From Sacculina carcini (Eukaryota; Arthropoda; Thecostraca; Sacculinidae), in assembly GCA_916048095.2 (NCBI GenBank), contig OU696572.1, positions 1,942,162 through 2,006,161 of the forward strand: a DNA stretch of 64,000 nt, given 5' to 3'. This document shows, piece by piece, positions 1 to 64,000 of the stretch (positions within the stretch are counted from its first letter, which is position 1; each line of letters opens with the position of its first letter). Below the pieces are notes generated by a model that did not search any database, was not told where the DNA came from, and was given only the letters and a program-made list of their open reading frames with translations. The translations under genes and the position numbers were made by a program.

Positions 1-79
1 CATCGATTTTGCTAGGTTTATTGCATGTAAGTCACAGATGAACTTGTTCAGTTGTCAATGTACGCATTTTTCTTATGTG

Positions 80-410
80 GACTCTGTGGTGTAGTAGTTA
101 GCGCACCTGCCTCACAAACGGGAGGTCCGTGGTTCGAAGATTGACGGAGGATAATATATCTGGGCGAATTATATATTCCAACAGCTCCTGTTCACCCAGC
201 AGTAAATGGCACCAGATATCAGTCATGCATTCTGGGGAGGCTTATTCTCGGTCCTCTCTAATACGTCTTCTGTCCTTGTGGAGCCATAGCGTGGAGAGGG
301 TCGGTTCTGAGGTGGCAGCGAGCTGCACGGGGCACACCTGTGTGTTCATAAGCTTCGAGTTTTTCCCGTGTAGCAGTTGTTACATGAGGTCTTGAACTTT
401 TTAACCTGTG
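80..410 (+). mobile_element. tRNA-derived SINE, copy 1
   Basis: The head resembles a tRNA: a box-A-like GTGGTGTAGTAGTTAGC, then a box-B-like GTGGTTCGAA. The body matches the copy at 8211-8814: the CACCCAGCAGTAAATGG motif, CCAGATATCAGTC, and a tail with GCCATAGCGTGGAGAGGG and GTGTAGCAG. The anticodon-loop position reads CAC, so the source was probably tRNA-Val; the stems are too degraded for a working tRNA. No target-site duplication was recognised. Confidence 0.75.
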
Positions 411-681
411 CATGGAGGGGGCAAAATAGAGACAAGAGGAACGCCAAACCAAATCAAATTTGATATGTCATGCTGCCTGTCGTCAGAAAATTAATTGAAT
501 GTTCGAGTGGACAAATTCATACATTAGCCAGTGAAAACATTTGTTGAGTAATGTTAGCCACTATTTAGCTTAGTACAATGCACTAATAGTACTGCAAAAT
601 TTTGTCACAACTCTAAGGTGGTTGTGGAAATGATCTAAGGTGAAGTACCTGATTGTTCCTCAATGAAGTATGAACATAAAA

Positions 682-985
682 CAGGGGTTACCAATATGTT
701 TCGCTCCGCAACCCCCAGGACAGATCCGGAGGACTCCAAGATCCCCCAGTAAAAATAAGGGAAGCTAGAAAAACAGCTTTATACTGAATTATTATCACAT
801 TCAATACTTTAATGCCATCGTTATTGATTTTTTTCGAAAATACAAAGAAAAAACATCAGGTGTTTATAACATGAAATTTTGTGCAAATTTTTTCGCATGC
901 AATTTTTTTCAGGCGGCTCTCACGACCTTCTGAAGTGGCTTCGCGACCCCCCTAGGGATCAATATTCACGGGTTGGTAACCTCTG
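682..985. mobile_element. Old hAT-type MITE
   Basis: The ends are inverted: CAGGGGTTACCAA at the left and its near complement TTGGTAACCTCTG at the right. The 8-bp flanks acataaaa and ccatagaa match at 6 of 8 positions, an eroded hAT-style duplication. The inside is A/T-rich with a CGACCCCC-type motif near each end and has no coding capacity. Confidence 0.6.
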
Positions 986-1230
986 CCATAGAAGGATAGC
1001 TACAGACTTTTCCAAGCCATCCAGTTATTAATTAATTCTACCGCATACCGGACCCGTTTTATAAGCGAGGATGTAGAATGAAATATCAAAATAATATTAT
1101 GATTATTATTATTATTATTATTATTTAGAATTGATGTCTGAACAAATTCACACGGCTGTCATTTGGAGCAATCAAGGGGGCTATCCTTTTACAGCACAAT
1201 ACAATATGAAATCATATGTTTTCACATTCG

Positions 1231-1550
1231 TCGTGGCGGCGCCAGGAATTTTCCTATGTGAGCGCTGAGGGGGACTAAGGAAAAAGTTGAGGGGACTTGG
1301 CAAAACATGAAGAGCTACACTCGAACGCTGACTACATAATATTATAATAAGGGACTGGGGCACACTGATTCAGTCGTCGAACTTGAACCATTCTGCATTT
1401 ACGGTGGTAGGAAAGCTTCATTTATAGTGGTAATATACTTTTAATCTCCATGATTATCATTTTTGGGGGGCTTAGAGGGGATTGACATTTTTTGAGGGAG
1501 GCTGAAGCCCCCCCCCCCCCCCCGCAAGCTCCCTCTTAGCGCCGCTACTG
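1231..1550 (-). mobile_element. GTGGCGGCGCC-family MITE, copy 1
   Basis: The ends GTGGCGGCGCCAGG and GCGCCGCTACTG are near inverted repeats. The inside is shared with the copy at 31357-31657 in opposite orientation, including the stretches AACATGAAGAGCTACACTCG and GAACTTGAACC. A run of 16 C lies near 1511. No target-site duplication was found. Confidence 0.6.
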
Positions 1551-2219
1551 AAAATTTGCAGCCTTCTGCAGTGTTCGCACTCTTTTCAGTTCGGCAATCA
1601 GCTCTTGCGCCTTCTGGTTGATTGATAGATATATGAAAAAGATAAATATACAAACGAGGTAATGATAAAACACGTTTATATTCAATATTCATTCACACAG
1701 CTTAGCGTTCCTTCAAGCTGTTTTCCGGAAACAATCATAAATCATAGGTAAAACATATACTTATTCAATTTTTACAGGAGTCTTTGCCACCCTTAGAAGC
1801 CACGAGATTTTACACCCCTTAGAACTTCCTAGGGTGCGAGCAACCCCGGTTCAGAACCCCTGCGTTATAAGAACATACCCCTAACTTGCACCGGCTTAAA
1901 TATGACAGGGAGAAATTATGCTCCAACGATGAATGGCTACAAGTGTACGTACGTATTTGCTGGTAATATTGGGATGCACTGTTTTGTTTGAATACTTTTC
2001 ATCTATCTTTTATTTGATCTGAATCGTATTTTTAGTGTTTTTTGTTGTTGTTGTAATTTTTTACTCTTTCCACACTCAACCATTTGGTATTCACGCAATA
2101 ACCAAAAAACATCACCTCTCAACTTCACCTGTCTCCCGTGGCAATTTCGCATGAATGCATGTTGACATCACCTTTTTGCTGGATTGCAATCACCCATAGT
2201 AGTTGCTAAATGTTTAGTA

Positions 2220-2272
<53 letters not shown>

Positions 2273-2726
2273 GTGTGTGTGTGTGTTTGTCCGCTTGAAT
2301 CAATCGCTGTTGACAGAATATTGATACAATAATGACGGACGGGGCTGAACATGTTCCTCTGCAAGTTCGCTCTGAGTAGCCACTAACTTATTCCCATTAC
2401 AGTTTGGCATTGCTTTGCTGAAATGCCACACGCATGGTAAGCACAGAGTGGATTTTTCAAATCTTCTTCTAATTTGCAATTGTCTTCACACCAATAAACT
2501 TATCAATATTGAATTTATTTTTATTTATAATATTAAAATGAATTTGACAGGCTACAGGTGCCACAATTGTCTTATGAGCAAATATTTTTGCGTACTTTCA
2601 TTTTAGTCCACGGTTTAATTACAAAAATAATATGAGATAGTGTAAAACCTCACTTGGCATCTAACCTAATGCATGTGCGTGTTTGTGTGTGTGTGTGTGT
2701 GTGTACTTGTGTCCGCTTTACTGAAG
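1551..2726. other. Non-coding sequence with (TG)n arrays
   Basis: No gene is seen. It contains a (TG)n array at 2222-2287 and a shorter one at 2680-2704. The second (TG)n plus a C/T-rich stretch may serve as the pyrimidine tract upstream of the splice acceptor at 2725-2726. Confidence 0.6.
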
Positions 2727-5700
2727 AGTCTTATTGAACCTGACCTTACACGCCGCAATGCCAAATCGGCTTTCCTACATCGCAACCGCTATCGTCTGCC
2801 GAAATCTGTACGTCTAGCTCCAGATGTTAAACCAACCGCCTCCTTGTCCAATGCTCTTGCACACACTCCAAACATTTCGTTGCGTCATTATGGCTACTGT
2901 AATCCCCTATCCAGCGTGAGCTCAAGTGGCAAACCGTTTCATACTCCAGTTATAACCGCTAATCACCTTACCAACGTGACGGCCGGAACGTCTTCAGTGG
3001 TGGCTTCACAGATCGTGACTCCGACGTCGCCGTTGGCATCAGAATCAGAAGCAGGAGTAGCACATTATACTTCGGCACCATTGTCCAATGATACATCAGC
3101 GTCTCCAAACAGCGGCCCTACAAGATTCAATAAGGTCAGCTGTGGAAGTGGCTAAGGGAATGCAAGCCATGCTCTTTGGTATCTCGAAAGCTTCCGTTCA
3201 AAACCATCTAAATCTGAAAATTATGTGTTTACGTCCGAAGACCGCTTACTTAAAACGATAAATATTTATTCTTCTAGGTTATATATTGTATCTGTTTTAT
3301 TCGTTGCAGTCTTTATTATAAATTCCTTATTCTTTTTTGCCTGTTATTAACAGAATGTTGTGCCAATGAATCCAAAACTATGTTTGGTATTATTATGTAA
3401 TATTGCATTGGTGTATAGTTTCTCGCTTGAATGATACGATCAAAAGGAACGTAACGAGTACAAAAGTGTATCTTAATTTACTATAGCTAAAAATGTGTTT
3501 GTACAATTGGTCCAGACCAAACAGATACGTTGTAAAGCGTTGAACATTTCCCGAGCGATCGGACGCACCACCAGACTAAGAAACCACACAAGACATTCAC
3601 TTGATCACCAATATCCAGATACCAACACTTGTACTGACAAGGAAAGCAAGTCGACCCAGAACAATTCCCAAGGTGAGTCGTTGCAATCAGCAATTGCATG
3701 ATGTTTCTGCAACAAACTCGCTCTGCTTCAAGCGCAGGGAGCGATCGGAGCCTCTTGCTTGTTCATACAAATATCGATATTCATAATAATTAATCATATT
3801 ATCTGGGAATACATTGTAATTTCTCTTGGGGTGGTAAGGCAACGATGTATTTGAAAACTAGAGTGCTTCTCACAATCTTCGCTTCTTAATGAAGTAGATA
3901 GCGATCGATGTTTGGTCTGTAATCATCTCTAATAATTAGACGTCACTGGATTCACGTAGATCTCCAATCGATGAAGTTGTTACATAAATAGCTTCTTGTG
4001 CACGGTGAAATCTACATAAAAAGCGATACAATTATACAAATATACAATTATACAATGATACAATTATAATACACAGGCTATGAATCTGGATGAAATACAC
4101 AATAGGGACATACTCATTCTATTGAAACCATAAATGAGTCAAGTATACGAATTTAATTAATTGTAGCATGCAACCGGATACATGTGAATTGAATTTTTGT
4201 TGATTCCGGTAACTTGAATAATGACGCTCTGTCGCTAGTGAAGTCAGTTTTGATGGTAACCTGGCTTCGGTACGTTAATATCAGCGTTGAAGCATCGTTC
4301 CGTTTCCCTTTCTCTTTCCTGACTTATCTAGCTTAACTAACCTAATTGAACCCAACCCAACCCTGCCTAATCTAACCTAGCAAGTGAAAGAGAGCCCGGG
4401 TTCCCTGTGATTAATACTAATAATAATAATACTAATACATTTGTGGCACATTCGAACACGACTATGGCGCCGCTTATAGGTGGCGGTGCGACTCAAAACT
4501 GCGTTATAGGCGCTCTAAAATCACTAATTTAGCAACACGCGAAAGCCCGCCAATATTTTGCATAAGTCTCATCATTTTGTCTTTGGGAAGTGCTTCAGCA
4601 GGCTGGCTTGATTTGTGACGAAGTTTTAGCAGCAAACTTTTTGCGCCAGAGCTTCGTCTATCTATCGCTAGTCAAAGCGTATCACTGTAATTTTGTAAGA
4701 AAATATTTATGTAAGGAAATATTCACCTTGTCTTCTCTTTGGGAATTGTCCGGGTGATTTTCCTTGTGAAATCCTTCAGATATCCGGGGTTTTTAATATT
4801 GGGCCTAAAAAATTTGATTGAAACATTTGTCCTAAAAATGACAAAAGAAACAACAGGCTTATATGAAGGTGTAATTTCAATATATAAAAAAATACTATAA
4901 AATTCAAAAGTAAATTTTTAAGCGCGCGAAACGCTCACGTACAGAAATATTCTGTTTATATTTCCGAAATATTGAATCATCCTACAATATCTGCATGTGA
5001 GAAAAGAGACAGAGACAATCGCAGGACAATGAGGGAAAAAACAACGAATGTGAAATTTCAGAAAAATATAATTATAAGCCAAACAACACGCGTAATGAAA
5101 AACGAAATCGCGCATGCATCCATCTCGATATACGCTGAAGACATTACAAAAAATCAAGCATGCGTATGATAAAAACACAATTAAGGCAAGAATATATACT
5201 CCACACCAAACAGGAAAATATGTTCCAGAAAAGTACATGCATCAAATTAAGAACATAAACAAATACTTCATTAAATATAGTCAGGTGGTCCTCTTCAATG
5301 ACGTGATAAATTGATTGTGACTGGAAAATATTTTGATTTCACTTGAGTGCATTTCTGAGCCACTCGTATTTTCGCCAGACAATTGATTTACGTTTGTTTG
5401 CTGCTCCGTGCAGCTTTTTAACAGTACCTCAGTGAATTACCAAATTAACTGCTTTATATATCTACTCTCCAGCGTCACTATGCGTTCACATGATTTTCAG
5501 CCTATTTTGACTTCATATTAGCAAGCTAAGGCAGCGTGCATAAATTAGGTGATTTAGGTTTTCAACTCCTATTACAATTGGCTAGCCGTTAAATGTTTGT
5601 CTGTTTTGCAGAATCACACCCGTCCGTTACACTACACTCCTCAACGCAAGCTGAACCTTCATCACCGTCATCATCCTCCCTCAGTTGGTCACGCCGAGCT

Positions 5701-6165
5701 GATAGTAGAAAGGGTCTCTTGTTGCCACTTCCGTTGATTACTTCACCTCACGGTCAACAAGATTCGCTGGCTACTTATCCACCGATGACCTCATGCTCTC
5801 CTCGAACGGCTCCAGAGATCTTAGACGTTTGCCGAAGGGCACCGGTGACTTCGATTTCAGCCACGCCTGCTACTCCAATCGTTCAGAACTCGGCGATAAA
5901 CGGCCACCAACCGGTCGCGAATCGAATGTGTTCTCAGTCCGGTGGCGACAGTAGATCTTGTGGACGTTATGACGGCTGTGACGTTGGTCATACGAAATCG
6001 CATCCGCGCTGTGTTGCCTCTGGATGTTTGTACGACACGCCGACGCTGCTTGGATCAGAGGACGACGAGTTACGGTGTCTTTGCGGCGCTGTGATGACCG
6101 AACGCAGCGTTGAAGCCAAGAAGAGCAGACATTTGGATAGTGATTGTGCCAATACGAATTCATAG
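2727..6165 (+). CDS. Unknown host protein, at least three exons (5' end not found)
   Basis: I do not recognise this gene. Three exons fit one frame: 2727-3134 (ends in phase 0, AAG|GTCAGC), 3516-3672 (acceptor TTGGTCCAG, donor CAAG|GTGAGT, ends in phase 1) and 5612-6165 (acceptor TGTTTTGCAG, stop TAG). Matching phases across both junctions are the main support. About 370 residues are visible. The first exon begins SLIEPDLTRRNAKSAF; the rest is rich in Ser, Thr, Pro and His with no membrane segment. The last exon has a Cys-rich patch (CGRYDGCDVGH, CVASGCL, LRCLCG). It could be the low-complexity C-terminal region of a larger protein whose conserved domain lies in exons left of the window. The first splice acceptor follows a (TG)n array and is the least certain. 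No function is proposed. Confidence 0.55.
3673..5611 (+). other. Intron 2 of the unknown host gene
   Basis: A 1.9-kb intron bounded by GTGAGT and TTTTGCAG. It contains a short run of degenerate CCTAA/CCCAA units at about 4335-4380, of the arthropod telomere type. Short open frames at 4918-5314 overlap on both strands and look accidental. Confidence 0.5.
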
Positions 6166-6635
6166 AACGCCTACGAGGTCAGCTGTGGCACTATGTCTGT
6201 GCTGGATTGTCGTTAAGAGAGTGGCCAAAAATTGGACCTCTATTGCGGCATCGAAATAGCTCATCAAACATCAGCGGAAAATGTTACTTTGGCTGTGTCC
6301 TCAATACTTCGCTTATTGACATTTGTTCATTTTACACGTTCGGCAGGGAACGTTGGCGGTGAAACTACAATGGAACGAAATGTGTTCGCATATTCACTCA
6401 TGCAGTCGTATTCTGACATGTTGCAAATCATGGTTTGTTGCAATGCAGTTGAGAAAATATCCACAATAACGACCCATTAATATAAGGCATGTGATTTAGG
6501 TTTTCTGCGAGAGTAAATATTGTCGGAAAATTGAACGAATTAATACGTAAAATCAAATAGAATAGCCACTCTAAGATATTGAAATGTTTGACACAAAATG
6601 AGTCGTAAGTATTCGATTCCTGATATTGACATGCA

Positions 6636-6668
<33 letters not shown>

Positions 6669-7183
6669 GTTGAATTCTGAACACTTATTTTTATTGTGTG
6701 TGTGTGTGTTTGATTTTGAGATACCTGAAGTTAGTGAGCCTCTGATGTTGGGCATCAAATTTGTACACGGGTTCGATGTATTTGGTAATGTGTTTCACTA
6801 CTGAGACGTTGATGTTCTCGACAGTGGGTGTTTTGGTTTGGCCAAACACACAAACACGTCAAATATATTCCAAGCCAAACATTTTGTTTAAGGTATTCCA
6901 GCCGTCATTCAAGTCTTTCAGCCGAAACATCTTTTTATAATATCGTGTTTTCATACGGTAATGTCTGTAGACATTAGTGATTGGTTTCTGACGACTTGCG
7001 TACAGCTTTGAAAAACAATAAATAATTAGTTCAGGAGCTTCAGAACTCGACACGAATAGCAAATATCTTCTCGGTCACATGTGACAACGCACTCACGCAC
7101 TGCTAAGCACATTTCACACGCTAGTGGTGACCTCTGAAAATGCATTCCGCCAATTTTTCCGGACTCTCATGAAGTCTCGGACA
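6166..7183. other. Intergenic region between two convergent genes
   Basis: The unknown + gene ends at 6165 and flightin ends at 7184 on the other strand, so this should hold both 3' UTRs. It contains (TG)n at about 6631-6670. No further gene is seen. Confidence 0.5.
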
Positions 7184-12947
<5,764 letters not shown>

Positions 12948-13059
12948 GTTGCTTGGTGAGACGAACGTGCGCGCGAATGAAGCTCTGTGTGTCAACTGTA
13001 GCACCAATGACAATCTGACATATTCAGCACACACAGACACACACACAGACACACACACA

Positions 13060-13134
<75 letters not shown>

Positions 13135-14593
13135 ACACAAGCACATACACACACACACACACACAGAGACACACATGTATGCACAATGTATATGTATGAA
13201 TATATGCGTATATAATCGAGTTGGCTTCAGAGGTGCACTTAGAATTAATTATATTGAATAATTTTCCCACAAAATTTCAGATGGTTGGATAAGGAACATT
13301 TAGGCGATGACGACAGATATATTTGCAGTAGCTCTAAGCAATTTTTTATTATTAATAATATCAAAGTATTCTGTTTGCCAGAGTATTTGCATTAAATATG
13401 GGAATTTTTATAAATGTGGGAGTTTTTTAAAAAGCTTATAAACGCGGCAAAAAAAACCCGAGATATTTTTATAAAATGTTGAAGTTTTTTTAGTTTTCCT
13501 ATTCAATATTGACTATACCAAGTAGTGTCTGCATGTGTGTTATACTTCATTTCTCCTTAAATGTGACTTTTATTTGGTTAAATATTTATCTATTTATATA
13601 TTTATATATTAATTCATTTATTCAATTAAATATGACTTGAATTTGTCTTCTTTTCATTTCTTTCTCACCACAGATCTTCCGCAATCTCGGAATCACTGTG
13701 TAAAGACGCTATGCATGTATTCAGTATTTCGGAAAATTTATTTTGGAAATATTTTTGGATAAACTTAGAAATCGCCCAGTCAGAACCGTAGCAATTTTTT
13801 ATATCAAGATATCATTAATTTCTCAAACAAACCGTAAAAGCTAACAATTATAAACACAATTATCAATTCAAATGCCTATATAGAAGTGTATATAAACATT
13901 CGTGAAAAAGACCGATTACAGTAACCTAATAGAGCAATGTAATGTGATAATGCAATGTAAATGTAATAGCAATGTAAATGTAATTGCAATGTAAGCGAAA
14001 CCAACAAAAAGTCAGCAAACAAATAAGATTTTTCATTAATTAAATATATAAAACTAAGAAACCGATCAATATGTAAACATCAGTATTCAGGAGTCATAAG
14101 AGCTCATGTACATCTCAACGGTAGGATGATTTGGGGGGTGTGTGTGTATGTTTGTGTGTGTGAGTGTGTGTAAGTGTGAGTGCGTGTGTGTGTGTGTGTT
14201 TGGCGGACTCGATGTAGCCATAGTTGTTTTACACTCGCTATCAAACGCTCGGCACTAAAATAGAAACACTGGCCACCGCATCTAGTGTGTGTTTTTGCGT
14301 AGCGATCTCGGTCCGCTCCCAATCTCTTGTCTTCAGCGATCTGTCTGTCTGTGTTTTTGTCTGTGTGTGTGTGTGTGTCAGACGTGACCCGAAAATAGCC
14401 ACAGACGACGTCGCCGAGGTCACTGCCGTAAATAGCCAGCGGCTATTTGACATTAGCGCCTCTAGCCATCCCCCCACGTAACCCCCCTTTATTCGGGTCC
14501 CAGCCAAACAATTGCATGCAAGTCAGGATTGAAGGTAATTTTTTACCATTATCCCCATGTATGCACAAAATATTTGAATCAATTTGTAATTAT
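12948..14593. other. Upstream region of flightin
   Basis: This should contain the flightin promoter, since the start codon is at 12947 on -. It includes a (CA)n array at 13028-13168, starting about 80 bp from the start codon, and (TG)n stretches at 14137-14205 and 14350-14378. No TATA box was recognised close to the start. No other gene is seen. Confidence 0.4.
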
Positions 14594-15842
14594 TAGGGCT
14601 GTCAAAAGTTAATAAAGTTACTTTTTCACCTAAAGGTCACTTTTTCATAAGCTACCTAAAACTGCATATAAAAGTTGTGTACGATAATTATTAAAAGAGT
14701 TATTAGGTTACCAAAAGTTACTTTTTCATCGTTAGTTACTTTTTTGCTTTTAAGGTTACTTTTTATCGTCAGGTTAGCTTTTGGTATTTTTCTTGTTATT
14801 AGGTAAGTTAACCACGAAGTTCGGTGACTTTTTGCAGATAAGAGGCACAAAACGGTATATATGAGGATAAAATAGAAAAAGAGATGGACCATTAGGTCTG
14901 AAGATCAAGAAATGTCAAAGCTTCTGCTGTTAGGATTTAGCAATTGGTATTCATCTTAATATCTGTGCTACTCGATATTTATACGTTTTTGGGTACGCAG
15001 GATAGTGTAATTCCATTTTAGAAAATGTCCACGAACTGGAGGGTGTCGTGAGATGTTTGGAGCGTGGTATAGTACGATGTGTGAGCTCTCTATACCAGAT
15101 AATGCACTGTAGCACTTGACAGTACGTATTTACTTGAACATAAATTAGCACGTGTTTTTCAGGGAGTGAGAGAGCGCCATTTTCCCACATTTGACATTTA
15201 TAAGACTGTGAGCACAGGGTGCTACATATGGGAGGACGGGGGCATTCACACATGCAGTGTTTACGCCCACACAAATATACAAGCTGTAGTACGTGCTATT
15301 TGATAAAAAGTTCCATTGGAAGATTATTGCGACCATTATTACAAATATTTACATTTGCAATTAGTGTATTTGGCATTTTTATTAGCCTTCCACATGAAAT
15401 TATATTTAGATGGTTATGCTCCTTTTTTCGAAGTTAGCAAAATTATGGTAAGTCACTTATGGTGGTTTGATGTAAAATGGTGCCAGATCGGAGAGAGGAT
15501 GGAAAAATAGTACCAACTCGGAAATAGGATAGAAGGACTGGTGTATTTTCTTCCTTCAGAACTGCAAACAGAAATTGACCTTTTTTGAAGGAGGTTATTT
15601 TTAGGTTACTTATTTTTATTGGTTATTAGGTTACTTTATATGTTCACAAACAAACAACAAACAAACCGTGTATTTCATATAGCGCACTAATCAGCAAAGG
15701 CGTGATAAACATGTGATAAAGCGATACAAAAGTGATAATAACTTTAAAACTCAGGTTATTTTTGGGTTACTTTTTTAGGTGACCTTTTCTCGAAAATAAA
15801 GTTACTTTTTATGATTTTTAGGTTACTTTTTTGACAGCCCTA
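14594..15842. mobile_element. Non-autonomous hAT element, long family, copy 2
   Basis: Same ends as the element at 9760 (TAGGGCTGTCAAAAG and TTTGACAGCCCTA). The flanks 14586-14593 and 15843-15850 are both GTAATTAT, a perfect 8-bp duplication. By eye about nine in ten bases agree with copy 1, and the order of internal GGTTACTTTTT repeats is the same. The shared - frame is present at 14951-15274. It sits between flightin and ferlin, 258 bp beyond the ferlin stop. Confidence 0.9.
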
Positions 15843-16107
15843 GTAATTATGCATAAACTAGATGTTGAATTTGATTAAATCCGCTCTGAACGTATATTTC
15901 TTTTTTTTAGTAAACTTAAGCCAATTACCACAGCAAAATACGAGAAACTTATTACAAGGTTGTATTATTCACTAGGATTCGATATTTAGGCTGGCAGTGA
16001 ATTGTTGAAAAAAACAGTATGTGTTTGCACGTGCATGAGTACTTGCAAGAAATATATCATTGACGTTGACCAAATATAGAAGTCATTGAACAAACATAGC
16101 GATGGAT

Positions 16108-19100
16108 TCACAAAATTCGCGCAAACCGATTTGCAATCACCTGAGGCATGCTATAGACCATCAGAATTCCAAACATGGCAAACGGCAGGATGATCAGCAC
16201 GGTCAGAATCAGAAACTTGTGTCGCTTCCAGATGATGTACTTGAACGTCTTCCACGGCGACCTGAACCAGAGAAACGAGCTGCCCGGTCGGTCTGGAGGC
16301 TCAAGTTTGGCAACCGGTGAGTTTTTGGCGTCCACCTCGGAGAGCAATTCCATTTCCATGTCCAGCTTGCCAATGCAATCCCGAACGCCCTCCTTTTGCC
16401 CGAGCACAGGCCAAAAGCCACGTATTCTTCGTTTCTGCCACAGATCAATTGGAGTTTCATTTTCGACTGGTTTCTTTTTCTTCAGAAATGCACCAGTCAA
16501 GTGACCCCATAAATTATTTTCGGTCGCAAGCTGGTTTGTGCTTTCTTCACGCTCCTGTCCAGCGATTGATGATTTTTGGTGGTCTGAGGGTTCACTCATA
16601 TCACAACTAAAGGTTGAGTCTACGTTTATGGCAGACTTACCCCGCGAGGATTCACTACACAACTGTGACTTACTAGGGCCACTTTTCTCGCTCGATATTT
16701 TAGTTTTTATTTGGCTATTTGTGTGATTACTCAGCTGATTGTCCGTTTTATTGTTTTCTTTTAAGTTCAACTGATGAAGACCGCATTCAGTGGCATTTTT
16801 TGCTGGATGGGGTAACTCAGATAGGTTCAGTTCAATCTCTCCTAGGAAATCATCTTTACCTATTATATCGTCATCCCAAACCTGAAACATTAATATCGGC
16901 GGTAGTCTCTGTTCTGACTCACGTCCAGTCCATATTTGTTTCTTTCCTCGCACAACCATCACTCGTTCGGCTTCTATGTAGTCAATATTGAAAACGAACA
17001 ACCAATTGAACATTGCCTCCCCGTCCATGCATCTGAAGTGAACATCCGTCTGTTGCTTCTTTTTGACTCCTTTCAACCAGCATTTGACATAGACATCAGA
17101 CATGCTACTGCCTGCAATTTTCGAGAATTCACTCATGATAACGTCGGCAACGTTGTACAGCTTAATACGCAACTCATACTTGTTGGCACAACGTGGCGAA
17201 ATATCTACGACATGCTCAGGCACTCCTTGATTAACGGGAAATATATCGACAAACAGCTCGATTCGTCCCTGCTCGGTGCCTGGCATCGCTGGATTGAAAA
17301 GTTGACGAGTTTCAACATGTTCGGGAACAGCTCCGAGCGAATGCAATGCAAACAGAGCCACTTGCTCTTTCACACATCCCACGGACGCTGGCCTAATGCT
17401 GTTCTCTCCGCCCTTGCCAGCAAAGGTGTAGCGCTTATTGTTTATGACAACCGTGTTCTCAGCAATCCAATCGGGCTCAGAATGAGAATTGACGTGGCAG
17501 AAATCGTCAAGTATTTCACTGGGTTTTTTCACATCGCGCCACCTATTTGGACCATATGTGTGGTATATTAGCGGTAGTCCACACGTAGCCCTGTTCTTGC
17601 TAAAATACCTATTCTCAATGTCTATATAGGTGCTTCCAATTAAATCATCCTTTGAAGTGAGGTCAAAGTCCATGACTGATACTTCTAGCTGATTTTCGGC
17701 AGGAATTTTACACAGAAATTCAGCCAATGCACCGAAAATAGGATTTAATGTTTTGGCTTTGTAATTGTCACGAGTAGTCATTTGATTGCTGCCTAATTTG
17801 ATCTTCAAGAACGGATCTGACATTCCACCCAAATCTTTAGCGGCCAAATCATAACACCTGACAATATACACCCTGACTACCAACTCTTCAACACCAGCTA
17901 TTGGAAGCGCGTGAATTTGTTTGGGAGGCAGGTCAGCTTTTGGATCAGCCGGCAATGAGTACACACTAAGAGCAGCCTTGATGTATCCAATACAGTTCTC
18001 CTTTTGATCATTTGATTTTCCTCTATGTAGACCAAATGACCGCAGAACACCTTGAAGTCCATTAAACCTTGGCACTTTTTCTAATTCTGTGCCGTATATC
18101 CGCAGCGTTTCATAACCACATTCAATATACTCATTGTTTCCATCCAACAATGGATGAGAGGCGTAATATTTACTCCACCAATCAAACTGCTTTGTACCAA
18201 TAATTGACTCCTGTGACTCGATAACATCAACTGCCGATGTTTTCGATTTTGTTTCCTGACTTGTCCGTGAATTTTTTATAAAAGAGGTTCCAATGACTTT
18301 TGTCTCATATGTTGGCCTAACAAGATATTTCGCCAACGATTTTATGACGTGTGTCCCTAAGATCGGTTTTGCTCCACAGTACAGATGATCTCGGACTTTG
18401 AGCACCAGAGGAGGTGAAAACGAAGGATCTGTAGGTAGCATCAGATCCATAAATAGAAATGGATCATCAAAATTTGGAAAATGTTTCATATGCTTGATAA
18501 CTCCAGAAGTGACTATGTTTCCAGAACATTGCAATTCAATGAATGGCCGAAAAACGTTCATTTTCATTGTCTTTTTCATTCCTCGAAGTCCCCAACAGAC
18601 AATTTCGACTGCTGTACGACGCACCGCTGGACGAATTCCACTGTAAAGAGGCAATTTTCCGCATTTACAATAAAGCTCAAATGCAGCCAGCATCTCTCCC
18701 TTCTGTTCACCGTCATGATAAAGCATATGCCACTGAAGTTTTGGTCGACAAGAAATTTCCGGATCAATGTGGCCAACTGGTGGAATGTGCGAGCGCCCAA
18801 GTAGGTCTGGATGTCGAAATAGATTATGATCAAAGACTTCAACGTTTACTGGAGGTGGATTGGTAATTGCTTCCAATGGATGACCATATATGGTGACATC
18901 ATCAAATATTATCGTTGTATTCCACGTGGGGCACAATGTTGCCTGAATGTGCTTTGTCCGCTTTGTATGATGTAGAAAATTCACAACAACATATGGGTCT
19001 GAAAGACCCGATCTGTCACCGGAATGCAATTGACGTGCTTGGTAGATGTGGGCTCGCAACTGGAACTTGAAACAATTGGCGTGATGTACATAGACATTTA

Positions 19101-21891
19101 GGGCAACGCTGGATGGCTGTGACAGTTTTTCGTGCTCGTTTAAGGTTAAAGTTGGTAATTTGAACACTGTATTTGCCACTCCTACTAGCTCACGTCTCCA
19201 ACGACGTCTTCTTCGACGTCGAGATGAATTCAAAATTGATGTATGCATAGAACGATCGCCATTTGGTCCCCTAGAGTGTATCGGCTCATCGGATGCATTT
19301 GTTGAAGAAAACGTAACACGACGGTGCGATGTTTTTGGACGCCTTGCTCTGAGCCAACGCCGGCGTCTACGTAAATGCCAGTTCTCCGCAGCATCAGTGT
19401 AGCTGGTGTCAGCTGATGTCGTATACTCCCAACCATCCTTATCTACTGCATCATTCAAATCTTGCTGCCAATCACCTTCCCACTGCCAGCCGGAAGGAAC
19501 AGTCATATCTTCGAGATGCTCCATTGGCACACCATTGTAATCTGTGTAGAGATTCAGGGAATGCTGCCATTTGCCTCCAGGTTCTCGAAATTGTGCTTCA
19601 AATATTTGATCAAGCTCTAGTGCATGTCCAGTTTCGTCAGACTTTAGCAGACAAGGCCCTTGGTCAGCGTGCCATTCATCACAAAATTTCCACCCACACG
19701 GAGCTTCAATGGCGTGAATTGGTACTGTATGGTTGCCATAGTCATTCGACCATGCAGTTCGAGACAATTTTGTCAAAGTCCTAGGTGACCTTTGGCAAGA
19801 AGGAAGTACCTGGTCTTCAAACGCTTCAGCATAGAATGACATTCTTCCGTCTTTCAGGTTGTCGTACCAATCATAGTAGTTCTCTTGCTGACCCAACCAT
19901 AATTTCGCTCTGACCTGGGCGACAACGTGCTGCATGTCATCCTGCAGTCCTGGAGGATAAATATGGAGTGTTTGTGTTTGTCGGCAGCTAATTCCCTTAT
20001 AGACGTGTTTGTCAGAGAGTTTGGTGTACATAACATCGCTGGCCTTGATACGTGCGTAGGCCACGCGTTCTCTGTTGATCAGCATCCACAGAAAAATGTC
20101 GGGCACAGAAATCTGCGGGTCTGCAACTGTATCGCGTATGCATAAAAGACAGCTTTTGCAAGCGTCTAATGCGGTCTTATAAGTGGTGGCTTCGGAACTT
20201 ACGTTGATGACCAGCCTCTTCAATTTACAAAGTCTCGTTTTTCTCAAGACGCGTAATTGTATATCTAACTCAGTCGCATTCGACTGGAAACAAGCGAGAG
20301 CTCCACTCAAAGCGCTAAGAATATTCTCCGTCATTATTGACAACAATCTACTTGCACTTTCAAATGTTTCTCGTGCCTTTTTAGCGGCTACCAAAGATTT
20401 CATCGTCTGCTCTATGCTAAGATATATACAGGAAAGGGCATTACAAGTGCTGACACGGCACTCAACATTTTCACAGTTCGTTTCAATAATCATGCATGGT
20501 CTTTCGTTACCAAGTGGGACAAAGAAGTATTTTTCACCATCGGACATTGAAGTCATTGGCTGTGTAGTTGACCTACCACCCATTCCTTCTGTTTCAGCCA
20601 TATCACATGTTACACCCATAGATATTTCAAATTCAATTTCGTTGTAGTGCTTATTAAGCAGCCCGATACTTTCAATCATACAAATTAAAATGTATCTATC
20701 GGTCATTACCTTGGGCGAGACTTTAGGAGCAATGGATTCTGAGGGATTTAATTTAGGCTCTCCTAAGACTGTATTTATGCTCAATAATACTCTACCTCTA
20801 TATGCGCATCCTTCCATAAGACATCTGTTGATGCGTTTTGCTCTATTTAGCTCCATAAAGTTGACTATATTCAAAGCACCGTAGAAATTCACGAAGGCAG
20901 GGCCGAATGTTGGCAGAAACGCGTCATCTCCAGCTCTGCTGATTTGATCCAGCGGTATTTTGCACATAGAAATCATACTGCTGTTACCAAATTTACTCCA
21001 ATTGAGCAGTCTAATATTGATGAAATTCGTCAGTGGTGGATGATAAAATGGGATATGTAACCTTTGATTAAATTCCAGGTCAGCATTAGCATTAATGGCC
21101 TCTGTAGCATTGGTGACACCGGCAAAATCCACTTCAATATACGGTCTTGCTGGGAAAAACTTACCGCTCAATTTTCCAGGCACGAAACGGACAACTTCAC
21201 CACCAAAGATATCCACAACAAGAGTGGCCAGTCGAAATCCAGCCGTGCTGTAAAAATTAATACTCGCTTCATTCTCGGATTCAGAGCTTGCCGTGTGATC
21301 CATACTAGGACTTTTGTCTTGAGGACCAAGCAGAGCGACACTGACCTTAAGAAATCCAGCCGCTTCACCAATAAACTCCTCTTGGGCGTTAAGAAGTGGA
21401 AGCCATCTGCCAATAATGGCATGCTCTGGCTGGTCGTACACATTGCCCAAGTTCACAGTAGCTCGCCCTATCAACTGCTTGGCGCGTAAAAGTTTTGTGT
21501 TACAGACACGGAACTCAACATCAGTTGCCCACATTTCATCCGGAAGTTTTACCATTGATAGATAGAAAGATTCTTCGTAGGAGGGCTCCCGCGTTGATGT
21601 TTGTACTTGCGTACACTTGACATGACCGGCAACTAGAACTTTGCATGCAGTATTCAAATTTGACTCCACCATCAATTGCTTTGCTTTCAGCACTTGGACG
21701 TGTAGATAGAATTCTGTCGCTTTTTTCGGTAGGCTATCCCTAGCTTTTGGCAAGGTATTAATATCACCAATCAGCGTGTTTGACCTTGAAATACTCCCTT
21801 TTGATGGAGTTGTTCCGTTGCTTATAGACATTCCAGTCCGTGCTGTTGTATTTTTCATTTCTATTCTTGAAGAGTCTTCAGAATTCATCAT
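16108..21891 (-). CDS. Ferlin, dysferlin/myoferlin type, single exon
   Basis: Ferlins are tail-anchored, multi-C2 proteins that drive calcium-dependent membrane fusion and repair. This one is 1927 aa from a double Met start to a stop near the membrane anchor. Seen in order: C2A (about 60-170); FerI/C2B region (about 219-350); FerB region (about 550-650, with VPDIFLWMLINRERVAYARI); DysF region (about 730-850, with CGWKFCDEWHAD and PSGWQWEGDW, Arg-rich at 841-851 and 891-900); a C2 domain near 943-1070 with the calcium-site pattern GDRSGLSDPYV; C2E near 1090; C2F near 1337-1470 (KDLGGMSDPFLKI); C2G near 1572-1710 (FQVWDDDIIGKDDFLGE); and one membrane helix at about 1892-1914 with a short tail. 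DysF separates type-I ferlins from otoferlin. The oddity is the complete lack of introns, whereas animal ferlin genes normally have dozens and neighbouring genes here are spliced. On the minus strand a run of eight A follows about 200 bp after the stop. A functional retrocopy or intron loss are the two readings. Confidence 0.93.
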   Translation of the reverse strand: MMNSEDSSRIEMKNTTARTGMSISNGTTPSKGSISRSNTLIGDINTLPKARDSLPKKATEFYLHVQVLKAKQLMVESNLNTACKVLVAGHVKCTQVQTSTREPSYEESFYLSMVKLPDEMWATDVEFRVCNTKLLRAKQLIGRATVNLGNVYDQPEHAIIGRWLPLLNAQEEFIGEAAGFLKVSVALLGPQDKSPSMDHTASSESENEASINFYSTAGFRLATLVVDIFGGEVVRFVPGKLSGKFFPARPYIEVDFAGVTNATEAINANADLEFNQRLHIPFYHPPLTNFINIRLLNWSKFGNSSMISMCKIPLDQISRAGDDAFLPTFGPAFVNFYGALNIVNFMELNRAKRINRCLMEGCAYRGRVLLSINTVLGEPKLNPSESIAPKVSPKVMTDRYILICMIESIGLLNKHYNEIEFEISMGVTCDMAETEGMGGRSTTQPMTSMSDGEKYFFVPLGNERPCMIIETNCENVECRVSTCNALSCIYLSIEQTMKSLVAAKKARETFESASRLLSIMTENILSALSGALACFQSNATELDIQLRVLRKTRLCKLKRLVINVSSEATTYKTALDACKSCLLCIRDTVADPQISVPDIFLWMLINRERVAYARIKASDVMYTKLSDKHVYKGISCRQTQTLHIYPPGLQDDMQHVVAQVRAKLWLGQQENYYDWYDNLKDGRMSFYAEAFEDQVLPSCQRSPRTLTKLSRTAWSNDYGNHTVPIHAIEAPCGWKFCDEWHADQGPCLLKSDETGHALELDQIFEAQFREPGGKWQHSLNLYTDYNGVPMEHLEDMTVPSGWQWEGDWQQDLNDAVDKDGWEYTTSADTSYTDAAENWHLRRRRRWLRARRPKTSHRRVTFSSTNASDEPIHSRGPNGDRSMHTSILNSSRRRRRRRWRRELVGVANTVFKLPTLTLNEHEKLSQPSSVALNVYVHHANCFKFQLRAHIYQARQLHSGDRSGLSDPYVVVNFLHHTKRTKHIQATLCPTWNTTIIFDDVTIYGHPLEAITNPPPVNVEVFDHNLFRHPDLLGRSHIPPVGHIDPEISCRPKLQWHMLYHDGEQKGEMLAAFELYCKCGKLPLYSGIRPAVRRTAVEIVCWGLRGMKKTMKMNVFRPFIELQCSGNIVTSGVIKHMKHFPNFDDPFLFMDLMLPTDPSFSPPLVLKVRDHLYCGAKPILGTHVIKSLAKYLVRPTYETKVIGTSFIKNSRTSQETKSKTSAVDVIESQESIIGTKQFDWWSKYYASHPLLDGNNEYIECGYETLRIYGTELEKVPRFNGLQGVLRSFGLHRGKSNDQKENCIGYIKAALSVYSLPADPKADLPPKQIHALPIAGVEELVVRVYIVRCYDLAAKDLGGMSDPFLKIKLGSNQMTTRDNYKAKTLNPIFGALAEFLCKIPAENQLEVSVMDFDLTSKDDLIGSTYIDIENRYFSKNRATCGLPLIYHTYGPNRWRDVKKPSEILDDFCHVNSHSEPDWIAENTVVINNKRYTFAGKGGENSIRPASVGCVKEQVALFALHSLGAVPEHVETRQLFNPAMPGTEQGRIELFVDIFPVNQGVPEHVVDISPRCANKYELRIKLYNVADVIMSEFSKIAGSSMSDVYVKCWLKGVKKKQQTDVHFRCMDGEAMFNWLFVFNIDYIEAERVMVVRGKKQIWTGRESEQRLPPILMFQVWDDDIIGKDDFLGEIELNLSELPHPAKNATECGLHQLNLKENNKTDNQLSNHTNSQIKTKISSEKSGPSKSQLCSESSRGKSAINVDSTFSCDMSEPSDHQKSSIAGQEREESTNQLATENNLWGHLTGAFLKKKKPVENETPIDLWQKRRIRGFWPVLGQKEGVRDCIGKLDMEMELLSEVDAKNSPVAKLEPPDRPGSSFLWFRSPWKTFKYIIWKRHKFLILTVLIILPFAMFGILMVYSMPQVIANRFARIL

Positions 21892-23458
21892 TTTCCAAGC
21901 TCACTCTCCAGTCTTCAAGTGCTGTATTTCCCGAGTGAACAGTGGTGAACAATGATGCGACGTGTACGAATATCGTTTTTCGTTTTGGAATATTAATAAT
22001 AAGTATTTCCACGTTGAAAATCCATGATGACGAATCAAATCTCCTAGTTACCATAAGCCCTCGGAACAGCCAAGCATAGCTTCATGATTTTATCTTCATT
22101 CATCATCCCAAAGATATGAAGAATATCGTGATCTTGAGAATGATCCGCTCAGATCTGACATGTCATAACATCGCTGGAACTTTTTGTTAAGGAAATCCGA
22201 TTAGTTTGTCATTCAAGCCAAGCATACCTTGACCAAGAATGGGCAGAGAAGTACGAAAATAAACGTCTAATCGAATTCCATCACTCATAAAAAACAAAAG
22301 GTTTTTTGTGATTATCATAAGCTTTCAATGAGAAAATATTTTACTAAAAATCTCGTGATATGTCCTCTAATTCAACAATTAATTGCCAATATTTTACGAG
22401 TTGTCAATATTTATTGTGGCGCGTCATGCTTCTCATGTCATCAGAATGTTACGAATATACAGCGGGTTCGCTCGTATTTCGAGATCAATTGGTTGCGGAA
22501 AAACAGTGTCAAAGTCAAATTCTTGACATGCGCGATTTATATTTGCACAATTTTCCACTATCCAGCAGCTACGCTAAGTGTCTGGTTAAATATTGTCAAA
22601 CGGATAGATTGGTGTATATTAACAACACAAATACAAATAATTGATAGAAATGTATGTAACAAAATACAAGCGGAAAAATATGTAAATTCATAAATAGTAG
22701 ACTAAAATATATAATATAGTAAATTTAAATAAAAAAATTATTTTTAAATTAAATGTAAGGTATTCTAAAATAAATCAAACAATTTCAAAGTGAAATATAA
22801 AGTACATCTGCGCACGCTGTATAGTTGATAGGACCATGTGGCTAGTAAACTTGGCAATATATGAACACCTATTGAATCGTGTATATTTCAACGCTTCAAA
22901 ACATAAGTATTGAATTGTATTGTATTGTATTGAAACATCCACTTTAAACAAAGTGCAGACGAATATATATAAAGACAATGACAATCGAAGTCATAGAATA
23001 TATCACATAATATTGGAAAACAACATGGTTATGTTTCACGGTAGCAACGAAGGAGATTTTCACGGAGTTGAGAGGATAATGAGTTGTAAGAGTTTGCAGT
23101 GGCAATATGAAAAGGAAGTTGGTTAAAGAGACGAGGAGCATGAAATTGAAACGATTTTGACGACCAGGAAGTTTGGGAGACGGCGCGAATTTCTAGAAGA
23201 GAGTTGGATTTACGAGTGTTGTGATTGTGTGCAGTGACAGAGAAAATAATCTTGAGATTTCTAGATTCAAGAATTCAAGATTTGTTGAGTACGAAAGAAG
23301 CATTAAGCAAATATACAACTATACAAATCTAAAGCATCTGGTTCCACAATAAGTTGGACAAAATCGAAGATAAGCGAAATAACGATAGGTAAAATAACGT
23401 AGACACGTTGAAAATATCTCGAAATAAATTCAATTCTAGTGAGATTAAATCAACACAA
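21892..23458. other. Upstream region of ferlin, no gene seen
   Basis: A/T-rich. It should carry the ferlin promoter at its left end. Small open frames at 22328-22693 and 22775-23141 lie on both strands without a codon pattern or splice signals that I can support. Confidence 0.4.
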
Positions 23459-23955
<497 letters not shown>

Positions 23956-24042
23956 GTTGTGTGTGTTTGTCTGTGCAGTGTGTTTGGGCTTTTTGTATAT
24001 GCTGTCTGTCTATAGATATCTATTTTTCAATCATATCATTTT

Positions 24043-24540
24043 ACATTGTACATATTGTACACATTGTACATATTGTACACATTGTGCACATTGTGCACAT
24101 TGTGCACACTGTACATGTTGTACACATTGTACACATTGTACACGTTGTACACATTGTACACACTGTACACGTTGTACACATAGTAAATATTGTACACATT
24201 GCACACATTGCACACGTTGCACACATTGAACACATTGCAAACACTGTACACACTGTACACACTGTACACATTGCACACATTGCACACACTCTACACATTG
24301 TACACATTGTACACATTGCACACATTACACACTTATTACACAGTGTACACATTGTACAAATTGAACACATTGTACACATTGTATTGTACATATTGTGCAT
24401 ATATTGTACACAGTGTACACATTGTACACATTGTCCATATTGTACACATTGCACATATTGTACACATTGCACATATTGTACACATTTTACACATTTTACA
24501 CATTGTGCATATTGTACAATATGTACAATGTGTACAATAT
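24043..24540. repeat. 9-bp minisatellite, consensus ACATTGTAC
   Basis: About 55 copies of a nine-base unit with scattered variants (ACATTGCAC, ACACTGTAC, ACGTTGTAC). As nine is a multiple of three and the unit lacks in-frame stops, long frames are open on both strands, giving peptides with VHI, THC, YTL, QCV, MCT or NVY periods. At 24515-24540 the array ends in an inverted copy of itself. The frames are by-products, not genes. Confidence 0.95.
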
Positions 24541-25069
24541 TTATACGGTATATGTGTATAACAGGTGTCGGCGGCCTATGGCCCTGGATGTCGATTTAAC
24601 TGGCCCGCCGATGATACTTGAGTTTGTTTCATAGAATATATGGACGTACTTTGTACTTAAGTTATAGCGGAATATATAACTTTGGCTGTAAATATTAAAG
24701 CGGTAAAAGTAGAACAGTACTTGAGCAAATGATGTTGGAATGATGTTGAGTTATAAATATGTTTTGGAAACATTCTGATGAAAATGTGACACCATTTTTC
24801 ATCATCCTTATTGTTTGATTCGTGTTTGAACTCTGAATCATTCCGACCCACCGGCATGCTTAAATATGAGGCCATTTGAGGGGAAATAGTTTGCCAAAAT
24901 ATATATATATATATATTCACATCCTGACATTTCTATTGGTCAATAGTTTTTATGGGTGTACTATTTTCTTTTTTAATTTGTATTCATTTTCCATTATTAA
25001 CTGAATATGAGTTGCATTGTATGAATGGTTCCGCTCAACGGGCGGGTTTGAATGCTAGTGTTTAAATAT

Positions 25070-26340
<1,271 letters not shown>

Positions 26341-26484
26341 TTATTCATCTTAGACATCTCTTGGAATTGGAGCTTTGCTCTGTGTGCATATTTTGTTTTC
26401 TCTGGACTCTTCGTCCATGTGTGTAGCCGTGCAATGCTATGATTCGGTGATAATTCGTGATGTGAGTATTGAATTGTATGACAG

Positions 26485-27209
26485 GTGATCCTGCAGGTGA
26501 TTCTGCTCCTAGCTAGTCTGGCTGGCTTGGTAGCGGCACGGCCTCAGGACGCGTTGTCGCCATCCTACGACGGAGACGAGAAAAATGCCCGCGGAGAGGT
26601 GGAGTTTGACCTTCGCGAAGACCAGTCCTACGACCTCAGGTGACACTTGGACGTAAACTAGCATTTAGTGGGATCTTACCTGAAAATATACTACAATCTC
26701 TTACAAAATAGCCCAAACCCGGATATATAGAATAGTTCTGGATATATAGAAGAACCCTGGAGCTCCGGAACCCATGCACTCGCTACAACTCTCTTATATG
26801 TTAATGAATAACAAACGGTGCATCAATATGTGAATGTGTGCTAGACGAATATAATGCGAGAAAAACTAAAAAATACGTAATGAATATGTATGTGCAAGTT
26901 CGTTTTAGCTCACTGGTTACAAACATTGCGTAAAATCTGAAGACACCATTCAAACTGCATACATATGTTCTGTGTGAATTTGTGTCCAGGATAAATACGG
27001 ACAACGGAATCGACCGAGAAGAAAGCGGAATTGTCTATCCGGGAGTGACCGAAGAGACTGGTAAATCGGTAATTTCTGGATCTTGGCAGTACACGGCTCC
27101 AAATGGCCAGTTGGTGAGTATTGAATTCATAGCCGATGAAAACGGATACCGGCCAACCGGAGATGTCATACCGAAGCCCAACAATCGCGTAAGCATTCAG
27201 GATGTTTGA
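26485..27209 (+). CDS. RR-1-type cuticle protein, partial gene model
   Basis: A structural protein of the chitinous exoskeleton. Exon 26485-26639 (acceptor ATGACAG, donor CTCAG|GTGAC) encodes a hydrophobic secretion signal ending near LVAARPQDA and an acidic stretch. Exon 26990-27209 (acceptor TGTCCAG) continues in phase 2 to a TGA stop. Its core, GSWQYTAPNGQ and ADENGYRPTG, with DVIP after it, follows the Rebers-Riddiford RR-1 consensus (a Gly-aromatic start, then ADExGY, then a Pro near the end), the chitin_bind_4 domain. About 124 residues are visible. The first exon, which in this family usually carries only Met and a few residues, was not found with confidence. The signal should send the protein out of epidermal cells. 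The frame is clean, so the gene is probably active. Confidence 0.82.
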
Positions 27210-28411
27210 AGGCACTGATGGTCGCTAATAATCAAATTGTTCGCCAGTGAAAACATGACACACACAGTGTGATCCAATCGGTAAGCATCCTTCTATCATC
27301 CTTTGGATCTGGACTAATCAGAAGACAAAATATAAAAGGTGATTGGATCGACCTTCGGGATATTCTAACCAAATCTGATTATGTGTGTTTTCTATCGAAG
27401 CGAAATACATTGGAAATTGAACAGCTTTTGGCTACATGTGTTGCGCTCTGAAGTCAATCGAATTCGTCTGGACAGCTCACGATGCAGCCGACACTACGCA
27501 CACACCTCATACAAAGCCTACGCGAGGTCTTATGCCCCCTCCGAAGGCAATATTTGGGGATCCCATTACAAATATAGCACCATTCAAATAATGGTCCGAC
27601 TCTGGGAAAATGCAGTTACGAGTAGCCCCTCAGTCCACATTGGGCTGGGGAGTTTTATTGCACCAGCTTCTGATCAATTTTAATATCATAAATGAGGCGA
27701 CGGGCCCCTAGAAATTCGGGGCCCATACACACATGCACATACATACACACACACACATATACATACATATACATACACATACACACATACACAAACACAT
27801 ATACACACATGTAATATGTAATTTATTGTCACTTCCACACGCACGCACACACACGCACGCATACACACGCACATACACACACACGCACACATTCATAGTT
27901 TTTTACATTCGCTATGATCGGGTAGTTTGATCTGTGAATAAACGATGCACGATCAGTGAGGTGGGGTGTGTATAGGAAAAACAGCAGAAAAAAATCTGAT
28001 GAAAAATGTGTGCATAAGAGATAGAGAGTGTGCGAGTGCAATGTGATTCCGTACCAATGACATTACGATTCCGTATCAATGACATTACGATTCCGTAATG
28101 GGTTCTATATAGCATGCATCGGACTGTTGTATGCTCATGCTGCAATGGGGGTATATTTGTACATCAAGAAACAATTTGAATGTCATCATTCGATGTCGGT
28201 TGTTGAGCTTCATTTTTCTTTTCGCAAAGCCGGGCATCGCGTGCTTGCTGATTGCATTTGCAGCGTGCAATAGGATGTAGGGAGTGTTTGGATGGCAATT
28301 CACTCATGCATACGTGTGTGTTATTTATATTCCAGCTCAGCGGAATTTCCAGCCGTGATTTTCAGTCGTCGAATTGGACATAATATCGACCGCACCATTG
28401 TTAAGTCTGAC
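27210..28411. other. Intergenic, CA-rich
   Basis: Downstream of the cuticle gene. It contains imperfect CA repeats at 27727-27895. No gene is supported. Confidence 0.4.
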
Positions 28412-28843
28412 CAGTGGCGGCTCTAAGAGGAGCTCAAGAGGGGAGGCTGAAACCTCTCAAAAACGTGCCAAACCCCTAAAAATCATGAACATGAACATTT
28501 CGAGTGTGACCATACGTATTTGGGGGCTGTCCTGCCTGTCTGGAGTATTTTTGTAGAATCCTTCAAATGTCCAAGGTTTATATAGCTTTGAGTAGTTAAA
28601 TTCGATACAATCCCTCTGCGAGTGAATGATGATTTGGTCCGCATCTGAAAAAACGTAAATTGCAGCATTTGGTATATAAAGAGGTCAATTTTCAATATTT
28701 ATAAGGTAAAAATCCTAATTTTTCGGGCGCATACAAAAATGTTTACTGTTTAGATTTTCGGAAAAAAGTTAGCCGACGTTTCGCCAAGACCCCGTATCTT
28801 TTTCCACAGCTCCCCCGGCGAAAATAGCCTGGCGCCGCCACTG
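28412..28843. mobile_element. GTGGCGGC-family MITE, copy 2
   Basis: The ends CAGTGGCGGCTCTAAG and CTGGCGCCGCCACTG are inverted at their outer bases. The flanks do not give a clear 8-bp duplication. The terminal sequence matches the copies at 1231 and 31357; the inside is largely different. Confidence 0.6.
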
Positions 28844-29351
28844 GCTTCAAGAAAAAAACTTCAAGCGTTGTGGCATGTGTGATAGACTATCATTGCAGTC
28901 GCACCTCAAAAACTATCGAACACAATTGCTGGCTGCATAGTCTTCGGAATGCGGCATTTTCTACTGAGCCGGATACTGCTGCACACGAAGGCGTCGCACA
29001 CAACGCGATCGGGTGATCCGGAGAGCATTCCAGTTTGTGCGTTCAGAAGGTTAGAAGAGCGACCGGCACCAGAAACGGCATGATGAATTGTTGTCTCTCA
29101 GTCACGGTAAGGGTCTAAACTGAGATTCTTCATTCAGATTTTCGTTTCCATGCGAGTTGTCGGTTAGTTGTAGGCAATTTTCGTTCAGCAATTGAAAAAT
29201 AGATCGAAACTCACTGATTTGTATTAGTGAATTTGTGGTTAGTAATCACCCTATATTTGTGTCATTTGTTGTATATATATGCATACGTTAGCTGGTTCTT
29301 TTTTCATTCATAAAATTTACCGTTGCTTCTCAAAATTCTAACCAGTTAGTC

Positions 29352-30029
29352 CAGGGGTTCCCAACCTGTTTGTACTTGGGACCCCCTTCCCAAGACCTCG
29401 GAGGCCACGCGACCCCTTTTGTTTTGATTTTGCAGACTGTCACACTTGACATTGAATATATAAAAATGGGTGATATAGTAGGGTGTATTTTCTGTGATAG
29501 AGAGGGAAAAAAAATATAAAAAAATATTCATGAATCCAGTAATTTTTTCTGGGGAAATTAAATCACATTGGTCCAACATGAACAAAAAGAACATGTAATC
29601 CTTAAAATGACATCAACATGGGTTTTAACAGCAATCAAACCCAGCTAGTGGTATGTTTGATGTTGCATTTCAGCAGTTTGCTTTGAAATTCGTGGCCGGG
29701 CGTTTGTTTGAGCCAGTCTCATGTCATCTCCAACTTCCAATCTGTTCCTATTCTTTTTTTTATAAGTTAATGTAAACTATATACTAGTTAATAAACTAGT
29801 TTATTACTTAATAACAGTAACAACTTAATAAACTAGTTTATTAAACTAACGTAGCACACGTTTTGCTTTGCACCGAAGCAAAAAACATAAATTTAAGTGC
29901 ATGAGAAATGTAACTGATGAAACAAATATAATGATATCCTAAGCTGCTTTTTACAAGGCTAGGCGACCCCAAGTCAAAGCTTCGCGACCCCCTGCCAAGG
30001 CTTCGCGACCCACCGGTTGGGAGCCCCTG
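29352..30029. mobile_element. hAT-type MITE
   Basis: The ends CAGGGGTTCCCAACC and GGTTGGGAGCCCCTG are inverted repeats with one mismatch. The flanks AGTTAGTC (29344-29351) and AGCTAGTC (30030-30037) agree at 7 of 8 positions. The CGACCCC motifs near each end recall the element at 682-985. No transposase. Confidence 0.8.
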
Positions 30030-30578
30030 AGCTAGTCGAATAATAGCGCGCTATCCTATGATTGAACGGCACTACGCGAAAAAGGTTTGCAAATTAGAAC
30101 TACATGCCACTCAAATAGAGATTTCACGGTAGATGGCTTCGAAGTGTCTCAGACACCTTGTATAACATGTTTTGTAACAACCTTGGTGAGATGACAGGTG
30201 CTTTTATTTAAATTATATTTATAATAAAAATTTGATTTGTGTCTCCAAATATTTGGCCTCAATTTATCCCAATGCATAGGTACAGAGCCGTAGCAACGCC
30301 CTTTATACCTCCGGTCGGTGGAAGTCTCGAGTGGTGAGGGACCCCGCCTGCTCACGCATGCTATTGAACTTTATCATAAAGCACCTCATAAAAGTACCGT
30401 AAGTCCCCAGGACAACCAAGGGGCTGATCGTAACTTGCATTTTCCCAAAGTCGGATCTCTATTATAATAGTGATGTGTATATAATGGAAGCATCAAGTAT
30501 TCATTTCGGGGGGCACAATACCTCACATCGGCTCTGAATGCAAATAAGTGCAACATCACTGACTGGCTGTGATTTCAG

Positions 30579-30725
30579 ATCACTTTGTTGTTGATAATGT
30601 TGGCGGTGATTTTTGCCTATGAGGGCTATCAGTGTAGCACTGGCCAGCTCTGTGACAACAACCAAACACAAAGTTCTGAAACTAAGAACAAGACAAGGGT
30701 AGTCGAAATTACTCAAAATATCACG
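30579..30725 (+). CDS. Orphan exon of a probable secreted protein
   Basis: An acceptor-like TGATTTCAG precedes 49 in-frame codons, then a donor-like ACG|GTGAGT. The peptide starts with a hydrophobic run (ITLLLIMLAVIFAYEGYQC), like a signal-peptide exon whose first exon carries only Met, as in arthropod cuticle genes. The remainder is polar with NxT sites. No partner exons were found before the Polinton boundary, so it may be a remnant. Function unknown. Confidence 0.35.
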
Positions 30726-31356
30726 GTGAGTTGCAGATTCTCGAATCCAAGCCAACTTGCTGTGTGCGTACATCTAGTTCAGTGGCTCTCAACCTTTTTT
30801 TATCTTATTCTCCACTTCTTAATGAGCCATCTCTTCATTAGCCACACAACAGCGCTGAAAAATTTAATTCATTAAGTTTGTTAAGTCAAAGTAAATGTCA
30901 AGAGGTCATTAGAAACAAAAATATACGAATTTGAATGGACAAATACACACATTTATCCTTCTGTCCGACTTTCAGCTTCCCACATTAATCAATGAATCAA
31001 TAGATTTGTTATAGCGCTGATATATTCTCATTAGCGCGACAAAAGAAAGTCTGCAATCACAACGATGATATAAATATGTGACACCAGTCAATAATGCACA
31101 TTTAGGAACACACACACACACACACGCACACACACACACATACACAGGCATACACAAGCAAACATATACACATACACATGGGGGCACCATGAGTAGGAGT
31201 GGGAAAAAATCACTTGGCAACTCTTCCATTCCCAGCCAGTGGGTAATTCCCCACAGGCTAAGAATCGCTGCACTAATGCTACCCGAAGACCTCACAGGCG
31301 GTACGCGAACACTTTCGTAGTCATCAAAAATTGTGTTGTTTATTACTTCAGAAAAA
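30726..31356. other. No gene seen
   Basis: Contains a short (CA)n stretch (31109-31145). Short overlapping open frames on both strands have no support. Confidence 0.4.
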
Positions 31357-31657
31357 CGGTGGCGGCGCCAATGGCAAGCTTGGGGGAGAGTCTGGAGGCC
31401 CCCAAAATATGCCAAGCCCCCCTAAACCCGCCAAAATTCATAATCATAAGTATTAGCTTCTTACCACTGTACATGAAGTCCTGAGATTTCGGTTCAAGTT
31501 CGAGGACTCAATCAGTGTGCTACAGTCCCATATTATATTAGCATGTAGTCAGCGCTCGAGTGTAGCTCTTCATGTTTCGCCAAACCCCCGAAAATTTTTC
31601 ATTAGTCCCCCCTCAGCCCCCCCCCCACCCATCGGAAAAATCCTGGCGCCGCCACTG
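31357..31657 (+). mobile_element. GTGGCGGCGCC-family MITE, copy 3
   Basis: The ends CGGTGGCGGCGCCAATGG and CTGGCGCCGCCACTG are near inverted repeats. The flanks CAGAAAAA (31349-31356) and CACAAAAA (31658-31665) agree at 7 of 8 positions. The inside matches the copy at 1231 in reverse orientation. Confidence 0.75.
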
Positions 31658-31889
31658 CACAAAAACGCTTAGTGTCTAGCACAAGACAATTTGGCAACAA
31701 TTTGCAACTGTTACCAGATGCTACCCACCTGATCCTAGCGGCTCACCGTTCAATTCAAATTCAGTATTATACAATTACGTAGATAAGCACTGATATCTGA
31801 TCGAACTGAGTTTCTCTGGAGCCAGGTGGTAAGGGGAACCTCCAAGTGTAGTAGTAAGTAGTACTTAGGCCCCTCCCCCTCTGACGTAA

Positions 31890-32288
31890 TTTTATTTTTT
31901 TTATTTTTCGTCTTTATTATATACTTAACCTAACTTTTTTCTCTATTCCATACCTAACCTAACTTTTTTCTGTATTCCATACCTAACCTAACTTTTTTCT
32001 GTATTCCATACCTAACCTAACTTTTTTCTTTATTCTATACCTAACCCGACCTAACCCGACCCAACCCAACTTTTATTTTTGTTTCTTATTCTTCCTTTCT
32101 TATTATATTTATTCTTTATTCTATGCCCAACCTAACTTTTTTCCTATATTTCTATTTTATGTCACGCTACTCGTTATATCGGGATCGCCAAGTCGATGAT
32201 TGGCAGAGACGTGAATATAATAATTTTTAATCATACTTGAAATATATATATATAAATCGGTTTGACTAAATCGGTCGCAAAGACAATG
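31890..32288. repeat. Polinton left terminal inverted repeat
   Basis: The inner 110 bp (GGGATCGCCAAGTCGATG through GACTAAATCGGTCGCAAAG) are the complement of 63551-63670. The outer part has about four 29-bp tandem units carrying CCTAACCTAAC (31951, 31980, 32009, 32038), facing a similar CCTAACC-rich part in the right repeat. The outer edge is approximate. Confidence 0.85.
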
Positions 32289-32325
32289 CACAATATTCAT
32301 GTTGTATTCAAACACGTTGAAGTTC

Positions 32326-33310
32326 TTAATAGTAAAATGTCCCGGTAATCAAATTTCCATCATCATCACACAGCTTATACATGGGAATTGATCGACGTTT
32401 GTATATGGAATCAATTTTGAACGATTCGTTGCTAGATGTCTGTCGATATCCTTTTTCAAATAGAGTTTTCGCAATAAACATTCGCACATGATCGCCTACG
32501 CGAAGCTTTGGTGTTTGCTTTTTGCGCGACAATGTGTTGACCAAGTGTTGATTTGATAAAGTTACAGCGCGAGGTGCCATACCGATTGATCTATGTACAG
32601 TGCTGATATACAAATTCACCAATTGAGGTAGATTTTTGACAAAGTGTTTTGTGTTGATTTCGGTCATAAACTTGTGTATCAGCGAAAGCAGAGTACGGAA
32701 AATCGTTCAATTATCCACGCCTTCCGTATGATTGTAGATGTCGTATAATGATAGATGTTGTGCTCTTTCATTACATGTTGAAATTCTTGCCCTGTGAATT
32801 CACCCCCATGGTCGCTCATTATTTGCATCGGTGTGCAATTGTTGGTGAGAATATGGTTCATTGCTTTGGCCACGGCCGGTCCCCGTTTACTATGTAATGC
32901 ACGCACATATGCTTGTCTGCTAAACACGTCAATTACACCCAACAAATAACGTACTTGTGTGTTATGCCCACGTAGACGTGAAACATCGCACAAGTCAAAT
33001 TGCCATGTATCATTTAGTCCAGTGGAGGAGTATGCATTGTACACGAAGCGCTTACGTACTGGACGATGGAATTGTTTGGTTCTTTGCAACCAAATCAGCT
33101 TACTATCCATTTGCGTGGGATATTTGCCGATCGTTGATCAACTGTCGAAACTCGCTGCCCGTGAATATTCGGAACAACTTCTCGCGGTAAATTCAACGAC
33201 TCAATCAATTGTCGCAGCTGTGCCCACCCTGTTGGCTCAGGAACACTTTTACGACGTCAAACGATATAGTTTACCACATCGACAATATTGCTCCGATGAT
33301 TTTGTGCGTG
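32326..33310 (-). pseudogene. Polinton integrase (INT), broken
   Basis: Retrovirus-type DDE integrase that inserts Polinton DNA. Catalytic-core phrases are visible: TWQFDLCDVSRLRG, LLGVIDVFSRQAYV and IMSDHGGEF, followed by a C-terminal part with LRVGDHVRM typical of the chromo-like end. The gene is broken, with a small number of interruptions. It lies next to the left inverted repeat and reads towards it, the usual Polinton position. Confidence 0.85.
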
Positions 33311-33542
33311 ATTGAGATAAATGATACCGGTGCTGTTGTCCCATCTCAGCACATTACTCAATTGGGAAAGCACGAATTGTTCGTGTTTTTTTTATAGCTG
33401 GACGGTACAAGTTGGAGCCATTTATCAGACTCTACAGACGGAGCAGGAGCGGTGGCCTGTTCAGGGCGCCAGGCGTTCATGTACTCGATCCGTTTCGCTT
33501 CGGCATTCCCTGTAGATTTGTTGAGAATTTGTTCTAGAGAGG

Positions 33543-33553
33543 GTGTGTGTAAG

Positions 33554-33603
<50 letters not shown>

Positions 33604-34718
33604 ATCTGTATGTGTTTAGTATTGGCCGACTTTCAGTTCTGCGCGGTGTTTGATTAATATGTGGACGTGCGAGTGCGTTTGTGTGTATGTGCGTGTATGT
33701 GTGTGTTTGAACAATATGCTGCCGCCGAGTCGGAGGAGCGGCGCTGGGACGAGCCGCGACTCGGCACGGAAGAGGTCGTGCTTGCGGGGGCGTGTGGCGA
33801 TGTGTTGTTTTTCGGTAGTGTGTCTGGTGCAGTCTGCGGATTAAGTGGTGTTGTGTGCGAGAGAGTTCTGTGTGTTAGAGAGTTTTGCGCGTGAGAGTGC
33901 CCTTGTGAATCAATCTGTATTTTCGTGACGTTCGTGTATTTTAATCAGAAATACATCTTAACTACTACTTTGCTCGGCCTGTTCGCTACAAGCTATTTCG
34001 GCATATATGGAAATGAGTGAGACAAGTGCTGATTTGAGACTCATCCCAGAGTTCGATGGGTCTTCATCCTCAGTCAGTGAGTGGCTGGAAAAAGTAGAGT
34101 TGGTGTGTCGGCTCAGGCGAATTACCGACCTGCACAGTGTTGTGCCGCTAAGGCTGACTGGAGGCGCTTTCGCCGTCTACCAACAGCTTCCTGAGGATGC
34201 GAAACAAGACTACAAGCAGATCAAGCATGCGCTACTGACTGCCTTTTCAGTAGACAAATTCACGGCTTATAATAACTTCATCAGCAGGAAAAGACGCTGA
34301 AGCTGGAGACATTTACTTCTCAGAACTCAAGCGTCTGGCTTCTGTCATCGATGACGTTCCAGACTCACTTGTAATGTGCGCGTTCGTTTTAGGTCTTCCC
34401 GATAGCGTACGCCAGCTGCTTCGCATGGGCTCTCGCTTGGACAACATGAGCCCGTCTGAGCTGCTCGAGCGTTCAAGAGTGCTGTTACATGAGAGCGAAA
34501 AACATGCATCGGACTCTTGTTTTGTGGCGAAGCCTGAGAAAGAGTCGGTGGCCAGCGATCGCAGTGATGAGCGCAGGTGCTTCACGTGCGGTGGGGTTGG
34601 CCACTTCGCTGCACGTTGTCCGTCTTCAACTGAGGGTGCAGCCCGAACGAGCCGGCCTGGACCGTCTGGTTGGCGTGGGAGACGCTGCTACAACTGCAAC
34701 CGTCTCGGTCACACAATT
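33543..34718 (+). mobile_element. Truncated LTR element: one LTR plus gag
   Basis: A probable 5' LTR (33543-33990, TGTGTG to CTACA, containing (TG)n) is followed by a short leader and a gag region. Everything after the nucleocapsid zinc knuckles is absent. The gag resembles that of the element at 39783-44258 (pattern of acidic start, F-D-G/W-L-K, then a LxG-A-x-Y segment), so both belong to related families. It is broken and partial. It is inserted between the Polinton integrase and polymerase. Confidence 0.7.
34007..34718 (+). pseudogene. Gag of the truncated LTR element, broken
   Basis: Ty3/gypsy-like capsid region (VSEWLEKVELVCRL, then LRLTGGAFAVYQQL) and a nucleocapsid part with a CCHC knuckle (CFTCGGVGHFAARC) and the start of a second (CYNCNRLGHT). 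Broken. Confidence 0.7.
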
Positions 34719-34857
34719 ACCAACTCTGCAATTAAACATTCAACATGACTGACAATGAGCAATAGTGAAATAAGCAGCAATATTATATGCGTCACCATCT
34801 CGGTGATTATCAATTGAATGACACGTTTACACGTCAAAACTTGTATATTAAAGCCTG

Positions 34858-34930
<73 letters not shown>

Positions 34931-35740
34931 ACACGTCGGCGCGTGCCGGGGCTCTCCAAAACCGGTTCAACATACGCATACACATACACACACACACATA
35001 CACACACACGCCAACACTTTTTATATTCATATAACACACTAACATACACACACACACCAAAACATGTGTACACACTAACACAGCTAACACACTAGCACAA
35101 TTAACACACTAACACAGCCGACACTTTTATATTATAAACCAATACATCTAGCACAACTAACACACCTAGCACAACTACCACTGGTAACACAGCAAATAAA
35201 TAGCAATAATTAACGATGATGATGATGATGTCGGTCGATCGGTCGGTCAGTCGATGAAGACATACGGGAAGGTACGATAATCGGGAAGGACCCTGCGTTT
35301 ACTGGACACTAACGTATTAATTCCCCCCCCCCCCCCACCGTAATTATCTTAAAATCTGCAGTCTTTTTAAATTGTCGAAAGGGGACTTTGATTGTGGACC
35401 CAGGCGCCTCTAACAGGGATCGGAAAGCGTCCAAGGAAATAAGCTGCTGCGTGTCGTGTGTTTGTGTGATACCGCGCATTTTTATTATAGTCTTGGTGCC
35501 CCCGTCTGGTGTGTGTACAGTAAAAGCGTAATTTTTGGGAGACAGACAGACTATATGAGAAATATGAGCTGTCTATATGAGCTGTCTATATGACTATATG
35601 AGCTGTCTGCCCCGAAACAACTCAGTTCGTCAGTCATGTCGCCGAGAAAATGCGATGTGTGTATGCGCGGCATTTTTGGTGATGCTCTGTAAATGACTGA
35701 ATCTGTGTCACAGTATATTAGCTGAAAAGGATTAAGGAGT
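34719..35740. other. Polinton spacer with (CA)n and inverted copy of a repeat module
   Basis: Contains (CA)n at 34859-34936, then at about 34936-34985 the complement of the module seen at 50600-50680 (CGGTTTTGGAGAGCCCCGG-like). Beyond it are short CTAACACA repeats and a run of C at 35324. No gene is seen. Confidence 0.6.
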
Positions 35741-38700
35741 TACAGGAGAGAGTAAAGATAAAGTCGGGCTTGGCATGTGACAAAAGCAGCAAGGATGATA
35801 TTAGTTTTAAGCGGACCGGCCACAGTCTTATCTTGTCGATAGGAATACGTCAGCCTCCATACATCGTGCATTGCGCTGTCCCCCTCACTATCGTCAGCCA
35901 CCGATATGAGGTCACACCCTGAGACCTCCATGACGGGATCCTCCAGCAGATCGTATACACGACGCATGGAAGTGACGTATTCAGTCTGCCCCAGGTTTGC
36001 GCGCTGAGCCAACTTGCCCCACTGGCTGTTGAGGCACAATTTGGCCCCAGCTCTCAGGCCCGGATACCTCTCAATGGTTGGCAGGGTTATACCCTCACGC
36101 GCTTCGAGTGTCTGTCGGTAGTCATGTCGGTCGTCGTCAGTCTGCACGTGAGCGGGATAACCCTCGGCGCCGACCTTGAGGTCGTAAAACTTGTTTACAT
36201 ATTGTGCAAACAATCCGCCTGCCTCGCCGTCGTTGAGCTGTGTGGTGTTGGCAAAGTGCCAGAACTCGTGGATGGAAGTGAGCCGATACCCCAACCCCAA
36301 AGTTTTTGCTACTTCCAGCGATACCCAGCTGGAAGTGAGACTGCGCTCCTCGTCCGAATGGTGACACTGCGGCGACCTCGTGGTGAAATTGCCACCGATA
36401 CCCTGCTCGACACATGTTCTACACAGGGTGACCATGAGGCGGTCGTTGATGCGTGCGGGAAGGACGGGAACGTGAAGATTCTGTGGAGGGAGAATGGTGC
36501 AATAAATGATGCCGAAATATTTGTGAAAATCTGCGATGGGAGGACGAAAATGAAAATGTGAGAAGGATGACCAAGGGGAAATTTGCCGTTTTTAAGGATG
36601 TAAGGATACAAGGAGCACACATCAACGTACTCGATCGGCTCGTCACCAGCACATTCGGCGTAGTGACGAAAAACCTCTGTTCGCCCTCCGTAGAACGCGT
36701 CCCGAACATTCATCGGCGGCAAGACTTGCACTGCTTCGGCGCGACAACGTTGGTCGTCATCGTCTCGAAGCAGTGCATCAAATTCACACTCCCAGATGGT
36801 GATGAGAGTTGTGTCGGGTCGGGCTCGCAGTATCGCCAGACGAGCCATGGTAGCATCGTATAGATGGCGCGTTGATGGAGCCCCACTGTTCATCACATAG
36901 CGACAGTTTTTGCTGGCGCCGTTTGAGCACATCCCAGAATGCCGATGACCATGAAAATAGCAACCGAGAAACTCGAAAAGCAGGTGTTGGTCTCCCACTT
37001 TGGCATAGCCGTCCACTTTGTACGACCCAATACGCACCTCACCAGAGTTCAATGCGTGCTGGATATTGATGTCGCGAGACGACGCCTCCAGTTCCAGCCA
37101 CTGGATCGATTTCTTCGAGTAGTAGCCACATGGTCGGTAGTGCTCATGGCTCGGTATCAACTCGACGCTGTCTTTGCGCAAAAACTTTTGACGCCACACC
37201 TCATGACACGCAGATGGAAGCGTGATGCTCTGAAATGGGTCCACCTCAGTCACATCGATGAATTGTTGGCGGAAAGCATACTACCGAGACGAAGTACATT
37301 GACATCGTCGCGGCAGTACGCTCCCATTTCCTGGCGCAGGTCATACTGCCGGCCCACCTGCGAGGCATGCCAAGTGAGAAACTCGGCGCGCTGTTCGGTG
37401 GACATGCGACCCGGGTCGAACATATCGGCTGAAGGAAAAGGACCTAAACAATTTTGATTGTCCGTAGTGTTGAGGAGGTGAGGGAAGAAACCTTTACGGA
37501 CAGGAATGTTGAAAGTTTTGGAAAATTTCACGAGAGGCATAGGAAGGAAACTGAAGGAATCAATGAAATGGAGTTTGGAATTTATAAATTTCATGGAGAG
37601 GATTTTTCTGCCGTTCATGATCAGGTTCATGTTTCTGCCGTTCGCTCACCACACCTTGGCTCAACGCGTAATTGGCAACAATGTTGTTGTCATAACCTTG
37701 GGCATAATGGGCAATGACTTTCGCGTCCTTGAGCATGAAAAGCCACTGACCAAAGTCTTGTCTCGTCGTCGGGCCAGAGAACACATGTTCGTGCTGCTCT
37801 GTCCCACAGTCAGTGCATGGCCGGTCAATGCGATCAAAGCAGGTCTCACAACATACGTGTGCGACACAATGATTGGGTATGTGAAGGCTGGTGCTGGTGT
37901 CAATCATACACTCAAAGTCGTAAAAGATATAGATTTGTTTTTTGTTGACAGAAGATTGATGCGAAGGCTGGAGAAAGCAACGGTGGACGTTTTCCACATC
38001 TATGATCTCGTGGTTCGTGACTCGTTCACGACAGTAAGGGCATATGTGAGTGCCACAGATATGGCGAGTTTTGTACGTGGGGTACAAAATATCACCACAT
38101 CTGGGACACCCGCGCCGCACCTTACAGCGTGATTGTTTGTGAGTCTCAAAACAGGAGCGGGATATGAAATTGAAACTACATTCGGGACAATGGGTTAACG
38201 CACCTTCCCGCTGGCATCGATGAGGCGATCCGCAGTCCTTGCAGCCTCCGGCACAAACATGTTGTCGTGGATGAGTGTAGCGCGTTTGGCATTCCTCGCA
38301 AAAGTATGGAGTGTCGAGGAATGCCGTGATCTTCGTGATGACGTCGAAGTGGCGATGATGATGGTACAGATAGAGATGATGATGTCCTGTGCCTGAAACA
38401 CACACATGCGAATTAATGCAAATTGAATTATATGAATGCAAATCATTAACGCTAACGGAATATTTCTTCTAATTACTCACCGAAGGTTGCGCCGAGTTGC
38501 CCAAAATGATCCGTCGAGTAGACATGGACCCGGTACGCCGACCAACCAGCCACCAACTTTTGGAGCTTCCGCAAGCCCATGCTGGGCAGGGAAAAGCCTA
38601 CCCCGGAATGTTCACACAATTCTCTGGCCTCAGACATGAAACTTGCGGGGTTCCTTGCCAGACGTTGCACACGCATTCGGAAGGCGCTCGACGCGGCATG

Positions 38701-39389
38701 GTTCTCCGCAATGTACCTGGCAGCAGCCAGTGCCCGGGGCAAACACTGTGTGCCAAGTACACGGAAGATATTATTCTTCCGGGAGAACCACCTAGCGAAA
38801 TCGCCGGTGCTCTTGAGCCGCACCGAGCCCTCCATTTCTTCGTCCGGGATGTCGTGCGGTGGACGTCTGGCAATATGCGTCGCCTTGAGCACGAGGCTGG
38901 AATTGTCGGTGACAAAAGACGCGTTGGACTGCGCTATTTTTTTCAGTCTGTAATACAACATAATTTTTTTTAAACACTTGATGTAGTCATGCGAAATCTT
39001 AACATTTAATCAAATATGCAATCTTGCTCACCTCTGTGCCAAGAGTGACGCCGTGAAATCTTTGGCTGGTCGGGGCACCACGTAGGCGTCATGCTGTATG
39101 TTGCTGTATGTTTGGACAGTGTGAAGCCTACCAGGCCCTCAGGATGCACACCTTCCTTGATGGTGTTGATGAGGGTGTCCATTGTCGTTTCGATCGAGCG
39201 TATGCATTGTCGGATGTCGTCGGGTCGTGTAAAGTCAAGATGAATGATGAAGGCCTTTACATTAGTTTTATATCTACGGCTATAATATTCACTAATCTTT
39301 CTAAGGCCTACATTTACATTTCCTACCATAGCTACGTCCCTAATTTTCTCTATTACTTCTTCAACCTCCAACTGTCTCTTTCCTGCCAT
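35740..39389 (-). pseudogene. Polinton DNA polymerase B (POLB), broken
   Basis: Protein-primed family B polymerase that copies the Polinton. Read from right to left: a conserved N-terminal region (CLPRALAAARYIAENH, GVGFSLPSMGLRKLQKL); a Cys/His-rich zinc-binding stretch; an exonuclease region (YIFYDFECMID and VIAHYAQGYDNNIV); polymerase motif A-like YVDVCSLYPYILKNGKFPLG; and motif B-like KLCLNSQWGKLAQR. The order is that of the family. It is broken, with several interruptions, some of which might be short introns. It reads leftward, as does the integrase. Confidence 0.88.
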
Positions 39390-39782
39390 ACTGAATAATT
39401 ATACAAACTAGCGTGAGCAATGAGTGAATGATTTGTGCTTAAGTGAACCGCAGTTTATATACCCACGCTGACGTGTACAACTTGGTGTGTCACAAAAATA
39501 AACTATCTTTGCAGGCACGTGTGCGCTGCTCCAATGGATCAGAGGCGACGATAATATTGAAAATATGCTACACACCCGGGCATGCTTTGTTTCAATGCGT
39601 CAATGTGAAAATTTCATTATTACTTGTGACTACACTGATTTGTGAGTCAACAGTGTCGTCTATTGCCTAATTTGGTAATCAAAATTGTGGATAAGCCTGC
39701 ATAGATTATTAGTTGTCAGGGAGTTGTAGCGATGTGTTAACCACAACTTGAAGAATTAATCCGGAAATAATTCAAATTTTAT
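39390..39782. other. Polinton spacer left of the LTR element
   Basis: No gene is seen. The last 60 bp (GTGTTAACCACAACTTGAAG) belong to the repeat module that also occurs at 44259, 50516 and 50700. Confidence 0.5.
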
Positions 39783-40211
39783 TGTGGTTGAATATATTGA
39801 AGTAATGGTGAACACAAATGCACAATGTAAACACGGACTCCACTGAGCCAGCAACACAAACTACACAGTTAAAATACAATATCCGTATAACAACGATATC
39901 TCCACCGCACTCGCACACACTTCTCTCTTCACGCCGAGATTCAACACCACACTGTCTCCCATCAACACGACACTTGATAAACCAACGCATCGCTGCCACC
40001 TGATACCTCGTCTGCACCTTGCAACGAGTGCATTGTGCAAACATACACCCGCACACAGACGTACATACACGATGCGGAACACTACGCCAGCAAATGCAAG
40101 CACACACACACACACATGCACACACGCACACACGCACACATGCGCACACACATGCACATAACGAAAACCTTCAACTACAACAATATGACAAGATAATATA
40201 TCAAAACCACA
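39783..40211 (-). repeat. 3' LTR of the gypsy-like element
   Basis: Direct repeat of 43838-44258; TGTGG to CCACA. Contains a (CA)n-rich part. Confidence 0.93.
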
Positions 40212-40230
40212 TCCCCCCTTGATCTCAAGA

Positions 40231-42621
40231 TCACTCGGACACGTAATCATTCATCCAGACCGGAGGTAGTCTCTCTCGTACACTTCGTCTAGGGCTTTGC
40301 CTGATGGGCGGTTCCGAAGTTGGTGTTTCGGTGGCCTCAGAGTGATCAACGTTCTCTTCGTCAGCCGGAATGACCACAGGTCTCAAGTCCAATATGTGAC
40401 GAGGTACACCATCCACCGACACATTATTTGACGAGTTCACCCCCGTTACAGTACCACGGGTCCACTGCGAAGTACACTTCCGATCTGGTGGTTTTACCCA
40501 CACTTCCTCGCCGATGTGAACAGCACATTCTTCCGAATCATTATCGACAGTGTATTCTACAAATGTATTTCGCCACTCATACTTGTGTACATTGCGATGA
40601 GGCACTGACGATTCCTCCACACCAACCCTCGGAGACATGTTATACCAGTATACCGCCGTAGTCGGTCGTATGTTACTTCTTTCGGCGAGCGCTTTTATCG
40701 TCCGATGGTGGCGTTCAACAATGCCATTGCCGTTAGGGCGGTAGGCTGCGCGGTAAAACGGCCGAATCTTCCACTTGTCCAGCAGCTCCTGCATTTCTCT
40801 GGAACGAAATGCTCTCCCGTTGTCCATTAACAGCTCACGAGGTGGTCCTCTCTCTCGGAAAACTTCATCCAGATGCTTACATACCTGCTCCGCTGTCTCA
40901 GACCGAAGCTCACGCCACACAGCAAATCTACCTGGTCCGCAATCGACAATCGACAAGTACTGATGGTGTTCATAGTGGGTAACATCCACGGCCAGTCTGC
41001 ACCACACGTCGTTCACACTAAGATGTCCTGCAGCATGACGTGAAGGAGCGGGATCAATGGATTGGCACCGCTCACAGGCTCTCACCACTCGCCGCACAGC
41101 GTCGCGTGACACACTAGGGTCCGCTTGTCGGGCTAAGAAAAGAGTCCTGTCTACGCCCATGTGATGCATGCCATGCATCTGCCGAATTTCATCTGCAGTC
41201 ATTGCACATATATGACTGTCTTCTTTGTCATGTTCACAGCCGCTTTTGACGGCATTTCCAGCTTTGACTAACCATCCCTTTTTCATGCGAGTCAGTTCAT
41301 CAGCTTTATTCTGCGTGGTCGGAACACTCGTGACGGATATTTTCAAACCAAGTTCTGCAATGAGATCGCTCAAAATTCCCAATCTTCTCTTGATCAAGAC
41401 TTCCGCGGCACCCTTTGTCTTCACTCTTCTTTCCCTGTCGATCACTGTGCTTACCCAGCCGGCTACTGTTGCAGAGTCTGTGCGAATATCAATATCCTTC
41501 AATTGCCATTTCACCGCCATGTTCACACCTTTCAGTACTGCATCAAGTTCCGCGACATTGATATGATGTACATCATCAATTTTCCTTTGCCAAGCAGCAT
41601 CTTCAACGATGTGGCCCTCAATCTCCACTGCTGCACCCATTGCAATGCTGCTCGCATCGCACCACACGACACCTTTGTCAGTGACAGAAACATGCCATTT
41701 TCCACCAACCGGATCATCAGATCTCACTCTTTGGACCATATCAGCCACCATCTGCATAACAAAATCGCTAACTGCACTGTCCCATTGTATTCTATCGGTA
41801 TGACGCTTTATGTAGCTACTGGCAATCCTTAGCCACCTAGCAACTGGGTAATGCCCGATCATTTTTCCACACAACGAGAATATATCACGCTTCGTCATGT
41901 TGTCTGAGACGGATGGAATTGCATTGCCCCTGCGAAACACAACACGACCACGATTGTCTTTACTCAATCTGAGACCCAACACAGCACTTCCCTCTATAGA
42001 CACCGGATCTTTCGCTTGCAGGCCATATTTGTTTAAATGGTCGACGACTTCCCTGCCGGACACAGCCGATTCGCATACGATAATGTCATCGATGTATGAA
42101 TCCGTGCTCTTGTTGATGATTTCCGACTGACTCAGAACGGTGCGTACTATTCGATTCACAATTCTCGGTGCGGAGCACAGTCCAAAACCCAGTCTAGTCA
42201 AGCAGAAGACATGGTCATTATATTTCACCAGCTGGTACTTCCATAAATTCGGGGCGATATGCACCTGCAAATACGCGGACTTCAAATCAACGAGTGAAGC
42301 TGGTCCAACTATGCGCCTCCACTTCCTCAGCTTCTCTCCGCACACATCTATAAACTCGTCACCCGTGTGGCTACTGACAAATCCATTTAACTCTCGAAAG
42401 TCCAGCACTGGTCGCACTTTGTTTTTAGTGGGCTGTACCACTGCCATGAGTGGCAGTACGCCTGTGCAGTCTGAATCAGTCCATGGAACAAGAATTCCTT
42501 CCTTAATCCACCGCTGCACCTCGGTGTCAAATTCACCACGGATATCTTCAGTCACTGTCTTGTTGTAACAACCCACTGTTTTTGACAAGAATGGTTCACC
42601 TGCTTTCACCACCCATTCCAC
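40231..42621 (-). CDS. Pol of the gypsy-like element: RT, RNase H, integrase
   Basis: A 796-aa open frame. Reverse transcriptase: VRPVLDFRELNGFV, SLVDLKSAYLQVHI, FGLCSAP and the active-site box YIDDIIV. RNase H: GVVWCDASSIAMGAAVE and later acidic positions. Integrase: a HHMG/C-E-R-C zinc-binding head, then a DDE core with LAVDVTHYEHHQYLSIVDC, LLMDNGRAFRS and NGIVERHHRTIKAL. The domain order RT-RH-IN is that of Ty3/gypsy elements. It is a fossil copy of recent date. Confidence 0.93.
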   Translation of the reverse strand: MEWVVKAGEPFLSKTVGCYNKTVTEDIRGEFDTEVQRWIKEGILVPWTDSDCTGVLPLMAVVQPTKNKVRPVLDFRELNGFVSSHTGDEFIDVCGEKLRKWRRIVGPASLVDLKSAYLQVHIAPNLWKYQLVKYNDHVFCLTRLGFGLCSAPRIVNRIVRTVLSQSEIINKSTDSYIDDIIVCESAVSGREVVDHLNKYGLQAKDPVSIEGSAVLGLRLSKDNRGRVVFRRGNAIPSVSDNMTKRDIFSLCGKMIGHYPVARWLRIASSYIKRHTDRIQWDSAVSDFVMQMVADMVQRVRSDDPVGGKWHVSVTDKGVVWCDASSIAMGAAVEIEGHIVEDAAWQRKIDDVHHINVAELDAVLKGVNMAVKWQLKDIDIRTDSATVAGWVSTVIDRERRVKTKGAAEVLIKRRLGILSDLIAELGLKISVTSVPTTQNKADELTRMKKGWLVKAGNAVKSGCEHDKEDSHICAMTADEIRQMHGMHHMGVDRTLFLARQADPSVSRDAVRRVVRACERCQSIDPAPSRHAAGHLSVNDVWCRLAVDVTHYEHHQYLSIVDCGPGRFAVWRELRSETAEQVCKHLDEVFRERGPPRELLMDNGRAFRSREMQELLDKWKIRPFYRAAYRPNGNGIVERHHRTIKALAERSNIRPTTAVYWYNMSPRVGVEESSVPHRNVHKYEWRNTFVEYTVDNDSEECAVHIGEEVWVKPPDRKCTSQWTRGTVTGVNSSNNVSVDGVPRHILDLRPVVIPADEENVDHSEATETPTSEPPIRQSPRRSVRERLPPVWMNDYVSE

Positions 42622-43345
42622 TTACCATTTGTCACCATCGAACACAGCGGTGAAGTCCGGATCAGTGATCTCCAGTCTCCGTTTAGCACAGCATTGCACT
42701 TCATCACTTTTGGAAACCGCAGCGCTTGCAACATTGTCATTTGAGCCAAAATTGACTTGAGAGCCACACACAAAAACACCACCAATCTTCTCGATTACCT
42801 CCATCCCAATCACAAGGTCGACATCATTCACAATATTATCAACGACCATAGCACACACTCTTAGACATTTTCCAGATATCTCGATATCAATCACAGCCGT
42901 GCCACGACACTCTACCCTTCGTCCGTCAAAAGCCGTTAAATAACTACTGCCTGCGATGCAATTAACAAGGTGTGACCGAACAATAGCCCCAGAACAACCA
43001 GTATCGACTAGTGCGTGAATCGTCTCACCTGAGAGTTTTGCCTCGACGATTGGCAGTTGGATGGGCGCCTTTACTGATTGCTTGGAGTAGCTGCTGGCGC
43101 ACCAGCTACTCCTGAACCGTTTCCCTGACGACACTGTCGCGAAATGTGTCCCTTTTTCCCGCAATTGTAGCACGTAATTGCTTGTCTTTTTGGACACATT
43201 CGAGCCATATGAGGTCCATCACACAAGAAACAACTGCCTCTGAACTGCTGAATTTGCTGAGTGTCGACTGGTCTTGCATTTGATTTGCATACGCTCTGTG
43301 GTGCAGCCGCAGCCGCGACTTGTTAATCATTCCGTGTGAGCACAC
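42622..43345 (-). CDS. Nucleocapsid/protease region of the gypsy-like element
   Basis: Two CCHC zinc knuckles (CFLCDGPHMARMC and CYNCGKKGHISRQC) followed by an aspartic protease with active-site ALVDTGCSGAIV and a flap/psi-loop part around LVIGMEVIEKIGG. It lies between gag and pol. As usual in the family, the parts lie in abutting frames and would be made by read-through or frameshift. Confidence 0.85.
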
Positions 43346-43817
43346 GCGCGTGGTTAATCAGCGCAGACATTTCCATTGAGAAAGCATCCTGCATTCTTTG
43401 CAGGTTCGCTCTGACATGACTGGGAAACCCATTCACAAACGTCAATCTACAGATGTTCTCCAATGCTTCACCACCAAAATTAGCCGAACAAGCAAGCTTT
43501 CTGATGTCAGTGGCAAAGACATCAACTGATTCTCCTTCCCATTTCTTGTCACACAGCTTTTGAAATGCAATAAACGGATCGTCTGCAAACGCCGTTTGCA
43601 GCGCGTACTGGATTCTGTCAGCATTTTCCTGTTCTTCGTCGTTCAATTGCAGAAACAGAGCAAGAGCATCACCTTCTAAGTAGAGAGGAATGAAGCTGGC
43701 AAGATCCGTCACCTTTTTCAGCTTCGCCACTAGTTTTGCTTTCTTGAGCCACGCAGCCACATCTCCTTCTCCTGTGAACGGTCTCATTGTGTAGTCACTG
43801 CCCGACACTGCCATCAT
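43323..43817 (-). CDS. Gag (capsid) of the gypsy-like element
   Basis: Begins with a double Met soon after the 5' LTR. The capsid-like part includes VAAWLKKAKLVAKLKKVTDL and LYLEGDALALFLQLNDEEQ, the layout of Ty3/gypsy gag. Related to the gag at 34007. Confidence 0.85.
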   Translation of the reverse strand: MMAVSGSDYTMRPFTGEGDVAAWLKKAKLVAKLKKVTDLASFIPLYLEGDALALFLQLNDEEQENADRIQYALQTAFADDPFIAFQKLCDKKWEGESVDVFATDIRKLACSANFGGEALENICRLTFVNGFPSHVRANLQRMQDAFSMEMSALINHARVLTRND

Positions 43818-43837
43818 CCGATATCGGCCGGTTAGCT

Positions 43838-44258
43838 TGTGGTTGAATATATTGAAGTAATGGTGAACACAAATGCACAATGTAAACACGGACTCCACTG
43901 AGCCAGCAACACAAACTACACAGTTAAAATACAATATCCGTATAACAACGATATCTCCACCGCACTCGCACACACTTCTCTCTTCACGCCGAGATTCAAC
44001 ACCGCACTGTCTCCCATCAACACGACACTTGATAAACCAACGCATCGCTGCCACCTGATACCTCGTCAGCACCTTGCAACGAGTGCATTGTGCAGACATA
44101 CACCCGCACACAGACGTACATACACGATGCGGAACACTACGCCAGCAATTGCAAGCACACACACACACACATGCACACACGCACACATGCGCACACACAT
44201 GCACATAACGAAAACCTTCAACTACAACAATATGACAAGATAATATATCAAAACCACA
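43838..44258 (-). repeat. 5' LTR of the gypsy-like element
   Basis: Direct repeat of 39783-40211. On -, the sequence right after it begins AGCTAACCGG, which is not a standard TGG-starting primer site. Confidence 0.93.
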
Positions 44259-44347
44259 TTTATTCAACATTGCCAGGACATCTGTATCAGCTCATCTAGG
44301 TGTTAACCACAACTTGAAGACTTGATTCAGAATTAAACAGTGCGGCG

Positions 44348-44407
<60 letters not shown>

Positions 44408-44637
44408 ATCAGCCGAGATCTGATCAAGGTGAAGCTTTCCGTTGTTATAGAAACTGGTGTGTGTGTGTGTGTGTGTGTTTATAAAAAAATTGGAACCGAC
44501 TTGCTGCGGGTGTATGTGTTCAAGATTTGAATGGTTGTTGACAAACAGCTCGACTAAACTGATAGAAGGGTGCGGTAAAACTGGTTAATCAAAGAGTGTG
44601 ACAAAAACGTGCACTAGCGCGTGCGCGCGCGTGTGTG
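44259..44637. other. Polinton repeat module and (TG)n arrays
   Basis: Resumes the module broken by the LTR element (CATCTGTATCAGCTCATC, GTGTTAACCACAACTTGAAG), then (TG)n at 44349-44404 and about 44457-44478. No gene is seen. Confidence 0.6.
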
Positions 44638-45073
44638 TAATAGTAATAGTAATAGTAATAGTAATGTATTGCCACAACAAGCACAAGAAAAGCAATATTA
44701 ATTAAGTACAATAGCATAGTCTGTCAAGCCAATTATTGGCTTCTCAACAGACAAAGAAAAAAAACGCTATGCAAAAAAAAACTTAGCAAAAAACCTTCAG
44801 ACTAATTAAAATTGAGAACTTATAATATAAACAAATACAACATGACGACAATACAACAACAAGACATACAACCATCAGGAGCACAAGACATAAATCCCTT
44901 AACAACAACAATTAAAGACATAGCCACAGATCGCAGGACACAATCGCACAGTGTGAATTCACAACACCGAGACCAAAGGTCAAGGCTATCAAACAGAACA
45001 TAAGAACATGTCGACATACAGATAGCATAAACGAACACGACTATGAGAGCAATTGTATTTAGCATGAGCATAA

Positions 45074-47992
45074 TTAATATTGGTTATCAAGAAAATGTTT
45101 TCGTATAATCTTCTTGAACCTATGCGTGTTGCTACAGTTTAGTAGAGCATTTATTTCAGTAGGCAAGCAGTTGAACAATTCCGGTCCGTAACTCACCACA
45201 CTCATTTTAAACAGTGTGGTCCTAAACTTCGGTGAAGACAAGTTCAAATTATTGTTTCTAGTGTTACAAGCGTGTTCATATATTTGAAAAATAGAGTTAC
45301 GTCCAATCAATTTGTATATAAGGAGGATTGTGCTGTACTTATGGATTGATGAGAACTTGAGAATATCTTTGTTCCTGAATAAATCTTCCGTGGAGTCGAA
45401 TTTTTTCCTGTGGAAAATGCAGCGCAAAAATTGTCTCTGTGCAACATTAACTTGAATTAAAAATGAACTATAAGTACTGGCCCAGACTGATACGCAATAT
45501 ATTAAGTGAGGGTAGAAGAGAGCTTAATATACATTAATTTTAGCTTCTTGTGTTAAACTGTGTCGAACCCGATATAAAATCCCCGTTACTTTTGCAAGTT
45601 TTGAACAAAGTTCACTGATGTGAACACTCCAGTTCAGGTTCTCATCAATGATAACACCCAAGAATTTGGTGGAATGACTCTGTCGCAGGTAAACACCATC
45701 CAATACGATTCCGGGGAAGTCGTGCCAATTTTGAAACATTATATAAGACGTTTTTTTTAAATTTATCATAAGATCATTGTCCTGAGCCCAGTGACAAATA
45801 TTTTTGAGTTCTTTGTTTATTGTATGATGTAAATCAGCAGCATTATCTTCTTTTAATAGTAAAGTTGTGTCGTCTGCGTATATTGTGAAGTGAATTTTGG
45901 AACTAGAGTGAACAATATCATTTATGTAAACTAAAAATAGTATGGGCCCCAGAACCGAGCCCTGTGGTACCCCATTATTAATTATCTTGACCGATGAGTA
46001 ACACTTGTTACAGTACACTCTCTGTGTTCGATTTATCAGATAATTTTCAAATAATTTGTAGGCAATGCCCCTTATACCCAAATGTTCCAATTTGTATAAT
46101 AGTTTTGAATGGTTAATTGTATCGAATGCCTTTGAAAAGTCTACGAATATTCCAGCCGCGAGGTGTTTTTTCTCTAAGCATTTATAAACACAATTGACAA
46201 AATCTAAGATGGCAAACTCCGTTGAGCAACCAGTTCTGAACCCAAATTGTTGTTGGTTTAAAAGTTAATTCTTTTCAAGGTATGAGATGAGTCTATAGGA
46301 TATTACTTTTTCGAATACTTTATTAAATGAAGGAAGCATAGATATAGGTCTATAATTATTGACATCCCTCCTATCCCCTGATTTAAGTATTGGAATAACT
46401 TTTGCACATTTAAGTTGATTAGGATAATGTCCGAAGAAAAATGATAGGTTAATAATATGAACCAGAGGAGCACTTATGGTATCTGCGGTAAATTTCAGTA
46501 ATATAGGAGGAATTTCATCAGAACCTGACGCATGACTGTTGAATGTACTTAGGATATTTTTTATTTCCTGTTCATTAGTTGATTGCAGAAACATAGAAGA
46601 AGATGGTGATGTTGAAAGGAATTTGAATACTTTGATTTTTCTGAGCACCAGTATTCAAAAAGTGTTCATTAAACACATCAAAAATATTTTGACAATTGTT
46701 GTGTAGTTCAATATTATTGTCACCATGTTTTTTCCTCCCCATTAATGAGTTAATAATTTGCCAGTGTTTTTTAGCATTGCCTTTATTCGAACATAATTTA
46801 TCTTTATAGTATTTGTTTTTTGTCTTTCTCATCAAAGTTGTTAAATTATTCCGATACCTCCTATATTCTTCTCTATAAATATTTGGCCACTTTACGAAAG
46901 TCTTAACAATCGATTTTTTTCTCTTATTTTCGCCTTGATTTCAGGAGTGATGTGGGGGCTCAGTTCACATTTTTTTTATATAATTTTATTAGGAAAATGT
47001 ACCTCAAACAGGTCCCTGAATGTGTAATAGAACTTGTCAAAGGCACTTTCCGGACATTGATCGCCAAGTACTTCATCCCAATTTTCAGAAGCCAATTTGA
47101 TGATGAATTCAGTCATGGAAATGTTGTTGAATGTTTCAAGTCTCAAAACTTTCGATATAATTTTAACTTTATGTGTTCGAAATTGGGAAATTGTGGGGAA
47201 GTGATCAGATATATCAGTTTCAATGATATAATTCACTTCGTTCCTATTGATATCTGTGGACCAAATGTGATCGATCAGAGTCGCTGATGAATCGGTAACT
47301 CTGGTTGGTTTATTTATTAAGCTATAAAACGAGTACGAATGCATGAGATTGACAAAATGTTTGACATTCTCAGTTCTTTCTAATAAGTTTAAATTAAAGT
47401 CCCCAAAAATGGAAATGTTTTTATATTGGTTCACTCTCAGCGATTCGAGTATGTTTTCCAATACTTCGAGAAATTCTATAAATTTGCTATTCGGTGGTCT
47501 ATATACACATATATTGATTAGTTTATTTTGCCCAACTGTAATTTCTGTACACAAGGTTTCAACACTTTCCGACTTAACCGTGAACTCATCAATTATTCTG
47601 GATGAATGCCTTTCATCGATATAAATTACCACTCCACCTCCATGAGCATTTCTACAATGTGCATGCATATTATATCCTGGTATTTCATGAAGTTGACAGT
47701 GCTCGGAATTCAATCTGACTTCAGCTAGCCCAATGACATCGTTATGATAAACTTCATTGTGAATGACTTCATCAACAAAAGTTTGTAAATTTTTGGGTAT
47801 AGATCTTATATTAAAGCTAATAATATTAAACGTGGAATAAGTTGGGTTGATCAGATCAGTTATATTACATATATATTCGGTTTTTACATTATCCGTTTTT
47901 TCAATTGTTTCGTTATCGAGAAAGTTATATGCATCTATAGAATGCTTATCCTCAAAATATAAAGAACGGTAATCATGCATGATATCAACCAT
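45074..47992 (-). pseudogene. LINE 1 ORF2: endonuclease and reverse transcriptase, frameshifted
   Basis: The endonuclease part is intact (46976-47992): ISFNIRSIPKN, GLAEVRLNSEHC, NICVYRPPNSKF, ISIFGDFNLNLL and TDISDHFP give the APE-type catalytic set. The reverse transcriptase is broken over 46575-46835, 46265-46648, 45524-46090 and 45074-45427. Its signature motifs are readable: NNYRPISMLPSFNKVFEK, NNGVPQGSVLGPILFLVYIN and FTIYADDTTLLLKE. These phrases fit the Jockey/CR1 group. The segments lie in different frames with a few lost codons between them. Confidence 0.9.
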
Positions 47993-48037
47993 GATGATAA
48001 TCTAATCAGCCAAATAATTATTAGATGACTTGAAACT

Positions 48038-48907
48038 TTACTTGACGTTTGGTGCGTCCCTCCTGCGCTGGGACGCTGACCGCACAGGACTGCGCTGAAC
48101 TCTTGGTCCCGGCCGTGCTGCAGTCGTTGCAGCTGCAGGCACCTCCTCGGAGACCTGCAGGCCTCGGAGGTCTGTTCCTGTCGGCACGGGCACCCGCTGG
48201 TGTTCGAATCGATCCTTGTCCTCAATTTGATGCCATCTTTCTTTGATGATTAGCTTGGCACCGCGGAAATAGGCTATTTTTTCCTCCCTCTTGGCTTGTT
48301 GGAGGAGAGGCATCTGTTCTCTTTTCTTCTCACGCGAAGCCGGACAGAGATCCTCGTTGATATACATTTTTGCACCCTTCAGTTTGTGTGCATTTCTCAT
48401 CACCATGTCTTTGTCGCTCACATTATGAAATTTGACCAACACTGGTCTCGTACCATGTTCCCGTTGTTTTCCAACGCGATGAGCAGTGTCTATTTTAGCC
48501 GACGTCACTTGTAATTTGTCATTGATAATTGTCTGCACTTTTGTTTCAATCTCCTCCGATGCTTCATTTCCACCGTCCACAATGCCATCAATCAGCACAT
48601 TTTGACGGCGAGACTGATCTTCCTCGTAATACTGTCTCGCTTCCAGCTGGTTGATTCTGATCTCGTATTCACAAATTTTCTTCGACATTTCTCGTTCTCG
48701 CTGATCACTTTCCTTTTTCTCCTTCATCATGTCCTCCATCTTTGCCTGAGAGAATTCCAGGGTTTTTTGTAGTTCATGAATTTGTTGTTTCATTTCATCA
48801 CATTTCTCGTTTGTATTGGCAGTGAATACCTCCAATACAGCCTTGAACGTACCAGTTTGAGTTTCCAGCATAAGCTGTAACTGATCATTTGTAATAGGAG
48901 CCATCAC
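48038..48907 (-). CDS. LINE 1 ORF1 protein
   Basis: 289 aa. A long N-terminal coiled coil (about 40-100; MKQQIHELQKTLEFSQAKME and similar heptads) is followed by an RRM-like middle (SRRQNVLIDGI, TAHRVGK, RPVLVKFHN) and a basic C-terminal region (NEDLCPASREKKREQ), the layout of L1-type RNA-binding ORF1 proteins. The last 60 residues turn Arg/Ala/Pro-rich and may be out of the original frame. It would coat LINE RNA. Confidence 0.8.
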   Translation of the reverse strand: MMAPITNDQLQLMLETQTGTFKAVLEVFTANTNEKCDEMKQQIHELQKTLEFSQAKMEDMMKEKKESDQREREMSKKICEYEIRINQLEARQYYEEDQSRRQNVLIDGIVDGGNEASEEIETKVQTIINDKLQVTSAKIDTAHRVGKQREHGTRPVLVKFHNVSDKDMVMRNAHKLKGAKMYINEDLCPASREKKREQMPLLQQAKREEKIAYFRGAKLIIKERWHQIEDKDRFEHQRVPVPTGTDLRGLQVSEEVPAAATTAARPGPRVQRSPVRSASQRRRDAPNVK

Positions 48908-49025
48908 AATTCAAATCGCAACCACCGAGTACGCACAAATCAAATCCAAGGTCACCACAAACTTAACTCGTCCACAATCAACCAAGACCAAAAGACACAC
49001 GTCCACACACGACCGAGACCAAAAC

Positions 49026-49397
49026 ACAAGTGTGTGTGTGTGTGTGTGAGTGTGTGTGTGTGTGTGTGAGTGTGTGTGTGTGTGTGAGTGTGTGTGTGTG
49101 TGTAAGTTTGAATAAAAGCACAGTGTTCACAGCCTTGTGCTCACAAACGATAAACGTCAGGTATCATGAAGATAACCATCACATTTGGTGAGAAGTGGGC
49201 TGAGTTGGAGAGTGTGGTGGTGGAAACACCAACCACTCTACTTACCCCCCAAGCAATGGGCTTGTATATAGCCCATATAACAAGGGGGGTAACTAGAGGG
49301 ATGGACGATTTTGGAGGGGTGGTCACCATTAGTACCACCAACGCGACCAGCACCACCAGAGACGGTGTTAAAAACACCAATACCACCACCACTGCGA
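49026..49397. other. Polinton spacer, (TG)n
   Basis: Interrupted (TG)n at about 49029-49103. Overlapping small frames on both strands at 49141-49447 are not supported as genes. Confidence 0.45.
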
Positions 49398-49697
49398 AGC
49401 ACAGCTATGTATATAGAACAGCGTGCGGAGCACAGCTATGTATATAGAACAGCGTGCGGAGCACAGCTATGTATATAGAACAGCGTGCGGAGCACAGCTA
49501 TGTATATAGAACAGCGTGCGGAGCACAGCTATGTATATAGAACAGCGTGCGGAGCACAGCTATGTATATAGAACAGCGTGCGGAGCACAGCTATGTATAT
49601 AGAACAGCGTGCGGAGCACAGCTATGTATATAAAACAGCGTGCGGAGCACAGCTATGTATATAAAACAGCGTGCGTAGCACAGCTATGTATATAAAC
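49398..49697. repeat. 31-bp minisatellite, nine full units
   Basis: Units start every 31 bp from 49398 (AGCACAGCTATGTATATA, then a GAACAGCGTGCGG half). Nine are complete and a tenth is partial. The first seven are nearly identical; the last ones carry TATATAAAA instead of TATATAGAA. Recent local amplification in Polinton spacer DNA. Confidence 0.97.
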
Positions 49698-50515
49698 CCA
49701 GTGAACGGCGTATATGCCAACGGCAATGCGCTCAAATGCTGGGAATAAGACAAAAGGACAGTCACAGAGAGTAGCATTGCCAGACCGTGCATGAACATCG
49801 GACATGGGACCTTTTATATCCGAGATGAGTGGGCGTTGATGTAGCCACCATAGTCCGCCCCGGCGTCGCTGGTTGGCTGTATTGCTGCAAGTTCTGTGAA
49901 GTGGATGCTGCTCCGTGCTCGCCCGGTGTACAGCTCTCGCCCTCTCCGTCAGCTAACCTTGTGCGCGTGTGTGTGTGCTTGCGTAAGCGATTTCAGTGAA
50001 CATTGCAAAACATGTGCAGCGCGTATTCTACATACAGTTTAAATAACGTGTACATAGTGAAGCCAGATACAAACAATAATGTCACTCAAATCGCAATACT
50101 ATCATATGCATGTGTTATGCACCGCACACACCACAATACATCTATTTGACATCGAAACTTATGCTGATGATACTATTCACGTTACTCTATATAATTTACT
50201 TTATTGACTTAAATATTACCTGCATGATAGTGTATTTTACCACTTTTAATTATGTATGTATGTGTGTGTGTGTGTGTGTGTGTCACCAGATCTTTTCGTC
50301 CAAGACCACCGTTCAAAAGACGTCGATTGAATATGAAGACTATTGAAACTAGAACGTCTCAATGAGGTGTGTTTTCACAGAGTTCCTTTCATTCAATTGA
50401 GCTTTACGTGAATGATTCCTTTTTTTTCTTTTAATTTTTCCTGTGTATTTCTAGGTGCGGGTTACACATGTGTGTGCGAACGTTAAGTCTTCATTAATTG
50501 AAATATAATTCAACA
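49698..50515. other. Polinton spacer, no gene seen
   Basis: About 0.8 kb without a supported gene; (TG)n at 50262-50283. Confidence 0.4.
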
Positions 50516-50880
50516 TCGCCAGTACATCTGTATCAGCTCATCTAGGTGTTAACCACAACGTGAAGACTTGATTCAGAATTAACATTGCGGTGTTGTGTGT
50601 GTGTGTGTGCGTATGTTGAATCGGTTTTCGAGAACCCCGGCACGCGCCGACGTGTACGTGTGTGTATGTGTGTGTGTGGGGGGGTGAGCGTTAAGTCTTC
50701 ATTAATTCAAATTTTATTCAACATCGCCAGTACATCTGTATCAGCTAATCTAGGTGTAGTTAGCACCTTGAAGTATTAATTCAGAACTAAACACTGCGGC
50801 GTTGTGTGTGTGTGTGTGTGTGTGCGTGTATGCATGTCGAACAGGTTTTCGAGAGTCCGGCACGCGCGCGCACACGTGGG
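50516..50880. repeat. Polinton repeat module, two tandem copies
   Basis: Copies start at about 50516 and 50706. Each has CAACATCGCCAGTACATCTG, a GTGTTAACCACAA-type part, TTGAAG, a GCGGYGTTG motif, a (TG)n run and GGTTTTCGAGA followed by CCGGCACGCGC. A further copy is split by the gypsy-like element (39721-39782 plus 44259-44404), and the right end recurs inverted at 34936-34985. Confidence 0.85.
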
Positions 50881-50971
50881 CCAGTGTTTCTTCTTTTTAT
50901 ATAAATATATTTTTTTCTTGTTTGTATATAAGATCCACAAACGCATAAATACACTTAGTGTACTGGTCAAT

Positions 50972-51595
50972 ATGAATGAGTTTTATGTGACGCTGCCAAG
51001 TGTGGCAAGCACTAAGACCTTCACGCATAACACCACCGCTGAATTCCCGGTGAATCTCGCTCAGCCTTTATGCTTAGATACACAACAATGGCAAGTGGCC
51101 TTACACTCTGTTTTACTGCCCACCAACTGGCTGACCCTCAACAAAGATAAAATATTTTCAGAGTACAGTCCAAATACGGACGATCTCAATAAATCTTCAA
51201 CAGTGTATGCTGGCAAGTATACTGCCGATACATTCATTTCGGCGCTACAAATGCATGTGAATAGCGATCATGTGAAAGTAAAAGTATCACGAGACAATCA
51301 TTTATGGTTGGAGGTTACAGACATTGTGTTGCACATAAGCAAACAATTTTCCCGACTATTGCATGTCAACGGATCGATAGCGCACTGGAAACGGCAATAT
51401 CGCTATGCACATTATGGTGTGTTTGACGCCAGCGATATCACTATGATCATGTCCACACCGTTTCCGTTGGACCCGGCCTCGACTCAATTGTTGACTATCG
51501 AAACAGATCTTGTAGCTGCACAAATTGTCAACCGCTCACTGCAACCACAACTCCGTCAAATACATGTGATCATAACGTCGCCAATACAAGAATAG
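50972..51595 (+). CDS. Polinton minor-capsid-like protein, copy A
   Basis: 207 aa from MNEFYVTLPS. The N-terminal pattern (FYVTLPS, then a FPVNLAQPL strand, then WQVALHSVLLPTNW) is that of the conserved Polinton protein thought to form the single jelly-roll minor capsid (penton) protein. It is followed by a related protein at 51746-52381. It stands first in the capsid block on +. The frame looks whole. Assignment to penton is from family memory. Confidence 0.65.
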   Translation: MNEFYVTLPSVASTKTFTHNTTAEFPVNLAQPLCLDTQQWQVALHSVLLPTNWLTLNKDKIFSEYSPNTDDLNKSSTVYAGKYTADTFISALQMHVNSDHVKVKVSRDNHLWLEVTDIVLHISKQFSRLLHVNGSIAHWKRQYRYAHYGVFDASDITMIMSTPFPLDPASTQLLTIETDLVAAQIVNRSLQPQLRQIHVIITSPIQE

Positions 51596-51745
51596 GTATT
51601 TAATCAAATGCATTATAAACCTTTGTCACATTCCAATATATCTACTGTTCAGGTGAAAATCCTTGACGAATCTCGTAAAAAATTCCCTTTCACTACCGGT
51701 ACGGGGCTAATTTTGACGCTGCATTTTCGAAAAATGTCCAGTTAA

Positions 51746-52381
51746 TTCTTCTATGTATCGTTGGACAGTTCGCGCTGTCTGCACCTTTATCCTGGAAACA
51801 CTGCATCTCAATTTCGTGTTCAGCTACCGGCGCCACTGAATCTAGATCGTTCGTGGACTGTTGGACTGGCCGAAATCACATTTTCCGCTCGCTGGTTAAA
51901 TGTAGAAAATCGTATGAATGAATTCGATATTGATGGTGAGACGTTCCAACTCATCACTGGGCACTACATGTCCAATCAGGCGCTGCTGGAAAATTTCCAC
52001 TATGTTTGCGGTAGACAAGTGCTCACTCTGGATGCTGGTGGACATATATGGTGTGGGGACACTGACGTATCAGTAAGCACCAAAATAGCTAGGGCTCTTG
52101 GGTTCACCAGCCACGTAGTGTCAGATAGTCGCGTTGTTATTGCAAAACATACACGCTCGTCGAATGTGATGGATGTTAGTCGACTCAACCCAACATTTTT
52201 GTATATCTACATGGACAAGCTACAGGCGCAGATGGTTTGTGATACTATGGCTCCGGTATTACGCGTTGTCAGCCCGTACACGAACGATATACAATCACCT
52301 CAAATTCATCGAACATTCAATCAAATTCAGTATGTACCGCTGGAAGATGAGTTCATTACCGATCTGGGAGTGCATAAATGA
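51746..52381 (+). CDS. Polinton minor-capsid-like protein, copy B
   Basis: Starts around FYVSLDSS; the exact start is not evident. The following phrases PGNTASQFRVQLPAPLNLD and SWTVGLAEITFSARW line up with copy A, so the two are paralogues in tandem. Its end overlaps the next start in an ATGA. Probable capsid component; the role split between copies A and B is unknown. Confidence 0.7.
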   Translation, partial: FFYVSLDSSRCLHLYPGNTASQFRVQLPAPLNLDRSWTVGLAEITFSARWLNVENRMNEFDIDGETFQLITGHYMSNQALLENFHYVCGRQVLTLDAGGHIWCGDTDVSVSTKIARALGFTSHVVSDSRVVIAKHTRSSNVMDVSRLNPTFLYIYMDKLQAQMVCDTMAPVLRVVSPYTNDIQSPQIHRTFNQIQYVPLEDEFITDLGVHK

Positions 52382-52845
52382 TAGAGCAATTGGGAATTTG
52401 TTCCATTTCACCACGGTCATTCGTACCTGACACTAAATTTTATGCAAAAACAACAATGACAAATGCTCAGTTGATATTTCGAGGTCCAATGATACAGCGT
52501 GGCAGCAGACTTGGGAGTATTTTCGGAGGCTTAATGAGAGTGGTGATACCCGCCGTCAAAACTGTTGCCAAACAACCTCTCACAAAATATCTGGCCAAAT
52601 CCGCCTTGAAGACGGGGGTACGCAAACTGCAAGACGTTCTCGACGGAGAAAATGCAAGTCAAGCCGTCCGCAATCGCTCTCGACACGAAGCTAAACGTAT
52701 TCTTCGAATCAGTATAAATAGTGTAAATCGTTCGACGAATCAATCAGTCTCTCGACGACCGACGAAACGAAAAGGTGTTGGTCAACGACGTCAACAGGAA
52801 CGCGACATCTTTGACAATGCAAAACGTAGACCAATGCGCTTGTGA
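52378..52845 (+). CDS. Small basic Polinton protein with hydrophobic segment
   Basis: 155 aa. A Gly-rich hydrophobic stretch (SRLGSIFGGLMRVVIPAVKT) is followed by a Lys/Arg-rich tail. Similar small proteins stand beside the major capsid gene in other Polintons and recall adenovirus core/membrane-active precursors. That likeness is an inference from size, charge and place. It overlaps both neighbours. Confidence 0.6.
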   Translation: MIEQLGICSISPRSFVPDTKFYAKTTMTNAQLIFRGPMIQRGSRLGSIFGGLMRVVIPAVKTVAKQPLTKYLAKSALKTGVRKLQDVLDGENASQAVRNRSRHEAKRILRISINSVNRSTNQSVSRRPTKRKGVGQRRQQERDIFDNAKRRPMRL

Positions 52846-54105
52846 AATAACCGAGGTATTCTCTCGACCAGTGTTTGAAACCAGTGTGAAATCGTCCAAA
52901 ACCCATGTATATTACCCGATGAGTCGACTAAGCAGCGAAGGTCCGTTTGAATTTCACTTACCTGCGCTCGGTAAATCGTCTACGCGTACATCAAAAACCA
53001 AGCTCTATGGCAAAGCACGTGTTGTCAATCGTGACGGTAGCGTACTAATGGACGACGCCAACGTGAGCGTTGTCAATCTGCTACCACATGCTCTCTTCAA
53101 ACAGATTGACTATCAGATTGGTGAAACTATTGTATCGGATTCAAGCGCGCTCTATGGCTATCATGCCTATCTTGAGACGTTGTTGTCGTATAACCAGAAC
53201 GCTAAAAACGGTCATTTACGGTCGGGTTTTTGGCGTAAAGATACTGCTGGACACTTGAATGATGTTAAACTTTTGAACATTGGTTTTAACGAGCGCAAAC
53301 AATGGGTGGCTGGAAGCAAAGTTTTTGATTTGTGTATACCGCTACAGCTGGATACCAACCATCAATGTCGTATATTGCCGGTACAGTTTCGGAGAAACTC
53401 AAACTCATTCGAAACTCTGATCAGTTTGCTCTACTCGGTGCCGAGGGAGAATACAAGATTGAAATTGTCGACCCGTGTGTGCATGTCGAGAAAATAACGC
53501 TTTCCGACTCGATGTGGGTGAATTTTCACAAACAGTTTGCGAAGACACCAGCCCATTATCCTATTCCACGAGTTCTACTGAAAACATATACTCTCCCCAA
53601 AGGAAACATGAGTGGAACGCTGAATAATATTTTCACCTCACAAGTGCCGCGACAAATTCTGCTGAGACTCGTAAGCACTGAAGCGTATCATGGATCGCTA
53701 CAGAAAAACCCATGGAATTTTCACCACTACCATCTAAACAGTCTTCAGTTCTATATAAATGGCGAGCCGTACCCCACGCACCCCTATCGCCCCGATTTCA
53801 CAAATGGTCTATATATGAGATCGTATCTGTCACTGTTTGACGGCACCGGCCTCGATACGGAAAACCAGGGCCTGGATATCACACATGATGATTATGCGTC
53901 CGGCTATATTCTGTTTATTGTAGATTTGACTCCGGATCAGTGTGGTGGTGATCATTTGCATCCGCGTGAACAAGGTAATGTGAGGTGTGAGATGGCATTC
54001 TCCTACGCTCTAGCCGAGACAATTAACGTTCTAATCTACGCCACGTTTGAAAACGAAATCACAATTGACAGCGCCGGACGAGTCAGCACAGATTTTCAAT
54101 TATGA
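52817..54105 (+). pseudogene. Polinton major capsid protein (MCP), broken
   Basis: The double jelly-roll shell protein. Typical phrases: VYYPMSRLSSEGPFEFHLPA near the start, VNLLPHALFKQIDYQIGE, YGYHAYLETLLSYNQNAK, and later FTNGLYMRSYLSLFDGTG and INVLIYATFENEI near the end. They match the well-known arthropod and nematode Polinton capsid family. Broken, with about one break. Its end overlaps the protease start in an ATGA. Confidence 0.9.
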
Positions 54106-54548
54106 ACGCACTTGAATTGGAACGGCGGCTCGACACAGTCGCCACATTTCGGGGGGTTTGGGCGTGCGACCGGCTAAAACATTTCACATTTGCTCGCGGT
54201 GTGCGCACATCAATTATTGTGAATATACAGCCGCGCTGGCAATCGGGTCTGCATTGGGTCGTGTTTGCCTGGGACGGTGAAAATCTCCAATATTTCGACT
54301 CGTCTGGCAACTCACCCATCTGGCATCCCTCGTTTGTAAATTTCATAAACAAACATGCCAATTACAGTCGATGCATGTTGAACACGCGCATCATTCAGGC
54401 GCCGGACTCGGACGTGTGTGGACAGTACTGTGCTCTATTTGTTGCATTGTTTGACGACGGCTGGTATCTGCACGATTTTGTTTCGTGCCTATCCACCGAT
54501 CCTGCTATCAACAATCAGCTTTTAGCGCTGATATGTTCATACTTGTAG
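54102..54548 (+). CDS. Polinton adenovirus-type maturation protease (PRO)
   Basis: 148 aa. A cysteine protease that would process capsid proteins. The catalytic set is readable: GLHWVVFAWD (His), LQYFDSSGN (acidic partner) and DSDVCGQYCALFV (Gln/Cys region), as in adenain-type proteases. It lies immediately behind the major capsid gene, as usual. The frame looks whole. Confidence 0.88.
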   Translation: MNALELERRLDTVATFRGVWACDRLKHFTFARGVRTSIIVNIQPRWQSGLHWVVFAWDGENLQYFDSSGNSPIWHPSFVNFINKHANYSRCMLNTRIIQAPDSDVCGQYCALFVALFDDGWYLHDFVSCLSTDPAINNQLLALICSYL

Positions 54549-54925
54549 ACTGCGACGGTTTCCAGCACAAGGATTCGCCTTTTGTTGTCAAGGAATCGGC
54601 TGTGCATGACCTGTGTTCGGGGTACTTGTGGCACACCATCTTACCGCCTCCACATTTAAAACTCAACGCTGAGCGACGCAACCATTTTCTATTTTTGACG
54701 GCGACCCTGCACGGCTTGGAATATAATTACAATCCTTACAACACGCACAAGTATGAAGAAAGGCTACGCGACGCAAGTTCCCTCATACAACGTCTAGCAC
54801 CCGACCACATCTACGCCAAAGGACTCGACAAGGCTCGTCGACTTTCGCATCTACTTGAACTACACATTGAAAATCTCGAAGACATCCTACCCGACTATTT
54901 ATCAATGAACGCTCGCGACATACAT

Positions 54926-54956
<31 letters not shown>

Positions 54957-54967
54957 TATTTGTATAG
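54533..54967 (+). CDS. Conserved Polinton protein of unknown function, 3' end disrupted
   Basis: Starts MFILVDCDGFQHKDSPFVVK, overlapping the protease end. The layout (an acidic start with G-F, then a KESAVHD-like segment, later a HGLEYN and IYAKGLDKARRL part) recurs in arthropod Polintons and related repeats. An RNase H-like fold is conceivable from the acidic start but not shown. LINE 2 is inserted at the 3' end, so the visible last residues (a run of Asn) come from the LINE tail. Confidence 0.6.
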
Positions 54968-55135
54968 CGCACACACAGAAACAACCGCGAAAGAGACATC
55001 AATGACAAACAACAGTACACGATATCAAGATGTGAGAAAAGAAGTAGAAAATTCACAGAAAGTAAATTTTTTATAATAATAATGGAGATAAATAAAATGA
55101 AAATAATTAAAAACATAAGTAATTGTAAATTAGAG

Positions 55136-58000
55136 TCATAGGGAAGCGTAAGGTGTAAGAGTGCGAGAAGTGGGATCAAAAGATTTAGCAAAAAGATATT
55201 TACGAAGTGAGGAGGAAAATCTACTAAAGGATGAAGAGGAAGTGATTGAGGAAGGAAGATCATTGTAGACCCGAGGCGAATAGAAAGAAAAGGATTTTGC
55301 GGACCAAGGTGCCTCGTTGATAGAGCGAGGACAGGATAAAGGACGATGAACACGAGAATTAAAGTCATTAGAAGAAACTAGAAGATCAAAAAGATAGGAC
55401 GGGGAAGAGCTATTGTGCAGAATTTTATATATGAGACAACACAGCCGAAAATGAATCCTAGGAATGATGGGAAGCCAGTGGAATCGGAACAAGAATTGAG
55501 AGGTAAGGCGGCAAGGTGTAGGATGGAGCACAAAACGACAAGATTGATTAATTATTTTTTGAAGGATTTTCAGGGATTTGTTGGTAAGAATGTAGTGGAG
55601 TGAGCTGCAATAATCAAGACGAGAAAGAACAAGAGACTGTATTTATTTAATAGAAGAAGGCTGGTCTAAAAAGGATCGAATAGGGTATAGACTGCGTAAA
55701 ATCAAACGACAGGTGCGCGAAATAGAGACAACATTGTTTGAAAAGGACAAGTTGGAATCGAAGATATCACCCAAGTTACGAACAGAGGAAGATACAGCGA
55801 TTGGGAGTAGTGGAGGAGAAATGCGCGGAGGGTGAAGGATACGAAATTCAGACTTGGAAGTGTTGAGAATGAGGCGACGAGAAGTGGTCCAGGACGTAAT
55901 ATCAGAGAGAATATCATTGAGAAGAGTGGCATGAGAGAAAGGACATGGAATTAGGAGTTGTATATCATCGGCATAAGTATGGAAAGGAATGTTGTATTTA
56001 CAAAGGACAGGACACAGAGAAGACATGTAGAGATTGAAAAGAGTAGGACCCAGGATAGAACCTTGAGGGACACCAGAAATAAGAGAAGCAGATTTTGAAA
56101 CAGTTGAATTGAAGTTTACTGAAAAAGTGCGACCAGAGAGATAGGATTTGAGGAGAGACAATGCTGACGAGGATAGACCCCGAGAAGAAAAATCATTGAT
56201 AAGAATGGCATGATTGACAAGATCGAAGGCTAGAGACATTTCGAGAAGAACAAGGAGAACTGATTGACGATAGGAAAATTGAGATAAGATTTCATGAGTA
56301 ACTGAAATAAGGACGGATTCCGTAGAGTGACAGGAGCGAAACTCAGATTGGAAAGGATGAAGGACCTGGGAAATAAGGGGAGACAACTGGGAAAAAATAG
56401 CTGATTCAAGGAGTTTTGAAGGAAAGCTGAGAAGAGATGTAGGACGGTAATTACCGCATTCAGACGGATTTAATGTAGGTTTTTTAAGGATAGGATGGAC
56501 AATGGCATGTTTATCAGATAAGAATTGGCCATGAAGAAATGATTAATTAATGAGATGTAATAGATAAGGAACAAGAGAAAATATTGAAGGAGAGATAGCT
56601 CTAAAATTAATAGTATCAGCCGGAGAGGAGGAAATTTTGAGGGAAGATATCATGGTAAGAATATCTGAAAGATGTATTTGCGAGAATGAAGTGAATTGTA
56701 GAGACACACGAGTATGTGTAACAGGGATATTGGAAAAGGGGAGTTTAGATTGAACAGTTAGGACTAGATCAGTGAAATGAGAAGATAATTGAGAGGCAGT
56801 TGGATTAGATAAAGAGGAGTTAGATAGAGAACCAGTGAGAGAGTTTATAGTTGTCCAAAGAGACTTAGGAGATCGGGAGAGCGAAGAGAGACGGGAGGAG
56901 AATTAATTTTGTTTCGCTGCAGACAAGGCCGATATATAAGAAGAGCGGGAAACAGAGAAGGAAGACCAATCAGATGGATGAGATGTACGTTTCCAGATTC
57001 GTAGAAGTGAACGTTGATGTCTTTTCAATAGACGAAGTTGAGAGTTAAACCAAGGAGGAGAAGAATTAGTTGTATTGCGCCGGATAAGTAAAGGAAGCAA
57101 AAAGTCACTGATTTTAGATAAAGCAGAAGATAGGTGGGGATAGATGTCCGAAGGATTCAGGAAATAAAGCGTTTGCAGAGGTAATAAGGAATCAAGTAAT
57201 AGGTAAAACTGCATCGGATCGAATTCTCTAAAGTTACGATAGGCAATCAAAGCAGGAGTATGAGGAGGCAGCGAGGCGACACAAGGAAAAGTGGTAAGAA
57301 GAAGACTATGGTCAGACAAAGAAAGATCGGAAGGAAAGACAGTTACATTGGAGGGAGAATCGTCGGTAGTAAGGACAGGCGATGGGAAAAAGATAAGATC
57401 TAAGGAATGACCGGAGATATGAGTAGGCGAGGAAACAGGAGAGAACAAGCCATGAGAGTCTAAGATAGTTAGAAATTGAGAAGCAAGGACATTAGAGCTA
57501 GGCGAATCCACCCAAAAGTTGAAATCGTCTAGGATAATAAAGCGACTAGAGAAAGATGATATTATGCAGTCGAGGAGAGTAGGAAATTCAGTGAAAAAAG
57601 AAGAGCAAGTGCCAGGATGATTATGGCGATAAATAATGGTGATACAGAACTTCGGAGAAGAAGGCGGTGAAAGTTGTAGAGCAAGGAATTCGAAGGATGA
57701 GAAAGAACGAAGAGACGGAAAAGATAAGACTGAAACATGTAGATATTTAGAGAAAATGCTGCCCACTCCACCACCGGAAGACTTGGTATTTGACCTAGAT
57801 TTGTGTAGGAAGGAGTAACCTGTGTGAATGTTAGAGGAGAAAGAAGGAATGTCGGAGTCAAAGAGCCAGGTTTCAACAAGACACAAAATTGCGAGAGAGT
57901 GGAGGGATAGGATATGGCAGAGATGAGTAGTTTTATTGCGACAGGAACGAATGTTAATAAATCCAATAGGACTATTAGACCAAAGAGAGGAACTAGACAA
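55136..58000 (-). pseudogene. LINE 2 ORF2: endonuclease and reverse transcriptase, frameshifted
   Basis: Endonuclease 56903-58000: GFINIRSCRNK, LCLVETWLFDSD, FIILDDFNFWV (Asp in place of the usual Gly) and SLSDHSLLLT. Reverse transcriptase 55643-56386: SLAFDLVNHAILINDFSSRG, LISGVPQGSILGPTLFNLYM and FHTYADDIQLLIP. A C-terminal part is at 55136-55531 (FRFHWLPIIPRIHFRLCCLI). The middle, about 56387-56902, has no long frame. The phrases fit the CR1/L2/Rex1 group. Confidence 0.88.
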
Positions 58001-58048
58001 GGAAGAGCGTTTAGAGGAATGCTTAGGAGAGGATACTTGGGAGGCTAG

Positions 58049-59085
58049 TCAGGTGGAAGAAGGAGAGACGGACGGACCGGAGGACATAGTGCGGAGCCGG
58101 ATCGAATTTCTTACAGCCAAGAAAGAAGGACAGGAAGAGCTAAAAGATGAATGGTTATGTGGACGCAAAGACGAAGCACAATTGTTGCACCATTCAGGTG
58201 CTGAGCGGTCACAGTCACCAGACCTATGAGGGCCTGCACAATGACCACACATCACAGGACGTGTGCAGTGTGTTTCTTTGTGGCCGAGACCGGCACATCG
58301 ACCACAGTGAGCTACCCAGTAACGATCGTAAACTGGGCATGAACGCAGTTCGATGAAGAGACGGTCACCGGCATTTTTGATGACTGAACGCACAGCTGGT
58401 GAAACAGACAAAACAGCATGTGATATATTATTACGAGGAGTGGTGAAAAATAAAAGTTTGATCTCCGAGTCAGGCACAGATGACAGACAGTATTTTTTTT
58501 GCTTTAGTGAAGAAACGAAAGAATCAGAAGAAAGGTTGGGAGGAATGTTAGCCATAGTAATCTTCGGGCGAAGTTGTATGGCAGTCGGCAGTGAGACTTC
58601 AGCGTCCGGCATGGCCATGCTAACACGATCGGCAGCCTTTTTGGCTGTAGCAGCGGAATCGCAGCGCAGCACCAGTCCGCCATTGACAGCAGGGCGCGAG
58701 GCAGACACCGGAATATCGCGCAGAGCCGGAGCAACGGACGATGTCGAAATGGGCGAGCTAGTCTTCGACTTTAAAACCACAGCATGTGACTGTTTCGGTT
58801 GAGGAGACGGTCGTGGAGTGGTAGAGGAATCCTGTGGTGGCTGACGTAGTTCATTTAGAGTGCCCTCAATGGTCTGCAGGCGCTGGCCAAACGAAGAGAA
58901 ATCTCCAGCCAACCGGATCGCGAACTTAGCTCGACCAAGACAGGGAGAACACACCCAATTGACCATTTTCAGTAGGTCCGTCCTGATACCAGTTAGAGAG
59001 GCACATTTGACGTGGGCCCGCGAATCACATAAGTTGCATCCAACCCATTTGGCAGTCTCACCGGGAGAATTACAAATACAGCATT
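58049..59085 (-). CDS. LINE 2 ORF1 with zinc-binding motifs
   Basis: The Met-started frame is 58049-58966 (305 aa). Its C-terminal part holds Cys/His clusters: CGRCAGLGHKETHC, CGHCAGPHRSGDC and CNNCASSLRPHNHSS. Reading on upstream of the first Met in the same frame to about 59085 gives CCICNSPGETAKWVGCNLCD, then a HVKC and a WVCSPC, a PHD-finger-like spacing. No in-frame Met precedes it before a stop, so either the start is not ATG or this copy is damaged. PHD-bearing ORF1 proteins are known in CR1-type LINEs. Confidence 0.65.
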
Positions 59086-59140
59086 GACATATTGCGCAAC
59101 GTGAGAGTCAAGTGAGAAGCAACCAAACAATTCCAAACAA

Positions 59141-59524
59141 TTCAAAAACAAACTGAATACTCACCCAGCGACAAGAAGTATCAGGGAAGAAAGAACTACA
59201 GAATCATAAGTTTGAGCAGCGCGCGAAAACAACCATACACCACAACTGTCGCTGGGAGAGTGAAATTGGTACCGTTGGTATACCGTACATGTACTACCCA
59301 ACATCACACCGTGTCCATATAATCATGTCAATCCTACAAACTGCTGTATTTTACCTTGTCAACATTTCGCTAAATTGATGTATGCAATGAATCTGTGTAG
59401 ACCGCGCATGCTACCATTTTAATAAATTGAGCGATAACAAAGTGTTGTTTTTTTGTCGCGCGCAATAATAAAACTCTTGCGACACATTACGAAATGTATT
59501 GGTATGCCGTACACATGGAATAAT
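59141..59524. other. Polinton spacer, no gene seen
   Basis: A/T-rich spacer between LINE 2 and the next Polinton frame. Confidence 0.4.
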
Positions 59525-60118
59525 TCAACAAATTTTGTTCCGTTTACTTTGTGGTTCACCTTGAACCTCCTTGTGCACAATCATCTTCATTATGTCGGCT
59601 TTAAATTCACGATAAACCTTGGTTTCGGTCAAGTACTGTTTTCTCGAGTCATAGTAGCTCATAACAATGGTCTTCATCCACTCCATTGTGTTGCGGGTCT
59701 CATCGAGCGGCCGGTAAATCTGAGTCTCGTCATTTCGCACCAACGCCACCGACAACACTTTGAATGATAAAGCAGCTGCAACGGCTCCAAGAACAGCATC
59801 TCTCAATGGCCGACTCATAAGTGTATCGATCACAATCTGTAGTGCACGCTCCTCGTTGGTGAATATTCTGACCGCGCCGCGACGAATTTTCCAAAATGGG
59901 TCAAAATATCGCTTCAGTTGCATAATATTAGTAAGCTGTTTTTGTAAGTGTTCGAAATCCGTCTGACTGTGTTTTTCCAGTCGTCCGACAAAAATCGAAA
60001 TCCTCTGCTCCAGCGGGTGTCCACATATTAATGGTGTGTCGGCAACAAACTCTACCGCATGTTGTTCTAATGGTAGGATCCGCTTGGCCGTATCAAAGTT
60101 TGTATTCACCTGACTCAT
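59525..60118 (-). CDS. Unknown Polinton protein, 197 aa
   Basis: I do not recognise it. It starts MSQVNTNFDTAKRILPLEQH. It has a charged, helix-rich middle (FEHLQKQLTNIMQLKRYF), an Ala-rich hydrophobic stretch (DAVLGAVAAALSFKVLSVAL) and a basic tail (QSKRNKIC). No Walker A or metal-binding signature is visible. It is a clean open frame between two insertions, and the codon use is like that of the capsid genes. It belongs to the Polinton by position. Confidence 0.55.
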   Translation of the reverse strand: MSQVNTNFDTAKRILPLEQHAVEFVADTPLICGHPLEQRISIFVGRLEKHSQTDFEHLQKQLTNIMQLKRYFDPFWKIRRGAVRIFTNEERALQIVIDTLMSRPLRDAVLGAVAAALSFKVLSVALVRNDETQIYRPLDETRNTMEWMKTIVMSYYDSRKQYLTETKVYREFKADIMKMIVHKEVQGEPQSKRNKIC

Positions 60119-60300
60119 GTTGACAATTCCGCAATAAAAAACTACACAACCTCACCCGCAAGCGTCTCGAACTCAACTGCGTATCACGACTGAGACTAAT
60201 TGCACTACTTTTCGACGCATGCGTCATAATTATCGCCATCACTCCGTGTTTGATAATTTCGTTCTTACAGTCATTGTTTATCTTTCTTTGTATAAACACC

Positions 60301-60564
60301 ATGAGCTGTGTTTCTCCTGCTACACTAGTGCCTAATTATAACTATCGCTATGTTGGTGGTACTTCGTCAGATAGCAAACACATCATCAGCGAATCGTACA
60401 AGGAGTACACAACGTTTGACGTGTGTCTTTCGGACGCTCTACAAGAAGGTGTTTCTGTGCCTGATACATGGTCGGCTGAACTGGACATTGTGTATGAGAC
60501 ACACGATATGATTTACATCATCAAAATTGATCGAAAAATCAACAAGCATTTGTGTTCACGATGT
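60301..60564 (+). CDS. Unknown Polinton protein, interrupted by an LTR element
   Basis: Starts MSCVSPATLVPNYNYRYVGG with the more upstream Met at 60250 as an alternative that would add a hydrophobic head. About 88 codons are visible before the LTR element enters at 60565. Not recognised. It is divergent from the frame at 59525-60118, with about 180 bp between them that may hold a shared promoter. Confidence 0.45.
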
Positions 60565-61364
60565 TGTGGCGTACACACTTATTCACACACACATGTTTCT
60601 TTTGTATTGATTGTCGTTGTATTATTTTAGTTTATGCGTTGCATGTTTATGTTGTGCGTGTGTTTGCGTTATATTCGTTGCGTGTTTGTTTCATTACATA
60701 AATTCATTTCATTGTATAAATTTACACACTTCGCAATATGATTGTATGTATGTTCGCACCGTGCACACCACCGGATGTGATATTTTCGTCACCTATTTGC
60801 GCCGTGTGTTTACGTCGCCGTCTGGCTATGTCATCGCCGTCTGGCTATGTCGTGTTTGTGTCGCGCTGTATATCCGCGCCGCCTGTGTGCTTGTGTCTGT
60901 CTGTCTGAGCCGCCTGTGTGCGCTGCCCATTCTCCACGCAAGCCGGCGGAAGTACTACTGTGTGTTCACACCACCCACGACGATCGTAGTCCCGCTATTT
61001 CCCGCGACAATTCACACGACTGTTTGCTCAGACGTCGCACGGCACCTTCCAGACGGTCACGTGACCGGTGTCCTACTTGGAGTGAAGGTATTCCGGCCGG
61101 TGCTACAGGTGTTGGACAAGGCAGTCGAGAATAGTGCGTGTTGTCACACAGTGCTAGAGTTGTTCGCTCGCTTCATTGTGTTCCCGCGACTTATTCGTGC
61201 TCCCCGCGTATTCGTGTTCAGCCGCTGCGGGTATCGTATCTTATTGTATTGTTTCGTTATTGTAATTATGTATTAATGTTATGTAATGTGTGAATGTAAT
61301 ATATAGCTGATTTACTAATTGTTTTCTATGCATGTTTAACCGTACTTAACAAGTGTAGTTAACA
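60565..61364 (+). repeat. 5' LTR of the host-gene-bearing element
   Basis: TGTGGCGTAC to GTTAACA. The internal 221-codon open frame is identical in both LTRs but shows no known domain and is taken as accidental. Confidence 0.93.
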
Positions 61365-61366
61365 AG

Positions 61367-61383
61367 TGGTGACCCCGACGTGA
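61367..61383 (+). other. Primer binding site for tRNA-Trp
   Basis: TGGTGACCCCGACGTGA, two bases behind the 5' LTR, is the complement of the CCA-bearing 3' end of animal tRNA-Trp. This primer is the hallmark of the CsRn1/Kabuki group of Ty3/gypsy elements. Confidence 0.88.
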
Positions 61384-61772
61384 TAGCCAACGACTGGCGA
61401 CGCTCCCACCCGAGGTCCTGGGCGCCACTGCAGCGTCACCGAGCTGCTGTTTTTTGCCAGCACGAGCGGCCGACGTGGAGGTGCCGGCAGCGAGGCTGGC
61501 TCGTGCTGGCGTCGGAACACGACGTTGGGATCGGTGGCGCTGGCCACAGCCAGGTGCACGTGCGCCAACGCTGACAGGTGCGGTCGGCGACGATCAGTGA
61601 CGACACACTGGTACCAGCCCGAATCAGCGTCGGCCAGGTTGCTGATCTGCAGTGATCCGTCGCTGCTCTGGCGGTAGCGGCCGTCACCTCCCCCGCTGGT
61701 CAGAGACCGGGACGAAGCAGAGGTAACGCCGTCGACGTCGCTGAAAGTATCGCTGACACGGTACCATTTCAC
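61376..61772 (-). pseudogene. Captured host exon: immunoglobulin plus fibronectin-III fragment
   Basis: On -, directly after a splice-acceptor-like CTTCTTACAG (61773 and up), the frame reads VKWYRVSDTF, then SSDGSLQISNLADADSGWYQ with CVVTD (the DxGxYxC end of an Ig domain), HVHLAV, a linker, and SSSVTLQWRPGPRVGASPVV with GYHV, the first half of an FN3 domain. This is the arrangement of Robo/DCC/contactin-type cell-surface receptors. The FN3 frame runs into the primer binding site, which it overlaps by several bases. The first Ig Cys would be in an upstream exon not present here. GC-rich, unlike its surroundings. Robo is a guess; Ig-FN3 is firm. Confidence 0.8.
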
Positions 61773-61784
61773 CTGTAAGAAGCG

Positions 61785-62157
61785 CTCAGCAACACGCGCA
61801 GCAACGCAGCAACACACTCAGCAACACGCGCAGCAACGCAGCAACACGCTCAGCAACACGCGCAGCAACGCAGCAACATGCTCAGCAACACGCGCAACAA
61901 CGTAGCAACATGCTCAGCAACACGCGCAGCAACGTAGCAACATGCTCAGCAACACGCGCAACAACGTAGCAACATGCTCAGCAACACGCGCAACAACGTA
62001 GCAACATGCTCAGCAACACGCGCAGCAACGCAGCAACATGCTCAGCAACACGCGCAGCAACGTAGCAACATGCTCAGCAACACGCGCAGCAACGCAGCAA
62101 CATGCTCAGCAACACGCGCAACAACGTAGCAACATGCTCAGCAACACGCGCAGCATC
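61785..62157. repeat. 32-bp minisatellite, about 11.6 units
   Basis: Units contain GCTCAGCAACACGCGCAGC followed by AACGYAGCAACAY. It lies just upstream of the captured splice acceptor (reading on -), so it is probably part of the host intron that came along. Its period is not a multiple of three, so it cannot encode a regular peptide. Confidence 0.93.
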
Positions 62158-62239
62158 GCAACATCACTCGCAACAACTTCCCGGTGCGCCAACATCATCA
62201 CAACAATTATCCGGTGACACAGCAACACCACAACACATT

Positions 62240-62307
62240 CATTCTCGATCAGGCCGACGCATCAGGCCACCTGTTCGCTTCTCGCCCTGATCTGAGGAGG
62301 GGGCTCC
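62240..62307 (+). pseudogene. Integrase C-terminal tail and polypurine tract
   Basis: The frame ends HSRSGRRIRPPVRFSP, the usual last residues of Ty3/gypsy integrase. It is followed by GAGGAGGGGG (62294-62303), the plus-strand primer tract, four bases before the 3' LTR. Only this end of pol is left. Confidence 0.75.
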
Positions 62308-63107
62308 TGTGGCGTACACACTTATTCACACACACATGTTTCTTTTGTATTGATTGTCGTTGTATTATTTTAGTTTATGCGTTGCATGTTTATGTTGTGC
62401 GTGTGTTTGCGTTATATTCGTTGCGTGTTTGTTTCATTACATAAATTCATTTCATTGTATAAATTTACACACTTCGCAATATGATTGTATGTATGTTCGC
62501 ACCGTGCACACCACCGGATGTGATATTTTCGTCACCTATTTGCGCCGTGTGTTTACGTCGCCGTCTGGCTATGTCATCGCCGTCTGGCTATGTCGTGTTT
62601 GTGTCGCGCTGTATATCCGCGCCGCCTGTGTGCTTGTGTCTGTCTGTCTGAGCCGCCTGTGTGCGCTGCCCATTCTCCACGCAAGCCGGCGGAAGTACTA
62701 CTGTGTGTTCACACCACCCACGACGATCGTAGTCCCGCTATTTCCCGCGACAATTCACACGACTGTTTGCTCAGACGTCGCACGGCACCTTCCAGACGGT
62801 CACGTGACCGGTGTCCTACTTGGAGTGAAGGTATTCCGGCCGGTGCTACAGGTGTTGGACAAGGCAGTCGAGAATAGTGCGTGTTGTCACACAGTGCTAG
62901 AGTTGTTCGCTCGCTTCATTGTGTTCCCGCGACTTATTCGTGCTCCCCGCGTATTCGTGTTCAGCCGCTGCGGGTATCGTATCTTATTGTATTGTTTCGT
63001 TATTGTAATTATGTATTAATGTTATGTAATGTGTGAATGTAATATATAGCTGATTTACTAATTGTTTTCTATGCATGTTTAACCGTACTTAACAAGTGTA
63101 GTTAACA
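62308..63107 (+). repeat. 3' LTR of the host-gene-bearing element
   Basis: Same length and, as far as read, same sequence as 60565-61364. Confidence 0.93.
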
Positions 63108-63234
63108 ATGTGTTCGTTGAATCTTGTCGTCAATATGATTCTACATGATTTCCACTTGTATATTTGCCATAGTTGTGTATCAAGTGAAAATACACAAGTG
63201 TCATTTCGTTGCAAGTCATTTTTGTATCAATTCC

Positions 63235-63535
63235 GACACAGTCGAATAGCGTTTTTATCCGATTTAGTCAGTGTTTGACATAAACCAGACACGTTATATA
63301 AACGTAGCTAGTGATTCACAGGCATTCGTTTCAGCTACATTTACATAAATTGCGTGTAAATTTGGTCTTTGTTACTGGCAAATGTTTTAATCCCATACCT
63401 GTGTATCAGGTAAACATATTCAAAATATTCATCCTTGGCTTGACGCCAATGAATTCATCTGGCATTTTAATCCGATTACCTTACCGCAGTATTTGACATA
63501 AACCAGACACTTTATATAAACGTGGCGAGTGATTC
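63235..63535 (+). repeat. Two direct copies of a TATA-bearing motif
   Basis: GACATAAACCAGACACGTTA, then TATAAACGTAGC and AGTGATTCA, at about 63275-63320, recurs at about 63493-63536 (CACTTTATATAAACGTGGCG). Each copy has a TTATATAAACG that looks like a TATA box. The first copy is preceded by ATCCGATTTAGTCA, the second by ATCCGATTACC. Confidence 0.7.
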
Positions 63536-63550
63536 ATCGTCATATTGGAA

Positions 63551-63990
63551 CATCGCCTTTGCGACCGATTTAGTCAAACCGTTTTCTATATATATTTCAA
63601 GTATAATTGAAAAATTATTCTATTCACGCCTCCGCCAAACATCGACTTGGCGATCCCAATATATCGTGATGCAAACAAATGTGACGCGAAATAATTATTA
63701 AATACAAATGTGACGTAAAATGGCTTTTATAGACAAAAAAATAATATTCAGCCCTATTAAACATTCCCCGTAAAACGCTGCTGTGGTCGAACTCTGCGAG
63801 GACCCCGGTTCGAAGCCCGTCAGGTATGTATATTTAAAATACATAAAGTTAGGTTAGGCTGGGTCGGGTTAGGTAGGGTTGGGTCGGGTTAGGTTAGGTA
63901 TAGAATAAAGAATACATAGAATAAAGAATAAGAAAAAAATTATAAATACAAATGTGGCGCTAAAGAGACAAATATGTTTAGTTCCACTGT
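63551..63990. repeat. Polinton right terminal inverted repeat
   Basis: 63551-63670 is the complement of 32170-32288. Further out, AGGTTAGG/GGGTCGGGTT repeats (63846-63900) face the CCTAACC-rich part of the left repeat. Some 90 bp at about 63750-63840 are absent from the left repeat and contain a tRNA box-B-like GGTTCGAAGCC (63807-63817), probably a SINE remnant. The outer edge may lie beyond the window. Confidence 0.82.
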
Positions 63991-64000
63991 AGCAACGAGC

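Follow-up and report, generated by a model that had tools for sequence, protein, structure and literature searches.

How does a piece of a host gene come to lie in reverse between the two long terminal repeats (LTRs) of a retrotransposon? The question is raised by an insertion at positions 60561-63111 of a 64,000-nucleotide stretch of Sacculina carcini DNA, here called the window. The insertion measures about 2.5 kb in all, with 943 bases between the LTRs, and was compared with the whole assembly (264 Mb, 43 contigs). It consists of the following parts.

60561-60564, no strand: left target site duplication ATGT
60565-61364, plus strand: 5' LTR, TG...CA, 800 bp long and without a difference from the 3' LTR; also recovered in the genome family search
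61367-61384, plus strand: primer binding site of 18 nt, tRNA-Trp type, TGGTGACCCCGACGTGAT; its last base is the capture junction
61385-61787, minus strand: captured exon piece of 403 bases from the host's roundabout-like gene, end of Ig5 and start of FN3-1
61788-62150, plus strand: 32-bp minisatellite of the family's non-autonomous branch
62151-62307, plus strand: 3' tail, of which 62201-62307 matches the autonomous element where its pol ends with integrase
62294-62303, plus strand: polypurine tract GAGGAGGGGG, which precedes the 3' LTR
62308-63107, plus strand: 3' LTR of 800 bp, 0 differences from the 5' LTR
63108-63111, no strand: right target site duplication ATGT

The composite is a real single LTR insertion and is young by the identity of its LTRs. 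Because the LTRs are identical and the duplication lies outside both, it was inserted as one unit. A first-pass annotation had proposed this on the same grounds, and the two identical LTRs, the flanking ATGT, the tRNA-Trp primer site, the polypurine tract and the integrase tail that it listed were all recovered. The last 107 bases of the tail (62201-62307) agree at 97-98% with the end of pol in intact members of the family (98% for one such copy). With an LTR pair, a primer site, a polypurine tract, no gag-pol and an autonomous relative in the genome, the composite is a non-autonomous LTR element. Since host sequence lies between its LTRs and a target duplication encloses the whole, it is also a candidate LTR-mediated retrocopy. 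TRIM elements have very short LTRs and LARD elements exceed 4 kb; the composite, with LTRs of 800 bp and 2.5 kb in total, belongs to neither class.

At 35740-38441 and 51761-54105 of the window lie a type B DNA polymerase frame (PF03175, E 2.9e-13) and frames whose resemblance to Polinton/Maverick capsid genes was judged by eye and without a Pfam match; the composite seems to lie beside or inside a Polinton. A retroelement frame with RT, RNase H, integrase and DUF7047 occupies 40231-42621, and LINE-like frames, judged by eye alone, occupy 55643-58966. A ferlin gene frame at 16108-21891 (C2, FerB, Ferlin_C) runs for 1927 codons without a stop, which is long for a single exon.

The genome search for the donor of the captured piece, which the first-pass annotation had suggested, gave one other match among those listed, on contig C2. 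The raw alignment to this donor spans 412 bases with 8 mismatches. Two of these (61380 and 61383) are bases of the primer site, which leaves 6 in 404, and thus 398 of 404 bases are identical, a match beyond what chance would give. The donor exon has an open frame of 358 residues with two Ig matches and one FN3 match in Pfam. Its best PDB match is human ROBO2, along the entire length (E 3.3e-48), followed by ROBO1. Based on these domain matches and the ROBO2 match, the donor is a roundabout-like (nerve-guidance) gene. Used as a protein query, it gave no hit at E<=0.001 among the 7997 candidates scored.

Within the donor exon, the captured part comprises the closing portion of the second Ig domain and the start of FN3; it lies antisense to the element. 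Antisense capture of a host Ig/FN3 gene piece had been claimed before and is borne out by the donor. The domain reading itself stands in part. The piece has an antisense open frame of 134 codons that scores 28 bits against Pfam V-set, barely above the cut-off of 26, and the donor carries both Ig domains and FN3, but the FN3 start in the captured piece alone stays below significance in the Pfam scan. A search for further copies with LTR and Ig/FN3 sequence had also been proposed as a check: among the matches listed, no second composite of LTR and roundabout-like piece was found in the assembly.

The first-pass annotation had also described a splice acceptor and an intron-like minisatellite, and had concluded that the source was genomic DNA or an unspliced or antisense transcript. 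At the place of the supposed acceptor, the donor reads through in frame as coding sequence (..ERFLQVKW..). The minisatellite is absent from the donor and is carried by other members of the LTR family. As both claims fail, the argument for a genomic, unspliced or antisense source falls with them. The captured piece is contained within one open donor exon, so it carries no information on splicing and cannot tell a DNA template from an RNA template.

We analyzed the family to which the LTRs belong. At least 44 LTR matches are present in the genome (40 of 205 candidates scored). One intact relative, L024, has LTRs that are 99.6% identical to those of the composite and its own 4-bp duplication, ATCT. 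It encodes a gag frame of 328 codons, which contains Pfam DUF7041, and a pol frame of 1067 codons, whose scanned pieces contain RVT_1, Integrase_H2C2 and rve. RVT_1 (3400-4200) comes before rve (4900-5640), and the gag end shows a CHCC motif, C-x2-H-x9-C-x3-C, read by eye. The tRNA-Trp primer site, CHCC gag motif, RT before integrase and 4-bp duplication are those given for the CsRn1 clade of Ty3/gypsy (PwRn1, AgCR) in the available text of PMC2582038. The parent is placed there by these features; the composite differs from the clade in having no gag-pol. The earlier assignment to a Ty3/gypsy element with a tRNA-Trp-type primer site and a 4-bp duplication is supported.

A query with the minisatellite end (76 bases) gave 40 genome matches; 32, counting the one in the window, extend over 73 bases or more. 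In the 30 minisatellite loci examined, the same LTR, minisatellite and tail were found, and the roundabout-like piece was present in the locus of the window only. The minisatellite is a component of the family's non-autonomous branch. In the cleanest sister copy (L025/L038), the leader known from the autonomous element separates the primer site from the minisatellite, so the capture replaced the leader of a derivative already without gag-pol. Contrary to the earlier description, the host piece did not directly take the place of gag-pol. Capture as a common habit of the non-autonomous branch was considered and rejected, with 1 of 30 loci carrying the roundabout-like piece. Three of the others (L046, L054, L065) hold pieces of the autonomous element.

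Several structural peculiarities of the family were observed. The 5' LTR is cut near base 664 and fused directly to mid-leader sequence in at least 20 of the 30 non-autonomous loci, which lack the LTR end and primer site there (L039, L041-L050, L052, L053, L055, L057-L060, L062-L064). In many copies, LTR positions 554-665 occur with one to four extra tandem copies of this 112-bp stretch plus a 12-bp linker (for example L032, L040, L054), and the repeat number can differ between the 5' and 3' LTR of one copy. In L024 (1270-1340), and at the matching place in its relatives, the LTR-end/primer-site motif recurs in imperfect form within the leader, some 40 bases past the first. A copy of the flank at window positions 60071-60248 also adjoins the right side of L024 (93% over 178 bp), which places two family insertions near one repeat. 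On contig C8 (1279000-1284500; L048, L058-L060), direct and inverted family pieces form a knot; one copy in it reads on along the tRNA and from there enters an LTR in reverse orientation.

The junctions of the captured piece were aligned to both parents of the composite, which have T 61384 and GCTC 61784-61787 in common. On the left, the host match begins at the last base of the primer site, 61384. The donor CGACCTGGT and the primer-site end CGACGTGAT are equal at 7 of 9 positions, with the last T shared, which is an exact overlap of 1 base. In the donor region, 51 of 55584 sites match as well as this, and the match was noticed before it was counted. On the right, GCTC is common to donor and minisatellite.

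A pattern read-out found the LTR-end/primer motif in 39 family copies. Nine of these were non-canonical just downstream of the primer site, one test base being required to differ. The read-out spans 17 bases, allowing a change from 10 bases before to 7 bases after primer-site base 18, and it misses about one quarter of non-canonical copies, namely those with T at the test position. Besides the window, the following copies were obtained.

C12: joined to pol, sense; overlap with the primer-site end of 2 nt, as good at 653 of 9458 element sites and within chance; left side read
C18: joined to pol, antisense; exact overlap of 5 nt, as good at 11 of 9458 element sites; left side read
C24: joined to pol, antisense; exact overlap of 6 nt, as good at 2 of 9458 element sites; left side read
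C29: joined to sequence containing an abundant repeat; left side read
C8: 9 nt of tRNA read-through, then LTR in reverse
C3:7600012: change inside the leader
C20 and C23: one-base indels

Five of the nine (window, C12, C18, C24, C29) turn foreign exactly after primer-site base 18. The chance that five foreign junctions share one of 18 equally likely positions is 1e-5. An earlier search directed at the base-18 junction alone gave nine places. In four of them (L070, L071, L072 and L075), the standard leader goes on for 40 bases or more, apart from small changes.

Primer-site base 18 is a landmark of replication. According to the available text of PMC13191261, plus-strand strong-stop DNA stops there because tRNA base 58 is m1A, and its end then pairs with the minus strand. 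Because the host match starts at this very base, which is also the junction base in four sister copies, the junction points to a strong-stop transfer to a wrong template. We consider it probable, on the evidence of the junctions, that the capture arose by transfer of plus-strand strong-stop DNA to sense roundabout-like mRNA instead of its own minus strand. In such a course, the strong-stop would have ended at base 18, before tRNA base 58, and its end CGACGTGAT would have annealed imperfectly to the message, with 7 of 9 positions matching. From there, reverse transcriptase would have extended the strand by about 400 bases in the direction of the message's 5' end, resulting in an antisense product. 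The growing strand would have moved via the 4-base GCTC overlap to the minisatellite on the minus-strand cDNA, the 3' LTR would have been finished, and the product would have been integrated by the enzymes of an autonomous relative. A sense mRNA template gives the antisense orientation without any antisense or unspliced transcript. The sister copies could follow the same rule: mispairing of the strong-stop end on minus-strand DNA would give sense products (C12), and mispairing on sense RNA would give antisense products (C18, C24 and the roundabout-like piece).

Copies that read into the tRNA were analyzed as well. A search with the tRNA tail gave 32 hits with one mismatch allowed, and 20 of these are primer sites that continue past base 58 into the tRNA with CCA kept (L067-L069, L078-L083, L085-L088, L091, L092, L097, L098, L100, L101 and the C8 copy in L058). 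The other 12 were dropped: four lacked CCA (L084, L103 and two in L090), and in eight the upstream sequence was other than the tRNA tail (L089, L093-L096, L099, L102, L104). Across the 21 searched positions, the 20 sites carry six substitutions, and base 58 accounts for four of the six (two G, two T). At least four of six at one given position has a chance of 7e-5, with the pattern having been seen before counting and the copies possibly sharing ancestry (L067 and L088 look alike). Five of the 12 dropped hits are also non-A at the base-58 position. In L085 and L087, read-through reaches the anticodon arm CTCCAGA with anticodon CCA, and in L080 it does so with one change. ARAGORN, run on the tRNA-like stretches of 3, 14 and 30 loci in turn, reported no tRNA gene, and the tRNA-Trp gene itself was not pinned down. 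According to the available text of PMC4787781, an m1A followed by A is misread with little C. The substitution hot spot at base 58 is what misread m1A58 would give, and it supports copying of these ends from a modified tRNA.

Other routes to the same composite have to be weighed. During minus-strand synthesis, a switch from element RNA to an antisense roundabout-like RNA in the same particle, and back at the primer site, would also yield this structure. Switching between element and cellular RNA at short shared sequences is the published model (available text of PMC5408686 and PMC9674220), and the GCTC overlap is compatible with it. However, an antisense transcript is required, and the base-18 junction in five of nine non-canonical copies is left unexplained, the antisense-pol joins included; we regard this switch as unlikely. 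We give a similarly low rating to alternative end joining by the host, which would have linked the strong-stop end to a roundabout-like DNA fragment or cDNA. A review names Pol theta-type repair on primer-site homology in second-strand transfer (available text of PMC12786077), C18 and C24, with overlaps of 5-6 nt, are compatible with such repair, and a single-exon piece cannot separate DNA from RNA. Against it, two joints around a 403-base fragment are needed in one product, and a packaged message is more to be expected than a free roundabout-like DNA fragment. In view of this review, a repair-driven joint is a close rival to mis-priming on a message, and host-repair end joining could give the same left joint. 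Only five foreign junctions are at hand. An assembly artefact, or recombination of a host fragment as DNA into an existing element, is very improbable: no sign of either was seen, and the clean duplication, the intact LTRs and a junction at a replication landmark common to other copies speak against both.

The time of capture bears on one further alternative, namely that a composite master arose long ago and the copy in the window is a late daughter. The captured piece differs from the donor at 6 of 404 bases (1.5%), while 0 differences are found in 800 LTR bases, as an old capture would predict. But no further composite copy was found in the assembly among the matches listed, and all six differences are synonymous. 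The chance of six out of six is 3e-4 to 9e-4 if unconstrained, and about 0.005 by our own arithmetic if both lineages diverged and only the donor side was constrained. We therefore hold an old capture to be quite unlikely. Because all six differences are synonymous, the data favour a recent capture from another donor allele, with a captured copy that has probably hardly changed. The implied synonymous difference of about 0.057 (5.7%) is high for alleles of one species, and given this value the source may instead have been a related species or an unseen haplotype.

LTR-mediated retrocopies in metazoans were reportedly described by Tan et al. in 2016. Such retrocopies resemble the composite in having a host piece between LTRs and a short overlap at the switch point (PMC5408686, PMC9674220, PMC8232201). 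As far as the available text goes, the composite differs from them in being antisense, in coming from a single exon and in having a base-18 junction common to unrelated chimeras; in the published model, as it is quoted, the switch takes place in RNA templates in general. Pxyfem of Plutella is alike in that a reverse-complement host-gene piece is joined to LTR-element sequence, which is ascribed to template switching (available text of PMC9674220). Unlike the composite, Pxyfem is described there as spanning exon-exon joints, being multicopy, having lost its LTRs and making silencing RNAs; the composite has intact LTRs and is present in one copy. Plant Veju/BARE chimeras have likewise acquired foreign sequence by abnormal template switching, although they are from plants and no footprint at the primer-site end is mentioned in the available text of PMC13317346.

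Gene capture by LTR elements is thus already known, and the proposed route with its footprint is the new part. The literature search found no report of host capture at the primer-site end, with most subscription papers outside its reach. In the literature consulted, as far as its text was available, orientation and junction had not pointed to one replication step. A young composite with its donor, an autonomous relative, exact junctions and four sisters broken at the same base makes this step testable. If true, the route would account for the antisense orientation of some captures and, through it, for their ability to give rise to RNA against the parent gene. Were the 5' LTR active, RNA antisense to the roundabout-like gene would be made, with perfect stretches of up to 128 bases; the silencing by Pxyfem is a parallel for this capture, not evidence. 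More tentatively, second-strand transfer may act as an ever-open gate for the capture of genes in antisense. With its primer-site end, strong-stop DNA would promiscuously prime packaged messages, and tRNA-primed LTR elements would in this way make LTR-driven antisense host copies ready to silence the parent gene, as Pxyfem does in Plutella. This gate would also be leaky at the methylated tRNA base 58, whose misreading may be fossilised in the genome.
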